Shown here one piece after another: positions 1 through 64,000 of a DNA stretch of 64,000 nt (positions are counted from its first letter, which is position 1; every line of letters begins with the position of its first letter). The notes under the pieces are model-generated. The model did not search any database, was not told where the DNA came from, and was given only the letters and a program-made list of their open reading frames with translations. A program made the position numbers and the translations under genes. The DNA is from Pricia mediterranea (GTDB taxonomy: Bacteria; Bacteroidota; Bacteroidia; Flavobacteriales; Flavobacteriaceae), in NCBI RefSeq assembly GCF_032248455.1, contig NZ_JAVTTP010000001.1, positions 2,292,501-2,356,500 of the forward strand, read 5' to 3'.

Positions 1-1
1 G

Positions 2-1756
2 ACCGAGTTCGTTGGGATTCTCGACCTTCAGAAAACCTTTGCTTTCGTACGGCCTACGGATTTTAGGATGTATACCGATTTTTTTGTTGCCAAGGGAAAT
101 ACCATGGATGCCAAGGATGGCGACAAAGTGGTGGTAACTTTCGAGCGCTGGTCTGACGATGACGATTCCCCCATTGGCAAAGTAACCGAAGTACTGGGTA
201 AACCTGGGGAGCATCAGACCGAAATACATGCAATCTTGGCTGAATACGGTCTGCCTTACGAGTTTCCGACCGAGGTAGAACGTTTTGCCGATACCCTGGA
301 TACCGCCATCAAGGAAGAGGAAATCGCAAAGCGTCGGGATATGCGCGAGACCTTGACCTTCACCATCGATCCCAAGGATGCCAAAGATTTTGACGATGCC
401 CTCTCATTTAAGATACTCGAGAACGGCAACTATGAGATAGGCATACATATCGCGGACGTATCACACTACGTGCGGCCGGATACTATTTTAGAGGACGAGG
501 CTTACGAACGTGCCACCTCGGTATATTTGGTCGATCGCGTGGTACCAATGCTCCCGGAGGTGTTGTCCAATAACGCCTGTTCGTTGCGCCCGAATGAGGA
601 GAAATACACTTTTTCCGCCATCTTTGAGATGGATAGAAAAAATGCCGGAGTCAAGAACCAATGGTTCGGTAGAACGGTCATCAATTCCGATCAGCGCTTC
701 GCCTACGAAGAGGCACAGCATATCATAGAGACGAAAAAAGGCGATATCCCAAAAGATATTTCCATTCGGGACGACGCCTATTCCGTTTCCGATATTGTTG
801 TGGAAGCTACCTTGGAAATGGATCGACTTGCCAAAATCATGCGCAACAAACGGATGCAGCAGGGTGCCTTGTCCTTCGATAAGGTCGAGGTGAAGTTTGA
901 ACTGGATGAGAACAACGAGCCTCAAGGGGTTTATTTCAAGGAATCGAAAGATGCCAACAAAATGATCGAGGAGTTTATGTTATTGGCCAACCGGAAGGTG
1001 GCGCAGTTCATTGGGAAGCAAAAACCAAAGAAAACTTTCGTGTATCGGGTACACGACGACCCGGACCAAGACAAATTGATGGCCTTGAACGGTATCATAT
1101 CGCGGTTCGGACATAAAATAGACTTTAAGGATAAAAAATCCATTTCGACTTCCTTAAATCAACTTTTAAGGGATGTCAAGGGTAAAAAAGAACAGAACCT
1201 GGTCGATACCCTTACTATCCGGAGTATGAGCAAGGCGATATATACCACCGATAACATCGGGCATTACGGACTTGGCTTTGATTATTATACCCACTTCACC
1301 TCTCCCATACGCCGGTATCCTGATGTGATGGTACATCGATTGCTGCAGCATTACCTGGATGGTGGGAAATCGGCCAATGCGGAGGAGTACGAACAAAAGT
1401 GCAAGCATTCGTCGGATATGGAATACTTGGCCGTTAGGGCAGAACGTGATTCCATTAAATACATGCAGATCAAGTTCATGCAAGACCATCAGGACGAGGA
1501 ATTTGTGGGAATTATCAGCGGGGTCACCGAATGGGGAATCTACGTAGAGATCATCGCGAACAAATGTGAGGGCATGGTACGCATAAGCGATATTAAGGGT
1601 GATTATTATATCTTTGACGAAAAAGAGTACGCCATTGTAGGGGAACGTACAGGGAAAACCTATCAGTTAGGGGACGAAGTTGTGGTGATGGTAAAGAACA
1701 CCGACTTGTTAAAACGACACCTAGATTTTTCCTTGATCGGTAAACATAAGGGCTAG
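2..1756 (+). CDS. rnr: Ribonuclease R, 5'-truncated by window edge
   Basis: 3'-to-5' exoribonuclease of the RNB family that degrades structured RNA. The reading frame is open to the first base of the window, so the N-terminal cold-shock region is missing and about 585 residues remain. The RNB catalytic signature TIDPKDAKDFDDA, with the aspartates that hold the metal ions, is coded at about 361-405. The RNB core continues to about 1470 and includes the conserved FTSPIRRYPD segment coded near 1297-1325. A C-terminal S1 domain (GIISGVTEWGIYVEI) runs from about 1505 to 1745. The protein ends soon after the S1 fold without the long basic tail of the Escherichia coli enzyme. It could be named VacB/RNase II, but the S1 end and the motif order favour RNase R. 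The next gene lies 300 bases away and is probably independent. Confidence 0.95.
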   Translation, partial: TEFVGILDLQKTFAFVRPTDFRMYTDFFVAKGNTMDAKDGDKVVVTFERWSDDDDSPIGKVTEVLGKPGEHQTEIHAILAEYGLPYEFPTEVERFADTLDTAIKEEEIAKRRDMRETLTFTIDPKDAKDFDDALSFKILENGNYEIGIHIADVSHYVRPDTILEDEAYERATSVYLVDRVVPMLPEVLSNNACSLRPNEEKYTFSAIFEMDRKNAGVKNQWFGRTVINSDQRFAYEEAQHIIETKKGDIPKDISIRDDAYSVSDIVVEATLEMDRLAKIMRNKRMQQGALSFDKVEVKFELDENNEPQGVYFKESKDANKMIEEFMLLANRKVAQFIGKQKPKKTFVYRVHDDPDQDKLMALNGIISRFGHKIDFKDKKSISTSLNQLLRDVKGKKEQNLVDTLTIRSMSKAIYTTDNIGHYGLGFDYYTHFTSPIRRYPDVMVHRLLQHYLDGGKSANAEEYEQKCKHSSDMEYLAVRAERDSIKYMQIKFMQDHQDEEFVGIISGVTEWGIYVEIIANKCEGMVRISDIKGDYYIFDEKEYAIVGERTGKTYQLGDEVVVMVKNTDLLKRHLDFSLIGKHKG

Positions 1757-2063
1757 CACTAATGGGCATATTCCCATAGGGTTTCCAGATTGGTATTTTG
1801 GCGAAAATAAGGTCCCGATATCGAAGCTATACAATTTAACGGGACGGATTGGGTTTATAGTGTACCGGTCTAAACGCAAATTACGGTGACCTTATGTTCT
1901 TAAAACCGGCCTAAATTAACATCCTAAAACGAGCATTAACAAATTTTAAGCACCTGTTCCCAAAAGGAAATATTTAAAATTTTTAATGCGAGAGCGTAGC
2001 GGTTGCACCCGTTCTCAATTTTTTAATTATCCTATTTTCAAATAATTACAAAAATTTAAACGT
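1757..2063. other. Intergenic gap, no gene
   Basis: This 307-base AT-rich stretch separates rnr from the GIN-domain gene. I see no open frame with coding character. Its only notable structure is the imperfect hairpin at 1990-2026, listed separately. No clear TAnnTTTG promoter box was found. Confidence 0.5.
1990..2026 (+). terminator. Hairpin followed by T-run, possible terminator or leader structure
   Basis: GAGAGCG (1990-1996) can pair with CGTTCTC (2010-2016) using one G-U pair, with an inner GGT/ACC pairing, and is followed by AATTTTTT. This is the form of a rho-independent terminator, but it sits 234 bases after rnr and 40 bases before the next start, so it could instead be a 5' leader structure of that gene. 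Confidence 0.3.
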
Positions 2064-2741
2064 GTGAAACAGTTCATGTTTTTAATGATACTCCTGCTAG
2101 GCTCAAGTACGACTATAGCCCAGGAGAACAGCATCCAAGAGCTTAGCTCTTTCACGGAAGTGAAGGTATTCGACGGACTTTCTATAAACCTTATCAAATC
2201 AGACGTTAACAAGGCCGTAGTTAAAGGCGAGAGCATAGATAAAGTGGCTATCGTCAACAGTGACGGGGTCTTAAAAATCCGGATGCAGCTCGATAAGATT
2301 TTTAGCGGGTACCGTACGTTCGTCGATTTGCACTACAGCGGGAAACTTGTGGTCATCGACGTTAACGAGGATGCCAGGATAAGTTCCGACGGGACTCTTA
2401 CGCAAGATGTTTTGGAACTTAAGGCCCAGGAAGGTGGAGAAATCAAGATTGACGTCGAAGTGGAACAGCTATTGATCAAGACCGTGACCGGCGGAATAAT
2501 CGTTACCAGCGGAACCTCCGACTTACAGGATGTAGCTATCAATACAGGTGGTATCTACGAAGGAAAAAATTTCAAGACCAAGTTTTCTACGGTCAACGTA
2601 AACGCTGGTTCACGGGCCGAAATATACGCCTCTGACTATGTTAAGGCTACGGTTAAGGCGGGAGGGGAGGTTCTGGTCTACGGGAATCCTACTAAAATGG
2701 ATAAGAAGACCGTTTTTGGCGGTACTGTAACCCGAATGTAA
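2064..2741 (+). CDS. Secreted GIN-domain (DUF2807-type) protein
   Basis: A 225-residue exported protein. The start is GTG at 2064, with an in-frame ATG four codons later as an alternative. Residues 1-20 form a Sec signal peptide ending at an Ala-Gln site (TTIAQ). The rest has the short alternating beta-strand pattern typical of the 'head GIN' domain (DUF2807, putative auto-transporter adhesin), a right-handed beta-helix-like fold common in Bacteroidota: repeated short strands such as VKVFDGLSINLIKSD and VNAGSRAEIYASDYVKATV with many Gly and Ser turns. The function of the family is not established; surface or periplasmic location is inferred from the signal. No operon partner is evident: the next gene starts 186 bases later. 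Confidence 0.8.
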   Translation: MKQFMFLMILLLGSSTTIAQENSIQELSSFTEVKVFDGLSINLIKSDVNKAVVKGESIDKVAIVNSDGVLKIRMQLDKIFSGYRTFVDLHYSGKLVVIDVNEDARISSDGTLTQDVLELKAQEGGEIKIDVEVEQLLIKTVTGGIIVTSGTSDLQDVAINTGGIYEGKNFKTKFSTVNVNAGSRAEIYASDYVKATVKAGGEVLVYGNPTKMDKKTVFGGTVTRM

Positions 2742-2927
2742 TTTACCGGTGATCAATGTATCGGAGATGAAGTCATGATGGGGTTAGTTTTTTCTTCCTT
2801 GAACCTATGCGTGTATCCATTTAGAATGTTAATACTCTACAGTTATTCGTTAACTGAGATTGTTGTTTCGGTTTTAACCGTTAACTTTTGCCTTTCTTCA
2901 CGCTAAGATGGACTTTAACGAGTAGCT

Positions 2928-3674
2928 ATGTGGCAAGACGTACAGGCAGCGATACCCTTGGGCTTCTTATTGGCCTTTATGATCGGGCCCGTTTTTTTTG
3001 TGCTGTTGGAAACCAGCGCGACCAGGGGCTTAAGGGCGGCATTGGCTTTTGACTTAGGGGTAATTTTCGCCGATATTATTTTCTTGGTCATCGCCTATTT
3101 CAGCAGCTTCCAACTGCTGGAAAACCTTAGTAATCAGCCGGGACTCTATGTTTTCGGTGGGGTTATTCTCTTGATATATGGTATTACCGTATTCACTAAA
3201 AAACCATCAAGAAAGGCGGTCACCAAGTTCAGATCTACCAAAAGCAATTATTTGAATCTTGCCATCAAAGGATTTTTGCTCAATTTTATCAATATCGGGG
3301 TACTGGTATTCTGGTTGGGCATTATCATCGTGGTCGGTCCCAGCCTGGACAACGATCCCGACCGCATCCTCATATTTTTTTCGTCCATGGTCGGAGCCTA
3401 TTTCGCGACCGATATCCTAAAAATCCTTTTGGCCAAACAGCTCAAACAGAAGCTCACTTTCAGGCGCATATTCTGGGTCAAAAAATTCTTGGGACTTATT
3501 TTGATAATTTGTGGACTGGTATTGATCGTCAAGGGATTTTTGCCCAAGGACCAATTCGATATCGAGAAAGGGATAGAGAACATCGAGTTGGGATTATCAT
3601 GGGATTCTGAGCGACCCAAGGCTTCAGGAGAACGTTTTCACCTATGGCTATCTAGAACCCCGCACGAGTTGTGA
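2928..3674 (+). CDS. LysE-family amino-acid exporter
   Basis: A 248-residue polytopic inner-membrane protein of the LysE/RhtB translocator family. The N-terminus AAIPLGFLLAFMIGPVFFVLLETS carries the GP motif of the first helix, followed by about five more hydrophobic helices (about residues 37-60, 70-90, 115-140, 145-165 and 185-205). These exporters drive basic or neutral amino acids out with the proton gradient; the substrate cannot be told from sequence. The last 40 residues (after KGFLPKDQF) are hydrophilic and lie beyond the usual end of the family. The start is ATG 2928. A TTAACTTTTG sequence at 2880-2890 may be a weak -7 promoter element. Confidence 0.85.
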   Translation: MWQDVQAAIPLGFLLAFMIGPVFFVLLETSATRGLRAALAFDLGVIFADIIFLVIAYFSSFQLLENLSNQPGLYVFGGVILLIYGITVFTKKPSRKAVTKFRSTKSNYLNLAIKGFLLNFINIGVLVFWLGIIIVVGPSLDNDPDRILIFFSSMVGAYFATDILKILLAKQLKQKLTFRRIFWVKKFLGLILIICGLVLIVKGFLPKDQFDIEKGIENIELGLSWDSERPKASGERFHLWLSRTPHEL

Positions 3675-3814
3675 GGATTAAGACATTGAGTCCCTCTAGA
3701 CTTTTTGATTACCGTTTTATCTGCAGCTTATGAGGATAGCCTTCTCGAATTATGAGGGTGTGCTGCGACATTGGGCACCTTGTAACATCGGGTGGCCCAA
3801 TTTACCTATAGCCC

Positions 3815-3842
3815 ATAAAAAACCCCCACAAATTGTGAGGGT
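3815..3842 (-). terminator. Terminator of the tRNA-Cys transcript
   Basis: On the minus strand ACCCTCAC pairs with GTGGGGGT around a short AATT loop (positions 3842 to 3822, one bulged base) and is followed by TTTTTT. It lies seven bases beyond the 3' end of the tRNA. Confidence 0.75.
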
Positions 3843-3848
3843 CCGGGG

Positions 3849-3919
3849 AGGCATCGAGCGGATTCGAACCGCTGTACAAGCTTTTGCAGAGCTGCGCCTA
3901 GCCACTCGGCCACGATGCC
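3849..3919 (-). tRNA. tRNA-Cys (anticodon GCA)
   Basis: Reading the minus strand from 3919, the acceptor stem GGCATCG (3919-3913) pairs perfectly with CGATGCC (3856-3850). The anticodon loop CTGCAAA carries GCA, and the T arm has GGTTCGAATCC. The discriminator base at 3849 is U, the identity base expected for tRNA-Cys. The 3' CCA is not encoded (CCC follows) and must be added by tRNA nucleotidyltransferase. Length is 71 bases with a short variable loop. Confidence 0.95.
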
Positions 3920-3931
3920 ATTTTAGAATTG

Positions 3932-3939
3932 CAAAGGTA
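3932..3939 (-). promoter_or_regulatory. Promoter -7 box for tRNA-Cys
   Basis: TACCTTTG on the minus strand matches the Bacteroidota TAnnTTTG element and sits 12 bases upstream of the mature 5' end of the tRNA, within the 46-base gap after folB. I see no good -33 TTG. Confidence 0.5.
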
Positions 3940-3964
3940 AGGTGTTTTTGTGATTTTGGAAAAT

Positions 3965-4324
3965 TTAATCCCTGCTGCGCTGCAATATGACCGTTACTTT
4001 TTCAACATCGCCTCCAATCGGCGGGTTTATCTTGGATACCGCGACCTCAATTTCGACCACCAATCTTATTTCTTCAAAAATACGGTCGATAATCGACTGA
4101 CCTACGTACTCCAATAATTTAGAGGGCTTGGCCATTTCCTCTTTCACGATATGGTTGATGTGAACGTAATCTACGGTATCCGATAGTTTATCGGAGCGTG
4201 AGGCTTTGGTAAGATCCGCTTCCACAGCGACATCTACCCGATATTCGCTGCCAATGGCAGTTTCTTCCTTAAGGCATCCGTGATGGGCGTAAACGCGGAT
4301 GTTGTCGATTTTTACTTTTCCCAC
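3965..4324 (-). CDS. folB: Dihydroneopterin aldolase
   Basis: Cytoplasmic folate-pathway enzyme that converts 7,8-dihydroneopterin to 6-hydroxymethyl-7,8-dihydropterin and glycolaldehyde. At 119 residues it has normal family length. Visible family marks are VYAHHGCLKEE near residues 11-21 (with the substrate-binding Glu), SDTVDYVHI in the middle (conserved Tyr region), LLEYVGQSIIDRI, and a C-terminal KINPPIGG containing the lysine thought to be catalytic. The best start is GTG at 4324; no ATG gives the conserved N-terminus. A TACCTTTG box lies 20 bases upstream. The gene follows sprF by about 65 bases on the same strand and precedes tRNA-Cys, but its own promoter suggests independent expression. 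Confidence 0.93.
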   Translation of the reverse strand: MGKVKIDNIRVYAHHGCLKEETAIGSEYRVDVAVEADLTKASRSDKLSDTVDYVHINHIVKEEMAKPSKLLEYVGQSIIDRIFEEIRLVVEIEVAVSKINPPIGGDVEKVTVILQRSRD

Positions 4325-4343
4325 TTCTAAAAGAAATATTCGG

Positions 4344-4351
4344 CAAAGGTA
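4344..4351 (-). promoter_or_regulatory. Promoter -7 box for folB
   Basis: TACCTTTG on the minus strand, in the gap between sprF and folB, 19 bases before the folB GTG. It predicts a leader of roughly a dozen bases. Confidence 0.5.
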
Positions 4352-4388
4352 AGCGAAAACGTCGAAAAGTATCTACCGGCGCTTTTGT

Positions 4389-5342
4389 TTAATATGTACA
4401 CCGACAATTACTAAGTCCCTGGAACAGGTCGACCCCAATAGTCACTACGTGGGTTCCTGTACTGTAGGTAATGATTTCGTTGAGGATGATCTGATAGGAA
4501 TATCCAAAGTAGAAGTTATTTTTTTTAAGTCCCGCAAAAGGTGCAATGTAGAGGGGGTCTCCGATCTGGTCGTTCAAAAAACGATAGTTTACACCGGTAT
4601 AATAGTAATCCTCAAAATCGTAAAAACGGAATTTTAGGTTGAGGTCGGTCTCAGATCGGCCGTCGCTTTCAAAGAGTTTGAACAAGAGCGAGGGCTCTAT
4701 TTCGAGGTCGGAATTTTTATTCTTCCGGTAGCGGTAGCCGGTATAGGCGTAATAATTTCTTAGTTCGTTGGGTTCATCGGCGTTAAATGTGAACTTAGTC
4801 GGGTCTTTACCTAAAAGGTTCGAGGCGTTCGCGCTGAAATAGAACTTGCCGTAGCGGTACATGGCCCCCACATCAAAGTTGTGGTTGGTAGTCTGACGGT
4901 TGTTGACCACTCCGGGGTCTAGATTGGCATCGATAAATTTATCGATATCGATACGAAATTGATTGAAGTTATAGGATAATCCAAAGGATAGAAACTCATC
5001 ATCATACCGGTCCAGGGTCAAATGGTGCGCAAAGGATATCCTAGCCCCTTGCTGTTTGGTATAACCGTTCTTATCGTTGTATAAAAAAAGTCCGAGGCCC
5101 GATTGTTCCCCCAAGCGCATATCCGCCGCAAGGGATTGGGTCTGGGGCGCATCTTTGATACCCACCCATTGGGCCAAGCCGTTCAGCCGTATCTTAACGT
5201 GATCGCCGATACCCGCGTAAACGGGGGACAATACGAAGGGGTTGTCCGCCAGATACTGTGATAATTGGGGCGAGTTGAGCTCTTGGCCCCGGGCTGCGAA
5301 CAGACCGCAGAGCATCAAGAAGGTCGTTATAAAATTACGCAT
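4389..5342 (-). CDS. sprF: SprF-like PorP/SprF-family outer-membrane protein
   Basis: A roughly 318-residue type IX secretion partner of the PorP/SprF family. ATG at 5342 (MRNFITTF) is preferred; an in-frame TTG at 5348 adds two residues. Residues 1-20 form a signal peptide (GLFAARGQE). The mature start SPQLSQYLADNPFVLSPVYAG is the classic opening of the family, followed by alternating amphipathic strands of a beta-barrel. In Flavobacterium johnsoniae SprF is needed for the SprB adhesin to reach the cell surface and is encoded directly after sprB, as here (18-base gap). The family has many paralogues, so the name rests on operon position as much as on sequence. Confidence 0.88.
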   Translation of the reverse strand: MRNFITTFLMLCGLFAARGQELNSPQLSQYLADNPFVLSPVYAGIGDHVKIRLNGLAQWVGIKDAPQTQSLAADMRLGEQSGLGLFLYNDKNGYTKQQGARISFAHHLTLDRYDDEFLSFGLSYNFNQFRIDIDKFIDANLDPGVVNNRQTTNHNFDVGAMYRYGKFYFSANASNLLGKDPTKFTFNADEPNELRNYYAYTGYRYRKNKNSDLEIEPSLLFKLFESDGRSETDLNLKFRFYDFEDYYYTGVNYRFLNDQIGDPLYIAPFAGLKKNNFYFGYSYQIILNEIITYSTGTHVVTIGVDLFQGLSNCRCTY

Positions 5343-5360
5343 GGTCAAGTAGGTTAAGAT

Positions 5361-8300
5361 TTAGCGATATAAGGTAAAGTGCCCGACGAACTCCCGTTCA
5401 TCATTTTCTCCGTTGAGTTTGATAATGTACCAGTAATCGCCGCTCGGAAGTTCGGTCTGTTGGTAAAAACCGTCCCATCCGCTGTCGCCCTGGCCCATTC
5501 GGTATACCTCCCTACCATAACGATCGAATATGATGGTTAGTATCTGTGGGAAGCCCTCATCGTTACGCGGTTTCCAATTTTGATTTTCGCCGTCTCCGTT
5601 CGGGGTAAAGAAGTTGGGAATCTCGATATCGATGAACTCGATAAAGATATTGGCACTCGCCTCACATCCATTTTCATCGACCACGGTCACGACGTAGGTA
5701 TCGGTTCGGTTGATTCTATAGGTAGTATCCGACCCGTTGTTGTGGTCGCCGAAGTAGATCGTATAGTCTTCACGACCCCCGTTAACGGTCGCGGTCAGCT
5801 CGTTGATGTTGCTCTGTTCGACGCTGATCGTCAAAGGTTGGTAATCATCGATTTCGAAAGTATGGGTCAAGATACATCCGTTGGCATGCGAGATGGTGAT
5901 GTAATGCGTTCCCGGAGCGATATCCCTAAAGAACGGATTGAGCTGCATATCGGCAGGATCCTGGGAATCCAAGGCGTAAAGTACCTCATCGGAAACGTTA
6001 TCATCTTCAAGTACGATGTTGATATAGTTGGATGGGATGTTCCCCTCGCAGCCATAGACCGGTTCTACCGTAGCATTAAGATCCACACCGGAATCGATGG
6101 TAACCGCGATATTTTCTTCACAGCCCATGGCGTCCCTGACAAAGACAAAATAGCCGCCGGATGCCAGATCCGTCAGGATGGTCCTGTCCTGGACGAAGTT
6201 GCTCTCGCTGCTCAGCCGGGTGCTATAGGGGGCGGTGCCGCCGGTAATGGTCAGTTCTATCGAGCCGTTTTCCTCGCCGGTACAGACTTCGGGAAGCACT
6301 GTGGCCGTTATGTCCAGCATCTCGGGCTCGTCGATGGTATATTCCAGTTCCACAAAACATCCGTTGCTGTCTTGAGCGATAACACGGTAGGTTCCGGGAG
6401 CCAGGTCTTCGAAGGTATTTTCGTCGTCGAACTGGTTTAGGTTCGGAGAAATGGCGTATTGATAGCCCCCGGACCCACCGGATAATGTTACGGTAATGCT
6501 ACCGTCGTTCTCTCCGGCACAGGTGGCGTCGGTGACGCTTTCGGTATAGGTCAACCGATCCGGTTCGGTAATGATGACCTCTTCCGCCGGGGCCGTACAG
6601 TCCCTTGTCGTTGCGTTGCCGCTGGTCACGTTTACATAGTAGGTACCCACGGTCAATCCCACGAACTCCCCGTCTGGTTGCGGACCTGCTACCAGAGAGG
6701 CCGAGGTCAAGGAAGGATGGGTGTACAAGGCGTACTCGTAATTTCCGAGTCCCCCCGTCGCACTGGCGTAAATGATGGCCGTATTGTCGCCGTTACAATT
6801 GATGACGGCTGCAGATTTGTCGACGGTCAGGGCCAAAGGCTCGATGATATCTTCTTCGATGGAATTCGAGAGTACGGAAGTACATCCGTTTGCGGCATCC
6901 CTGACGTAATATTGATAAACGCCGGCACTTAACATCCCGCTTAAGGGAAGGTTTACGCTGTTGCTGGTCATGGGGTTCCATGTAGCATTGTCCGTACTGT
7001 ATTCATAGGTACCGCTTCCTCCGGTCGCGCTGAGTTCGAGTTCGACACCGGTCGCACAGGTCAGGGGACTCGTTCTGATCAGGGCCGCTTGTACCTCGGT
7101 GGGGTTGACGATTTCGATAATGGACGTCTCCTCGGAACAGCTGACGTCGTCGCTTACAGTAATGCTGTAAAACCCTGCTGCGAGTCCGTTAAAGGTGGCT
7201 GTGGACTGTGCGGCCGAGGTCCGTAGCAAGGTGGTGCCGGCCATGTCGTCGTAGCGGTTCAACCGGTAGTCATAGTTTGGGGCGACCGGATTCGTCCTTG
7301 GGGCTAGCGTTGCGGATACCGTTGCGGTGTTCCCATCGAAACATGCCAAAGGCGTTGCGGTGATGGTGGGGACAATATTGTCGGGCCGGATGAGGTCGAT
7401 ATTATCCGATAGCACGCATCCAAGTGCATCGGTAACGGTGATATGGAAACTACCTGCGGATAATCCTTCGAAAATAAAGGCTTCTACGTTGGTCTCGGTA
7501 AAGTTCTGTGTGCCGGAATCATCGATAGTTATGGTGTACGGTCCTTCGCCTCCGGTGGGGTCGACCAAGATTCTGCCCTGATCGTTTGAACAGGTTACGT
7601 TGGCTTCCTCGCGAATATCTGCTGTTATAGGGTCGCTTGGGGCATTAATGGTGATTACGTTGGAGCCGTCCGCACATTGTGGTGCATCGGTCGCGGTAAC
7701 CCGGATATAGTAACTGCCTCCGGGGAGGTTCGAAATGATCAACGGGGTCGAAGTATCGGTCGAGACTACGCCGCCAATGGGTGTATCGGCAATGGCGAAG
7801 ACCTGATAGTCGTAGTTGCCCGTATAATTGTTAATGGCGACACTGAAACTGCCATCGTCGGTGCCGTCGTTGAGACATAGCTCATCGGTCAATTTGGTCG
7901 CAATGGCCTCGATGGTATCAGGGTTGTCGATGGTATGGACGGTCTCTATGATACACCCTGTATCCGTATTGGTAATGGACACCCGATAATTTCCAAACCC
8001 TAGGCCGGTAAATGATTCGGGATTGTTTGTTGAAGTCCGGGTCTGCGAATAGGTAACATTGATACCGTTTACCGTGTATTCCAGATTGGGTATAGCCGAT
8101 GACGGAGTAACCGTCACGCCAACCGTGATTTCTGCGCTGTTCGCTGGTGTACAGGCGTCTTCTTGGGTTGTCGTAACTAGCGCATCGCTGATTTCGACAT
8201 AGGGAATGATTGTGGCGGTAGTACTGCCAACACATCCATTGTCGTCATAGACGTTGATGGTATAGTTGCCACCGGTGACGTTGGTCTCCGTGTAGGTATT

Positions 8301-11300
8301 GTTCGCACCGTCCTGAACTACGGTCGATGTTGTCATATTGATAAATTCATAGCGTCCGTAGGTGCCGGAGCCGCCGGTAATTACCGTGTCATCGATAGTG
8401 ATGGTCGCGTTGTCGGGACTGTTGCCAGCGCTACATCCGAATTCCGTAACCGTAGCATTGACATTGGCAATGGCATCCGGCTGTACGATCTGTTGGGTAA
8501 TATCTGTGGAGCAAGAATTTATTCCCGTTGCACGAACGGTATAGGCAATTCCTGCAAGCGTACCTCTCAATCCGGTAAACGTCGCCGTGGTATTGGTGGT
8601 GGAGGCGGGTAGTATCGGTGAACTCGTGGAACTTCCATCCCCTGAGATAATTTCAAAGGTATAGGGTCCCACTCCATTGTCGGATACACTTACGGATATT
8701 GTTCCGTCATCGGCACCGTTACAGGTAACGTCGGTAAAGTCATCCACAGAAAGAACCGGTATAACAGCGGTTTCAAGACGTTGTGCGATGGTGGTACTGC
8801 AAGCGTGTCCCGTAGCTGTGTCGGTAATGGTAAATACGTAGTTACCCACTTGGGTAAGACCGGTAAAGGTTGCCGAAGCGGCAGCCATACTGGTATCGTC
8901 CGCCGGATCGGTCGGAAGGGTGCCAGGGTACCTTACTTCATAATCGAAAGTACCGGAACCTCCCGTTTGTGTTACAGTAATATCTCCACCGGGCGTAACG
9001 GAACAATCAATGGTCTTGTCTACCGTCGTTGTAGGTACGATAGGCTCGTAGATGATTTCTGCGGGGGATGTCATGAAAGTACACGTCCACTGGTCGGTAA
9101 TCCGCACCTGATAATCACCTGCATCCAATCCGGAAAATATTCGGGAGTTCTGTGGGGCACGAATGTCTGCTCCGTCCCTGATCAATTGATAGGTATAGTT
9201 ACTGCCCTGTCCGCCGGTCGGAAGGGAGACTTCAATTTCCCCTTCGAAATTAGTACAGTTGGCTTGGTTGATCTGTAGGTTCGCGCTGATCGGGATTGGG
9301 TCGGCCAAGACGATGCCGCTCTGTATTTGAGTCTGGCAACCGTTTTGGTCGATGACCCAGGACTCATAGGTTCCGGGAGAAAGAGCATCGAATCTGGGCG
9401 AAGGATCATAGTCCGTGGCGACGGTAGGTGCAAGGGTACCGACATAGTATTCGTAACCGCCCCATCCACCGAGTACATTGGTGATTTCGATGACACCATC
9501 GTTACCGACACAGGTTATCGGATCGACTTGCGTGTTCGCTGTAATTGCGGCACTCGGTCCGGCGACACTAAAATTTTGCTGATTTGTACATGCAGGTGCA
9601 CCATCTTGTGTAATGGCTACATAGAAATCTCCGGCAGGCAAGTTTACAACCGGCGTAGGCCCAAGGTTGCCATGATTGGCAATGGTCGTTACTGGATTAT
9701 TGGTAACCTGCTCAAATACCTGATAATCAAATCCACCAGTATAGGTAGCATCTACCATAGAGAAGGTTATGGCACCGGTGTTGGTTCCAAAGCATACCAC
9801 ATTATTTACTATGTTGGTATTAATGGTAAAGGTGTTCGGGTCTGTTACTTCCACCGCAGTTTGAAGGAAACAACCGGTAGTTGTATTGGTAGCCGTTACT
9901 TCATAGGTACCAATATCCAAGCCTATAAAAGTATGCGTAGCTACATTTCCGGTAAAAGTGTCGTTATGCACTACATCCAGACCAACAATATCGTACTGAA
10001 TGTTGTTTGTGCCGATACCGGGATTGAAGGTTGCATCTACCTGCACTTGTCCATCGGCACCGGGGACACATGATGGGACTGTAGGTGCGGCAGTTATTCC
10101 GGTTAGTGCCGCAAACGGCGCAATAGTGGCGCTCGTTGTTTGCGAACATCCGGTATCATCGTAGACCGTAATATCATAAGTGCCGCCCGAAACATTGGTC
10201 TCCATATAAATGTTGCTGGAACCGTCCTGAACGGTGGTCGATGTAACTGTATTTGTAAATAAGTATCGTACAAAGTTTCCTGAACCACCCGTTGGATTAA
10301 CCGTAATAGTTGCATTGTCGAGATTATTTCCTATGGTACAGCCGAATTCGGCAACCGCAGGCGGAGGAACATTAATTGCAGCGGGCTCTACAATAGTAAT
10401 AGGGCCACTATTGGTAGTACATCCGTTGCTGGCGTTTCCGGTAATGGTAACTACATAGCCGGCTGCCGTGTTGGTCGGTACCAATCCGGTAAAGCTGGCC
10501 GAAGTGTTCGTCCAACTGGTCGGGGCGATGTTGGTCGCGGCCCCATCCATAGAAGTGATTTCAAAGGTGAACGGACCGATGCCGTTGTCTTCAGCGGAGA
10601 TAGTGACAGTGCCATTGTTGTCACCATGACAGGTAATGTCCGTTGTGGTTATATTTTCCACTACCGGCTGCAATCTGGCGGGAACGTTTACCGTAAATTC
10701 CCTATTACAGCTGGGGTTGTCGGGCGTATTCGTATCGTATATGATAATGGTGTAATCCCCTGCCAAAGGCGCTTGGTGATCGAAGGGATTGGTTGTAATC
10801 GCAGTGCGCGCTACTGCAGGTGCCCCGGCGGTATTGGTTATGGAATACTCATAGCTGCCAGATCCCGTCAAAGCTTCGATTTCGATTGTCGCATCCGGCG
10901 AACCAGTACAATCCAATGTTTTTGTAAGCGCGGCCCTTGCCGTGAGAACGGGGTGTACATCAAATGCTGTCTGTACGCTGGAACAGCCATTTCCGTCCAT
11001 CACATACACATCATAGGAACTGGCGGCCACATTGTTGAAGACTCCGCCATTATCGAGATAGGATGTCGGAACCGGGTCTCCCGCGGGAACCAATGCATAG
11101 CGAATATTTCCGGCTGCCGAATTGCCCGTTACTGTTAGGCTGATGGGTGCGCTACAGTTGTCCTGAACCACTGAAGTAATGGTCGGATTGGGCGTTAGGC
11201 CCAGTGCTACCGGTGCAAGGGTAACCGGACAGCCGTACTGGTCGTTTACGGTTACGATATAGTTTCCTGCGGGGGAATTTACCGGAATTTGAATCGGATT

Positions 11301-14300
11301 GGTGTTCAGTCCCGTCAAGGCAGTAAATCCGCTTGGGCCCGTCACTTCAAAAGTATAGGGTGCTCCACCACCGCCCGTGATATTTTCTATGGTAATCAGA
11401 CCGGGCAAGCTACAGGATATGTCGCCAGTTGCGACCGCAGATGCAGTCAACGGTGGTAGTTCGGGTACATAGACGTTTTCACTGGCACCCCTACAGGCAT
11501 CGGTGTTTGTACCGTCCACCTGAATAACATCGAGATAGTAATCTCCTTCATCCAGCGGTACGGTTGTCGAAATGGTATCGTTGTAGATCACATTGCCACC
11601 ACTGGTTTGAATTGCTGTTGCATTGCCCACTTCGTAAAGCTCCCACCGCATGTTAGGATAGGCAGTGTCGGGGTTTAGCTCGAAGGTTATGGATCCGTTG
11701 GCCGCTCCGTCACAACTTGGTGTAACATCGGGGGTTATTTCAATAGGAATGTTGGTCACAACCTCGTTGACATTAACGTTGCTCTGTCGAATACAGCCGG
11801 AGCCATCCTGGACATAGAACACATAGGTTCTTCCGGGAACCAAAAGCGGAAGTCCAGGGGTCGGAGGGGTCGTCGGATCGATATTCGCAAAGGTATGCGG
11901 GGTCCCTGCCGGGATATAGCCGGTCCATACCGGGGTCGAGGAGGCAAAATTTGCGGGATCATCGGAGTAGGTATAGCGATATCCGCCCATGGAAATACCG
12001 TCTCCCTCACTACCTTGAACGGTTACTTGTAGGTCGTTGCAGTTGTAAATAATGGGATTGATGGTGATATCCAGATCATCCAACGGATATTCAATGACAT
12101 ATCGGTCAAAGTCCCTTTGGCAGACCGTACCGCTCGCCAATGTCACCCGAATCGATGGAAAAACCTCTGTACCGGAAGCATAGCCCCGCAATTCGTTCGA
12201 AGCTTGCCAAGAACTGCCACCATCAGCACTGTATTCGACCGTACCAGTCGGGGTTACGACAGTATCGAATTCAAATCCATATTCGTTAATATCCGGGTCA
12301 TTGCAGGTTGAAGGCAATATCGGCAGGATATCGGCAGTAATTTCGGTGGCATTGTTGACGGTGATAGTCGATGAGGTAATCGTACAGCCGTTCGTATCCG
12401 TAATCGTAACCTCATAATCGCCAACACCTATGCCGTTGAACGGCGTAGATGACGCAAATACATTGGTAAGAGTGCTACTGTAATCTATACTGTCGGCGGG
12501 GGACAGGTCCGTCAGGCTATAGGTAAAAGGCGCAGTTCCGCCACCTACCGTAGCATCGATGGAACCAAGGCCATTGTAGCATTCCGGGTTGGTCGGGGTG
12601 CCGCTGGCCGTTAACGGGGCGACTGGAGTCAGGATGATATCTTCCTGTAAAAACGAGCAGGTACCGGAGCCATTATCGTCAAGCACATAGACATCGTAAC
12701 CTGCCGGATTGGCCGTGGCCATTGCATTGGTTACTGTCAGTGAATTCGTTGTGGTATAAAGGCCAGAGGGGCTCGTACTGGCAGGTACAATGGCATAGAC
12801 CAAAGTTCCGTTTCCTCCGGTCGCGTTTATGGTAATCTGTCCGTCGTTACAGGCGCTGATATCGGTCACATCGACCGAAGCGACAAGTTGCGGGGCAATG
12901 GTCGCGGGTGTCGGTGCCGGTAGGGGTGCGGGACATCCAAAGGAATCCCGGACCTCGATATTGTAGGTGCCGTCCGAAAGATTGTTAAAAGTATAGGTGG
13001 TATTTGAAACAGGGGACGGGATCATCCAAGGACCGCCATCGATCCTGAATTGATAGTTTCCGTTCCCGCCAGTTACGTTTACCTGGATGCTTCCATCGTT
13101 GGCTCCGGAGTAACATACGGTCGGGACGACATCAAAGGCAACGGCATCCGTTGGGACCACGGTAAGGGGGCTATCGATTTCATCTCCACACCCGTTAATA
13201 TCCCGGGTACGTACGATATAATCGCCGGCGGGAAGTCCCGTAAATACAGTATTTGTTCCGTTTGTTGCAAAGTCGTAGGATGCGATGGGGGTTCCGCCGG
13301 TATCCTCCAATTGGAATTCGTAGGTCGGTGTGCCTCCTGTCCCGCTGGCGGTAATGGTCGCGCCGCCGTTGGTACAGGTCAGCTCATCGGTTACACTGGC
13401 CGAAGCGACCACCACTGTAGGTTCTGTCAAGGTTCGGTTCAGGGTAACGACACATCCGCCAAGTGGCGTGCCCAAGACCGCGTTATCGACATCACGGACC
13501 TCGATGGAATAGGCTTGTGCGGCCAGACCGGTAATTTGTTCGGGCGCAGTAAACGGTCCGACAAAAGTAGTCCCGCCGTCAAGGCTGTATTCGTAGCCGC
13601 CAGCACCATAGTTATCGGCGTCGATGGTAATCGTTCCGGTTCCATCATTATGACAGTCTAAATTTTCGGAGGCAGTAATCGAGGCTTCAAAGGCGTTGCC
13701 GTCAGCCACGATAGCGGTTAGGTCAACCGTACAGTTTCTTCCGTAGTCAACTGTAATGCTATGGCTGCCTACAGCCACGTTGTTGAATACGTTGGCCCCG
13801 GGGCCGGATACGGCGGGCGCACCGTTTAAACTGTAGGTGTAGGTCGCATCGTAAGGTGTTACGTTAATGTTTCCACTGCCGTCGCAATTGTAGTCCACCG
13901 TCGTGGCCAGGGTCGGCTCCGTGGGCAGGGGATCGATGATGGCATTCGGAAGGTTGACGCTACATCCGGGCGCATTGGCGTCGCGGACACGAATGATGTA
14001 GGTGCCGTCGGTCAGGTCTGTAAAGGTATGGGCCGAGGTGGTAGCGGCCGTCCAGGTACCGCCGTTGATGCTGAACTGGTAGTTGCCGGTGCCTCCGGTC
14101 AGAGTCGTTCCGCCTACGGTGATTTCGCCCAGCTGGGTACAGGTGTAGTTTTGGGTCAGATCGGTATCGGCATCCAGAATCGCAGGCTCGTCCACGTCGA
14201 CATCCTGAGGTAGGGTCTCACAATTGTTGGCATCACGAACGATAACAGGATAGGATCCCGCAGAGAGGTTGGGGAAAGAGCTTCCGGTAAAAAAGGTTGC

Positions 14301-17300
14301 CCCATTGTCGATACTGTAGGTAAACGGACCGCTTCCCCCGGAATCCACCGTAATGGAAATGGCACCATTGGAACCGCCGAAGCAGGTCACATCGGTCGGG
14401 GTAACCGTGCTGGTTATCGGGGCATCCTGGACTACGGTCAGGGGGTACATCGCCTGGCAGTAATCCGAAGGGCCGGTTCCACCGTTATTATCGCGAACAT
14501 AGATGTCATAATCACCTGCCGCGGAAACCGTAACCGGGTTTGCGGTACTAAAATCACCATCGACGACGGCGGCACCGTTGTTGACCACGGCATAGACATA
14601 ATTGGTGTCCCCGCCTGCAGCGGAAACCGTAATATCGGTATCCGTAGCGCATGCAGTAATGTTAGGGGCAGATGCCGTAACCGTCAACTGGGGGTCGATA
14701 GTAATGGTTTGGGCAGCTCCGACGCAGCCCGCACCATCCCGAACATTGATGGTATAGGTGCCATTGGCCAATCCGCTAAAAGTATGCGATGTGGCGGAAG
14801 CCGGACTGGGGGTGATCCAAGGTCCACCGTTGAGGCTAAAGGTATAGTCATTGTTGCCATTGGTAACATCTGCCCGAATAGTGGCCGAGCTTCCACCGGA
14901 ATAACAGGCGGTCGGGTCTAGGTCAAAAGTTACCGGATTGGTATCCGCAACCGGTAAAGCGGTATCGATAGCATCTTCACAGTTGTTGTGGTCGCGTACC
15001 CGAACGATATAGTCGCCGGGGAGCAGTCCCCCAAACACGGTATTGTTGCCGTTGGTCGCATAGTCGAAACTTCCAATCACGCTTCCGGCATCGTCTTCCA
15101 ATTGGTATTCGTAATTGGGAGTACCGCCGCTGACACTGGCGGTAATGGTCGCCCCACCGTTGGCACAGGTGTAAGAGGTAGTAATATTGGCATCCGCCAC
15201 CAGGGTGCTTGGTTCGGTAATGGTCTCCTCAACAAAAGCGGTACAGCTGTGCTCGTCCGCTCTTCGGATATCGATACGCTGGATACCGGCACCGATTGGT
15301 GTGCTAGTGGTAACGGGAGAACTGGTGGAATTGCTCCAAGTTGAGCCTCCATCCAACGAATAATCAAAACCGGCCGCAGTATCAAAGTTCTCGACTTCGA
15401 AAGTAATCGTGGCATCGCTTGCGCCGTTACAGCTGGCGTTCGAGGTAGCCGTAACATTGGCGGAAAAGACACGCGCCGCTTCTACGGTTACCGGGGTTTC
15501 TACACTGAGTTCGCAGACTTCGGGAACTTGGTACACGGTAATATCGTCGATAGCAACATCGTTACCGTTGACTTCGCTTTCGTTGGTGGTGATGACCAGG
15601 TCCAGCGAAGAATTGGCCCCGGGGTTCAACGACAGTTCATATTCGTTCCAATTATTGTTTTCAGGCACCGCCCCTGTATTGGACGAGGCTACAACGACCC
15701 CGGCGCCGGGATCACGGAGTTCTATGGTGAGGTCAGGCTCGACCCCATTTCGGCCACTGCGCAACAGATTAATCAACCATAGGGATACTTCGATGGGTTG
15801 GTTATGGATAATATCGTTGATCGGCTTTTGATAAATGATCTGCCCGGGATTAGGTGCACCGATATTAATGACCAGGTACCTGCCTTGGGTAGATTTGTCC
15901 CCGGAAGTATGGTCCGTTGGGTTCAACCAAGCCCCGAAAGGACGTTCGATGTTAGAGGTCACCGCATATTCGTAGTCGTTGATTGCCCTTCCATTGTCAA
16001 TGGGCGCACCACTCGGGGAGGTATCGTCTTGCTGATTTTCGTAGAAATAGCCGGAGGTGTTCGGGTTGGGAATGGTACTGCCATATCCGAAATCTTCCTG
16101 CAACAACAAACTCGGCGTCGGGGGGGTCGATGAGGTATATCTGGTGCTGACCGTATAAGTTCCCGGGGGAACGTTTGGAAATATATTGCTGGTCGGATCC
16201 GGGGAGTTAATGACCCCATCCAAATAATAGGTATAATTATAGCTGGGTATATCGGGGGTAGCCGTTACAACTGCACTACCATCGCAAAGGTAACTGACCT
16301 CGGGGGTAAGGGTTACAGTGGGTTCGTCGGGAAGGTCTTCAACGGTAACGGCCATTGGGAACTCGCAGGAAGCGTCGCTCACGACAACGGTATAGTCGCC
16401 CGGAGGAAGCACTGCGATGGTTGACCCACCGTAAGTGGCCCCGCCGTCAAAACTGTACTGATACGTTCCGTTTCCACCTACGACATTGGTAATCCGAACC
16501 TCGGCCCCGTTCGGGTCACAGGTGGCGTCACGGGATACCCCTGCGGATGCACTCAAAGGAAAAGGTTCGGATAAACTATAGGTCTGGGATACATCGCAAC
16601 CGGAAGCATCCATCACCATAATTTCGTAAGTGCCGGTGCCTAAATTGACAAAATTTGGGGTGCTTTGGTAGGTAGTACCGTTGTCGATACTGTATTGATA
16701 CGGGCCTACCCCTCCGGATACGTTAATGGTCAAGGCTCCATCAGTATCGCCGCTACAGGAAGGTTGGGTCTCCGTAATCGAATCGATGGTCGTTGCCCCA
16801 TTGTCATTAATGGTCACCGGGTTCGAAAAGGCATGACAGTTGTTGGCATCGATGATGACGAACTCGTAGGTGCCATCGTCATTGGGAATATACTCCTCTG
16901 TACCGTTACCGTCATCGTCGCGCCATCCGAAATTAAAGGTATTGCCTACCTGATATTGGTCGGCGGGAATCGCGGCAATGTTGGGGTACAGGGCTGTTCC
17001 GTCCTTGCTCCATATGGCATAGAGGAAATCAGGATTCCCTAATCCACCCGTACGGGTCAGTTCGATGGTGCCGGCGGAACATCCGATATTAGCGGTGGTG
17101 ACGGCCGAAAGGGTGGGGTTCGGCGTTCTGCCGACCGTAATGTTTTGAGTATCGATACATCCATCTTCCGTACTGGTCTCCACGATATAGTCGCCCTGGT
17201 TTACCGTAAAGGTGTGGGTATTGTCAGGTTGCGCCGTTTCATCGTCGATCAAGGTGCCGTCGGACCGGCGAAGCACATAGGTATAGTCGGGTCTGACGTT

Positions 17301-19979
17301 CAGTACGTCAATTTGTATGCTGCCCTGGGCATTACAGTTCGCCGGAGTGGTAGTTATATCCACCTGAAAGTCACGATCGCGGATACCAATAGGCTCCGTA
17401 CTGAAGATACAGGCTCCTGGAACGGGCGTACCGGTGCCGTCCAATTGTACTACCTCTACCCGGTAAGAGCCGTTTTCTCCGGAACCGAAATCGAAAGCTG
17501 GTCCGTGTCCGGCACTGAAAGGTACCAAGATGGAGTTATTGGCATGATCGACCAGTTGGTAGCCGTAATTGCTGCCGAGATTCGTAATCCGGATACGCCC
17601 GTCACGGGTACAGATGATATCCCGCTGGTTGTATTCAATATCCAGATTGTTCTGGAAGACGTCGAAATAGAACCTGCTGAAGCATCCGTTGGTATAGTTG
17701 ATGACCAATCGGTATTGTCCTGCGGTATTGACCGTATAATTGTTTCCGGAGGCCACTTCATTCCAGCCACAGCTCGGATTTTTGTTGGAGCAGTCGTTCG
17801 GGGCAGCGGTACATCCGCCTGCCCCGATCGTAGCTTCATCGAGGCGTTCCCATATCAGGCTTTGGGCATCGGTAATGTTGATCTGCATCTCTTGCGATTG
17901 ATTCGCGCCGCAAAGAAAAATTTTGGGCATCGTGTCGCCATCCACGCTACAGGTCACCAGTTCTCCCTGAATGTCATTGGTAGGGTCGGCATCGCCGTTT
18001 AAATCGTTAAAATAATCGATTATAGGGTTGGTCTGGGTACTTCCGAAGCGTTCAACGGTAATGATTTCCTTAAAGCCCTTACAGGGGTCGGCGACAATTT
18101 TATCGACGATATACGTTCCGATGTCATCTACCAAGAGCGTACTGGGGTCGTTATCGGGGTCACCATCGTTCACGGGCGTATCTATACCGTTATCTATCTC
18201 GCCATTAGCGTTTACATCGCGGTACCATTCGTAAGCGTCGAAACCGTCACCGGCATCGAGGACCGCGTTGGCTCCACATAGTTGCACGGTTCGGGTAAAA
18301 TTGCAATCCGCCAAATCATCCAATAAAAAATTGGTGGCCCCTGGCGTTACGAACCCGCAATTGTCGAAATCGGATACGCTGGGGTCATCGGTAATCACCG
18401 CACTGTTAATATCGCCTTGATAGGTAGAATAGGCCAAATTTTGGATTCGGTCGGAGCAGGCATCGACAAAATCAAAGCAATTCGAGGCGACCTGCACCCG
18501 AAGACGTATCGTATATTTCGGATCACCGATCTCGACTCGATTATCGGGCACGTCAAAATCAACTTCATTGGTTGCGGTATCGTAGGTGGCCGTAACTCCC
18601 GGCGCCCCCGATAGGTCAACGCTCACGTAGCTGGTATTGGTCGGCAGCACATCGCGAATGCTGTAGTTGACGGCGTCATCGTTCCCTAAATTTCTAAAAG
18701 AGAGCACATAATCCAAGGTCTGACCGAGGTTGACGCCGGCATTGGTGATGTCGTTCCCGGCAATATCCTCCACCCGTTTTTCTAAAACGATGTTGGGTTC
18801 GATAATTTCTACGGCGAAAGCGGCCAGAAATGGGCCATAACCGTCCCCACTGGAGGTAAACCGCAACGTTGCCCCCGTTTCATCATTGGGCAAAACGGAT
18901 TCGTTGGGATTGTTCAAGTTAAAAAGGTCGAGGTCCGTGCCTAGCGTGTTGGTACCATAGGGCGTACGGGTCGGGACTTGGTTTCCATTGGTAGTAATGC
19001 TAGAATTAAAGAAGTTGTTTTTAAGATTGTTGCCCGTCTCCAATTGGGTAAAACCTCCGGTAACGGAATTTGCCCTGATTCTGAATTGATCTCCGTTGAT
19101 GCTGCGATCTCCTTCCAAGGCACCTACTCCGATTCTGGCCCTGACCGGAAAAGGCGTGGGCAAGGTTCGGAAACCGTTGACGGCTACATCGATGTTACCC
19201 GATGACCCTGATACTCCAGCATATCCATCGAAAGTCGAAATAAACTTGCCAGATTCATTGGGGTTTTCGTAGATAATGATCAACACCCATCCGGCGGAGC
19301 TCCCTCCGTTTCGTTTTCCTTTGGTTGCGCGAACATTGGCTACGGTATATTCCCCGTTGGGATTGACGTTGCTACGCACCAGATTGGTGACGTTTTTGTA
19401 ACAAATTACGGGCGCATCCTTAATGAACCTGCTGGGATCGGCGGGCCGATATCCGTTGGTAATAATATCGTCTTCCTGTCCGGGGGCGTCGGGGTTGTTG
19501 TCCGCCACTAAATCGACATAATTCCCTCCGGGAATTTTAAACTTAATTTCGTTCCAGCGTTCATCCCTCGGTGTGCCGGTAAAAGGCTCATTATCTGCGG
19601 TACTCCTATCGGTCGAATACGTACTCGCCCAATACAGCCCTGCATACCGCACTTGCGAACAACTGGGATCCGCCACGTTCAGTTCCGCACTGCTGGAGCT
19701 AAAGGTCGAGGGGTCGCCGTCGATGTCGATGTACTCCATTCTTTGATTGTTGTTGTTCGCATTATCGTTATACGGAACATTGGCATCTACAGCGTTCGTT
19801 TGACGGTTAAGGATGTTGTTGCCCACAAAGATGATATCGCCCCTTATTTTGATGTTGTCGCCATCTAATCTTGGCTCAAAGGGAACGTATTCCTGTGCGG
19901 ACATACATAGCCCGTTTATAAACAGGATAAAAAACAACAGGCGTTGAAAGTGGGTAGGTTTGATCAGTCGCATAGTCAT
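5361..19979 (-). CDS. sprB: Giant SprB-like gliding-motility adhesin
   Basis: A 4,872-residue surface adhesin, the filament that the gliding motor moves along the cell. It starts with ATG at 19979, overlapping the sprD stop by four bases. Residues 1-28 are a signal peptide ending MSAQ. Residues about 396-500 form a DUF11-like domain (VLEKRV, then SFRNLGNDDAVNY). From about 880 to 4620 there are dozens of SprB-type repeats, each about 70-90 residues, with a conserved Cys, a GxI strand, a YxYSxDNG segment and a GxYxVxVxDxxGC end. Residues about 1290-1490 interrupt the array with a different, lectin-like domain. The last 90 residues (NFFTPNGDGENQNW to the C-terminal HFTLYR) are the gliding-motility-associated type B sorting domain used by the type IX system. 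F. johnsoniae SprB is larger, about 6,500 residues. No frameshift is seen over 14.6 kb. Confidence 0.93.
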   Translation of the reverse strand: MTMRLIKPTHFQRLLFFILFINGLCMSAQEYVPFEPRLDGDNIKIRGDIIFVGNNILNRQTNAVDANVPYNDNANNNNQRMEYIDIDGDPSTFSSSSAELNVADPSCSQVRYAGLYWASTYSTDRSTADNEPFTGTPRDERWNEIKFKIPGGNYVDLVADNNPDAPGQEDDIITNGYRPADPSRFIKDAPVICYKNVTNLVRSNVNPNGEYTVANVRATKGKRNGGSSAGWVLIIIYENPNESGKFISTFDGYAGVSGSSGNIDVAVNGFRTLPTPFPVRARIGVGALEGDRSINGDQFRIRANSVTGGFTQLETGNNLKNNFFNSSITTNGNQVPTRTPYGTNTLGTDLDLFNLNNPNESVLPNDETGATLRFTSSGDGYGPFLAAFAVEIIEPNIVLEKRVEDIAGNDITNAGVNLGQTLDYVLSFRNLGNDDAVNYSIRDVLPTNTSYVSVDLSGAPGVTATYDTATNEVDFDVPDNRVEIGDPKYTIRLRVQVASNCFDFVDACSDRIQNLAYSTYQGDINSAVITDDPSVSDFDNCGFVTPGATNFLLDDLADCNFTRTVQLCGANAVLDAGDGFDAYEWYRDVNANGEIDNGIDTPVNDGDPDNDPSTLLVDDIGTYIVDKIVADPCKGFKEIITVERFGSTQTNPIIDYFNDLNGDADPTNDIQGELVTCSVDGDTMPKIFLCGANQSQEMQINITDAQSLIWERLDEATIGAGGCTAAPNDCSNKNPSCGWNEVASGNNYTVNTAGQYRLVINYTNGCFSRFYFDVFQNNLDIEYNQRDIICTRDGRIRITNLGSNYGYQLVDHANNSILVPFSAGHGPAFDFGSGENGSYRVEVVQLDGTGTPVPGACIFSTEPIGIRDRDFQVDITTTPANCNAQGSIQIDVLNVRPDYTYVLRRSDGTLIDDETAQPDNTHTFTVNQGDYIVETSTEDGCIDTQNITVGRTPNPTLSAVTTANIGCSAGTIELTRTGGLGNPDFLYAIWSKDGTALYPNIAAIPADQYQVGNTFNFGWRDDDGNGTEEYIPNDDGTYEFVIIDANNCHAFSNPVTINDNGATTIDSITETQPSCSGDTDGALTINVSGGVGPYQYSIDNGTTYQSTPNFVNLGTGTYEIMVMDASGCDVSQTYSLSEPFPLSASAGVSRDATCDPNGAEVRITNVVGGNGTYQYSFDGGATYGGSTIAVLPPGDYTVVVSDASCEFPMAVTVEDLPDEPTVTLTPEVSYLCDGSAVVTATPDIPSYNYTYYLDGVINSPDPTSNIFPNVPPGTYTVSTRYTSSTPPTPSLLLQEDFGYGSTIPNPNTSGYFYENQQDDTSPSGAPIDNGRAINDYEYAVTSNIERPFGAWLNPTDHTSGDKSTQGRYLVINIGAPNPGQIIYQKPINDIIHNQPIEVSLWLINLLRSGRNGVEPDLTIELRDPGAGVVVASSNTGAVPENNNWNEYELSLNPGANSSLDLVITTNESEVNGNDVAIDDITVYQVPEVCELSVETPVTVEAARVFSANVTATSNASCNGASDATITFEVENFDTAAGFDYSLDGGSTWSNSTSSPVTTSTPIGAGIQRIDIRRADEHSCTAFVEETITEPSTLVADANITTSYTCANGGATITASVSGGTPNYEYQLEDDAGSVIGSFDYATNGNNTVFGGLLPGDYIVRVRDHNNCEDAIDTALPVADTNPVTFDLDPTACYSGGSSATIRADVTNGNNDYTFSLNGGPWITPSPASATSHTFSGLANGTYTINVRDGAGCVGAAQTITIDPQLTVTASAPNITACATDTDITVSAAGGDTNYVYAVVNNGAAVVDGDFSTANPVTVSAAGDYDIYVRDNNGGTGPSDYCQAMYPLTVVQDAPITSTVTPTDVTCFGGSNGAISITVDSGGSGPFTYSIDNGATFFTGSSFPNLSAGSYPVIVRDANNCETLPQDVDVDEPAILDADTDLTQNYTCTQLGEITVGGTTLTGGTGNYQFSINGGTWTAATTSAHTFTDLTDGTYIIRVRDANAPGCSVNLPNAIIDPLPTEPTLATTVDYNCDGSGNINVTPYDATYTYSLNGAPAVSGPGANVFNNVAVGSHSITVDYGRNCTVDLTAIVADGNAFEASITASENLDCHNDGTGTITIDADNYGAGGYEYSLDGGTTFVGPFTAPEQITGLAAQAYSIEVRDVDNAVLGTPLGGCVVTLNRTLTEPTVVVASASVTDELTCTNGGATITASGTGGTPTYEFQLEDTGGTPIASYDFATNGTNTVFTGLPAGDYIVRTRDINGCGDEIDSPLTVVPTDAVAFDVVPTVCYSGANDGSIQVNVTGGNGNYQFRIDGGPWMIPSPVSNTTYTFNNLSDGTYNIEVRDSFGCPAPLPAPTPATIAPQLVASVDVTDISACNDGQITINATGGNGTLVYAIVPASTSPSGLYTTTNSLTVTNAMATANPAGYDVYVLDDNGSGTCSFLQEDIILTPVAPLTASGTPTNPECYNGLGSIDATVGGGTAPFTYSLTDLSPADSIDYSSTLTNVFASSTPFNGIGVGDYEVTITDTNGCTITSSTITVNNATEITADILPILPSTCNDPDINEYGFEFDTVVTPTGTVEYSADGGSSWQASNELRGYASGTEVFPSIRVTLASGTVCQRDFDRYVIEYPLDDLDITINPIIYNCNDLQVTVQGSEGDGISMGGYRYTYSDDPANFASSTPVWTGYIPAGTPHTFANIDPTTPPTPGLPLLVPGRTYVFYVQDGSGCIRQSNVNVNEVVTNIPIEITPDVTPSCDGAANGSITFELNPDTAYPNMRWELYEVGNATAIQTSGGNVIYNDTISTTVPLDEGDYYLDVIQVDGTNTDACRGASENVYVPELPPLTASAVATGDISCSLPGLITIENITGGGGAPYTFEVTGPSGFTALTGLNTNPIQIPVNSPAGNYIVTVNDQYGCPVTLAPVALGLTPNPTITSVVQDNCSAPISLTVTGNSAAGNIRYALVPAGDPVPTSYLDNGGVFNNVAASSYDVYVMDGNGCSSVQTAFDVHPVLTARAALTKTLDCTGSPDATIEIEALTGSGSYEYSITNTAGAPAVARTAITTNPFDHQAPLAGDYTIIIYDTNTPDNPSCNREFTVNVPARLQPVVENITTTDITCHGDNNGTVTISAEDNGIGPFTFEITSMDGAATNIAPTSWTNTSASFTGLVPTNTAAGYVVTITGNASNGCTTNSGPITIVEPAAINVPPPAVAEFGCTIGNNLDNATITVNPTGGSGNFVRYLFTNTVTSTTVQDGSSNIYMETNVSGGTYDITVYDDTGCSQTTSATIAPFAALTGITAAPTVPSCVPGADGQVQVDATFNPGIGTNNIQYDIVGLDVVHNDTFTGNVATHTFIGLDIGTYEVTATNTTTGCFLQTAVEVTDPNTFTINTNIVNNVVCFGTNTGAITFSMVDATYTGGFDYQVFEQVTNNPVTTIANHGNLGPTPVVNLPAGDFYVAITQDGAPACTNQQNFSVAGPSAAITANTQVDPITCVGNDGVIEITNVLGGWGGYEYYVGTLAPTVATDYDPSPRFDALSPGTYESWVIDQNGCQTQIQSGIVLADPIPISANLQINQANCTNFEGEIEVSLPTGGQGSNYTYQLIRDGADIRAPQNSRIFSGLDAGDYQVRITDQWTCTFMTSPAEIIYEPIVPTTTVDKTIDCSVTPGGDITVTQTGGSGTFDYEVRYPGTLPTDPADDTSMAAASATFTGLTQVGNYVFTITDTATGHACSTTIAQRLETAVIPVLSVDDFTDVTCNGADDGTISVSVSDNGVGPYTFEIISGDGSSTSSPILPASTTNTTATFTGLRGTLAGIAYTVRATGINSCSTDITQQIVQPDAIANVNATVTEFGCSAGNSPDNATITIDDTVITGGSGTYGRYEFINMTTSTVVQDGANNTYTETNVTGGNYTINVYDDNGCVGSTTATIIPYVEISDALVTTTQEDACTPANSAEITVGVTVTPSSAIPNLEYTVNGINVTYSQTRTSTNNPESFTGLGFGNYRVSITNTDTGCIIETVHTIDNPDTIEAIATKLTDELCLNDGTDDGSFSVAINNYTGNYDYQVFAIADTPIGGVVSTDTSTPLIISNLPGGSYYIRVTATDAPQCADGSNVITINAPSDPITADIREEANVTCSNDQGRILVDPTGGEGPYTITIDDSGTQNFTETNVEAFIFEGLSAGSFHITVTDALGCVLSDNIDLIRPDNIVPTITATPLACFDGNTATVSATLAPRTNPVAPNYDYRLNRYDDMAGTTLLRTSAAQSTATFNGLAAGFYSITVSDDVSCSEETSIIEIVNPTEVQAALIRTSPLTCATGVELELSATGGSGTYEYSTDNATWNPMTSNSVNLPLSGMLSAGVYQYYVRDAANGCTSVLSNSIEEDIIEPLALTVDKSAAVINCNGDNTAIIYASATGGLGNYEYALYTHPSLTSASLVAGPQPDGEFVGLTVGTYYVNVTSGNATTRDCTAPAEEVIITEPDRLTYTESVTDATCAGENDGSITVTLSGGSGGYQYAISPNLNQFDDENTFEDLAPGTYRVIAQDSNGCFVELEYTIDEPEMLDITATVLPEVCTGEENGSIELTITGGTAPYSTRLSSESNFVQDRTILTDLASGGYFVFVRDAMGCEENIAVTIDSGVDLNATVEPVYGCEGNIPSNYINIVLEDDNVSDEVLYALDSQDPADMQLNPFFRDIAPGTHYITISHANGCILTHTFEIDDYQPLTISVEQSNINELTATVNGGREDYTIYFGDHNNGSDTTYRINRTDTYVVTVVDENGCEASANIFIEFIDIEIPNFFTPNGDGENQNWKPRNDEGFPQILTIIFDRYGREVYRMGQGDSGWDGFYQQTELPSGDYWYIIKLNGENDEREFVGHFTLYR
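7560..9050 (-). repeat. sprB duplication block B, second copy
   Basis: About 1.5 kb coding five to six SprB-type domains, from TTTVDKTIDC to about ANVTCSNDQG. It aligns by eye, domain for domain, with 9485-10955. Matching marks include ITCHGDNNG/VTCNGADDG, EFGCTIGN/EFGCSAGN, SSTTVQDG/STVVQDG-type strings and FDYQVF/YDYQVF. Boundaries are approximate. Confidence 0.7.
9485..10955 (-). repeat. sprB duplication block B, first copy
   Basis: About 1.5 kb coding the domain series from ALTKTLDC to about DPITCVGNDG. The offset to the second copy is about 1.9 kb. At the DNA level short exact runs such as ACCGTCCTGAAC (near 10230 and 8310) remain, so the copies have diverged but are clearly homologous. 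Confidence 0.7.
12600..13695 (-). repeat. sprB duplication block A, second copy
   Basis: About 1.1 kb coding SprB-type domains from ITASENLDC to about NPECYNG. It aligns with 14405-15470. Shared strings include TNGGATITAS, YEFQLED, YDFATNG and IDGGPWMIPSP, matching the first copy with only conservative changes. Confidence 0.75.
14405..15470 (-). repeat. sprB duplication block A, first copy
   Basis: About 1.1 kb coding from VTATSNASC to about TDVTCFGG. It contains ANGGATITAS, YEYQLED, FDYATNG and LNGGPWITPSP, all mirrored in the second copy about 1.78 kb away. The DNA run CTGGCGGTAATGGTCGC is present in both copies. Confidence 0.75.
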
Positions 19980-22129
19980 GCCAGCTGGTTAGGTCTGACC
20001 CGCATAATCCACATTTTTTCGGAATACGAGTCGTTCAGGTTGGTGTAGTAAGAGAGTAGGGCACTGTTCCAAGAGGCGTGTTTTTTCAGGTAGACGTACC
20101 TCCAGTTGTTTTCTGGGTTGATAAAATAGCCTGCGCTAAGTCCGTGGGAATTTAAAAGCTTGACGAAGCGGTTCGCGTTTTTGGGATTGGCGAATACGTT
20201 TGCGATGATGTAATATCCTGACCCGATTCCCTCAATCTGATAGGACTTGGCCGAAAGTTCATTGTCGGCAACCCGGTCTTTGACGATCACGTTTTTCTGC
20301 AGGACATTCGTTTCGTACTTGGCTGATTTTTGCTTGAGCTTGTCCACATTGTTAGCATAGGCCTCATTGGTATAGCGGTTGTCGACGTTCATGATCCATA
20401 GGTCATCGGTATAGGCGCCGTTCATTTTCGATTTATGTGCGGCGAGGGCGTCTTGCCAAGTATCGTAGCGTTTTAGATACACGTATTTCAATCCATTATT
20501 CGGGTTATCGACATAATCGGGACTAAAACCTTGGTTGTACATGTCGTTGATGAACTTTTCCATGTACTTGCCACCTTTGTACACATTGGCGACCACGTAA
20601 TACCCGTCTTTAACCCCGTCGAGATCTCGGAATTTTCGGCCCTTGACCTTGTTTCGCTTTGCGGTCTGTGCGAAGTCATCGGTTTCGGCTTGATTATGGG
20701 TAGCGACGATAGCGGAGGTGTTTTTATTCTGGATTTTGTCCTTGGCCACGGTCGGGCGGTTTCGTGCCGCCGTAGCCGAGGTCAATGTATTTTTCCCCGT
20801 AGTGATCGTACCGGTTGCGGAGTTGCCGTCGTTGCCAGGGTTAGAAGTGGCCAGGGCGGGGCGTTCCCGGTCTCCCAAAAACAAATTTTCAGCTTCCCTT
20901 ATGATTTCCGGACGTTTGCCGTTGGTCTCGTTCCGGACCATGTTCATGACCATATTAAAACGGCGTTCCAGGTCTTTCTGACGACCGTTTTCCATGGAAT
21001 CCTGACGGAACATCAGCTCTTGAATGATGGCATCGTTCTCGGCCAGTTTCCTTCTTAGTTCGGCGATTTCTTCCTGGGCGGCCAAATCGTATGTGTCGGA
21101 TGCTTCTTCTTCCTCGGCATCTGCCAGCGAATCCTCAAAGCCATCCTCCAACATTACCCGGTCTTCGGTAAGGTTCGGGGTAAAGGAATACGCAAAGGAT
21201 ATTTCGTGGGTAATTCCCAGGTTGTTGAAGTCGGTGGAAAGTCCTTTTTCCATGGTATATCCAAGGGAAAGTCTGCGGTTGATGTTGAATCCGGCCCCTG
21301 CGGATGCCCCATAGAAAGTGTCATAGCCTCCCTGAAGCCAGCCAAGCTTGGGCAGGTCTAAAATCATTCCGCCCCCAAAGGAGATTTCCTTTGATGTTTC
21401 TGTTTCTGTAGCAAAACGGTTTTGTCCGTTCATACGCACCCGGGCCAACGGCATCAGGCGACTGCCTTCCATAATACCGTCCCCGTTTTGAAACGGATAG
21501 GTATATTGCAAATGCCCCGAATAGGTCTTATCGCCGAACTCGGTCAATGACTTGCTGGTCTTCAGGTTATAATCGAACAGGTTTTCGGCGAAGATCCCAA
21601 AATCGAACTGCCCGAAAGACAGGTTGAAACCGGGTTGAAAAGAGAATACGTTGCTGTCTTCGGTACCGTTCAAGCGGAAATCGTCGGAATCGATGACATC
21701 GACGCTGTTCCGGTCCAATCCGGTACTATAATAGGCCAAGTTGGCTCCGAAGGTAAAATTACTTTTTTCGCTTAGTTTAATGCCGTAGGCATAGTTGGCC
21801 AGCACTCCGATATTTGAAATCGGACCTAGTTTTTGGGTGTAGGCACTTAGGCCCAATCCGCTACGATCTCCAACCCTACCGCTATAGCTCAGAAAGTAGG
21901 TCTGATCGTTGTCCTGAAATTGTACCGATTGGTTTCGGTGCAATAGATTGACGTACGACTTATCTTCCTGGACCGTGGAAAAGGTGGGGTTGATCAAAAA
22001 CCGGTTGAACTTCAACAGGTTCTGGGAAGCGGGACTGTACAGCAAGATTGGGTCGTCTTCCTGGGCCTGAACACCCGTTAACGTCAACACGGCAATGAGG
22101 AATAAAGCGATATGTTTGACAAATTTCAT
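19976..22129 (-). CDS. sprD: SprD-like protein: PorP/SprF barrel fused to two SPOR-like domains
   Basis: A 717-residue outer-membrane-associated protein between sprC and sprB. Residues 1-22 are a signal peptide (GVQAQ). Residues about 25-315 resemble the PorP/SprF barrel: LLKFNRFLINPTFS near the start, then many beta strands. Residues about 340-400 form an acidic segment and a coiled coil (EEIAELRRKLAENDAIIQEL). A low-complexity Asn/Thr linker leads to two related SPOR-like domains at about 501-580 (GYYVVANVYKGGKYMEKFI) and 633-717 (GYYIIANVFANPKNANRFV), each ending in a W-I-M strand. In F. johnsoniae the sprC-sprD-sprB-sprF operon supports SprB-driven gliding. The start is seven bases after the sprC stop; the end overlaps sprB. 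The barrel plus periplasmic domains could bridge the outer membrane and a periplasmic target. Confidence 0.87.
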   Translation of the reverse strand: MKFVKHIALFLIAVLTLTGVQAQEDDPILLYSPASQNLLKFNRFLINPTFSTVQEDKSYVNLLHRNQSVQFQDNDQTYFLSYSGRVGDRSGLGLSAYTQKLGPISNIGVLANYAYGIKLSEKSNFTFGANLAYYSTGLDRNSVDVIDSDDFRLNGTEDSNVFSFQPGFNLSFGQFDFGIFAENLFDYNLKTSKSLTEFGDKTYSGHLQYTYPFQNGDGIMEGSRLMPLARVRMNGQNRFATETETSKEISFGGGMILDLPKLGWLQGGYDTFYGASAGAGFNINRRLSLGYTMEKGLSTDFNNLGITHEISFAYSFTPNLTEDRVMLEDGFEDSLADAEEEEASDTYDLAAQEEIAELRRKLAENDAIIQELMFRQDSMENGRQKDLERRFNMVMNMVRNETNGKRPEIIREAENLFLGDRERPALATSNPGNDGNSATGTITTGKNTLTSATAARNRPTVAKDKIQNKNTSAIVATHNQAETDDFAQTAKRNKVKGRKFRDLDGVKDGYYVVANVYKGGKYMEKFINDMYNQGFSPDYVDNPNNGLKYVYLKRYDTWQDALAAHKSKMNGAYTDDLWIMNVDNRYTNEAYANNVDKLKQKSAKYETNVLQKNVIVKDRVADNELSAKSYQIEGIGSGYYIIANVFANPKNANRFVKLLNSHGLSAGYFINPENNWRYVYLKKHASWNSALLSYYTNLNDSYSEKMWIMRVRPNQLA

Positions 22130-22136
22130 GACGGCT

Positions 22137-24389
22137 TTATCTGATGACGGTTATAGTACCCTGTTTCAAGGTTTCAACGGCATTTTTGATGACATAGTAG
22201 AAGACCATGTTCTGCTTGGAAAACGAGGTGGAAGACTCCGGCCAGTTGTTCTGATAGTTGGTGGCGTTCATTATTTCCGCACCTTTTGCATTGTAAATAA
22301 TCACGCTTACATCCGATTTGTTGGAATAGGAGTTCGGAATTACCCACTGGTCGTTTGATCCGTCGCCATTGGGGGTAATAACGTTCGGAATATTGAACAT
22401 TTCGAGATAGCTTACCTTGATGGGTCTGCTGACCTCACAATTGTCGATATTTGCAATGAGCAGGTAGTTTCCTTCTTCGGTAAAAGTGATCGATGCTCCG
22501 GTAGCTATTTCCGTCTGATCGGCGTCAAACCACCGGTATGCGGTTCCACCACCGGCGGTGATGGTTTTCGAGCTTCCCTCAGGAAAAATAACGTCTCCGT
22601 CGGTATTCAGACTGATCAAGTCCGGATCCAATGGCGCAATAGTGATGGTGTTCGACGTTATCGGGCAATCTCCCTTTTCGATGATTAATCGGTATATGCC
22701 CGGTTGGGTGGCAACGAACTCGGTATCCGTGGTATTGACCGAAACGCCGTTCCGCTCCCACGCGAAAGTCTCTCCTGTTAACACTGTTTCCGTACTCAGG
22801 GTTATGCTATCCGAAGCACTACAGTATATCGTACTGGTACTGGAAATAACTAGGTTTTCGCTACTGCCAAGCTGAACCGGAAGAGGGTTCGAAGCAGCCG
22901 TATAACTCCCAAAGCTTCCTTTTACTACGTAATTTCCGTTTTCATTGTTTGAGGTGAGGCTGATGCTTTGAGCGGTCTCCCCCGGAATATCCGTGCCGTC
23001 TTTTTCCCATGTATAGGCAAAGGTTGAGGCGGCATCTTCGGTGACGTCGATTTCATTGCCATCCGATAGTTCCGCATACACTTTATCGACTTCCAATACG
23101 ATACTTGAATTGTTGCAGGCGGTATAAGCGGTTCCATAATCGATTTCAAACCGGAAGGCGTTCGGACTTACCACTTCGGTGGTTTCCGAGGCGATGGTGG
23201 TGCTGCAGGTTCCGCTGGAAGTGACCGCCGCGTAATAGGTGCCGGCCTGGGTAACGCTGAGGGTGTTGCTGTCGGAAGACGGGATGGCCGTGGTGTTCCT
23301 GTACCATTGGTACGTGGGCGATACGGCATCGGTAGTCACGGAAAGGGTTTTGTTCTCCGAGGGCAGGACAACCATATTCGGGGCATTGTTCCTTGTCACC
23401 GTAAATTCGCCCGCATTGGTTATCGTAACGGCCGGGGAACGTTCGGTACATACGCCCGTACCCGAGATTTCTACCTGATAGTCTCCCTCGAAGTCCGCCG
23501 TGCTTCCGTTTACTGTATAAGAAGTGCCGATCGCTCCGGGAATGCTCGTACCGTTTTTATACCACTGATATGCCCAACTTGGGTCCGTGGTATCGATACT
23601 CAGGGTTTCGGCTTCCCCAGAACAAAGTCCCGTTGTAGAGGGAGCTGAGATGGCGACCCCCTGTCCCGATGCGTTGAGGGTCACTTGGGTGCCGTTCGAA
23701 TCCGTGGTGCCGCTACCGGAGCAGGCCCCATAATCGATCTGTACCGTATAGAACCCGTCTTGGGTCGCGTCAAGAAAATAGGTGCGGGTGGGAAGCAGGG
23801 TGCCGCTGCGATACCAATTGTACTGATAGGTTTCCGGAGCGGGCAGATTGTGCACTTCCAAGCGAACACTATTGGTACTGCTACAGACTGCACCCACTTC
23901 CCCGTCTCCGTCCTTACTTATAGCGAGGGCGGAGGTGAAGTCCATATAATAAAAGCTATAGGCGTCCGAAGTCTCTAGCCCCGTGGTAGCGGGACTCGTG
24001 CTTCTCACCCGCATTTTATACCCGTCGCCCCTGGTATCGGTAGGAATGGCAAATTCAAAGCCGGGATTCCTTACCGTGGTATTGCTCGATTCGCGGGCGA
24101 TCTCCACGGCGTTGGCGAAATTTCCGTTAGCATCTGATAGTTCTAGAATCCACTCATTGTCACTGTTGGGCGTGCCGGCAAAATTTACGGCCGCATAATA
24201 TTGGTTAAAGTCGTTGTTGTTCCCGGCGCACACCCTGTCCCATTCGCAAGGGGGACTCGAACATGATATATTGGGATTCTCCGCAGGCTCAGGTGCCAAA
24301 ATTGTCAATTGGGCCGAAACCTGTGCTGTGCCGAAAAATAAGATTAGTATTAGAAATCCAGGGGCGGTCTGAAGTAGTTTTGCTTTCAT
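22137..24389 (-). CDS. sprC: SprC-like secreted protein with Ig-like domains and type B sorting domain
   Basis: A 750-residue secreted or cell-surface protein, first gene of the spr operon. Residues 1-26 form a signal peptide (TAQVSAQ). The body contains several Ig-like repeats with a YQWYKNGT or YQWYRNTT strand and a GxYxVxxxxxxC end (about residues 190-640). The C-terminal 85 residues (NIPNVITPNGDGSNDQW to the end) form the gliding-motility-associated type B sorting domain, the same class as on SprB, so it should leave the cell by the type IX system and need a PorP/SprF-family partner; SprD or SprF are the obvious candidates. In F. johnsoniae sprC opens the same four-gene operon. It is divergent from glnS, with a 226-base shared promoter region. 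Confidence 0.87.
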   Translation of the reverse strand: MKAKLLQTAPGFLILILFFGTAQVSAQLTILAPEPAENPNISCSSPPCEWDRVCAGNNNDFNQYYAAVNFAGTPNSDNEWILELSDANGNFANAVEIARESSNTTVRNPGFEFAIPTDTRGDGYKMRVRSTSPATTGLETSDAYSFYYMDFTSALAISKDGDGEVGAVCSSTNSVRLEVHNLPAPETYQYNWYRSGTLLPTRTYFLDATQDGFYTVQIDYGACSGSGTTDSNGTQVTLNASGQGVAISAPSTTGLCSGEAETLSIDTTDPSWAYQWYKNGTSIPGAIGTSYTVNGSTADFEGDYQVEISGTGVCTERSPAVTITNAGEFTVTRNNAPNMVVLPSENKTLSVTTDAVSPTYQWYRNTTAIPSSDSNTLSVTQAGTYYAAVTSSGTCSTTIASETTEVVSPNAFRFEIDYGTAYTACNNSSIVLEVDKVYAELSDGNEIDVTEDAASTFAYTWEKDGTDIPGETAQSISLTSNNENGNYVVKGSFGSYTAASNPLPVQLGSSENLVISSTSTIYCSASDSITLSTETVLTGETFAWERNGVSVNTTDTEFVATQPGIYRLIIEKGDCPITSNTITIAPLDPDLISLNTDGDVIFPEGSSKTITAGGGTAYRWFDADQTEIATGASITFTEEGNYLLIANIDNCEVSRPIKVSYLEMFNIPNVITPNGDGSNDQWVIPNSYSNKSDVSVIIYNAKGAEIMNATNYQNNWPESSTSFSKQNMVFYYVIKNAVETLKQGTITVIR

Positions 24390-24462
24390 AAGTAGGCGTA
24401 GTTTTTGGGTTACTACAAGCTTTTCCGGATTTGGGATTCGGAAAAACGGGACTATACATAAG

Positions 24463-24493
24463 CAAATATGGTATATATGGCAGGCTTACAAAA
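24463..24493 (-). promoter_or_regulatory. Candidate promoter of the sprCDBF operon
   Basis: On the minus strand TTTTG (24493-24489) lies 18 bases before CATATTTG (24470-24463), a one-mismatch form of the TAnnTTTG box. A start near 24457 would give a leader of about 68 bases before sprC. The spacing fits the Bacteroidota sigma-A promoter. Confidence 0.4.
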
Positions 24494-24584
24494 TTTAATG
24501 TTGTGGCATGGGGTAAAAGTGTTGTGAAATCAGGTTATTTGTATGAAAAGCATCTGTAAAAAAGCCAAATTCTTCCATTTTCCG

Positions 24585-24592
24585 TACCTTTG
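24585..24592 (+). promoter_or_regulatory. Promoter -7 box for glnS
   Basis: TACCTTTG, an exact TAnnTTTG match, 23 bases before the glnS ATG. Confidence 0.5.
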
Positions 24593-24615
24593 CGAACCTT
24601 AAAAAATAGCACGCT

Positions 24616-26301
24616 ATGGCCGAAACCGGGGAATCATTGAACTTTATTGAACATATTGTAGAGGAAGACCTGAAACAGGGCTACTCCCGTTCGGACCTGC
24701 GGTTTCGTTTTCCGCCCGAGCCGAACGGGTACTTGCATATCGGGCACGCCAGTTCCATCTGTCTTAATTTTGGACTGGGCGAGCGTTACAACGCCCCTGT
24801 CAACCTACGCTTTGACGATACCAATCCGATAAAGGAAGAGAAGTCTTATGTAGAAGCCATTAAGCGGGATGTGGAATGGTTGGGATTTTCGTGGGATACC
24901 GAGCGGTATGCATCGGATTATTTTCAGCAACTTTACGATTGGGCGGTGCTCTTGATCAAGGAGGGTAAAGCCTACGTCGATAGTCAATCCTCCGAGGAAA
25001 TGGCCGCCCAAAAAGGGACCCCTTATGAGCCCGGCACGGAAAGCCCCTATAGAAATCGTTCCGTCGATGAAAATTTGGAACTTTTTCAAGGGATGAAAGA
25101 GGGAAATTTCGAAGAAGGCTCGCACGTGCTCCGGGCCAAGATTGATATGGCGGCGCAGAACATGCTCATGCGCGATCCCATAATGTACCGTGTGCTGCAT
25201 AAAGCGCACCATCGCACCGATACCGATTGGTGTATTTATCCGATGTACGATTGGACACATGGGGAGAGCGACTACATCGAACAGGTTTCCCATTCGCTGT
25301 GTACCTTGGAATTTGCGATGCATCGGGAGCTGTACGATTGGTTTTTAGACCAAGTGGTAGATTCCGGAAAATTGCGGCCCAAGCAGCGAGAGTTTGCAAG
25401 AAGGAACCTAAGCCACACGGTAGTGAGTAAACGCAAACTGCTTCAACTGGTCGAGCAGGGAGTCGTCGATGGATGGGACGACCCCCGAATGCCAACAATA
25501 TCCGGGATGCGGAGAAGGGGCTATACCCCGGAAGCGATTCGCAACTTTGCGGATACGGTGGGCATCGCCAAGCGGGAAAACTTGGTCGATGTCTCCCTTT
25601 TGGAGTTTCACGTACGGGAACACCTCAATAAAATAGCACCCCGGGTGATGGGCGTTCTCGACCCCTTAAAGGTGGTCATCACGAACTATCCCGAGGGGGA
25701 GGAAGAGTGGCTGGAAACCGAGAACAATCCTGAAGATGAGTCCGCTGGTACCCGTAGAATCCCTTTTTCTAGGGAAATCTATATTGAAAGGGCCGATTTT
25801 AGGGAAGAGGCGAATCGAAAATACTTTCGCTTAAAGTTAGGAAAGGAAGTTCGTTTGAAGTCCGCCTACATCATCAAGGCCGAGAGCTGCACCAAAGATG
25901 CCGATGGGGATATCACGGAAGTTCAGTGTACTTATGATCCTAAGAGTAAAAGCGGTAGCGGAACAGAGGAAAGCAAACGGAAGGTAAAGGGAACCCTGCA
26001 TTGGGTCTCGATTCCGCACGCCGTGGAGACCGAAGTTCGATTATACGACCGATTGTTCACCGATGAAAGTCCCGATACGCACAAGGACAAAAGTTTTATG
26101 GAGCTTATCAACCCGGATTCATTGGATGTAGTAAAGGGATACGCTGAGCCCGGTGTTGCAAATGCCGTAGTTGGAGACCGCGTCCAATTCCAGCGCTTAG
26201 GTTATTTTTGTGTGGATCCCGATTCATCCGAAGAAAAAATAATTTTTAATCGCACTGTGGGATTACGGGATACATGGGCTAAACTGGAAAATAACAAATA
26301 A
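24616..26301 (+). CDS. glnS: Glutaminyl-tRNA synthetase
   Basis: Class I aminoacyl-tRNA synthetase that charges tRNA-Gln. At 561 residues it has the size of bacterial GlnRS. The N-terminus shows FPPEPNGYLHIGHA (HIGH motif, residues about 35-50) and the KMSKS-type loop VVSKRKL near residue 272. The PEPNG form of the first motif marks GlnRS rather than the PSPTG of GluRS. The C-terminal half (from about 340) holds the two beta-barrels that read the anticodon. A true GlnRS means that this organism does not rely only on the GatCAB amidation route for Gln-tRNA. It stands alone, divergent from sprC and driven by its own TACCTTTG promoter. Confidence 0.97.
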   Translation: MAETGESLNFIEHIVEEDLKQGYSRSDLRFRFPPEPNGYLHIGHASSICLNFGLGERYNAPVNLRFDDTNPIKEEKSYVEAIKRDVEWLGFSWDTERYASDYFQQLYDWAVLLIKEGKAYVDSQSSEEMAAQKGTPYEPGTESPYRNRSVDENLELFQGMKEGNFEEGSHVLRAKIDMAAQNMLMRDPIMYRVLHKAHHRTDTDWCIYPMYDWTHGESDYIEQVSHSLCTLEFAMHRELYDWFLDQVVDSGKLRPKQREFARRNLSHTVVSKRKLLQLVEQGVVDGWDDPRMPTISGMRRRGYTPEAIRNFADTVGIAKRENLVDVSLLEFHVREHLNKIAPRVMGVLDPLKVVITNYPEGEEEWLETENNPEDESAGTRRIPFSREIYIERADFREEANRKYFRLKLGKEVRLKSAYIIKAESCTKDADGDITEVQCTYDPKSKSGSGTEESKRKVKGTLHWVSIPHAVETEVRLYDRLFTDESPDTHKDKSFMELINPDSLDVVKGYAEPGVANAVVGDRVQFQRLGYFCVDPDSSEEKIIFNRTVGLRDTWAKLENNK

Positions 26302-26598
26302 CTATTGATTAGTCGGTATAAATAGAATTTGTTTATTGATTATAGCTCGAAATAAGCCCTTTTCGCGTAGTTTTTAGATGTTCACAAACTTATCCCCCGC
26401 TTAGGGAAAAACGCTTCTAACAATGGCCTCAAAAGACGGCTTTGATTAAATTAATCGCTTGTGTCAATATTTACTTTGATTAGGGCAACCTTACAGCATT
26501 ATTTCAAGTATATTGCCATTTGATGTTTGAAGAGCACGGAAAATTTTCAGAACATTTCAGCAACAGAAAACCATTTATAACTTTAAAATTCAAAAATT

Positions 26599-26928
26599 AT
26601 GTCAAAAGATAGTGGAAGTATCATGTTAGCCTTATTGACCGGAGCCGCGATTGGTGCCGGGGTCGGAATACTATACGCACCTGATAAAGGCGATAACACC
26701 CGCAAAAAAATAGGCAAGCAAGCCAAAAAGACCAAAGAGGATATTGCCAACCGGATTTCGCAGGCTACTGACGAACTGACCAAAACGGCCGAGGCCAAGA
26801 AGGTTGATTTCGAAGCAAAATTAGACAAGACCATCTCCAACATGAGCTATAAGGCCGATGATATAATTTTAGGGCTAGAAGCGAAGTTGGAAGATTTGAG
26901 GAAAAAAAATGCGCAACTTCAGAAATAA
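26599..26928 (+). CDS. YtxH-domain protein
   Basis: A 109-residue protein with an N-terminal glycine-rich membrane segment (LALLTGAAIGAGVGILYAPDKG, residues 9-30) followed by the YtxH hallmark of a charged helix (RKKIGKQAKKTKEDI), then a long amphipathic Lys/Glu-rich helix that may form a coiled coil. YtxH proteins are linked to general-stress and cell-envelope responses; the molecular role is not known. It opens a three-gene unit: the holin-like gene begins four bases after its stop. Confidence 0.85.
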   Translation: MSKDSGSIMLALLTGAAIGAGVGILYAPDKGDNTRKKIGKQAKKTKEDIANRISQATDELTKTAEAKKVDFEAKLDKTISNMSYKADDIILGLEAKLEDLRKKNAQLQK

Positions 26929-26931
26929 TGT

Positions 26932-27282
26932 ATGGCGTTCGATGAGTTAAAGGAAAATTTCTCGGAAGCCGAGGCCAACGCGCGTTCTTATATTGAAACG
27001 AGCAGCCAATTCTATAAGCTCAGGGGCTTCAAGGTGCTTTCTAAGAGCTTTATAGGTCTTGTGAAGTTCCTTTCGGTGGGCATTGCCTTGATATTCGCCA
27101 TGCTATTTCTCTCCATCGGTGCCGGATTTTGGGCGGGAAACGAGTTGGGGGATACCTACCTCGGATTTTTAGCTGTAGGTGGAGTATATGTCATCATTGG
27201 TCTTCTCTTATATTTGACCCGGAACTTATACCGAAAATCTATGCTTAAGAAGCTTTCCAAATTTTATTTTGATGAAATATGA
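26932..27282 (+). CDS. Holin-superfamily-like (Phage_holin_3_6 type) membrane protein
   Basis: A 116-residue protein with an N-terminal hydrophilic helix (residues 1-38) and two membrane helices (about 45-68 and 80-100) that meet at a Gly-rich turn (GAGFWAGNELGDTYLG). This is the layout of the 'putative Actinobacterial holin-X / phage holin family' proteins that are chromosomal partners of YtxH genes in Bacteroidota. There are no phage genes around it, so a lysis role is unlikely; an envelope-stress role is inferred. Its last codons overlap the next start (ATGA at 27279-27282), which indicates translational coupling. Confidence 0.8.
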   Translation: MAFDELKENFSEAEANARSYIETSSQFYKLRGFKVLSKSFIGLVKFLSVGIALIFAMLFLSIGAGFWAGNELGDTYLGFLAVGGVYVIIGLLLYLTRNLYRKSMLKKLSKFYFDEI

Positions 27283-27506
27283 TACCAAAGAAATACAGCT
27301 CTTTCGAAGAAATCGATCAAGATCTCAAAATTTTGAAGCTAGAGCGCGATATCGCCGTGGAAAATCTTAAGCTGACCTTTCAGCAAACCAAGAGCAACCT
27401 TTATCCGACCAGTTTGTTGGGCGGTGTTGGCGGAATAGTCAAAAAGTTCTTAATTTCCGTTGTCGCCAAGAAGGTGGTCAATCGTTTTAGTAGCAATAAA
27501 GGCTAA
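27279..27506 (+). CDS. Small conserved protein, third gene of the YtxH unit
   Basis: A 75-residue protein of unknown function. It has an N-terminal charged helix (FEEIDQDLKILKLERDIAVENLKL) and a C-terminal weakly hydrophobic Gly/Val-rich stretch (SLLGGVGGIVKKFLISVVAKKVV). The reality of the gene is supported by the four-base overlap with the upstream gene, by the shared direction, and by a strong terminator 20 bases after its stop. I do not recognise a named family; similar small 'DUF6327-like' partners occur in such units, but I cannot confirm this. Confidence 0.75.
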   Translation: MIPKKYSSFEEIDQDLKILKLERDIAVENLKLTFQQTKSNLYPTSLLGGVGGIVKKFLISVVAKKVVNRFSSNKG

Positions 27507-27524
27507 AGCTAACTCAATTTACAT

Positions 27525-27565
27525 TAAAAAAGCCCGATGATATGAACTTCATCGGGCTTTTTTTT
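27525..27565. terminator. Strong bidirectional terminator
   Basis: AGCCCGATGA (27531-27540) pairs perfectly with TCATCGGGCT (27549-27558). The stem is preceded by AAAAA and followed by TTTTTTTT, so it can serve both the YtxH unit (plus) and the SPFH gene (minus). Confidence 0.9.
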
Positions 27566-27578
27566 GGGAAAATACCGG

Positions 27579-28508
27579 TCAATCCCCTTTGCCCTTGGGA
27601 TTTTTCTTCTTCATTTCTTCCCCGATCATATTGCTGGCAGTAAACGATGCGACCATATCGTTCAGCATATCGCTGCCGGCCTGGGGGGAATTGGGTAAGA
27701 GGATAAGGTTGGTATTTGTCTCTTCCCCGATGGACTGTAGGGTATCGTAGTGCTGGGTGACCACGATAAGGGCCGAGGCTTCCTGCGAGTTGATGCCGAC
27801 CTTGTTCAGCACTTCTACGGACTCTTCCAGCCCGCGGGCAATCTCCCGGCGCTGGTCGGCTATTCCCTGACCTTGCAGCCGCTTGCTTTCCGCCTCGGCC
27901 TTGGCTTTTTCGACGATCAGGATACGGGCGGCGTCCCCTTCGAACTGGGCGGCAATCTTTTCGCGCTCCGATGCATTGATGCGGTTCATGGCGTTCTTGA
28001 CCTGGGCATCGGGGTCAATGTCAGTCACCAAAGTTTTTATGATATCGAACCCGTAATCGAACATGGCCTCCTGCAATTCGGTCTTCACCGCAATGGCAAT
28101 GTCATCCTTCTTTACGAAAACGTCGTCAAGTTTCATTTTGGGCACCTCTGCACGCACCACATCGAAAACATAGGAGGTTATCTGCTCGTGCGGGTATTCT
28201 AGCCTATAGAAGGCCTCATAGACCTTATCCTTCAACACCACATACTGTACCGATATCTTGAGCTTGACGAACACGTCGTCTAGAGTTTTTGTCTCCACAA
28301 TAACATCCAATTGCTGAATTTTCAGGCTTAACCGTCCCGCGATACGGTCAACAAGCGGAATTTTCAGTTGGAGTCCCGATCCGCGAATACTCTGAAACCG
28401 GCCGAAGCGTTCGATGGCCACTGCAGTCTGCTGTTTTACAATAAAGAAGGAAGAGAAAAGGATGACCGCTGCTATAAGGATTACAGGGATAAGAAAGAAA
28501 CTGCCCAT
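27579..28508 (-). CDS. SPFH/stomatin-like (paraslipin) membrane protein
   Basis: A 309-residue protein of the SPFH family. Residues 3-25 form one N-terminal membrane helix. The SPFH core runs from about 27 to 190, with AIERFGRFQSIRGSGLQLKIP near its start and a KLKISVQYVVLKD strand. A charged coiled coil follows (about 185-235, SEREKIAAQFEGDAARILIVEKAKAEAESKRLQGQ, shown here in part only by position), then a C-terminal paraslipin-like tail. Such proteins oligomerise in the inner membrane and scaffold proteases or other complexes; in many genomes they pair with an NfeD protein, but none is adjacent here. Confidence 0.88.
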   Translation of the reverse strand: MGSFFLIPVILIAAVILFSSFFIVKQQTAVAIERFGRFQSIRGSGLQLKIPLVDRIAGRLSLKIQQLDVIVETKTLDDVFVKLKISVQYVVLKDKVYEAFYRLEYPHEQITSYVFDVVRAEVPKMKLDDVFVKKDDIAIAVKTELQEAMFDYGFDIIKTLVTDIDPDAQVKNAMNRINASEREKIAAQFEGDAARILIVEKAKAEAESKRLQGQGIADQRREIARGLEESVEVLNKVGINSQEASALIVVTQHYDTLQSIGEETNTNLILLPNSPQAGSDMLNDMVASFTASNMIGEEMKKKNPKGKGD

Positions 28509-28789
28509 GATGTTGGTTTTATGTTAGATGGAATGAAGATACTGAGACTTTATTATATAGTTGCTCTTTTTTATGGATGTTTATCCCATCAAGGTGCAAT
28601 CTCCATCTTTTTTGATGAAACCCATGGATTATGAAAGCTAATGGGCCAACAAATCGAGCTGATTTACTCACAGGAGTTCAACTCAAACGTTTCCAGCACT
28701 TGATGGTACTTCTAATCGGCTCTTATCGGAACGAGGTTTTGGTGACTCTTAGGCCAAGAAGGACATTTTAGGATTGACGACCACAGTCG

Positions 28790-30325
28790 TCAATCCAAAA
28801 CGACAACGGCCTTTTGAATCCGTTGAATACTCTCCTTTTTCCCGATCAGTCCCATGATATCGAACAGGTGCGGACCCTTCATGTCCCCGACAATGACCAA
28901 ACGCAATGGGGGCATGACCTTTCCGAAAGAGAGCTCTTGTTCGCCAATCCATTCCTTTACATGGCTTTCCAAATTGTTTGATGAGAAGTCCTCTATGGTT
29001 TCCAAAAAAGATACCAGTCGGTTCAGAATGTCCGGGGTACCGTCTTTCCATTGTTTTTTCACCGCTTTTTCGTTGTAAGATGTTGGGGCGATGAAAAAAT
29101 AATGGGATAGTTCCCAAAACTCGGAGACGAAGTCAGCCCTTTCCTTTATCAATGAGACAACATGTCTGACCCTATCAGGTCGAGCCGCTCCCATTAAATC
29201 GTCACTGTCTTCATCGCGAAGTGAATCCACGTGCTCGACTAAAATCGGTCTAAACCGCTCGGCTAACTCGTCATCGCTCTTTGCCTGCAAATATTGGTGA
29301 TTATACCATACGGTCTTATTAGGGTCGAATCGCGCCCCGGACTTGTTGATCCGTGCAAGGCTAAAGGCCTGAACGAGCTCTTTCAAACTGAATAGTTCCT
29401 GCTCCGTACCGGGGTTCCATCCCAAGAACGCCAAAAAGTTGACCACAGCTTCCGGAAAATAACCGTTCTCCCTGTACCCCGGGGCATCCTTCCATGTCAA
29501 CGGAAACACGGGAAAGCCTCCTTTCTCCCCGTCGCGTTTACTCAGCTTTCCGTTTCCGGAAGGTTTTAGTATCAGGGGCAGATGGGCAAATTCGGGAGCC
29601 TTCCATCCAAAAGCGTCATAAAGCTGACAGTGAAGGGCAAGGGAAGGCAGCCACTCCTCGCCGCGTATGACGTGGCTGATTTCCATCAAATGGTCGTCAA
29701 CGATATTGGCCAGATGATAGGTGGGCATTCCATCGCTTTTAAATAGCACCTTATCGTCCAACGTATTGGTGTCGATTTCAATGTCGCCGCGTATGGAATC
29801 CTGTAGCCGAAGGGTCTCATCGGGAGGAGAAAGGAAACGGATTACGTGCTCTTCTCCGGCGTCCAATCGCTTTTGCGTATCCTCCGGTGTCAAGGATAAC
29901 GAATTGTCCAGTTTTAACCGGTTATGCCAGTTGTAGATAAATGTTTTGCCTTTGGCCTCGTGATTTTTTCGATGGGCGTCCAGATTTTCGGGTGTATCGA
30001 AGGCGTAATAGGCTTTTCCCTTTTCGACAAGTTCCTCGGCGTAGCGCTGATAAAGGTGCTTGCGCTCACTTTGGCGGTACGGTCCGTAGCCGCCGTCCTT
30101 GTCCGGCCCCTCATCGTAAGAAATCCCACACCATTTCAAGGCCTCCACGATATACTGCTCGGCCCCGGCGACAAAACGGCTTTGATCGGTATCCTCGATG
30201 CGTAGGATAAAGGCTCCGTCGTGCTTTTTGGCGAAGAGATAATTAAATAGGGCAGTGCGGACACCGCCTATGTGTAACGGCCCCGTGGGGCTGGGGGCAA
30301 AACGTACCCTTGGCTTTTCTATCAT
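28790..30325 (-). CDS. gltX: Glutamyl-tRNA synthetase
   Basis: Class I synthetase that charges tRNA-Glu, 511 residues. RFAPSPTGPLHIGG (residues 8-21) is the HIGH region in the PSPTG form that separates GluRS from GlnRS. The KMSKS-like loop is KLSKRDG near residue 260. The C-terminal all-helical anticodon-binding half begins at about 330. Together with glnS 3 kb away the cell has both discriminating enzymes. The start ATG at 30325 lies only four bases after a TATCTTTG promoter box, so the message may be leaderless. It is divergent from the DUF4175 gene. Confidence 0.97.
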   Translation of the reverse strand: MIEKPRVRFAPSPTGPLHIGGVRTALFNYLFAKKHDGAFILRIEDTDQSRFVAGAEQYIVEALKWCGISYDEGPDKDGGYGPYRQSERKHLYQRYAEELVEKGKAYYAFDTPENLDAHRKNHEAKGKTFIYNWHNRLKLDNSLSLTPEDTQKRLDAGEEHVIRFLSPPDETLRLQDSIRGDIEIDTNTLDDKVLFKSDGMPTYHLANIVDDHLMEISHVIRGEEWLPSLALHCQLYDAFGWKAPEFAHLPLILKPSGNGKLSKRDGEKGGFPVFPLTWKDAPGYRENGYFPEAVVNFLAFLGWNPGTEQELFSLKELVQAFSLARINKSGARFDPNKTVWYNHQYLQAKSDDELAERFRPILVEHVDSLRDEDSDDLMGAARPDRVRHVVSLIKERADFVSEFWELSHYFFIAPTSYNEKAVKKQWKDGTPDILNRLVSFLETIEDFSSNNLESHVKEWIGEQELSFGKVMPPLRLVIVGDMKGPHLFDIMGLIGKKESIQRIQKAVVVLD

Positions 30326-30329
30326 ACAG

Positions 30330-30337
30330 CAAAGATA
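30330..30337 (-). promoter_or_regulatory. Promoter -7 box for gltX
   Basis: TATCTTTG on the minus strand, an exact TAnnTTTG match. Only CTGT separates it from the gltX ATG, which implies transcription starting at or next to the start codon. Confidence 0.55.
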
Positions 30338-30433
30338 ACAAATACCGACCGTCCCTTTAGGGTACTGAATCTGAAATTACAAGGAGAATTTCCTACAGGA
30401 AAGCCACGATGGATGCATCCGGGGCAATTTCCG

Positions 30434-30441
30434 TATCTTTG
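30434..30441 (+). promoter_or_regulatory. Promoter -7 box for the DUF4175-ybeY-mnmG region
   Basis: TATCTTTG, exact TAnnTTTG match, six bases before the ATG at 30448. It lies inside the longer open frame that begins at 30409, which argues that 30448 is the real start. Confidence 0.5.
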
Positions 30442-30447
30442 ACTACT

Positions 30448-33400
30448 ATGGCCGGTTATAAAATCATATTAAATAAGCTCAGCCAGTTTACACGGAAGTA
30501 CTACACCAAGATGTTGGTCAAGGGTCTCCTGTTATTTCTGGTACTTGGCCTGCTCTTCATGTTCGTCGTACTTGGGGTGGAGTATTTTTTATGGTTGGAT
30601 TCAACCGGACGCTTTATCCTGCTTATGTCGTTCGTCGCGATAGAAGGCTATTTGCTGTACCGGTTCATCCTCACTCCGCTGTTCTTCCTTTTCAAACTCC
30701 GTCAGGGAATCAGCAACAAACAGGCCTCGCTCTTGATCGGAAAGCACTTTCCGGAAGTCGGGGATAAGCTGTATAACCTGTTGGATTTGGCCGAGGACAA
30801 AAGCCAGTCCGATTTGCTAATGGCGAGCATGGTCCAGCGATCGGAAAATATGGCCCCGATTCCGTTTGCAAAAGCCGTGGATTTGCGGGATGCCCTTAAA
30901 TATACCAAATTCCTGATCATACCGATTGTACTGTTCGGTCTGATTTGGTTGTCGGGCAGCCTAATGTCTTTTTTCGGGTCTGCGGACCGTGTTGTCAACT
31001 ATGACTTGGCGTATGAACCCCCGGCTCCCTTTCATTTTAGATTATTATCCACAGATTTAAGCGTACTGGATACGGAAGCATTTGCAATTGAGGTGGTTAC
31101 GGAAGGCAGTATCCAGCCTGAGGAGGTTTATATCAATATCAACGGGACAAGCTCATTGCTACAAAAACAAAACGGGCGGTATCGCTATACCTTAACTCCT
31201 CCGTTAAAGAAAGCGGAATTCTTCTTTACTGCCAATGGTGTCCGATCCAAGCCGTATATATTGAACGCGTTGAGCACCCCGTCCATAAAAGGGTTTAAAA
31301 TGCGGTTGGACTATCCTGACTATACCAATCGTTCCTCGGAAGTGCTTCGAAGCACCGGTAATGCTATATTTCCGGAAGGAACCGAGGTTTCTTGGGAGAT
31401 AGAAGGACAGTATACCGAGAACATTCAATTGACTGCCAAGGATACCACCATGAGCTTTAACAAGCAGGATGACCGGTTCGACCTTTCGCAACGCATATAT
31501 GCGGATTATCCGTACGAGCTGTCCACTTCCAATAAAAATGTACAGGATTATGAAAAATTGGAATATCGATTTAACGTGGTCAAAGATGCGTATCCTGTCA
31601 TAAAGGTCAAACAGGTCAGGGATTCCTTAAATCCCAATATATCCTACTACGCAGGAGAGGCTTCCGATGACTATAAGTTGAGGAATATACGACTGGTCTG
31701 TTATCCCGAAGACCAACCCGAAAAGCGGCAAGTTGTCCCGCTCACCAAACCCAATGCGAACTTTGGTCAGTTTTATTACACCTTTCCGTCGGGTTTGGAG
31801 CTTGAATCCGGACAGCGCTACAGTTACTATTTCGCGGCCACGGACAATGATGCCCTTCACAAGGGTAAGACTGCAAAAAGTCAATTGTTTTCCACAACAT
31901 TGCTTGACGAAGGTCAGTTGCGGAATAGCGAGCTTCAGTCCCAACAGTCCCTTATCAAGGGCCTGGGACAGTCTTTGAATACGTTCAAGGAGCAGCAAAG
32001 AACCCTTAAGGAAATCAACAGGGAGCAGAAAGAGAAAAAGCGGTTGAATTTCAACGAGCAGGCCCAGATCAAGGATTTTCTGCAAAAGCAGCAACGGCAA
32101 GAAAACATGATGCAGAAATTCAGCAAGCAGCTGAAGGAAAATCTGGATAAGGGACAGGAAGACGACCAAATGAACAAGCTGCTAAAGGAGCGTTTGGAAC
32201 GACAGGAAATCGAGGCCAAAAAGAACGAAAAACTGCTTGAGCAACTCAACAAGGTCGCCGATAAAATCGATAAGCAGGAGTTGACCAGACGCCTTGAAGA
32301 ACTCGGCAAAAAACAGCAAAGTAGCGAGCGGAACCTTGAACAGCTCTTAGAATTGACCAAACGGTATTATGTGACCGAAAAGGCCGCCCAGTTGGCCAAG
32401 GACCTAGCTGAAGAGGCCGAACGCCAGGAAATCCTTTCCCAATTGAAATTGGGGGAGGAGTTTTCAGACACGGAACAGCGGAAATTAAATGAAAAATTCG
32501 AGCAATTGGCCAAAGACCTTGAGGAGCTGGAGAAGGATAACGCCAGGCTTAAAAAACCGGTCGAGCTAAAGATCGACCCTAGCAAAAAGGAAGGCGTAAA
32601 ACAGGACCAAAAAGATGCGCTGGAGCAAATCAACAAACATCAGGGCACCGAACAATCCTCCCAATCCGAAGAGATGGAAAAGGCCGCCCAAGGGGCGAGC
32701 AGGAAGCAGAAATCAGCTGCGGAGAAGATGAAACAGATGAGCGAGGAGCTCGGGAAATCCGCTTCTGGAGGATCCGGCGGATCGAGTATTACCGAAGATG
32801 CCGAAATGCTGAGACAGATATTGGACAACCTAATCACATTTTCGTTTAAGCAAGAGGCGCTGTACGACAAGCTGGAAAATACGGATGCAGACAACGCCCA
32901 ATTTTCGGAAACTGTGAGGGAGCAGCAGGAGTTGCGTGAGCTGTTCGGGCATGTTGATGACAGTCTTTTCGCTTTGTCACTACGTCGGGCAGAGCTTTCG
33001 GAGTTTGTGAACGAGCAAGTTGCTGAGGTCTATTTCAATGTGGACAAGGCTTTGGAGAGCATGGCGGAAAACCAAATTTATCAAGGTGCATCCTATCAGA
33101 AGTATGTAATGAACGCTTCCAACAGCTTGGCCGATTTTTTGGCGAACATGCTCGACAATATGCAGCAGAGTATGATGACCGGGAAAGGGCAGGGACAAGG
33201 ACAGGATTTTCAACTGCCAGACATTATTAAGGGCCAAGGTGAACTAAAAGAAAAGATGGAAGGAATGGGCCAACAAGGGAAGGCACAGCAACAAGAGGGA
33301 GAAGGCAAGGGCCAGCAGGGAGAAGGCCAACAGGAAGGTGCCGGCGAGGGAGACTCCCAGTCCGGGGAGGGAAATAAACAGGGCAAGGGCCAGGAAGGTC

Positions 33401-33912
33401 AGGGCGGTGAAAACGTGGCGGGGGAGCAAGGAAGCGGCTCTCAAGGCGAAAACGGCAACGGTGGCACACAAGGGCAAGGCCAGCCCAGCGAGGCCGAACT
33501 TCAGGAAATCTATGAGATATACAAAGAACAGCAGATGATCCGTCAACAACTTGAGCAGCAGTTGCAGGATTTGATTGACGCCGGCGATAAGAAACTGGGT
33601 CAAAAGTTGCTTGAACAAATGGAGGATTTTGAGAACGATCTATTGGAAAACGGCATCACCCAAAGGAGTATATCCAAGATTAACAACATTCAATACGAAC
33701 TGCTAAAACTTGAAAATGCCGCCTTGAAGCAAGGCCGTAAAAGAGAACGCGAAAGCAATACCAACACCAAAAGCTTTAACAACCCTATCCTTACCAAACC
33801 GGATGCCCTGAAGAATTATCGTAACGATATTGAGATTTTAAATCGGCAAGCCTTACCTTTGCGGCCCAATTTTCAAAACAGGGTAAAAGACTATTTTAGT
33901 GGCGATGATTGA
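30448..33912 (+). CDS. DUF4175-type large membrane coiled-coil protein
   Basis: About 1,154 residues. I chose ATG 30448 (MAGYKIILNKLSQFTRKYY) over 30409 because the upstream 13 codons overlap the promoter box and do not look like this family. Three membrane helices lie near the N-terminus (about residues 23-45, 50-75 and 150-172). A beta-rich region follows to about 480. From about 495 to 760 there is a long Gln/Lys/Glu-rich coiled coil (LKGLGQSLNTFKEQQRTLKE and onward). A low-complexity Gly-Gln-Glu stretch is coded at about 33180-33490. The family is widespread in Bacteroidota and has no assigned function; an envelope role is inferred from the helices. The last codons overlap ybeY. Confidence 0.85.
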   Translation: MAGYKIILNKLSQFTRKYYTKMLVKGLLLFLVLGLLFMFVVLGVEYFLWLDSTGRFILLMSFVAIEGYLLYRFILTPLFFLFKLRQGISNKQASLLIGKHFPEVGDKLYNLLDLAEDKSQSDLLMASMVQRSENMAPIPFAKAVDLRDALKYTKFLIIPIVLFGLIWLSGSLMSFFGSADRVVNYDLAYEPPAPFHFRLLSTDLSVLDTEAFAIEVVTEGSIQPEEVYININGTSSLLQKQNGRYRYTLTPPLKKAEFFFTANGVRSKPYILNALSTPSIKGFKMRLDYPDYTNRSSEVLRSTGNAIFPEGTEVSWEIEGQYTENIQLTAKDTTMSFNKQDDRFDLSQRIYADYPYELSTSNKNVQDYEKLEYRFNVVKDAYPVIKVKQVRDSLNPNISYYAGEASDDYKLRNIRLVCYPEDQPEKRQVVPLTKPNANFGQFYYTFPSGLELESGQRYSYYFAATDNDALHKGKTAKSQLFSTTLLDEGQLRNSELQSQQSLIKGLGQSLNTFKEQQRTLKEINREQKEKKRLNFNEQAQIKDFLQKQQRQENMMQKFSKQLKENLDKGQEDDQMNKLLKERLERQEIEAKKNEKLLEQLNKVADKIDKQELTRRLEELGKKQQSSERNLEQLLELTKRYYVTEKAAQLAKDLAEEAERQEILSQLKLGEEFSDTEQRKLNEKFEQLAKDLEELEKDNARLKKPVELKIDPSKKEGVKQDQKDALEQINKHQGTEQSSQSEEMEKAAQGASRKQKSAAEKMKQMSEELGKSASGGSGGSSITEDAEMLRQILDNLITFSFKQEALYDKLENTDADNAQFSETVREQQELRELFGHVDDSLFALSLRRAELSEFVNEQVAEVYFNVDKALESMAENQIYQGASYQKYVMNASNSLADFLANMLDNMQQSMMTGKGQGQGQDFQLPDIIKGQGELKEKMEGMGQQGKAQQQEGEGKGQQGEGQQEGAGEGDSQSGEGNKQGKGQEGQGGENVAGEQGSGSQGENGNGGTQGQGQPSEAELQEIYEIYKEQQMIRQQLEQQLQDLIDAGDKKLGQKLLEQMEDFENDLLENGITQRSISKINNIQYELLKLENAALKQGRKRERESNTNTKSFNNPILTKPDALKNYRNDIEILNRQALPLRPNFQNRVKDYFSGDD

Positions 33913-34324
33913 GTTTCACTACGAAACGGATTTTCGGCTGGAAAACGATTCCAACTATGCCGATTGGATAAATAGGATAATCGCCTCCGAGGGAGGACTG
34001 TCCAAGCGGATTGATTATATATTTTGCACCGATGCCTACCTTTTGGAAATGAATAGAAAATATCTGTCGCACGATACGCTTACCGACATCATTACGTTTG
34101 ATTATAGAGAGGGGAAGCAGGTGGGCGGAGATATTTTTATCTCCATCGACAGGGTCAAGGACAACGCGCAATTTTATAATGTAGCATGGGAAAGTGAGCT
34201 GCTTCGAGTGATGGCACATGGCGTACTCCACCTGTTCAATTACAAGGATGGCTCAGATGTCGAGAAGGCGGAAATGCGGGCTAAGGAAGAAGAGAAAATT
34301 AAATTGTTCCACGTGGAACAATAA
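33905..34324 (+). CDS. ybeY: Endoribonuclease YbeY (rRNA maturation factor)
   Basis: Single-strand-specific zinc endoribonuclease used in 16S rRNA 3' maturation and ribosome quality control. ATG 33905 gives the usual MIEFHYETDF start; a GTG two codons upstream is possible. The gene overlaps the DUF4175 stop by eight bases. Core motifs are NRKYLSHDTLTDIITFDY and the metal site HGVLHLFNYKD. The third metal ligand, His in the E. coli enzyme, is Asp here. The C-terminal codons (LFHVEQ) are written by the parS-like palindrome at 34305-34320, so the DNA does double duty. Confidence 0.93.
   Translation: MIEFHYETDFRLENDSNYADWINRIIASEGGLSKRIDYIFCTDAYLLEMNRKYLSHDTLTDIITFDYREGKQVGGDIFISIDRVKDNAQFYNVAWESELLRVMAHGVLHLFNYKDGSDVEKAEMRAKEEEKIKLFHVEQ
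34305..34320. promoter_or_regulatory. parS: parS site (perfect palindrome)
   Basis: TGTTCCACGTGGAACA is a perfect 16-base palindrome, extended to 20 bases by the flanking AT/AT (34303-34322). It matches the ParB-binding parS consensus TGTTnCACGTGnAACA. It lies within the last codons and stop of ybeY. Confidence 0.85.
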
Positions 34325-34563
34325 TGTGCAGGGCGATTCGTTGTATCGAGTTTTATAATTGTCAGGCAGGCATTAGGGCGTGGCGGCAGACCCTGATGCT
34401 TTTTGTCAATTTGTCGGAAACAGGGTATGCCCCTCGCGGCAACTTTAGTTGCGATTTGTTCAATTGGCGTCTTGCCGACAGGCGGTAAAAAATGCAAGCC
34501 TTTACGGCTTGAACGTGCAGAGATCGCTCGCCCGAAATGGCAGCGTATCAAAAACAAGACAGA

Positions 34564-36432
34564 ATGTTTGCAGAAAGATATGACATAATTGTAGTGGGCG
34601 GGGGCCACGCTGGTGCAGAAGCGGCAGCTGCAGCTGCCAACATGGGTTCTAAAACCCTACTGGTGACCATGAACCTACAGACCATTGGCCAGATGTCCTG
34701 CAATCCCGCTATGGGCGGTATTGCCAAGGGGCAAATTGTGCGCGAGATAGATGCTCTGGGAGGCTATAGCGGGATCATAACCGACAAATCCGCCATCCAG
34801 TTCAAGATGCTTAACAAGTCCAAAGGTCCAGCCATGTGGAGTCCCCGGGCCCAGAGCGATCGAATGCGCTTTGCCGAGGAATGGCGACTTGCCCTGGAGA
34901 ACACCCCGAATTGCGATTTTTATCAAGAAATGGTAAGCGGGCTTCTCGTCGAGGGGGGCAAGGTAGTTGGGGTGCGAACGTCGCTGGGTCTGAAGATCAA
35001 GTCGAGGGCAGTCGTTCTCACTAACGGCACCTTTTTAAACGGACTCATCCATATCGGCGAAAAACAATTCGGTGGGGGCAGGGCAGGAGAGCGAGCAGCT
35101 ACGGGAATCACTGAGCAGTTGATGGATTTCGGGTTCGAGGCCGGTCGGATGAAGACGGGAACACCGCCCCGAGTCGACGGCCGATCGCTAGACTATTCCG
35201 TCATGATTCCACAACCTGGGGATAAGAATCCAGACAAATTTTCTTATTTGGATACTCCGTTCTTGACACAACAACGGGATTGTCATATGAGCCACACCAG
35301 TACCCAGGTGCATGATTTGTTGCGCGAGGGCTTTGAGCGTTCGCCCATGTTCAATGGCCGGATCAAAAGCGTTGGACCACGTTATTGTCCCTCCATTGAA
35401 GATAAAATCCATCGATTCGCGGATAAGGAAAGCCATCAACTCTTCGTTGAACCGGAGGGCTGGAATACAGTCGAGGTCTACGTCAATGGTTTTTCCACCT
35501 CTCTGCCGGAAGATGTGCAGTTTAAAGCCTTGAAAACGGTTAAAGGTTTTGAAAAGGTCAAGTTTTTTAGGGCGGGCTATGCCATTGAATATGATTACTT
35601 TCCTCCTACCCAGCTTAAACATACCTTAGAAACCAAGCTGGTCGACAATCTTTACTTTGCTGGACAGATCAACGGCACCACCGGCTACGAGGAAGCCGCT
35701 TCACAGGGATTAATGGCCGGCATCAACGCCCATTTAAAGCTGAACGACAGGGAGTCCTTAATTTTAAAAAGAGATGAAGCTTATATTGGCGTCTTGATTG
35801 ACGATCTGATTACAAAAGGAACAGAAGAGCCGTATCGGATGTTCACATCAAGGGCTGAATATAGAACCTTGTTGCGGCAAGACAACGCGGACTTACGGTT
35901 AACGCCTAAGGGGTATGAGGTCGGTCTTGCAAGCGAGGAACGGCTAAGGAAAATGGAAGATAAAGAGCGCAAATCCCAAGCATTTGTCAATTTTTTCAAG
36001 CACACTAGCGTGCTGCCCAAAGATATAAACCCTATTTTGGACCGGCTGGATTCTTCTTTGGTCAAGCAATCCGACAAGATGTTCAAAGTATTTTCCAGAC
36101 CTAAGGTCAAAATGGAGCATATGTTGGAATTGGAGCCGGTTTCCAATTTTGTTGACGGCAACGCGATGAATAGGGAAGTGTTGGAGCAAACAGAAATCCA
36201 AGTCAAATACGCCGGATACATTGCCAAGGAAAAAATGAATGCGGACAAGTTGCAGCGGTTAGAGGATGTAAAAATCCCTGAAAATTTTGATTACTCCAAA
36301 CTAAAATCCTTGTCCTTTGAAGCTCGGGAGAAGTTGCAGGATGTTCAGCCGGTTACCATTGCGCAGGCCGGTAGGGTGAGTGGGGTGAACCCTTCGGATA
36401 TAAGTGTCCTTTTGGTTTATTTAGGGCGATGA
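34564..36432 (+). CDS. mnmG: tRNA uridine-5-carboxymethylaminomethyl modification enzyme MnmG
   Basis: FAD-dependent subunit of the MnmE-MnmG complex that installs the 5-carboxymethylaminomethyl group on wobble U34. About 622 residues, the usual size. ATG 34564 (MFAERYDIIVVGGGHAGAE) is preferred; the longer frame from 34537 adds nine residues that are not in the family. The dinucleotide site GGGHAGAEAA is at residues 11-20. Other hallmarks are CNPAMGGIAKGQ, GTFLNGLIHIG, RMKTGTPPR, and the FTSRAEYRTLLRQDNAD block that carries conserved MnmG residues. The C-terminal helical domain ends VSGVNPSDISVLLVYL. The gene is flanked on both sides by parS-like palindromes. The 240-base leader has short inverted repeats. 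Confidence 0.96.
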   Translation: MFAERYDIIVVGGGHAGAEAAAAAANMGSKTLLVTMNLQTIGQMSCNPAMGGIAKGQIVREIDALGGYSGIITDKSAIQFKMLNKSKGPAMWSPRAQSDRMRFAEEWRLALENTPNCDFYQEMVSGLLVEGGKVVGVRTSLGLKIKSRAVVLTNGTFLNGLIHIGEKQFGGGRAGERAATGITEQLMDFGFEAGRMKTGTPPRVDGRSLDYSVMIPQPGDKNPDKFSYLDTPFLTQQRDCHMSHTSTQVHDLLREGFERSPMFNGRIKSVGPRYCPSIEDKIHRFADKESHQLFVEPEGWNTVEVYVNGFSTSLPEDVQFKALKTVKGFEKVKFFRAGYAIEYDYFPPTQLKHTLETKLVDNLYFAGQINGTTGYEEAASQGLMAGINAHLKLNDRESLILKRDEAYIGVLIDDLITKGTEEPYRMFTSRAEYRTLLRQDNADLRLTPKGYEVGLASEERLRKMEDKERKSQAFVNFFKHTSVLPKDINPILDRLDSSLVKQSDKMFKVFSRPKVKMEHMLELEPVSNFVDGNAMNREVLEQTEIQVKYAGYIAKEKMNADKLQRLEDVKIPENFDYSKLKSLSFEAREKLQDVQPVTIAQAGRVSGVNPSDISVLLVYLGR

Positions 36433-36441
36433 CCAGCCCCA

Positions 36442-36457
36442 TGTTCCACGTGGAACG
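36442..36457. promoter_or_regulatory. parS: parS-like site, one mismatch
   Basis: TGTTCCACGTGGAACG matches the palindrome at 34305-34320 in 15 of 16 positions; the inner 14 bases are perfectly symmetrical. It lies nine bases after the mnmG stop in non-coding DNA. Confidence 0.75.
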
Positions 36458-36489
36458 TAAGGTCTAATACAAATATCCTTTAGAATGCA

Positions 36490-37317
36490 ATGAAGCCATT
36501 TTTGAAATTAAAGGATTATTCGGTATCCGGGGAAGCTTTTGAACTGCTACTCGATGAGGATTTGCAAATGTTAGTGACCCGGCCTCAACCGGAGAACCTG
36601 AATCCTTATTATGAGAGTGAGACCTATATTTCCCACACGGATGCGGACCAAACCTTGGCTGACAAGCTGTATCAACGTGTGAAATCCTTTAGCCTATGGA
36701 TGAAGATTAGGCTAATAAATACTTACGCAAACCGCAACAAATCCTTGTTGGATGTCGGGGCGGGTACCGGTGATTTTTTGGTGGCCGCCAAGAACAATGG
36801 ATGGTCGGTTGATGGGGTAGAACCCAGTCGTGACGCTCGTCTGCGTTCCAGGGAAAAGAAAATGGAGCTTTTGCCTTCCATGGGTGAATTGCCCGAAAAA
36901 GAGTTTCAGGTAATAACGCTATGGCATGTGCTCGAACATTTGCCCGATCTCGAAAAACAGATTGCTAAGTTGCTCCGGCATTTGGCGGACGAGGGCGTGC
37001 TGATAGTGGCTGTACCTAATTATCGATCCTACGACGCTCGACATTACAAAGAGTTCTGGGCTGCCTATGATGTGCCACGCCATCTTTGGCATTTTTCAAG
37101 AACCGCTATCGATAAACTTTTCGCGAAACACGGGATGAAGGTAGTGCGCACTTCACCTATGGTATTTGATCCATACTATGTTTCATTGCTTTCCGAAAAA
37201 TACATGACCGGCAGACAGCATTTTTTTAGAGCCCTGTACAGAGGCACGCTCTCCAATATTTCCGGCTGGCTTACCAAAGAACATTCCTCCATTATCTATG
37301 TGCTGGGAAAGAAGTGA
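36490..37317 (+). CDS. SAM-dependent class I methyltransferase
   Basis: A 275-residue protein with a Rossmann-type methyltransferase core. Motif I LLDVGAGTGDFLVAA lies at about residues 86-100, followed by the acidic end of strand 2 (VDGVEPS) and a post-motif WHVLEHLPDLEKQI. An N-terminal segment of about 60 residues precedes the core (LKDYSVSGEAFELL), similar to methyltransferases whose N-terminus begins with a small conserved region. The substrate is unknown. Its start is 33 bases beyond the second parS-like site and 57 bases after mnmG, so co-transcription with mnmG is possible. The WHVLEHL motif is common in small-molecule and quinone-type methyltransferases. Confidence 0.85.
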   Translation: MKPFLKLKDYSVSGEAFELLLDEDLQMLVTRPQPENLNPYYESETYISHTDADQTLADKLYQRVKSFSLWMKIRLINTYANRNKSLLDVGAGTGDFLVAAKNNGWSVDGVEPSRDARLRSREKKMELLPSMGELPEKEFQVITLWHVLEHLPDLEKQIAKLLRHLADEGVLIVAVPNYRSYDARHYKEFWAAYDVPRHLWHFSRTAIDKLFAKHGMKVVRTSPMVFDPYYVSLLSEKYMTGRQHFFRALYRGTLSNISGWLTKEHSSIIYVLGKK

Positions 37318-38042
37318 CCTAAGAGTACGCCATCAGGTTGCGACGAGCAAACTAAATTAACGAGGACGTATCAGAAAACTAACCGTGCAAAATTGTTTTC
37401 GAATAATGAATCTCCGTTACATTACCCCCGTTAGAGAGAGTTGGTAAAATCTAGTGAAGAAATTTTAAAACACTTAAATTTCGACGCCATTGGAAATTAT
37501 CGGGGGAGGAATTGGTTTTGAAGCTGTTTAAGGCCATTTAACGGGCGTTCTCACCTTTCATCATGTTCCGCTATCGCTGGTTTGATTACCTACAAATTTA
37601 TGGCGTTTCTACAGCCCTTGTTCAATAGGGGCTGACAATCGTTAAGAATTCTAAGATAGATTATGTTTATGTTATTGGCTTTGTGGCTAGTTTTCCTTTT
37701 ATAAGAACCCGGTATCTTGAGACCCTCCAAAAATGCAAATTTTTACAAGTGTAGATGCATGTGACAGAACATTGGACGACCGATCATAATCCGGGAACAT
37801 TCCGGTTTGAGACAGTTTATATTTGTTTGATTGTACGCTATTCAGATTTGCCGATCATGACGCGACCTTTCCCTCTTCCGCATTTAGCGTTTCAATACTC
37901 CTACAGACGATTCGTAGCAACCCAACCGAGCAAGGTCGATATGGTCTAATTATTCGCAGGGGGTTGCGCTCCTTGGAAAACCTTTTCTATTTTTGCGCTG
38001 CTAACATTTGAACTATAATTACATTAATCAGAATTTATCAAG
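37318..38042. other. 725-base gap with no convincing gene
   Basis: Two short open frames (37755-37949 and 37823-38011) have no coding signature, no recognisable domain and no start signal, and they overlap each other. I found no strong hairpin terminator. The right end holds the promoter of the OmpH-like gene (37988-37995). Confidence 0.5.
37988..37995 (+). promoter_or_regulatory. Promoter -7 box for the OmpH-like gene
   Basis: TATTTTTG, TAnnTTTG match, 47 bases before the ATG; GTTG at 37962-37965 lies 22 bases upstream and may be the -33 element. Confidence 0.45.
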
Positions 38043-38570
38043 ATGAAAACGAAATTTAAGACGAGAAGGAACCTATTAATGATTTTTGCCGTAGTAGGCC
38101 TGGTTTCATGCCAGCAGACGAAAATTGGATATGTTGACAATGTAAGGCTGATGGACGAGTATCAAGGCAAAATGGATGTGGAGGCAGATTTTAAGGTCAA
38201 AGCGGATGCCTTGAACAAAAAGCGTGACAGTATATCGCAGGCTTTTCAGCAAGAGGCCCAAGCTTTTCAGACAGAAGCCGAAAAAATGTCGCAGAAAAAA
38301 GCACAGGAGCAGTATGCCGAAATGCAACAACGCGGTCAGATGATAGGGCAGCAGTTGCAACAGGAAGACCAACAATTGCAGGCGAGCGGACAAACCGAGA
38401 TGGACAGTGTCGTGGGCAAGGTGAAAAAAGAGATTGAAGCCTACGGCAAGGCCAACGGGTACACCTATATTTTAGGCGGTGGTGACGGCGGAAGTGTACT
38501 CTACGGCACCGAGACCAATGACCTTACCGATGAGCTGGTCGAAATCTTGAACGAGAAGTACACCAAATAG
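38043..38570 (+). CDS. OmpH/Skp-like periplasmic lipoprotein
   Basis: A 175-residue protein of the OmpH/Skp chaperone family. It has an N-terminal lipoprotein signal with lipobox LVSC (Cys at about residue 23). The mature start QTKIGYVDNVRLMDEYQGK is the standard first strand of the family, followed by a long Gln/Ala/Glu-rich coiled coil (about residues 55-125) that forms the tentacles, and a C-terminal strand YTYILGGGDGGSVLYG. Skp-type proteins hold unfolded outer-membrane proteins in the periplasm. Lipid attachment is unusual compared with soluble E. coli Skp, though seen in Bacteroidota. It has its own promoter and a long upstream gap. Confidence 0.88.
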   Translation: MKTKFKTRRNLLMIFAVVGLVSCQQTKIGYVDNVRLMDEYQGKMDVEADFKVKADALNKKRDSISQAFQQEAQAFQTEAEKMSQKKAQEQYAEMQQRGQMIGQQLQQEDQQLQASGQTEMDSVVGKVKKEIEAYGKANGYTYILGGGDGGSVLYGTETNDLTDELVEILNEKYTK

Positions 38571-38907
38571 GTTCGAACTCAAAGGTCCACCGTCGGGACG
38601 TTGATAGTGGAAAATAACGCCGTGGTTCCGCGTCGAGCATAACTATCGATTAAACACTCCATGCCCTAATTCGTGGGGATTGCGGTTTTGTGGCCAATTG
38701 TAAAAAACGTTGGTCTCTTCGCGCTTTGATCAAAAGGGTTTAATCCCCCCTGTTCTAACTCCGAAAAGAGGGACCGAGCTTTTGGGCGGGAGTTTAATAG
38801 AAATTCTCCGAAGATTGTTTATGGGCTTTTTCGTCAGGTTAAAGGTAAAACCCTGCAATTTTATTGCCGTTTTGAAACCTATGGAGTTTCAATTCATAGT
38901 GGTTTAG
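38571..38907. other. 337-base gap between convergent genes, no gene
   Basis: It lies between the stops of the OmpH-like gene and holB. A 65-codon frame (38710-38907) has no recognisable feature. No strong terminator hairpin was seen; the imperfect CTATG/CATAG pairing near 38880-38900 is weak. Confidence 0.5.
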
Positions 38908-40071
38908 CTAAGGAGCTTGTGTTGCGGCAGGCCGGTGCAAAAGACGCGTCAATTTTATCGAAAGGTCGGTCAGTATAATTTTGGAGTTGCCGTTACGCTC
39001 GATGTGGTAAATGGCGTCTTCCAGTTCCCTGACGATATCGGTAATGTTGTTCTCGTGCACAAAAGGCGCAAAATTCTTCAGGAGAAAGCCATCGACGTGA
39101 AATCGCATAAAAGTAAGTTCTGCCGTGTTGAAGTTAAACAGCAAGGCTTGACGCATGACCGCAAGGCAGTACTGTAAAAAATTCTTTTGGGTCTCCCTGC
39201 CGGTCTTTGCCACCTCTTCTCCCCAAAGGATAAGTTCGCGAACCGCGGCTTTGTTGCCCTTGGCCTTAAAGGCGCTGCGGACCCACTGCACGAACCACTT
39301 TTCGAATATAAGGTCTTCCGAGTCTTTGTTTAAAAGGTCCAGCGCCTTGTTGAAGTTGCCATCGGCCTCGTGGGCCGTTAGTAAGGCTTCTTCGCGTGAT
39401 GCTCCTTTTTCTACGAGGGCCTTCGCAATCGCCTCTTCCGCCAACGGGGGAAAATGCAACACCTGGCAACGCGACCGAATGGTCTGGATAATCTGTTCTT
39501 CGTCCTCGGCAATCAAAATGAAAACGGTATTGTTCGGAGGCTCCTCGATAAGTTTGAGTAGCTTGTTGGCGGCGGACAGGTTCATTTTTTCGGCCATCCA
39601 GATCAGCATCACCTTGTATCCGCCCTCGTAGGATTTTAACGCTAGTTTTTTAACGACGTCCTGGGCCTCGCCGACCCCGATTTGGCCCTGTTTCTTCTCG
39701 ATACCGATCAGGCGGTACCAGTCAAAGAGGTTACCGTAAGGTTGCTCTTTCAGAAAACTCCTCCATTCTTCGCTGTAGTGGTCGCTGACCGCATGCTTCT
39801 TGGCCTTTTCCGAGGTGGACACCGGATACGCAAAATGCATATCGGGGTGAGAAAAGGTAGCGAACTTGGTATTACAGGCCTGGTTTTGGCCGTTATTTTC
39901 CCCATCGGTGTTCGAACAAACGAGGTACTGGGCGTAGGCCACGGCCATCGCTAAGGTGCCGGAACCTTCTGGCCCGACGAACAACTGCGCGTGCGGAATG
40001 CGCCCTGCATCGGCGCTGGTGGTCAAGTGGTTCTTGATATGGGAGAGTCCGAGAATCTCTTTGAACAGCAT
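38908..40071 (-). CDS. holB: DNA polymerase III delta' subunit (clamp loader)
   Basis: Subunit of the clamp loader that places the beta clamp on DNA. ATG 40071 (MLFKEILGLSHIKNHL) gives about 387 residues. The open frame extends 324 bases further upstream, but that part is a Ser/Leu/Phe-rich translation of a purine-rich spacer and is not coding. The core has IPHAQLFVGPEGSGTLAMA (a P-loop-like segment that lacks the lysine of GKT, as expected for delta'), LIWMAEKMNLSAANKLLKLIEEPP (the Walker B/sensor region of the family), and the C-terminal helical collar. A TATCTTTA sequence lies five bases before the ATG. Confidence 0.9.
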   Translation of the reverse strand: MLFKEILGLSHIKNHLTTSADAGRIPHAQLFVGPEGSGTLAMAVAYAQYLVCSNTDGENNGQNQACNTKFATFSHPDMHFAYPVSTSEKAKKHAVSDHYSEEWRSFLKEQPYGNLFDWYRLIGIEKKQGQIGVGEAQDVVKKLALKSYEGGYKVMLIWMAEKMNLSAANKLLKLIEEPPNNTVFILIAEDEEQIIQTIRSRCQVLHFPPLAEEAIAKALVEKGASREEALLTAHEADGNFNKALDLLNKDSEDLIFEKWFVQWVRSAFKAKGNKAAVRELILWGEEVAKTGRETQKNFLQYCLAVMRQALLFNFNTAELTFMRFHVDGFLLKNFAPFVHENNITDIVRELEDAIYHIERNGNSKIILTDLSIKLTRLLHRPAATQAP

Positions 40072-40076
40072 GGGGG

Positions 40077-40084
40077 TAAAGATA
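40077..40084 (-). promoter_or_regulatory. Possible promoter -7 box for holB
   Basis: TATCTTTA on the minus strand differs from TAnnTTTG at the last base and lies five bases before the holB ATG. Confidence 0.35.
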
Positions 40085-40447
40085 TGATTTTTACAACGAG
40101 CTATCGAAGGGGCGAGAGAAAGAAAAAGGACAGAGGAAGAAGGACAAAAGGAGGATAGACGAAAGGCCGAAAGAGCGAGTACGGAAGACGGAAGGGGAGT
40201 ACCAGGGTACGGAGTGAAGGAGGATAAGGCGGAAGAATGGACGGATGAAGGTCGCAATAGTGTAAGCCTAAAAGAATAATGGAAGGAATGGGAGAATAGG
40301 AGGAAGGAAAACAAAGTAGGGAAGGACTGAAGGAGTCGGGTCTTTTTACGGAATCCAGGCACCGAGAGCACTCCCGAGCCTGTGCACGGAAGCATCCTTA
40401 AAGGCTAGGTCTAAAAACAGCCAGATTTGAAATAGAATCGCATATAC

Positions 40448-40580
40448 GCTTTCAGCATCGCGGCCCCAACTCATTTCGAATAGTGGACTTTACTCTTCCA
40501 AGGCAGGGTCCTAACTCTTTCAGCGCAGCGGTCTTTCCTCTTTCAGCGAAGCGATTCTTATCCTTTCAGCACAGCCGTCT
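40448..40580 (+). repeat. Four imperfect CTTTCAGC repeats
   Basis: CTTTCAGCATCGCGGC (40449), CTTTCAGCGCAGCGGTC (40517), CTTTCAGCGAAGCGATTC (40540) and CTTTCAGCACAGCCGTC (40563). The last three have a period of 23 bases and sit directly before the pgk promoter. Confidence 0.65.
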
Positions 40581-40586
40581 TTTCAT

Positions 40587-40594
40587 TACATTTG
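40587..40594 (+). promoter_or_regulatory. Promoter -7 box for pgk
   Basis: TACATTTG, exact TAnnTTTG match, 24 bases upstream of the pgk ATG. Confidence 0.5.
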
Positions 40595-40618
40595 CTATTC
40601 CCATAAAACCAGAAAAAC

Positions 40619-41812
40619 ATGAAAACGATAGATGATTTTAATTTCAAGGATAAAAAGGCATTGATCCGTGTGGATTTCAACGTGCCTTTGGACGATAGTT
40701 TTGAGGTGACGGACACCAACCGCATAGAAGCCGCAAAACCGACCATAATCAAAGTTCTGGAAGACGGCGGGAGTGCCGTACTGATGAGCCATTTGGGACG
40801 GCCTGGCGGGGAGATAGATCCTGATCTGTCGATGGAACATATTGCGGATACGGTCTCCGATATCATTGGGGTAAAGGTCAAATTTGTCGATGATTGTGTT
40901 GGGAAAAGCGCCGAGGATGCGGTGGCCGGTCTACGGCCCGGGGAAGTGTTATTGTTAGAAAACCTACGTTTTCACGAGGGGGAGAAATCGGGGGATGCCG
41001 ATTTTGCGGAGCAGCTTTCCAAATTGGGCGAGATTTACGTGAACGATGCCTTTGGAACCGCACATAGGGCCCATGCTTCGACTACCGTAGTAGCCAGTTT
41101 CTTTCCGGACAACAAATGTTTTGGTTATCTCTTGGCCAAAGAGATCGAGGCTATCGAAAAGGTGATGGATACTGGCGAAAAGCCAGTTTTGGCGATATTG
41201 GGCGGTGCCAAGGTGTCTTCCAAGATTACTATTATCGAGAATATTCTTGACAAGGTCGACCATCTTATTATTGGCGGTGGAATGACCTATACCTTTATAA
41301 AGGCAAAGGGCGGACAGATAGGCGATTCCATCTGTGAAGACGATAAGATGGATCTCGCCATGGATATTTTGAAACAGGCGAAAAATAAAAACGTAGAAGT
41401 ACACCTTCCCGTAGATGTTCTGGCCGCCGATGATTTTGCGAACGACGCCGAAACCAAGGTGGTCGATGTCGATAAGATTCCCGATGGATGGCAAGGTCTC
41501 GATGCCGGCCCTAGAACCCTGGAAAACTTTAAGGAAACCATTCTAAAGGCGAAGACCATTCTCTGGAACGGACCTGTAGGCGTGTTTGAAATGGAAAACT
41601 TCGCCAAAGGTACGATTGCCGTTGGAAAGGCTATCGACGAGGCGACCCAAAACGGCGCATTTTCCTTGGTCGGGGGTGGGGACTCGGTTGCCGCCGTCAA
41701 ACAATTCGGGTTCGATGACAAGGTCAGCTATGTCTCTACCGGAGGGGGCGCAATGCTCGAAAGCCTAGAAGGAAAAACCCTGCCGGGAATTGCTGCAATA
41801 AAGGGCCAATAA
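40619..41812 (+). CDS. pgk: Phosphoglycerate kinase
   Basis: Glycolytic enzyme that transfers phosphate between 1,3-bisphosphoglycerate and ADP. At 397 residues it has the standard length. The N-terminal substrate domain has [13 protein letters not shown] (residues 14-26), the SHLGRP motif near 60 and [12 protein letters not shown] near 108. The C-terminal nucleotide domain has [11 protein letters not shown] near 195, [10 protein letters not shown] near 315 and the glycine-rich GGGDSVAA near 348. It is driven by its own promoter; the MltD-like gene follows 30 bases later on the same strand and may be co-transcribed. Confidence 0.98.
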
Positions 41813-41842
41813 GCGCGTTATCGATAAATGCTCAACTAGCAG

Positions 41843-43495
41843 ATGATTATGACACCAAAGAACAGCACTTTTTTTTCGTTGGTCTGGAGCTTGGTTTGTG
41901 CCGTTCCTGCGATAGCGCAACAAGTGGATTATCCCGCGATATCAAAAGCGGATACCCTCGCGACATCCAAAGAAAGCCATACGTATGATTCTAGGGTAGT
42001 AATCGATACCATGGCAATGGACATGCACGGTGTCGAACAGATGGAAAAAATGGCATCCGATACCATCCGGAACGACAGTGCGTTAAAATTGGTCCGTGAC
42101 GGGGCAATTCGTAAATATGCCTTGCAAGACCTTCCCGTGGCGGCAAAATATGATAGCTTATGGATGGAAGTGCTATACGAGAATGCATCCCTTTCCGATG
42201 AAATGTTCCGAGAGGTTTCCCAGCTTGATTACGAGAAGACCTATCCTACATCGTTGTCTACGGATACGCTTAAGGCACGCTTAAAGCGTTTGAACCAAAA
42301 GACACCTTTCAACATTGCGTACAACCCATCCTTGGAAAACGTTATCAAGTCTTTCCTCTTTCGGAAGAGGGAGCTTATGGAAAGAATGTTGACCGTCAGC
42401 CAGTTCTATTTCCCTTTATTCGAACAGGAACTCGACAACCACGACATCCCTCTGGAAATGAAATACCTTGCCATTGTGGAGTCCGCCTTGAACCCAAGAG
42501 CACGTTCCCGGGTGGGCGCCACGGGCCTTTGGCAATTTATGTACGGAACGGGAAAGCAATATAAACTTGACGTATCCAGTTACGTCGATGAACGCAGCGA
42601 CCCGATAAAATCCACTCAAGCCGCCAGCAAGTTTCTTTCTAAACTGTACGACATCTATGGCGACTGGGATTTGGTCTTGGCGGCCTACAATTCGGGTCCG
42701 GGCAATGTGAATAAAGCCATTCGCAGGTCAGGGGGATCCACTAACTATTGGCACATCCGCAGGTTTTTGCCCCGAGAAACGGCAGGTTACGTGCCCGCTT
42801 TTCTCGCGACCATGTATCTTTTTGAATATGCCGACGAACATGATCTGAAGGGCGAAACTGTTGAACGCGCCTACTTCGAGACCGATACGGTACGTGTTAA
42901 AAACCTGATTACCTTCCAGCAGATTTCCGAACTTGTCGGGGTCGGCGAAAAAGAGCTGAGCGTGCTCAATCCTTCTTACAAGCTGAACGTTATTCCTTTT
43001 GTCGAAGGCGAGCACCATACTTTGCGTTTGCCCAGATACGCCATAGGAAGATTTGTAGCCAACGAAGCTGCCATATACGCGCATGTCAAAAAGGAGCTGG
43101 AAAGTAAGGAGAGCCCCCTTCCGGAACTGGTCGAGGAGGCGGAGCGGAACAAAATACGGTATAAGGTGCGCCAAGGTGACTATCTTGGAAAGATAGCGGA
43201 ACAGTACGGGGTCGGGGTGAGTGAGCTTAGGCGCTGGAACGGGCTCCGCGGAAGCAACTTAAGGGTGGGCCAGCGTCTTACCATATTCCCGGAGCGCATG
43301 CCGCGAGCGAGCGCCGGAAATGCGGGTATCCCTGTAGGGGCGAAGGTGCACACGGTGCAGCGTGGCGACTCGTTGTGGACCATCTCAAAAAAATATCCAG
43401 GAATTTCTGTTGAAAACTTACGACAATGGAACGGTATTAGTGGTAGAAATCTCAAACCGGGCACAAAACTGAAATTGTGCGCCTGCCCGTCGTAG
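41843..43495 (+). CDS. MltD-like membrane-bound lytic transglycosylase
   Basis: A 550-residue peptidoglycan-cleaving enzyme. It has an N-terminal signal sequence (residues 1-25, ending IAQQ), then a transglycosylase SLT domain at about 195-310 with the catalytic Glu in AIVESALNP, followed by GATGLWQFM and AYNSGPGNV, the three classic family motifs. Two LysM peptidoglycan-binding domains close the protein (about 433-480, YKVRQGDYLGKIAEQYG; and about 502-548, HTVQRGDSLWTISKKY). The end is C-terminally complete, with an unusual Cys pair (LCACPS). The domain order equals MltD. It lies between pgk and the DUF4837 gene, all in one direction. Confidence 0.93.
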   Translation: MIMTPKNSTFFSLVWSLVCAVPAIAQQVDYPAISKADTLATSKESHTYDSRVVIDTMAMDMHGVEQMEKMASDTIRNDSALKLVRDGAIRKYALQDLPVAAKYDSLWMEVLYENASLSDEMFREVSQLDYEKTYPTSLSTDTLKARLKRLNQKTPFNIAYNPSLENVIKSFLFRKRELMERMLTVSQFYFPLFEQELDNHDIPLEMKYLAIVESALNPRARSRVGATGLWQFMYGTGKQYKLDVSSYVDERSDPIKSTQAASKFLSKLYDIYGDWDLVLAAYNSGPGNVNKAIRRSGGSTNYWHIRRFLPRETAGYVPAFLATMYLFEYADEHDLKGETVERAYFETDTVRVKNLITFQQISELVGVGEKELSVLNPSYKLNVIPFVEGEHHTLRLPRYAIGRFVANEAAIYAHVKKELESKESPLPELVEEAERNKIRYKVRQGDYLGKIAEQYGVGVSELRRWNGLRGSNLRVGQRLTIFPERMPRASAGNAGIPVGAKVHTVQRGDSLWTISKKYPGISVENLRQWNGISGRNLKPGTKLKLCACPS

Positions 43496-43607
43496 ATTTG
43501 AGTCGTGAGTTCCTCAGGTTTGTTCTGTTTTCAAGTGGTTCGTGCCCAGCAGACTTAAATTCCGAATTCCGATAGGCAAACGACTCGAAATATCAATACC
43601 CTAGAAC

Positions 43608-44618
43608 ATGAAAAAACTTGGATTTTTAGCCTTATTTCTCGCCATTGTATTGACCTCCTGCAATAGCGGCGCAAACAAGAGCTATTTGCCCAGCTCGATA
43701 GGCGCTATAAACTCGATGGTCGTCGTAATCGACAATGATCTTTGGAAAAGCAGGGTCGGCGACTCCATTAGAAGGCATTTTGCCGCCCCCGTGCTCGGGA
43801 TGCCCATGGACGAGCCTCTTTTCAACATCGATCAGATTGCCCCTAAATTCTTTACCGGATCTCTCCGAAACACCCGTTCGGTGCTTTTTGTCATGAAAGA
43901 TTCGGTCGATGTGGCCCACGTCAAGAGCGATTTGTATGCCACGCCACAGAAAATAGGGGTGATAAAAGGAGAAACTGAGGAAGATATAATTGAAAACCTG
44001 AAAGATGAATCGGACCAGATCATTAAGGCTTTTAAGGAAGTGGAAATCACCGAGGCACAAAAGCGCTTCAATCGCTCATTGAACAAAGAAGGAGTGCTTC
44101 AGGAGAAATTCGGGATTTCGCTAAAGGTGCCCTCAATTTATAAGGTTGGGAAGCAGGAAGACAATTTCGTTTGGATCGACCGGGAGATACGAAAAGGAAG
44201 TGCGAACATTATCGTTTACGAGATGCCCGCCAACAGTTTCGGCAACGATACCACTTTGGTGAAGGACATTATCGCCATGCGCGACTCCATCGGAAAAAAG
44301 TATGTGCCCGGACCCGATGTGACCGGAAAGGTAACCTATATGCGAACGGAACCCGCCTACGCCCCCGCTCTATTTCCCGTAGAAATTGCGGGCATCAAAG
44401 GCGTGGAGGTCCGTGGTATTTGGGACATCAAGAACTATCCCATGGCCGGACCCTTTCTGACCTATATTCTCAACGACAAGACCAACAATAGAAAATTGGT
44501 CATGGAAGGCTTCGTATTTGCCCCTGCCACCGAAAAAAGGGACGATATCTTCGAGCTCGAAGCCATATTAAAGACCTTAAAACTCGTACCGCAACAGGCC
44601 GATGAAGATGCAAAATAG
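43608..44618 (+). CDS. DUF4837-type lipoprotein
   Basis: A 336-residue lipoprotein with lipobox LTSC (Cys near residue 19) and a mature start SGANKSYLPSSIGAINSMVVVIDNDLW that is characteristic of DUF4837, a family found across Flavobacteriia. The remainder is a mixed alpha/beta protein without known catalytic motifs. The function is unknown. The gene follows the MltD-like gene by 112 bases and is closed by a strong terminator, so pgk to DUF4837 may form one transcription unit with internal starts. Location would be the periplasmic face of the inner or outer membrane. Confidence 0.85.
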   Translation: MKKLGFLALFLAIVLTSCNSGANKSYLPSSIGAINSMVVVIDNDLWKSRVGDSIRRHFAAPVLGMPMDEPLFNIDQIAPKFFTGSLRNTRSVLFVMKDSVDVAHVKSDLYATPQKIGVIKGETEEDIIENLKDESDQIIKAFKEVEITEAQKRFNRSLNKEGVLQEKFGISLKVPSIYKVGKQEDNFVWIDREIRKGSANIIVYEMPANSFGNDTTLVKDIIAMRDSIGKKYVPGPDVTGKVTYMRTEPAYAPALFPVEIAGIKGVEVRGIWDIKNYPMAGPFLTYILNDKTNNRKLVMEGFVFAPATEKRDDIFELEAILKTLKLVPQQADEDAK

Positions 44619-44718
44619 GCTTCTATATCTACTTTCTTCTCTGGAGCTACGTATCTTCCGTGCTGGATAGTGGATTCGGCCCTACGTTCGATTTAGGTTG
44701 GAAACGGATAAACAAGAA

Positions 44719-44752
44719 ATAAAAAGCCGCAGCTTATGACTGCGGCTTTTTG
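44719..44752. terminator. Bidirectional terminator
   Basis: AAAAAGCCGCAG (44721-44732) pairs with CTGCGGCTTTTT (44740-44751) around a seven-base loop. It lies between the convergent DUF4837 gene and the small membrane-protein gene. Confidence 0.9.
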
Positions 44753-44771
44753 ATTATATGAAGGCACGGGA

Positions 44772-44942
44772 TCAACCGAAAGCAAAGCCTGTAGAGAGTC
44801 TGTAGATGAATGCGTAAACGGTAATTGCAAATAGAGCTAGCCAAAACCAGGTAAGCGCCTTAAAATACTTTTTAAGGATTCTATAAGTCCAGTCCTTAAA
44901 CGCTTCTACATAAATTTCTCTAACAAGTAATAATTTCTTCAT
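44772..44942 (-). CDS. Small single-pass membrane protein
   Basis: A 56-residue protein starting at ATG 44942 (MKKLLLVREIYVEAFKDW). The open frame extends to 45092, but that part has no coding character and spans a likely promoter. An N-terminal amphipathic helix is followed by one membrane helix (ALTWFWLALFAITVYAFIYRL, residues 30-50) and ends STGFAFG. Small proteins of this form occur in Flavobacteriaceae and I believe they correspond to a DUF family (DUF6747-like), but I cannot confirm the number. Function is unknown. CATCTTTG at 44976-44969 (minus strand) may be its -7 box. Confidence 0.7.
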   Translation of the reverse strand: MKKLLLVREIYVEAFKDWTYRILKKYFKALTWFWLALFAITVYAFIYRLSTGFAFG

Positions 44943-45180
44943 TTTTATATATTTGGGTTTTACCGGAGCAAAGATGGAAATAGATGTCGTTCTGGAAGAA
45001 TTAATTGGATAAACCGCACCGCATTCTGGACGACGTTCCGACGATTCGACAAATCCCGTAAATGTACGATGTATTACGTCGTAGAAGGTCAAATGAAGGC
45101 AATCCCCGAATAGCAGGAAACGTGACTAATCCCGGAACAGGGAAGCACGTGTATTAATTGGATGACTCTTGAGGCCCAAT

Positions 45181-45212
45181 AAAAAAACCGTCACCTTTTA
45201 TTGGCGACGGTC
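45181..45212 (-). terminator. Terminator of the PorE-like gene
   Basis: On the minus strand ACCGTCGCC pairs with GGTGACGGT (one G-U) around AATAAAA and is followed by TTTTTTT. It lies about 40 bases past the stop of the OmpA-family gene. Confidence 0.85.
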
Positions 45213-45250
45213 GGGTTTAAGTTTAAGAAGTTCGTGAAAGCGTGTAGCTT

Positions 45251-47776
45251 CTACTCCCTTACGATAATAAATTCTGAACGACGGTTGAGCAGGTGGGTCT
45301 CCTCGGAACAGGCAACTGTACCGTCACATTCGTTCAGCAATTGGCTTTCTCCATAGCCGATAGCACTCTCGATTCGACTGGCGTCTATACCTTTCGATAT
45401 AATGTAGTCGCGGGTCGATTTGGCCCGTTTATCGGAGAGGTACTCATTATACGACCTACTTCCGCGGGAATCGGTATGCGATTCGATCTTGATCGCCATG
45501 TTGGGATACTCTTTCATTACACTGACCAGCTTGTCCAGCTCTTTGGCCGATTCAGCTCTGACCTCCGACCTGTCAAACTCAAAATAGATCATTTCCGTTT
45601 TCAACTTCTTGATGCCTTGCTCTACGGTGATCATTTCATCAAGGCGTTTCATCGGGATGTCAACGTTGATGGTCCGGTTATCTTTTGTGGCTACAGGCCT
45701 GTCGTCAACGAAGAAAGATTTTTGTACGGTTTTAAGAGAATACTTGGTGTCGCCGTCCAAATCTTCGAACATAAAACTGCCATCTTCTTCGGTCATCGTT
45801 TCCTTAAGTTTGATGCCGTTCTCATCTAAAAGGTGCACTAGGGTCTTGGGCATAAAATCGCCCGTAACCAGCTCGGTAATTACCCCCGCAATGGCATTGT
45901 TGTTGGCGGGAACCTCCTCGATATCGGGCCTTTTGAACGAATAGATGTCGTCATCCCCTTTGCCTCCTTCACGATTGGAGGCGAAAAATCCTCTATCGTT
46001 CTCCTCGTTTACGATATACGAAAAATCATCCTTATTACTATTGAAAGGGATTCCCATATTGATTACCTCGCCAAAACCTTTGTCTTGTATGTATGCAGTC
46101 TCGAATATGTCGAGCCCCCCGAGTCCGGTATGGCCATCCGAAGAGAAATAGAGTTTTTTTCCGTTGAAGAAGGGGAACATCTCCCGTTTCTCGGTGTTGA
46201 CACCCGGCCCCAGGTTGCGGGGCGTCGAATAGGTGCCATCCTCTAGAATATCTACCACGAAAATATCACTATCCCCGATACTGCCGGGCATATCGGAGAC
46301 AAAATAGAGCTGCTTGCCATCAGGGCTCAGGGCAGGATGACCGGTGGAGTAGTCGTTACTATTAAAAGGCACTTCTACCGCCTCGGTCCACTCTTGCCCA
46401 ATTTTATGAGACGTATAGATTTTAAGATGGTTTACCCCTTCTTTATCGCGCTTCAATTTTTTACCGTAGTTGTTGCGGGTAAAATACATCGTGGCATTAT
46501 TAGGTGAAAAGGTAACTGAAGCCTCGTGATATTTGGTGTTTATTTTCTTTGAAAATTTGGTTGCGTTCTTCAAATCTTGGGATTCCTTATTGATTTCCGC
46601 CACATAAAGGTCTAAAAAAGGTTGGTCGTTCCATTTGTACTTGCGGGTCTTAAAAAAGGATGAATCCCTGGCCGATGAAAACACGACCTGGTTGGAGTCG
46701 AGGAACATGGGCGAGAAGTCGGAGTATTCTGAGTTGATGGCCAAATTATGAAGTTCAAAATCCTGTTTGGAGTGCAAGATGTTGTCCAGCACCACTTCAT
46801 TGGGCAATGTATCGTCAATTTCGAAGTCGGAGTTCGTGGTCTTTCCTATTTTTCTGTTGTACAGGCGCATTAGACGTTTGGCGCGTCCATATTTGCCTGT
46901 ACCCTTAAGAGAATGTGCGTATTTGAACAAGTTGTCATCCGACATCTCCTTCCCATAGGTTTTATAGAGCACGTCGTACCAGTGGCAGGCTTTTTCCATA
47001 TCGGTGTTAAAATAGTGGGCGTCTGCCGCTTTCTGCAGGTTCTCTCGGATGTAGTATTTTTCGTCTTTCGAGAGGGCCGATTCGTAGAGTCTGGCCGCTT
47101 CGGCGTACCACATTTTGTTAAAACAAGCATCTGCCTCCTCGATGATTTTGCCCTTATAAACAGTTTCGGAGACATCGGGAAGATTGGCGTCGACGGGCAG
47201 CAATGTTTTCGAATTGGTTTCAATACGGGTATTTTCTTGGTTTGTAACCGTTGTGGTAAAAGAGCCATCTTCCATTACTTCGAGCATAGCTAATGATGGC
47301 CCGCCGATAGTCATACTATTTTCAACCTCCAATATCCAGACAGCATCGGTATAGGTCCCGTTCAGTTTTGAGACACAGGCATCGACTGCCTCAAGCCCGA
47401 AAGGATAATAAGCTAAGAACACGTAGTTGAGTCCGTTATCGGGATGTTCAATATAACCGGCCTCGTCAAAACCTTTCCGCTTAAGTCTTTTTATGGTCCG
47501 GCCAAGGTTTTTCTTCCTGCTGAAAATACCTGATATGATATAATAGCCATTTTCAACGTTTTCGAGTCCGCTGAAACTGCGGTGCGGGACATTGTGGCCA
47601 TCGGCAACCTCTTCAAATGCTTTGTGAAAAGGAAGCACCGGTGGAATATATAGGTTGGTACTTTCGGCATCTATACTCGCCGTGGTCGGAGTTTCTTCGA
47701 TTTTAAGGGCCTGATGGGACTGGGCAAAGAGGCCGGACGATAATAGAAAACCAAGTATAGGTAGTAGTTTCTTCAT
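45251..47776 (-). CDS. PorE-like OmpA-family protein with N-terminal SPOR-like domain
   Basis: An 841-residue periplasmic protein. Residues 1-19 are a signal peptide (GLFAQ). Residues about 73-155 form a SPOR-like domain (GYYIISGIFSRKKNLGRTIK) like those at the end of SprD. TPR-like helices follow at about 215-310, then a PD40-type beta-propeller (about 335-605; repeated SPDGKQLYFVSD and GKKLYFSSDG strings), a carboxypeptidase-regulatory-like beta sandwich (about 630-710) and a C-terminal OmpA domain (about 728-841, with HTDSRGSRSYN and LSDKRA peptidoglycan-binding motifs). TPR, propeller, CRD and OmpA in this order is the layout of PorE of Porphyromonas gingivalis, which ties the type IX machine to peptidoglycan. 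Flavobacteria encode several paralogues, so the exact role is uncertain. Confidence 0.87.
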   Translation of the reverse strand: MKKLLPILGFLLSSGLFAQSHQALKIEETPTTASIDAESTNLYIPPVLPFHKAFEEVADGHNVPHRSFSGLENVENGYYIISGIFSRKKNLGRTIKRLKRKGFDEAGYIEHPDNGLNYVFLAYYPFGLEAVDACVSKLNGTYTDAVWILEVENSMTIGGPSLAMLEVMEDGSFTTTVTNQENTRIETNSKTLLPVDANLPDVSETVYKGKIIEEADACFNKMWYAEAARLYESALSKDEKYYIRENLQKAADAHYFNTDMEKACHWYDVLYKTYGKEMSDDNLFKYAHSLKGTGKYGRAKRLMRLYNRKIGKTTNSDFEIDDTLPNEVVLDNILHSKQDFELHNLAINSEYSDFSPMFLDSNQVVFSSARDSSFFKTRKYKWNDQPFLDLYVAEINKESQDLKNATKFSKKINTKYHEASVTFSPNNATMYFTRNNYGKKLKRDKEGVNHLKIYTSHKIGQEWTEAVEVPFNSNDYSTGHPALSPDGKQLYFVSDMPGSIGDSDIFVVDILEDGTYSTPRNLGPGVNTEKREMFPFFNGKKLYFSSDGHTGLGGLDIFETAYIQDKGFGEVINMGIPFNSNKDDFSYIVNEENDRGFFASNREGGKGDDDIYSFKRPDIEEVPANNNAIAGVITELVTGDFMPKTLVHLLDENGIKLKETMTEEDGSFMFEDLDGDTKYSLKTVQKSFFVDDRPVATKDNRTINVDIPMKRLDEMITVEQGIKKLKTEMIYFEFDRSEVRAESAKELDKLVSVMKEYPNMAIKIESHTDSRGSRSYNEYLSDKRAKSTRDYIISKGIDASRIESAIGYGESQLLNECDGTVACSEETHLLNRRSEFIIVRE

Positions 47777-48114
47777 GATTTGGGATGGTCCGGATTTAAG
47801 CGGAATTGCAATCTATTAGATAACGTGAAATTCGTCGAACCACTGTTTTCAGAACAGGAATTGTTGTGAAAGCCGGATATGTTGTGGTGAATTCGACTCC
47901 AGCGATCCCTTTATCGGAAAATTTGGAGTCTTAAACCTTTGAATTATTGAAGTCGTAGATGCTTAACTACAAGGGTTGAACGAGTCTCGACATTTTGGAG
48001 GGATATCTAGTTAATTTCCCAATCTGGGGCCGAGATGAAGTAACGCAACATTCGCCCGCAAAAAAACCCTTGATGTAGAACCAAGGGTTTTGAAAATGCT
48101 GATTTTAATCGATC
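47777..48114. other. 338-base gap, no gene
   Basis: It lies between the PorE-like gene and tatA (both minus). It contains the tatA terminator at 48060-48092. I see no open frame of interest and no clear TAnnTTTG box for the PorE-like gene. Confidence 0.5.
48060..48092 (-). terminator. Terminator of tatA
   Basis: AAACCCTTG (minus, 48090-48082) pairs with CAAGGGTTT (48072-48064), followed by TTTT, 24 bases past the tatA stop. Confidence 0.85.
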
Positions 48115-48309
48115 TTATTCTTTTTTGTCTTCGAGCTTATCGTTGACCGGCTCGTCTTCTTTTGAAGCGTCTTTAAATTCTTTGATACCGCTTCCCAGCC
48201 CCCGCATCAACTCGGGAATTTTTTTTCCTCCGAACAGTAAAAGAACTACCAGAACGACGATGGCGATTTGCCAAGGTCCGATTGCCAAAAATATGTTTAA
48301 CGCTGCCAT
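48115..48309 (-). CDS. tatA: Twin-arginine translocase subunit TatA/E
   Basis: A 64-residue inner-membrane protein that forms the pore-like part of the Tat system for folded proteins. A short N-terminal membrane helix ([25 protein letters not shown]) carries the FGxKKxPEL hinge that is the signature of TatA, followed by the amphipathic helix [17 protein letters not shown] and a charged tail. No tatB or tatC gene is nearby. A TACATTTG promoter box lies 20 bases upstream, and a terminator follows, so it is monocistronic. Confidence 0.95.
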
Positions 48310-48851
48310 AGTTTAATCTTTAAGGATAACAAATGTACTAAAAAAGAAATGCAATTCACTATTGCAATTATGATAGTTCAGTGATTTTCGAAATCTTTGT
48401 GGTTTTCAATACTTACGTAAGGTCGCACTACAGGGTTCTTATTATTTTTGAAAGAATAAGGAGAGAATCCGATTCCATCCTTATATTTGTCCATGAGCTC
48501 ATTAAGGCTATGTATTTGAAGCCGTGAATTCGGACGTTTCTTGCGCGAATGAAAGCGTTTTTTGAACAGCACGGTCTTGATTTCAATGGCAAAAAGGTGA
48601 AAATTGGAGATGGTTTGGAAATATGTGATCAGAAATTGTATAGATTGTTTTTGATGTCGCTTTAGACAGTTTTTGGGTACGCGCCGTGGCCACGGTCTAA
48701 ACTGGCAGCGGGGCTGCCTATCAGACGTTGGGTGTAGGTGCCAGTAGCTACGAGGGCGCGCCAAAAGGGGCATAAATAAAGTATCGTCATATTTTTAAAA
48801 CAGTCTCCTGGGATGCCAGATGTAGGATTCGCAGGTAAAAAAGTTGTTTAA
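48310..48851. other. 542-base gap, no confident gene
   Basis: It separates divergent tatA and the M23 peptidase gene. A 131-codon minus-strand frame (48378-48773) is rich in Arg, His, Lys and Phe, has no recognisable domain and no promoter, and I do not call it a gene. It could be a decayed remnant. Confidence 0.45.
48330..48337 (-). promoter_or_regulatory. Promoter -7 box for tatA
   Basis: TACATTTG on the minus strand, exact TAnnTTTG match, 20 bases before the tatA ATG. Confidence 0.5.
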
Positions 48852-49730
48852 ATGAGTTCAACGGCCAAAAAAAAGGGGAAGAAGAGGAGGCAGATCAGAA
48901 GGAAACTTTTGCACAAGTACCGTTTGGTCATACTTAATGAAAGCACTTTCGAGGAGAAAATATCCTTTAAGCTCAGTCGGCTCAATGTATTTGTTACGGG
49001 CTCGTTATTCATCATCGGACTAATTGCACTGACGACCCTTCTGATCGCTTTTACCCCATTACGGGAGTATATCCCGGGATATTCCTCTACAAAGCTTAAA
49101 AAACAGGCGACGGACCTAACCTACAAGACCGACTCCCTGGTGGCCAACCTTGAAAACACCAATCGGTATATAGAGACTATCCGGATGGTTTTAAGCGGGG
49201 ATATCGAAACTGAGGAAACCAACCTTGACTCGATTCGGGAACAGTTCGAGCTGGACCCATCTAGTATCGACCTCACCCCGATAAAGGAAGATTCTATGCT
49301 TCGGGCGGAGGTGGAAATGGAAGATAAGTACAATCTATTCGAAAGGGAAACGACGGGCGCCGAGTTGGTACTGTTTCCTCCCCTTAGCGGGGTGGTGTCG
49401 AACACGTATGATGCCGGAAAACGCCACTACGCCGTAGATATAACTGCGCCGATGAATACACCCGTCAAAGCCGTGGCCAACGGTACCGTTATTTTCGCGG
49501 AATGGACGGCCGAAACAGGCTACGTGATTCTCATAGAACATAAAGAGGGATTGCTCAGCGTGTACAAGCACAACGGTTCGTTGAGCAAGGAACAGGGCGA
49601 TATCGTTCGTTCGGGCGAGGTAATCGCCTCCGTCGGCAACACGGGAGAATTCACCACTGGTCCACATCTGCATTTTGAACTTTGGAGCGATGGCGATACC
49701 GTGAACCCTCTGGATTACATCGACTTTTAA
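48852..49730 (+). CDS. M23-family (LytM-like) peptidoglycan peptidase
   Basis: A 292-residue membrane-anchored endopeptidase. A very basic N-terminus (KKKGKKRRQIRRK) precedes one membrane helix at about residues 48-70. A coiled-coil stretch follows (about 85-120). The C-terminal M23 domain (about 180-290) keeps the zinc site: HYAVD (first His and Asp), YKHNG, and GPHLHFEL (the HxH pair). It should cut peptide cross-links in the periplasm; the intact ligands argue for an active enzyme rather than an EnvC/NlpD-type activator. The next gene, GH3, begins 127 bases later on the same strand. Confidence 0.92.
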   Translation: MSSTAKKKGKKRRQIRRKLLHKYRLVILNESTFEEKISFKLSRLNVFVTGSLFIIGLIALTTLLIAFTPLREYIPGYSSTKLKKQATDLTYKTDSLVANLENTNRYIETIRMVLSGDIETEETNLDSIREQFELDPSSIDLTPIKEDSMLRAEVEMEDKYNLFERETTGAELVLFPPLSGVVSNTYDAGKRHYAVDITAPMNTPVKAVANGTVIFAEWTAETGYVILIEHKEGLLSVYKHNGSLSKEQGDIVRSGEVIASVGNTGEFTTGPHLHFELWSDGDTVNPLDYIDF

Positions 49731-49819
49731 GCAAGTTCCAACTTTTTTACAGGTTCGGGGTCAATTGGAGTACAGGACAGGGTCCTAAGTATAAACACGG
49801 CCGCCGACAGGCAGGCAAA

Positions 49820-49851
49820 TAAACCCATAAACCCATAAACTCATAAACTTT
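49820..49851 (+). repeat. Octanucleotide tandem repeat upstream of the GH3 gene
   Basis: Four head-to-tail copies of an eight-base unit: TAAACCCA, TAAACCCA, TAAACTCA, TAAACTTT. They end six bases before the GH3 ATG and are preceded by a GCCGACAGGCAGGC inverted-repeat-like element (49803-49816). Confidence 0.8.
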
Positions 49852-49857
49852 CAAAAA

Positions 49858-51354
49858 ATGTCCCTCAAATCCTTTGCCGCCAAGATTTTCGCCAGCTACG
49901 TGGCCCGAAAAACGGCGAAATGGGTCGATAACCCCATCGAAACGCAAAACCGGGTCTTTAGGAAGTTGCTTCGAAAAGCTGCCTCCACCAAATTCGGACA
50001 AGACCACGGGTTTGACCGAATTACATCCCACGAAGAATTTATCAAGCGCGTTCCGATCCGGGATTATGAGGCTCTGAAACCTTACGTCGAAGAGGTCGTG
50101 GCCGGCAAACCGGATATTCTATGGCCTGGCAAACCGGCTTATTTCGCCAAGACCTCGGGTACCACTTCGGGGGCCAAGTACATTCCGATTACGGACACCT
50201 CCATCAAACATCAGGTGAATGCTTCGCGAAATGCCATCCTCAATTACATCGACGAAACGGGAAATACGGAATTCGTTAGCGGAAAGATGATTTTTTTACA
50301 GGGGAGTCCCATTTTACAGGAGAAAAACGGCATCAAATTGGGGCGACTCTCCGGCATATCTGCCCATTATGTCCCCAATTACCTGCAAAAGAACCGTTTG
50401 CCCAGTTGGGAAACGAACTGTATCGAAGATTGGGAAACCAAGGTGAACGCCATCGTCGAGGAAACCGTTGACGAAAATATGACCGTTATTGCGGGCATTC
50501 CCTCTTGGGTGCAGATGTATTTCGAACGGCTGCAGGTCCGGACAGGTAAAAAAGTAGGCCAGCTGTTCGATAACTTTCAACTGTTCATTTATGGCGGGGT
50601 CAACTACGAACCCTACCGCGCCAAATTTGAAAACCTCATCGGACGGAAAGTGGACAGTATAGAGCTCTTTCCCGCCAGCGAGGGTTTTTTTGCCTACCAA
50701 AATTCCCAGACCGAAAAGGGGATGTTGCTGCTTTTGGATGCCGGTATTTTCTACGAGTTCGTAAAGGCCGATGCCTTTTTTGATGAAAATCCGAAGCGTA
50801 TTACGCTCAAAGACGTTGAACTGGGCGTCAATTACGCCATGGTCATCTCCACCGATGCGGGCCTGTGGGCCTATGACCTTGGGGATACCGTTCAGTTTAC
50901 TTCCCTGAAGCCTTATAAAGTCATAGTCTCCGGACGAATCAAGCATTTTATATCCGCTTTTGGGGAGCACGTCATTGCGAAAGAGGTCGAAGAGTCGATG
51001 CGTTTGGCCATTGCGGACACCGATGCCCGAATTAACGAATTCACGGTCGCGCCGAAAATCGTGCCCGAGGGCGATCAGCTTCCCTATCACGAATGGCTGG
51101 TGGAGTTCGAGCAAGAACCATCCGACCTTGAAAAATTTATCGAAATTCTCGATGCCTCCCTACAGGAACAGAACAGTTATTATTTTGACCTAATCGATGG
51201 GAAAATACTGCAACGCCTAAAAGTGGTCCGCATTAAAAAGGGTGGATTCAACGACTATATGAAATCCAAGGGAAAATTGGGCGGTCAAAACAAAGTGCAG
51301 CGCCTATCTAACGATCGAACGGTGGCAGATGCGCTCTCCAAGTTCAAAATATAA
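49858..51354 (+). CDS. GH3-family acyl-adenylate/amido-synthetase-like enzyme
   Basis: A 498-residue cytoplasmic enzyme of the GH3 auxin-responsive-promoter family, part of the adenylate-forming (ANL-like) superfamily. Motif 1 is KTSGTTSGAKYIPIT (residues about 99-113), motif 2 GGVNYEPYR near 244 and SIELFPASEGFFAYQ near 268 (substrate/ATP region); the C-terminal lid has LWAYDLGDTVQF and VSGRIKHFISAFGEH. Plant GH3 enzymes join amino acids to jasmonate or auxin. Bacterial members are widespread in Bacteroidota and their acyl substrate is unknown. It lies between the M23 peptidase and the nucleosidase-like gene on one strand. Confidence 0.9.
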   Translation: MSLKSFAAKIFASYVARKTAKWVDNPIETQNRVFRKLLRKAASTKFGQDHGFDRITSHEEFIKRVPIRDYEALKPYVEEVVAGKPDILWPGKPAYFAKTSGTTSGAKYIPITDTSIKHQVNASRNAILNYIDETGNTEFVSGKMIFLQGSPILQEKNGIKLGRLSGISAHYVPNYLQKNRLPSWETNCIEDWETKVNAIVEETVDENMTVIAGIPSWVQMYFERLQVRTGKKVGQLFDNFQLFIYGGVNYEPYRAKFENLIGRKVDSIELFPASEGFFAYQNSQTEKGMLLLLDAGIFYEFVKADAFFDENPKRITLKDVELGVNYAMVISTDAGLWAYDLGDTVQFTSLKPYKVIVSGRIKHFISAFGEHVIAKEVEESMRLAIADTDARINEFTVAPKIVPEGDQLPYHEWLVEFEQEPSDLEKFIEILDASLQEQNSYYFDLIDGKILQRLKVVRIKKGGFNDYMKSKGKLGGQNKVQRLSNDRTVADALSKFKI

Positions 51355-51483
51355 GGGACGCGTTATGATAAGTATAGGTCCAGCGCAGTCAGGTCGAGTC
51401 TCCCCACTTCGCTCGAGACAGGCTCAGTCGAGACCTCAGGGGCTGAAATCAAAAAAAACCGTAGCTTTGCCCGAAATTCCGTT

Positions 51484-53190
51484 ATGGGCAAGACGACCAA
51501 TACCACCCGCGCTCAAGAATCGACCAACGCCATCGAGCGGCTCTATATCACGATGCGGCACCTGTTCAACCGTGGGTTTTATAAGCCTACCGGGGTCTCG
51601 GGCGAATCGCTGAAGAGCGCTTTGCTACAGCTTCGTCCTGAAATATACGGTTCCGTAGGGGAAGAGAAGGCCGAGCTCAGCGGCTTGATCTACGTGCTGG
51701 AAAGACTTCCCGAGGGCATCGAGCAATGCCGGTTTATCAACCTGACTTCCGACGAGGGCTACGGACGCTCCCATTTCGATCCGATCATTCCCCCGAAACG
51801 CCGTCGCAACTGTTATCGCATCGACGAAGAGCAGATGAACATCGAGATTACCCGTGGCCGTTCCGACATCTACGACATCTTGACGCACCTGACCTTCCTG
51901 TTCATAGAATCCGAAAAAATCAGTAAACGGGTACTGATCGAGGATACCGATAAAACCATTCGCGATTGGGTGAAATTGGAGGCTTTTGTCAAGAAAGACG
52001 AGCTTACCCAGGCCGAAAGGGAAGTTGCCGTAATCCATACCGCGAACATTTTAGGCCGCTCGTTTTTAGAGATTATGGCCGTGCACGAAAGGTTTGCGAC
52101 CAAAGAGCACCCTGAACGCTTCCTCGAGATTATCTATTGGCTCGGCAAGCTTGCCATCGAGGAAGAGGTGACCGGCGAAAAGCGGGTCATAACCTTTAGC
52201 GCCCTACTTCGGGAGCGTTTGGGCCACCACATTCATGGAGAACGCTGGGCCGACATTATCAAGGAAACCTTACGGAAAAACGGACTTCTAGAGCGCCCGA
52301 TCCATATTATTAGCGCGAACATGCATAGTGTAATGAACTCATTGTTCGCTAGGAATACCCTACTAAAAGATCTACCGACCGGGGAGACCCGATTTCCGGA
52401 GGACGAGACCTTAAAAATCTACGAAAACCTAAGCTCTTCGCTGAACCAGGAACTGCGCGACAAGGTCACCGAAGTGGCCAAAAAGAACGGGATGATCGCC
52501 ATCAACGATTTTTCGGGCACCAATATCGACGTGCAGCTGTTCGACACCGCCAAAATGGGAGATGATGTATGCTGCTACGACTTACCGAAAGATATGCCCC
52601 ATGCCGAAAAACCTGTTATATTTGTAATGGACTATGCATTTGGCGAACAGGCCTACGAGACCGTCGATGAGCTGTTAAGGCCCTATAAGGAAGGGGATAA
52701 AAAAGAAGTATTTTTGAATGTTGCCTCAATTTCTATCATGGGAAAAGCGGGCATTCTCGATGGCGGCAAGGGCGATCTGATGATACCATCTGCCCATATT
52801 TTTGAGGGGACGGCCGATAATTATCCCTTTAAGAACGAACTTTGCGCCGAAGATTTCAAGGGCCACGGGCTAAAGGTATTTGAGGGCACCATGGTCACGG
52901 TGTTGGGTACATCGCTGCAGAACAAGGATATTCTGAAGTTCTTTCAGCAGAGCACCTGGAACGTTATCGGTCTTGAAATGGAAGGCGTTCATTACCAAAA
53001 AGCGATACAATCTGCCTCGAAGATACGCAAGAGCATCCGCGAAGATGTCAAAGTCCGATATGCTTATTATGCCTCTGACAACCCATTGGTGACCGGGAGT
53101 ACTTTGGCATCGGGCGGCCTCGGAACGACCGGTGTAAAACCGACCTACTTGATTACCGACAAAATACTAAAGCAAATATTCAACTCATAG
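51484..53190 (+). CDS. Large protein with C-terminal nucleoside phosphorylase/nucleosidase-like domain
   Basis: A 568-residue protein that databases of this group likely list as a DUF (I think DUF6909). The N-terminal 350 residues are helical and unique (YITMRHLFNRGFYKPTGVSG). The C-terminal part (about 375-565) shows the order of marks of the PNP/MTAN fold: a Gly-rich strand IMGKAGILDGGKGDLMIP (about 418-436), then AHIFEGTADN, then EMEG at residues 498-501 (the ribose-binding glutamate motif), then YYASDNPL with Asp532 at the place of the catalytic Asp. The layout recalls AMP nucleosidase, which also has a unique N-terminal domain. Substrate unknown. It ends nine bases before the Wzz-like gene. 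Confidence 0.8.
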   Translation: MGKTTNTTRAQESTNAIERLYITMRHLFNRGFYKPTGVSGESLKSALLQLRPEIYGSVGEEKAELSGLIYVLERLPEGIEQCRFINLTSDEGYGRSHFDPIIPPKRRRNCYRIDEEQMNIEITRGRSDIYDILTHLTFLFIESEKISKRVLIEDTDKTIRDWVKLEAFVKKDELTQAEREVAVIHTANILGRSFLEIMAVHERFATKEHPERFLEIIYWLGKLAIEEEVTGEKRVITFSALLRERLGHHIHGERWADIIKETLRKNGLLERPIHIISANMHSVMNSLFARNTLLKDLPTGETRFPEDETLKIYENLSSSLNQELRDKVTEVAKKNGMIAINDFSGTNIDVQLFDTAKMGDDVCCYDLPKDMPHAEKPVIFVMDYAFGEQAYETVDELLRPYKEGDKKEVFLNVASISIMGKAGILDGGKGDLMIPSAHIFEGTADNYPFKNELCAEDFKGHGLKVFEGTMVTVLGTSLQNKDILKFFQQSTWNVIGLEMEGVHYQKAIQSASKIRKSIREDVKVRYAYYASDNPLVTGSTLASGGLGTTGVKPTYLITDKILKQIFNS

Positions 53191-53199
53191 CAACCGAAA

Positions 53200-54207
53200 A
53201 TGGCAGATAACAAACCTGTGAACCCCCGACCCGAGTCCGATGAAATTGATTTGGGACGATTATTGAATATAATCAATAGGGGTTTTAATCGCCTTTTCAG
53301 AGGTTTTCTTCTTCTTTTTCTATATTTAAAAAAGAATATATTTTGGCTTTTAGGATTGGTTGCTCTGGGGCTGGTCATCGGAGTATTGCTCAATAGCACG
53401 ATAGATAAGAAGCTAAAGACTGAGGTTATCGTTAAGCCTAATTTCGAAAGTAAAAACTATCTCTACGATGTAGTAGAAGAGATACAGGCCAATATTGTCG
53501 CAAAAGACACCCAAGCCCTAAATAAACTGGGAGTTGACATTGCCGATTTACGGGGATTTGAAATAAGTATCGAACCTATTGAGAAAAGCAAAGAGGACCA
53601 AGAAAACCTTAAGGATAAAAATGAGTATCTCGAAATTCTCCAAAATTTTAAAGAACAAGAATTCGTTCCAGAGGTTATTAGATCTGAAATTTTGGATAAA
53701 ACGGTGCTAACCCACAGGATAATTTTTTTGCATAAAAATCCTTTCAACGGCCAAGAGGTAGTAGCCAAAATAATGGATTATATTAATTCAAACCCCTATT
53801 TTAGTGAAGTGAGACAGGTATCGGTGAAAAACGCACAAGATCGGATAGCTAAGAACAGGGAACTTATTGACCAAATCGATATTCTAATTAAAAACTATTC
53901 GCAAAAATTGGGAAGGTCTGACGATGTTTCTGGAAGGCAGGGAACACTCTTCTTGAACGCGGAGGAACCTTTGGATATCGCTGGTCTGTTTGCGTTGAAA
54001 AACACCTTAATCAAACAGATAGGAGATAAAGAGATTGATTTGGTACAGTTAAAAGAAGCTGTGAACATTGTCAACTTCGGAAAGACTCAGGAAGTAAAAA
54101 ACCAGTTTTTGAATAAAAGTTTAATTATATTACCACTAGTGTTGGTGGGTTTGTTTTTCCTATGGACCTTGCTACGGTACCTAAATAAGAAAGCGGTCGC
54201 ATTATAG
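53200..54207 (+). CDS. Wzz-like polysaccharide chain-length/co-polymerase protein
   Basis: A 335-residue inner-membrane protein with two membrane helices, at about residues 47-68 (IFWLLGLVALGLVIGVLLNS) and about 305-325 (LIILPLVLVGLFFLWTLLRYL), and a large periplasmic domain between them with helical, charged segments. This is the layout of polysaccharide co-polymerases of the Wzz type without a kinase domain. It opens the polysaccharide cluster, starting nine bases after the nucleosidase-like gene and 62 bases before rfbB. Sequence similarity to classic Wzz is low, so the call rests on topology and context. Confidence 0.72.
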   Translation: MADNKPVNPRPESDEIDLGRLLNIINRGFNRLFRGFLLLFLYLKKNIFWLLGLVALGLVIGVLLNSTIDKKLKTEVIVKPNFESKNYLYDVVEEIQANIVAKDTQALNKLGVDIADLRGFEISIEPIEKSKEDQENLKDKNEYLEILQNFKEQEFVPEVIRSEILDKTVLTHRIIFLHKNPFNGQEVVAKIMDYINSNPYFSEVRQVSVKNAQDRIAKNRELIDQIDILIKNYSQKLGRSDDVSGRQGTLFLNAEEPLDIAGLFALKNTLIKQIGDKEIDLVQLKEAVNIVNFGKTQEVKNQFLNKSLIILPLVLVGLFFLWTLLRYLNKKAVAL

Positions 54208-54269
54208 CTCGCCGAAAGCTTATAGGTCGACAAATACGTATTCAGTAGGTCACCCAAACAATTTAGACA

Positions 54270-55322
54270 TTGATGCATAAGAGGATTTTAATTACAGGAG
54301 GTGCTGGTTTTATCGGATCCCACGTGGTGCGTCTGTTAGTGCGTAAATATCCAGAGTATCAAGTTTACAACTTGGATGCTTTGACCTATGCAGGCAACCT
54401 AGAAAATTTAAGTGATGTTGAAGAAGCGTCTAATTATACTTTTATTAAAGGCGACATCACCGACGAAGAATTCACAAAGAGAATCTTCACTAAACATCAA
54501 TTTGACGGGGTGGTGCATCTTGCTGCCGAATCTCACGTTGATCGCTCCATATCGGATCCCCTGGCATTTGTACGTACGAACATAATTGGCACAGTAAACT
54601 TGCTCAATGCTGCTCGTGACCTGTGGGACGAACGAATGGAAGACAAGCGATTTTATCATGTAAGCACCGATGAAGTTTATGGTTCTCTTGGTTCCGTTGG
54701 TCTTTTTACAGAATCCACCCCGTATGATCCGAATTCGCCGTATTCGGCCTCAAAAGCCAGTTCGGACCACTTTGTAAGAGCTTATGGTGAAACATATGGT
54801 TTTCCCTACATTATTAGCAATTGTTCGAACAACTACGGGCCAAATCAGTTTCCGGAGAAATTGATTCCTCTCTTTATCCACAATACCATCGAAAGTAAGC
54901 CGTTGCCCGTATATGGAGACGGTAGGTACACTCGAGATTGGTTGTTCGTAGAAGACCATGCGGCAGCTATCGACTTAGTCTTTCATCAAGGCAAAAATCA
55001 TGAGACCTATAATATAGGTGGATTTAATGAGTGGCAGAACATAGAGCTGGTCGAATTACTTTGTCGCCTGATGGATAGAAAACTAGGAAGATCTGAAGGT
55101 AGTTCTCAAGAATTGATCACCTATGTGAAAGATCGGCCGGGGCATGATCTTCGCTATGCCATCGATGCGGATAAAATTCATAAAGAATTGGGTTGGAAAC
55201 CATCCGTCACCTTTGAGCAAGGCCTTGAGCGCACTATTGACTGGTATTTGGCAAATAAAACCTGGTTAAAAAACGTTACCACGGGAGATTACCAGGCCTA
55301 CTACGACAAAATGTATGGTTAG
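54270..55322 (+). CDS. rfbB: dTDP-glucose 4,6-dehydratase
   Basis: Second step of dTDP-L-rhamnose synthesis, conversion of dTDP-glucose to the 4-keto-6-deoxy sugar. A 350-residue extended SDR enzyme: NAD-binding GGAGFIGSHVVR (residues 8-19), HLAAESHVDRSI near 85, HVSTDEVYGSLG near 130, catalytic YxxxK in YSASKASSDHF near 160, and NCSNNYGPNQFPEKLIPL near 190. All hallmark residues (Thr-Asp-Glu of the active site in STDEVYG) are present. It lies in a cluster with rfbA, rfbC and rfbD downstream. Confidence 0.96.
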   Translation: MMHKRILITGGAGFIGSHVVRLLVRKYPEYQVYNLDALTYAGNLENLSDVEEASNYTFIKGDITDEEFTKRIFTKHQFDGVVHLAAESHVDRSISDPLAFVRTNIIGTVNLLNAARDLWDERMEDKRFYHVSTDEVYGSLGSVGLFTESTPYDPNSPYSASKASSDHFVRAYGETYGFPYIISNCSNNYGPNQFPEKLIPLFIHNTIESKPLPVYGDGRYTRDWLFVEDHAAAIDLVFHQGKNHETYNIGGFNEWQNIELVELLCRLMDRKLGRSEGSSQELITYVKDRPGHDLRYAIDADKIHKELGWKPSVTFEQGLERTIDWYLANKTWLKNVTTGDYQAYYDKMYG

Positions 55323-55410
55323 TTCCATTGTAGCAAAAAGAGTGGGATATTCATTGAATTTTTTTTGAGTTTAGGACGCATTCTACCGCAGTCCGAACAA
55401 ATTAGGAAAT

Positions 55411-56280
55411 ATGAAAGGAATAATATTGGCGGGCGGTTCTGGAACACGTTTACACCCATTGACTCTATCGGTAAGCAAACAGCTGATGCCGATTTATGAC
55501 AAACCGATGATATATTATCCGCTATCTACGCTGATGTCCGCGGGTATTCAAGAAATCCTGATAATTTCTACCCCTAAAGACCTGCCTTTATTTGAAGAAA
55601 TCCTAGGGGATGGCAGAAAATACGGCTGTCATTTTTCGTATGCTGTCCAAGAAGCGCCAAATGGCTTAGCGGAAGCGTTTATCATAGGTGCCGACTTTAT
55701 AGGTAAAGACAAGGTCGCCCTAATCTTGGGAGATAATATATTTTACGGTTCAGGACTTGCGAAACTATTGCAAGCGAACAATAACCCTGACGGTGGTATA
55801 ATCTACGCCTACCGGGTTCATGACCCAGAGCGTTATGGGGTAGTAGAATTCGATAGCAACGGAAAGGTTATCAGCATAGAAGAAAAACCGAAAGACCCAA
55901 AATCCAATTACGCCGTTCCGGGGATATACTTCTATGATAATGCGGTCATTGATATAGCAAGAACTATTCCCCCGAGCGATAGGGGTGAATTGGAAATAAC
56001 CGATGTCAATAAAATATATTTGGACCAGGGCAAACTCAACGTCAGCATTTTGGATAGTGGTACCGCATGGCTAGATACGGGGACCTTCAAGTCTTTGATG
56101 CAAGCGTCGCAGTTTGTTGAGGTTATAGAGGAGCGGCAAGGCCTGGTCGTAGGTTCGATCGAAGTTGCCGCCTATGAGATGGGATATATTGATGAAACAC
56201 AGTTTAAGGCCTTAGCCGAACCTTTGGTCAAAAGTGGCTATGGCAAGAATCTGTTGGGAGTTTTAAAAGGAAATATATGA
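55411..56280 (+). CDS. rfbA: Glucose-1-phosphate thymidylyltransferase
   Basis: First step of dTDP-L-rhamnose synthesis: joins dTTP and glucose-1-phosphate. A 289-residue nucleotidyltransferase with the signature [13 protein letters not shown] at residues 6-18, then [23 protein letters not shown] near 110 and the [12 protein letters not shown] segment near 160 that is typical of RmlA. Length is standard. Its TGA overlaps the rfbC ATG (ATGA 56277-56280), indicating coupled translation. Confidence 0.97.
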
Positions 56281-56822
56281 ACGTTACCGAAACCGAACTT
56301 AAAGGGTGCTTTGTGATTGAACCCTTACAATTTAAAGACGACCGTGGCTACTTTTTGGAAACATACAACCAAAGAAAATTTGACGATTTTCTCGGGAGGC
56401 GGGTCACGTTTGTTCAGGACAACCAATCTTTTTCGAGAAAAGGCGTGATAAGGGCACTGCACTATCAGATTGGCGAGCACGCCCAGGCCAAGTTAGTAAG
56501 GGTGCTGCAAGGAAGGGTCCTCGATGTTGTGGTCGACCTTAGAAAAGATTCCAAGACTTTCGGTAATCACATAGCAATTGAACTCAGCCATGAAAATGGG
56601 AAGCAGCTCTTTATACCGAGGAGCTTCGCCCATGGCTTTGTAGTGCTCAGTGAAACGGCCGAATTTTTTTACAAATGCGATAATCATTATAATAAAGCTT
56701 CTGAAGGAGGTATTATATACAATGATTCCAGCCTGTCGATTGATTGGAAACTACCTGAAGAAGAGTTGATACTTTCTGAAAAAGACCGCCAATTGCCCAA
56801 TTTCGAAAACGCCGGAATATGA
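56277..56822 (+). CDS. rfbC: dTDP-4-dehydrorhamnose 3,5-epimerase
   Basis: Third step of dTDP-L-rhamnose synthesis. A 181-residue cupin: [13 protein letters not shown] near residue 20, [20 protein letters not shown] near 45-63 (the His of RALHYQ is the catalytic base), and [15 protein letters not shown] near 110-125. Complete, of usual length. Overlaps both neighbours by four bases (ATGA), so rfbACD is a tight translational unit. Confidence 0.96.
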
Positions 56823-57667
56823 GTAATGTTCTAGTAACCGGGGGACGTGGTCAATTGGCAACATGCATCGGGCAAGTCGCCCACATTGATGATGATAACC
56901 GATTCATCTATACCGACTATACCGATCTTAACATAACCGAAGAGAAAGAAGTAGAGCGCTTTTTTGAGGATACCAATATCCAATTCTGCATTAATTGTGC
57001 CGCCTATACCGCTGTTGATCAAGCGGAAGCGGAACCCAAAAAGGCAGATCTGGTAAACCATATTGGGACAAGAAATCTTGCAACGGCCTGCAAGAAGCAT
57101 CGTGCGACGCTTATTCATATTTCTACGGATTTTGTATTCGATGGACTTCAATCATTACCTTACAATGAAGAGGCAGCCACTAGGCCTTTAGGAATATATG
57201 GCGCTTCCAAACTGGCTGGCGAAACAGCGATTATCGAAATACTGGAACAACATTATATTATAAGAACCTCTTGGCTGTATTCGAACTACGGAGATAATTT
57301 TATGAAAACCATGTTGCGATTAGGTCAGGAGCGGGATTCCCTAAGCGTAGTATGTGATCAAATTGGCACTCCTACATACGGAATCGATTTGGCACGCATG
57401 GTGCTGAATGTCTTATCTAACAGTACTAATATGTACGGAATTTATCATTATAGTAATGAGGGGGTGGCGAGTTGGTACGATTTCAGCAAGGCCATCTTTG
57501 ACATAAGCGGTGTCGAATGTCATGTCACCCCCATCGCTGGTGCCGACTTTCCGACATCGGCCGAACGACCTGCGTTTAGCGTGTTGGACAAAACAAAAGT
57601 AAAGCGTGATTTCGGAATCGACATACCCTATTGGAGGGACAGTCTAAAAGCGTGTTTAAAGAAATAA
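56819..57667 (+). CDS. rfbD: dTDP-4-dehydrorhamnose reductase
   Basis: Last step of dTDP-L-rhamnose synthesis, NADPH-dependent reduction. A 282-residue SDR protein: VTGGRGQLATCI at residues 5-16, NCAAYTAVDQAE near 57-70, STDFVFDG near 100 and catalytic YGASKLAGE near 124. The ATG overlaps rfbC by four bases. asnB starts nine bases after its stop. Confidence 0.95.
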   Translation: MSNVLVTGGRGQLATCIGQVAHIDDDNRFIYTDYTDLNITEEKEVERFFEDTNIQFCINCAAYTAVDQAEAEPKKADLVNHIGTRNLATACKKHRATLIHISTDFVFDGLQSLPYNEEAATRPLGIYGASKLAGETAIIEILEQHYIIRTSWLYSNYGDNFMKTMLRLGQERDSLSVVCDQIGTPTYGIDLARMVLNVLSNSTNMYGIYHYSNEGVASWYDFSKAIFDISGVECHVTPIAGADFPTSAERPAFSVLDKTKVKRDFGIDIPYWRDSLKACLKK

Positions 57668-57676
57668 CTAAGATTT

Positions 57677-59494
57677 ATGTGTGGAATTACCGGAATTTAC
57701 TCCAAAGAAGAAATCGGGAATTTGGAGACGCGAATTACGAAGATGACGGAATCTATCGAACATCGGGGACCAGATTCAGGGGCGTTCTTTATCTGCAAAA
57801 ATAAAGTAGCTTTAGGCCACCGGAGGTTGAGTATCATCGACTTAAGAAACGTGGCGAACCAGCCTATGACCTCATCGAACGGAAATTGGCAAATCATCTT
57901 CAATGGAGAAATTTATAATTTTAAGGAGATTAAAAAGGAACTTTCCTATGATTTTATTACGGATTCGGATACCGAGGTCATTCTAGCAGCTGTTCAGGAT
58001 AAGGGATTGGACTGGTTTTTAAAACGCGCCAACGGCATGTTCGCTATGGCCGTTTACGACTCGGAAAGTGAAGAGCTATTGCTAGTTCGTGACCGACTGG
58101 GTATTAAACCGCTCTATTATTATAATGATGGTACAACGCTCGTATTTGCATCTGAGATCAAAGCTATTCTCAATAGCGGTCTGGTTGAAGCTGAGTTCAA
58201 TTCTTCAGCGGTCGACGAATACCTTGCCAATAGGTATATCCGTGCACCTTACACTTTCTTTAAAGGAATTCGGCAATTGGAACCAGGTTCTTTCCATAGG
58301 TACGGGAAAACTTTAAATCTTACCGAAAGAATATATTGGAGCCTGCCGAAAGCCTTTAACGTTTCAACGGAATTCGATGAGCAGAAGATAAAAAAAGAGT
58401 TCGAGGGCGAGATAAAAAATGCCATCGAATATCGGTTGATTGCCGATGTCCCCTTGGGAACGTATCTGAGCGGCGGAGTTGACTCAAGCCTGATAACTGC
58501 CATTACGGCATTAAAAAAGAAGGATCAGGTCAATACCTATACCATAGGTTTTGAAGAAATGAACGAATTCGATTACGCCAGAACGGTGGCTGAAAAGTAC
58601 GATACGGCACATCACGAAATTCTGATGAAAAAGGAAGACTATTTGGCCAACTGGGAACGACTTATTGCGGCCAAAGATGCCCCCTTAGGTGTTCCAAATG
58701 AAATACCGCTGGCCATTATGTCTTCTAAATTGAAGGAGAAAATAACCGTGGTGCTATCCGGTGAGGGCGCTGACGAATTGATGGGGGGTTATGGTAGAAT
58801 ATTCCGTCTTCCGTTTGATCATGAAAACCATTCCCCTGAAGATAATTTTTACGACCACTTCATCGCTAAGTATGAATACGTGCCAAGACACATGCGCGAT
58901 GAACTGATTAATACCCCAACGGAATACCGAGATGAGTTTGACGACATCGTACGTAATCAGTTCAAAGAACATGGAAACAAAGAGAACGTATTTCGTTTTT
59001 TTCATCAATACCATGTAAAAGGCTTGCTGCAAAGAGTCGACATGACCACCATGCAAACCTCTGTGGAGGCCCGAGTACCGTTTCTTGATCATAATTTGAT
59101 CGAATTCGCATACAAGTCCATACCCTATCAACTCAAATTAAAATGGCTGGACGAAAATTCCGAAAAACTGGCAAAAGGCCAAACGGCCGATCAGTATAGT
59201 GAGGTGCTGGACATACCTAAATATCTATTGCGGGAAGTATCTTATTCATATCTTCCAGAAGAGATTATAAAGCGGAAGAAGGTGGGATTTCCTGTGCCGC
59301 TTACCGAATGGTTTGAAAACTTAGAGGAATTGGCGAACAAATTATTGATAAATTGCTCTTGGCTTAAGAAAGGCGTCCTCACGGATCTGATTGCAAAGAG
59401 CAAGACTGAACCCAGAGCGGGGCAGATACTTTGGATGTTTGTCAACATCGAATTGTTTAAAAAACAGTACTTTGCTACTAAATGGCGCTGGTAA
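57677..59494 (+). CDS. asnB: Glutamine-dependent asparagine synthetase-like amidotransferase
   Basis: A 605-residue protein with an N-terminal class II glutaminase domain whose nucleophile Cys2 is exposed after Met removal (MCGITGIYS), RGPDSGAF near 30 and GHRRLSIID near 46. The C-terminal synthetase domain has the PP-loop LSGGVDSSLI near 262 and SGEGADELMGGYGR near 360. The family amidates aspartate or, in polysaccharide clusters, a uronic acid or other sugar carboxylate. The position between rfbD and the tagD gene favours the second role. It starts nine bases after rfbD. Confidence 0.9.
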   Translation: MCGITGIYSKEEIGNLETRITKMTESIEHRGPDSGAFFICKNKVALGHRRLSIIDLRNVANQPMTSSNGNWQIIFNGEIYNFKEIKKELSYDFITDSDTEVILAAVQDKGLDWFLKRANGMFAMAVYDSESEELLLVRDRLGIKPLYYYNDGTTLVFASEIKAILNSGLVEAEFNSSAVDEYLANRYIRAPYTFFKGIRQLEPGSFHRYGKTLNLTERIYWSLPKAFNVSTEFDEQKIKKEFEGEIKNAIEYRLIADVPLGTYLSGGVDSSLITAITALKKKDQVNTYTIGFEEMNEFDYARTVAEKYDTAHHEILMKKEDYLANWERLIAAKDAPLGVPNEIPLAIMSSKLKEKITVVLSGEGADELMGGYGRIFRLPFDHENHSPEDNFYDHFIAKYEYVPRHMRDELINTPTEYRDEFDDIVRNQFKEHGNKENVFRFFHQYHVKGLLQRVDMTTMQTSVEARVPFLDHNLIEFAYKSIPYQLKLKWLDENSEKLAKGQTADQYSEVLDIPKYLLREVSYSYLPEEIIKRKKVGFPVPLTEWFENLEELANKLLINCSWLKKGVLTDLIAKSKTEPRAGQILWMFVNIELFKKQYFATKWRW

Positions 59495-59547
59495 AGAGCC
59501 TCTGAAACGCGTAACGACTCAACAAAATCTCAAATTTAAGTATACTT

Positions 59548-59985
59548 ATGTACAAACGGGGGGACGAGAAAATAGTAATAGGATATACATCTGGAGTTTA
59601 TGATTTATTTCATATCGGTCACCTGAACCTGCTGAAAAATGCAAAGGGATTGTGTGATAAACTGATTGTAGGGGTCACCAGCGACGAGCTGGTGGCCTAT
59701 AAGAACAAAAAGGCAGTTATCCCGCATCAAGAACGAATGGAAATCGTACGGAACATTAGACACGTTGACTCCGTAGTGCCACAGAATGATATGGATAAGT
59801 TTAAGATGTGGCAACGTATTAAATTCGACGTTATGTTCGTAGGTGACGATTGGTTCGAATCCGAAAAATGGAAGGTCCTTGATGAAAAGTTTAAGGAGGT
59901 TGGTGTAAAAATTATTTATTTCCCTTATACAAAAGGAACCTCCTCTACACTAATAAACGAGACACTAAAAAATCTTAGGAAATAA
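59548..59985 (+). CDS. tagD: Glycerol-3-phosphate cytidylyltransferase
   Basis: A 145-residue nucleotidyltransferase of the GCT/TagD family that makes CDP-glycerol from CTP and glycerol-3-phosphate. It has the HxGH motif (DLFHIGHLNLLKNAK, residues 20-34) and the C-terminal TKGTSSTLI motif that stands for the RTxGISTT signature of GCTs. Closely related families (FMN- or ethanolamine-type) lack this pairing with a CDP-glycerol transferase, which here is encoded at 62679-63827. It follows asnB by 53 bases. Confidence 0.87.
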   Translation: MYKRGDEKIVIGYTSGVYDLFHIGHLNLLKNAKGLCDKLIVGVTSDELVAYKNKKAVIPHQERMEIVRNIRHVDSVVPQNDMDKFKMWQRIKFDVMFVGDDWFESEKWKVLDEKFKEVGVKIIYFPYTKGTSSTLINETLKNLRK

Positions 59986-60201
59986 GAGAGTTCTTTTTTG
60001 AAGGGTTTGAAGAAGGTCTCGACTGTTTCATAGGTGCCGATCGGCAGTCTGTTCAATCAAAACACACTTTATTGGTCGTGTTTATCTGCCCTTTTCCAAT
60101 AGTCATAAGGGTACGAATTGGTAATCGAATTTTTTTAATGTCAATAGGCTCGAATTTTAACCCTCTTTGGCTTGTCCTGAGCGGATAATTTACCCAGTGG
60201 T

Positions 60202-61338
60202 ATGAAGAAAAAAACCAAAAACCTTATTGTGTTCGGCACACGGCCAGAAGCCATAAAAATGGCTCCGTTGGTCAAAGAGTTTCAAAAACATTCTGAGTTC
60301 TTTAATACGAAGGTCTGCATTACGGCACAACATCGCGAGATGCTAGACCAGGTAATCGAATTTTTCGATATCGAACCCGATTACGACATGAATCTTATGA
60401 AGCCCGATCAGAACCTGTATTCTTTGACGGCCGATATTATCACGGGCTTAAAGTCCGTTCTCGACGATTTTAAACCTGATTATGTGTACGTGCATGGTGA
60501 TACGACAACCACGATGGCCTCCTCCATCGCCGCCTTCTACTCCGGCGCTAAAGTTTGCCACATCGAGGCAGGCTTGAGAACATTCCATAGGAGATCTCCC
60601 TTTCCCGAAGAAATAAACCGGTCGATTACCGGGAGGGTCGCGGATTATCATTTTGCACCGACGCCCAAGGCTCGCCAGAATCTTCTGAATGAAAATATAG
60701 CCCAGGAGACGATAGAGGTGACAGGAAATACGGTCATCGACGCCCTCCAGATAAGTGTCGAGAAGGTTACACAGCCAGAGTATGCTCATCACGAAATAGA
60801 GGAATTGGAAGACGTGTGGACTCCGGGAAAGAAACTGATTTTGGTTACGGGACACCGTCGTGAGAACCATGGGCAGGGCTTCATAGATATTTGCAAGGCT
60901 TTGGCTGCAATAGCGAAGCAGCATGATGATGTAGAGATTATCTATCCGGTGCACCTAAATCCCAACGTACAAAAGCCAGTGTATGAACTTTTGGCGGGCA
61001 TTGAAAACATCAGTCTTATCGCTCCTTTGTCCTACCCCGGTTTTGTGTGGTTAATGAATAGAAGCTATCTTATCATTACCGATAGCGGTGGAGTTCAAGA
61101 AGAGGCACCCAGTTTGGGCAAGCCCGTATTAGTCATGCGTGATACTACCGAGCGTCCCGAGGCCGTCGAGGCGGGAACGGTGATTTTGACCGGTACCGAC
61201 ACCAATAAAATTATCGATGAGGCAGGACGTCTTTTAGAGCATCAAAAAGAGTATGATGCGATGAGTCAACGCCATAATCCCTATGGAGACGGCAAGGCCT
61301 GTGAACGTATCGTCACATTCATGAAGAACAGGCTATAA
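60202..61338 (+). CDS. wecB: UDP-N-acetylglucosamine 2-epimerase (non-hydrolysing)
   Basis: Interconverts UDP-GlcNAc and UDP-ManNAc. A 378-residue GT-B-fold enzyme with GTRPEAIKMAPLV (residues 12-24), HGDTTTTMASSIAAF near 94, HIEAGLRT near 114, PEEINRS, GHRRENHGQGF near 216 and ITDSGGVQEEAPSLGKPVLVMRDTTERPE near 290-318, all hallmarks of WecB. The product can go into ManNAc or ManNAcA residues of the glycan or the first sugar of a teichoic-acid-like linkage unit. It starts 216 bases after tagD. Confidence 0.95.
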   Translation: MKKKTKNLIVFGTRPEAIKMAPLVKEFQKHSEFFNTKVCITAQHREMLDQVIEFFDIEPDYDMNLMKPDQNLYSLTADIITGLKSVLDDFKPDYVYVHGDTTTTMASSIAAFYSGAKVCHIEAGLRTFHRRSPFPEEINRSITGRVADYHFAPTPKARQNLLNENIAQETIEVTGNTVIDALQISVEKVTQPEYAHHEIEELEDVWTPGKKLILVTGHRRENHGQGFIDICKALAAIAKQHDDVEIIYPVHLNPNVQKPVYELLAGIENISLIAPLSYPGFVWLMNRSYLIITDSGGVQEEAPSLGKPVLVMRDTTERPEAVEAGTVILTGTDTNKIIDEAGRLLEHQKEYDAMSQRHNPYGDGKACERIVTFMKNRL

Positions 61339-61354
61339 ACTTTCAAGACCGCCA

Positions 61355-62653
61355 TTGTCCCAGCTTAAGAATACATATAGGAAGTTTAGCAAGAACCAAC
61401 TGTTCAATAACTTTATCTCGTTATTTTCTTTGCAGGGCGTCAATTTGGTGCTTCCATTTTTGACCCTACCCTATCTCGGTAGGGTTTTAGGCGCAGAAAA
61501 TTATGGAGTTGTGCTGATGGTCTACGCCGTTATGCAATACCTATTTGTTCTTTGTGATTATGGCTTTAATCTTTCTGCTACTAGAGACGTATCCATTTAT
61601 AGGGAGGATAAGGCGAAAATAGATCGAATTTTCAGCAACATCTATTACATTAAATCGGTGCTGGTGCTGCTGGCATTCATTGTTTTGGCCGTATGTGTTT
61701 ATACTGTCGCTGAGTTGAAAGCGCATAAGCTAGCTTATTTCTTGGGTTTTGGTATTGTCGTGGGGCAAGTATTGAATCCAATATGGTTCTTTCAAGGGAT
61801 GGAGAACATGAAGTATATGACCCGGGTCAATGTCATTGCTAAAGGCCTTTTTACTGCCTTGATCTTTATCGTAATCCGTTCGGAAGGCGATTACTACAAA
61901 GTGCCCCTGCTCTACTCTATCGGTTTCATCGTGGGTGGTATTTTCTCGCTGTACTTTGCGTTCCGATATTTTAATGTCAAGTTAGTGCCCCCCGACCTAA
62001 AGGAAATCAGACGTCTTCTAGGCAGCAGCACCCAATACTTTTTGTCACGTTCGGCCGCGGCGCTCTATACGTCGAGTAATACTTTCGTTGCAGGTCTTGC
62101 ACTGGGTAACTACTTCGCCGGCATATTCGGTGCCGCTGAGAAAATATTCATGGCTATGACAGTGATTTACGCTCCATTGGGCGATGCACTCTATCCTTAC
62201 ATGGCCAAAAAAAGGAATTTACGGCTATTCAAAAAAATATTGTTTGGCGTCATTTCGGTCAATACCCTGGTCGCTTTAGTCGTCTACCTATTTAGCGATT
62301 GGATTACGTTGTTGGTTTTTGGACCTGATTTCACTGAAAGTGCCCAACTTCTGCGAATTTTTTGCGTACTCGCCCTTATATTCGTACCGGCGGTCATGAT
62401 AGGATATCCTTTTCTAGGCGCATTGGGCAAGGAGAAATATGCAAATTATAGCGTCGTCTTTGCCTCCGTTCTCCACGTGATCCTATTGATTGTACTGTAT
62501 GAGCATCTTACGGTGTACCGAATAGTTTACTTATTGTTGTTTACCCAGGCCATTGTATTTATCATTCGTCTGGTGGGAGCAAAAAAACTAAGTGGGGCAC
62601 TTAAGAGCGGGAACCTCACCTCATCTGATGTGCCGGAAGACCCGGAAAAATAA
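61355..62653 (+). CDS. Wzx-like polysaccharide flippase
   Basis: A 432-residue polytopic membrane protein of the MATE/MVF-like flippase superfamily with about 12 hydrophobic segments. The start TTG 61355 (MSQLKNTYRKF) is the only one that includes the conserved N-terminal region FLTLPYLGRVLGAENYGVV; no in-frame ATG precedes the first helix. It should move the lipid-linked repeat unit across the inner membrane. It lies between wecB and the glycerophosphotransferase, 16 bases after wecB. No Wzy polymerase is recognised inside the window and may lie downstream. Confidence 0.85.
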   Translation: MSQLKNTYRKFSKNQLFNNFISLFSLQGVNLVLPFLTLPYLGRVLGAENYGVVLMVYAVMQYLFVLCDYGFNLSATRDVSIYREDKAKIDRIFSNIYYIKSVLVLLAFIVLAVCVYTVAELKAHKLAYFLGFGIVVGQVLNPIWFFQGMENMKYMTRVNVIAKGLFTALIFIVIRSEGDYYKVPLLYSIGFIVGGIFSLYFAFRYFNVKLVPPDLKEIRRLLGSSTQYFLSRSAAALYTSSNTFVAGLALGNYFAGIFGAAEKIFMAMTVIYAPLGDALYPYMAKKRNLRLFKKILFGVISVNTLVALVVYLFSDWITLLVFGPDFTESAQLLRIFCVLALIFVPAVMIGYPFLGALGKEKYANYSVVFASVLHVILLIVLYEHLTVYRIVYLLLFTQAIVFIIRLVGAKKLSGALKSGNLTSSDVPEDPEK

Positions 62654-62678
62654 TGTATCAACGAAATAGATTGAACTA

Positions 62679-63827
62679 ATGAAACGTTTGGCAACCTTAT
62701 TTGTTGAAAAAATTATGTTCGGTATTCTGAGCGTCCTGATACCGACCCAAAAAGGATTGATGCTTTTTGGGTCGGGCTTCGACCGTTTTTCCGATAACCC
62801 TAAGTTTTTGTTCCTTCATTTTCAGAAAAACTTTCTCGAAGGGCCAGTCTGGATTTCTTCCGATAGGGAAGAGGCGCGTGACTTAAGAAAAAAAGGATAT
62901 CGATGCTATTATCGTTGGAGTTTGGGTGCCTTTTGGATGGTCATTCGTGCCCAGTTCTTTTTCGTTTCCCATACGGTCAAAGATATCTACCCGACAGTTC
63001 CCCGTCGGGGAACCATCATTAATCTTTGGCACGGCACTCCGATAAAGCAGATAGGTTTTGATTCGCTAAATGAACGGATATGGATTGAAGAAATGATCAG
63101 GTCTGGAAGGACGTTGCCGTATGAACGTTGGGATTATCTCGTGACGGCTTCGGCCCAAACCACGTTCATCTTCGAAAGGGCCATGCGTTTGCCAGAATAT
63201 AAGATTGTTCCCTTGGGGCAACCAAGAACGGACCATCTTCTGGCCATGACCAACGATGCTGCGCTCAAGGAAAAACTTAGTTCAAGATTGGCCTTGTCAC
63301 GGTCTCTAGAGCAATATACCGTTTTGTTGTACACCCCGACATTCCGAAATAACGAGAGCGCTACCCTGACTATCAAAAGAACGCTTGTAGAACTGGATAG
63401 ACAATTGCGCAGCGCTGACGATAGTGTGCTTTTTTTTAAACCCCATCCTTTGGACCGCAACATCTTTGACGAAGAATTTTTCAAACCTTTGACGAAGGTG
63501 TTGAATGTATCTACTCAAGACACCCAAGAGCTCTTGAGTGTCGCCGATGTACTCATTACCGACTATTCTTCGATACTCTTCGATTTCATGATTACTAAAA
63601 GGCCTATAATCGCTTATATATTTGATAAGGAAACCTATATTGCCGAAAACGGAGGACTCTATTTTTCGTTTGAAGATTTGGGCACGCATGTCGCTAGCGA
63701 TTCTACTGAGCTGCTCAACCTGGTTATGACCTCGAAAAGTCTAAAAAAAGATTACGATTCCCAAAGATTCAATGCACCCAATAGTTGCGCCGCAATTGAA
63801 GACTTCGTAAAGCAACTAATGACTTAG
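62679..63827 (+). CDS. CDP-glycerol glycerophosphotransferase (TagB/TagF-like)
   Basis: A 382-residue peripheral membrane enzyme of the CDP-glycerol:poly(glycerophosphate) transferase family. Hallmarks are NLWHGTPIKQIG near residues 112-123 (the HGTP motif), a TPTFR strand near 215, FKPHP near 250 and DVLITDYSSILFDF near 290-303. In Gram-positive bacteria these proteins build teichoic acid; here the likely acceptor is a sugar of the cell-surface glycan. The size is nearer to single-addition TagB than to the large polymerase TagF. It uses the CDP-glycerol from the tagD product. The start is ATG 62679, 25 bases after the flippase. Confidence 0.9.
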   Translation: MKRLATLFVEKIMFGILSVLIPTQKGLMLFGSGFDRFSDNPKFLFLHFQKNFLEGPVWISSDREEARDLRKKGYRCYYRWSLGAFWMVIRAQFFFVSHTVKDIYPTVPRRGTIINLWHGTPIKQIGFDSLNERIWIEEMIRSGRTLPYERWDYLVTASAQTTFIFERAMRLPEYKIVPLGQPRTDHLLAMTNDAALKEKLSSRLALSRSLEQYTVLLYTPTFRNNESATLTIKRTLVELDRQLRSADDSVLFFKPHPLDRNIFDEEFFKPLTKVLNVSTQDTQELLSVADVLITDYSSILFDFMITKRPIIAYIFDKETYIAENGGLYFSFEDLGTHVASDSTELLNLVMTSKSLKKDYDSQRFNAPNSCAAIEDFVKQLMT

Positions 63828-63894
63828 CTTTTAGACTCGGGTCGGACCATTTTTGAAGCACGTGGGCCGTACGTACCAAGACCCATAAAAACAG

Positions 63895-63902
63895 TACCTT
63901 TG
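63895..63902 (+). promoter_or_regulatory. Possible promoter -7 box at the window end
   Basis: TACCTTTG matches TAnnTTTG and lies 25 bases before the TTG that opens the partial frame at 63928. Confidence 0.4.
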
Positions 63903-63927
63903 TGCTTAAATAAATCAAAATTCGCCA

Positions 63928-64000
63928 TTGGAAAACGATAAGACAACTGACTATTCTGTAAATCGGTACAGTATGAGTCGGACAACCATCGAGATTTTAT
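63928..64000 (+). CDS. Partial open frame running off the window
   Basis: A frame from TTG 63928 (or ATG 63973) stays open to the last base: 24 codons. The product cannot be recognised from this length. Support is only the promoter-like box upstream and its position in the polysaccharide cluster. Confidence 0.3.
   Translation, partial: MENDKTTDYSVNRYSMSRTTIEIL

Follow-up and report, generated by a model that had tools for sequence, protein, structure and literature searches.

The window, by which we mean the whole stretch of 64,000 nucleotides that was analysed (contig NZ_JAVTTP010000001.1 of Pricia mediterranea, positions 2,292,501 to 2,356,500), contains the ybeY and mnmG genes, which lie on the plus strand together with the next gene. 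Two 16-bp palindromes that resemble parS, the loading site of the partition protein ParB, are located on the two sides of mnmG, and the first of them falls into the coding region of ybeY (Table 1). Compared with the parS consensus TGTTNCACGTGNAACA, which PMC10197239 quotes from Livny 2007, site 1 has no mismatches and lies in the middle of a perfect palindrome of 20 bp (34303-34322), and site 2 has a single mismatch, the last base being G. The preliminary description of this DNA had reported a perfect palindrome and a copy with one change flanking mnmG, and its letters and coordinates proved exact. In the frame of ybeY, site 1 is read by the codons TTG TTC CAC GTG GAA CAA (LFHVEQ), which are followed by the TAA stop codon at 34322-34324.

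Table 1. Positions in the window of the two putative parS sites and of the genes around them (feature, coordinates, strand, remarks).
parS site 1 TGTTCCACGTGGAACA	34305..34320		in ybeY 3' end; exact consensus match
parS site 2 TGTTCCACGTGGAACG	36442..36457		one mismatch; 9 nt past mnmG stop
ybeY, rRNA maturation RNase	33899..34324	+	TIGR00043, 86 bits vs cut-off 45 (scanned from 33905)
mnmG (gidA), between both sites	34537..36432	+	TIGR00136, 842 bits vs cut-off 525
ybeY-mnmG gap, 212 bp	34325..34536

The mnmG gene may instead start at the ATG codon at 34564, where the alignments of most relatives begin. Among the matches listed, the closest relatives of the MnmG protein are from Flavobacteriaceae (top identity 86%). 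The gap between ybeY and mnmG was compared with 1.64 Mb of the same genome; it has a single 24-base match there and is otherwise not repeated. Elsewhere in the window, the minus strand at positions 5361-24389 codes for a protein of 4872 aa that combines SprB repeats with a C-terminal domain for type IX secretion; beside it are a PorP/SprF-family protein and another CHU_C protein.

No other CACGTG with matching flanks had been noticed in the window, and this holds: nothing else matches the motif with up to two mismatches, and the next match, at 58690, has three (3 matches with up to three mismatches versus 2.2 expected from shuffling). A search for the 16-mer with one mismatch allowed, proposed in the preliminary description, was performed in the whole genome (4,569,019 bases, or 4.57 Mb, in three contigs) and yielded few sites, clustered together, namely the two places that flank mnmG, 2.1 kb apart. 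Six further places have two mismatches, all of them beyond the window. The reversed motif, used as a control, occurs as often with up to one mismatch (2 versus 2 for the motif) and more often with up to two mismatches (17 versus 8), so the genome-wide count alone gives no evidence above chance, and the case for the sites rests on their pairing within 2.1 kb, their position and their conservation. Many scattered close copies, which had been named as an outcome that would speak against parS, were not seen, and the two-mismatch places scattered over the genome are outnumbered by those of the control.

The conservation of the sites was analysed in the best 80 of 591 mnmG loci of relatives (L038-L117), within 1.3 kb upstream and 0.6 kb downstream of the gene. 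With up to one mismatch, an upstream site is present in 75 of these 80 loci, a downstream site in 68, and both sites in 67; with up to two mismatches, the upstream site is present in 78. In the same loci the reversed motif was found zero times upstream, downstream or on both sides, and 60 shuffled palindromes occurred on either side in 0.02 loci on average and in one locus at most. Inside mnmG, no site with up to one mismatch was found in the 80 loci; one locus has a site elsewhere. The downstream site starts at a median distance of nine positions beyond the last base of the mnmG stop codon. Among 202 sites selected in these loci with up to two mismatches, positions 2, 3, 4, 11, 13 and 15 of the motif are identical in all 202, and the central CACGTG is nearly invariant.

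Thirty-five of 40 genomes, that of P. mediterranea included, have a site with up to one mismatch. Of the others, G019, G029 and G035 have two-mismatch sites by mnmG, G008 is without an mnmG match, and G039, which comprises 0.3 Mb, has neither a site nor a ParB match. The association extends beyond the order. In other orders, 22 of 27 genomes with an mnmG match carry a site with up to two mismatches within approximately 350 bp of mnmG, five have no site by mnmG, and one further genome (G053) has no mnmG match; the reversed control gave one match in 30 loci. In other classes, ten of 23 genomes were chosen by hand and searched within 600 bp on each side of mnmG (112 bp on one side in G211); nine have the site, one (G204) has none, and the reversed control gave 0. 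The core GTTNCACGTGNAAC is present in 132 of 149 genomes of the class, P. mediterranea included, versus 27 for the reversed control (counted by hand).

Four Flavobacterium loci (L064, L069, L071, L072) have several parS-like sites arrayed between ybeY and mnmG, with a spacing of partly about 117 bp in L064. In L073, L083 and the L064 array, several upstream copies at one locus read CACATG instead of CACGTG. The MnmG proteins of two contigs labelled Limnohabitans (L057) and Chitinophaga pinensis (L080) group with those of Flavobacterium; judged by this grouping, the contigs are perhaps mislabelled or misbinned.

The genome of P. mediterranea has one match to a ParB model, located at 399 kb of contig 1, about 1.93 Mb from the sites on the same contig. 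This protein exceeds the cut-off of the ParB domain model TIGR00180 (165 bits), and its gene is directly preceded by a gene for a ParA-superfamily ATPase, whose matches do not reach the cut-offs of the models shown. In the PDB, the ParB is matched best by ParB and Spo0J proteins, and Noc chains rank lower. Arg173 and Gly201, described as the parS-binding state as opposed to Gln and Arg in Noc (PMC7383237), are present in all 35 aligned ParB proteins (this one and those of 34 relatives), the numbering of the helix-turn-helix stretch being matched by eye; three of 37 loci (L182, L200, L335) were left out of the alignment by its motif filter. Chromosomal ParA and ParB, the latter with contact residues of the parS type, are found together in this genome. 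A ParB match is present in 38 of the 40 genomes, P. mediterranea included. The genome G006 (80% complete) has the sites and no ParB match; L103 and L117 combine a ParB match with an mnmG that has no site beside it. With regard to the CACATG sites, ParB was compared in L337 and L340 and is unchanged at its ten contact positions.

The sites could alternatively serve another DNA-binding protein, either a factor similar to Noc or a regulator acting on mnmG. They do flank a gene, and the Noc model TIGR04285 scores the ParB of this genome higher than the shorter ParB domain model does (235 versus 165 bits). However, the Noc score is below its own cut-off of 315 whereas the ParB domain score is above its cut-off, the two contact residues are those of ParB and not of Noc, the letters of the sites fit the parS consensus, and sites are located 3' as well as 5' of mnmG. 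We consider this explanation very unlikely.

The palindromes were also considered as RNA hairpins around mnmG, acting as terminators or processing signals. When folded, the RNA around site 2 does form a hairpin from the palindrome (z = -2.1; 6 of 200 shuffles are as good), a terminator-like match on the minus strand covers site 1, and the region has six such matches versus 3.9 expected. In the best 80 of 591 loci (L038-L117), with 201 of the 202 sites covered, a T-run follows the site in 43 of 201 cases on the plus strand and in 96 of 201 on the minus strand, where the plus strand is A-rich, compared with 158 of 1600 random positions on the plus strand. On the other hand, positions 5 and 12 are C and A on the plus strand in 41 of 202 sites and T and G in 24 of 202, combinations that do not pair in the RNA of the plus and the minus strand, respectively. 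Moreover, 158 of 201 sites are without a T-run on the plus strand, the direction in which ybeY, mnmG and the next gene are all read here, and the nearly invariant CACGTG is not needed by a hairpin loop. A role as hairpins seems highly improbable on these grounds. As a candidate, the intrinsic terminator was rejected given the C-A mispairs and the infrequent plus-strand T-runs, yet the excess of T-runs on the minus strand is noted.

The overlap of site 1 with ybeY was described earlier as a place where amino-acid and DNA-binding constraints coincide. We compared the ybeY 3' ends, as had been suggested, in 81 loci (the best 80 of 591 and the window). The site lies in the frame that encodes FHV in 40 loci, in another frame in three, where the tails read VSRET or VPRET, and only outside ybeY in 35; three loci have no ybeY match. 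In the FHV frame, the His codon is CAC in 40 of 40 loci, compared with a background of 37% in the ybeY and mnmG codons of the same loci, and the Val codon is GTG in 38 of 38, compared with 20%; the remaining two loci have ATG (Met). In L073 and L083, YbeY ends in FHMEQ because the site reads CACATG. The residue before the Phe of the tail is Met or Leu only. In a rapidly built MnmG tree with 77 rows, from which four of the 81 (L071, L074, L076, L102) were left out because of frame trouble and in which three of the 77 (L103, L107, L117) have no tail state, the state of the tail changes at least eight times. Since the CAC and GTG codons are frozen, and since in 38 of 81 loci the site is in another frame or only outside ybeY, it is the DNA and not the peptide that appears to be kept. 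We regard the tail FHVEQ as most probably a passenger, with the DNA motif setting the peptide wherever the ybeY frame crosses the site. The overlap itself is real, with codons and frames favouring the DNA side of the supposed double constraint; among relatives, the site is kept as DNA and the tail peptide varies. That the tail is selected as protein and the palindrome is incidental would agree with the presence of the FHV frame in 40 of 81 loci, the window included, but is extremely unlikely given codons frozen beyond what the amino acids need, the loci with another frame or with the site only outside ybeY, the repeated changes on the tree, and the same motif occurring again just 3' of mnmG in 68 of 80 loci.

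The position of the sites relative to the replication origin was assessed by GC skew. Along contig 1, the sampled cumulative skew first declines and, after an almost level part between about 1.8 and 2.3 Mb, climbs up to the contig end; this level part makes the minimum broad. In 257 contiguous kb, the cumulative skew is lowest at 2.197 Mb, with a second dip near 2.284 Mb, and from 2.295 Mb onward positive skew prevails; the sites, at 2.327-2.329 Mb, are 130 kb from the minimum. In three other genomes, mnmG is likewise at the sites. In G017 the skew changes sign between 0.807 and 0.923 Mb and the site is at 0.932 Mb. In G024, values close to zero begin at 1.156 Mb, the site follows at 1.165 Mb, and by 1.414 Mb the skew is clearly positive. 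In G037, the 4-kb samples are noisy: they turn positive at the site, but the lowest sum lies elsewhere because of one extreme sample. At the available resolution, the few sites predicted as parS are clustered around the skew minimum, as anticipated in the preliminary description, and appear to be origin-proximal, the minimum being broad and 130 kb away.

The dnaA gene is not close to the sites. In P. mediterranea it is on another contig (contig 2, G000:C2:192928-194322, at 193 kb), the skew of which peaks near 100 kb; being about 90 kb past this maximum, dnaA is perhaps near the terminus, contigs 1 and 2 being unjoined in this genome. A dnaA match above the cut-off is far from mnmG in all seven genomes where both were placed, with approximately 0.5 to 1.9 Mb between the two genes in G017, G024, G037, G026, G035 and Polaribacter sp. 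BM10 (G040). In G024, dnaA is just beyond the highest sampled skew sum. Two single-contig genomes begin at dnaA. No cluster of DnaA boxes was found in 257 kb of the P. mediterranea genome, with at most two boxes per 500 bp. In the best 80 of 591 loci, the 2.5 kb upstream of mnmG contain 71 DnaA boxes versus 29 in the reversed control; they are spread, mostly from -1500 to -1000, which in this window is within the upstream gene. Downstream of mnmG in the same loci there is no excess (51 versus 62 in the control).

A match to the consensus, the pairing of the sites, their recurrence up- and downstream of mnmG in relatives, the conservation of the ybeY copy as DNA, the nearby switch of skew and the contact residues of ParB together suggest that both palindromes are chromosomal parS, at which the ParB encoded on this contig, about 1.93 Mb away, would load; we put the probability of this reading at about 0.92. 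By analogy with the ParABS systems of other bacteria, in which ParB loads at parS and spreads and ParA moves the origin region (PMC7333895), ParB would bind each predicted 16-bp site and then spread over ybeY-mnmG and the neighbouring DNA by CTP-dependent sliding, and ParA would move the complex, making the origin region the first to separate after replication.

The parS element is known already, and a location near the origin is what one would expect of it. The sites described here share with chromosomal parS of ParABS (PMC7333895) the 16-bp palindrome, the small number of copies, the origin-side location and a matching ParB in the genome; they differ in that the pair flanks mnmG, far from both parAB and dnaA, and in that one copy encodes the end of ybeY. 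Location within genes is not unusual in itself, as 9 of 10 predicted parS sites of Pseudomonas aeruginosa are also within coding sequences (PMC4368675); what differs here is that the site sets the tail peptide of a gene product, which varies among relatives. In single genomes of Flavobacteriaceae, oriC has been placed at mnmG by Ori-Finder and GC skew (PMC11278836, PMC12843772), in line with the origin-side position that the skew suggests here, and no connection with parS is drawn in the available text of these reports. According to PMC11278836, dnaA is misaligned with the skew (the legend of its Figure 3 swaps the label names), and oriC of Elizabethkingia is far from dnaA (PMC8994065). In 12 gut bacteria, including Bacteroides caecimuris and Muribaculum intestinale, clusters of parS mark ori, with parS being part of the definition (PMC10197239). 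As here, dnaA is not always near ori in these bacteria; a link to mnmG or ybeY does not appear in the accessible part of that study. A literature search that covered few subscription journals found no parS-mnmG link and no YbeY tail written by parS; the site lists of Livny 2007 may include these sites.

A bolder reading, to which we give even odds, is that mnmG with its parS sites represents an ancestral module of centromere and origin that the phylum Bacteroidota as a whole has retained. In this scenario dnaA and parAB would have moved off, dnaA sometimes to the vicinity of the terminus, and the sites would have stayed; the ybeY frame would have captured the site repeatedly, and a motif for DNA partition would thereby write the tail of a protein. 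In P. mediterranea the module may work without the canonical SMC condensin: the SMC model TIGR02168 gave nothing above its cut-off in the whole genome, with short partial matches of at most 29 bits.

parS by mnmG would provide a simple marker of the centromere and origin region across a large phylum, to be set against genome records that start at dnaA, a gene far from mnmG in the genomes where both were placed. PMC10197239 reports that no condensin homolog was found in the two Bacteroidetes examined, and the sites bear on the question raised there of how ParB-parS organises the chromosome where the usual condensin is not found. The end of ybeY offers a clear case in which a DNA-binding site appears to dictate the C-terminus of a protein.
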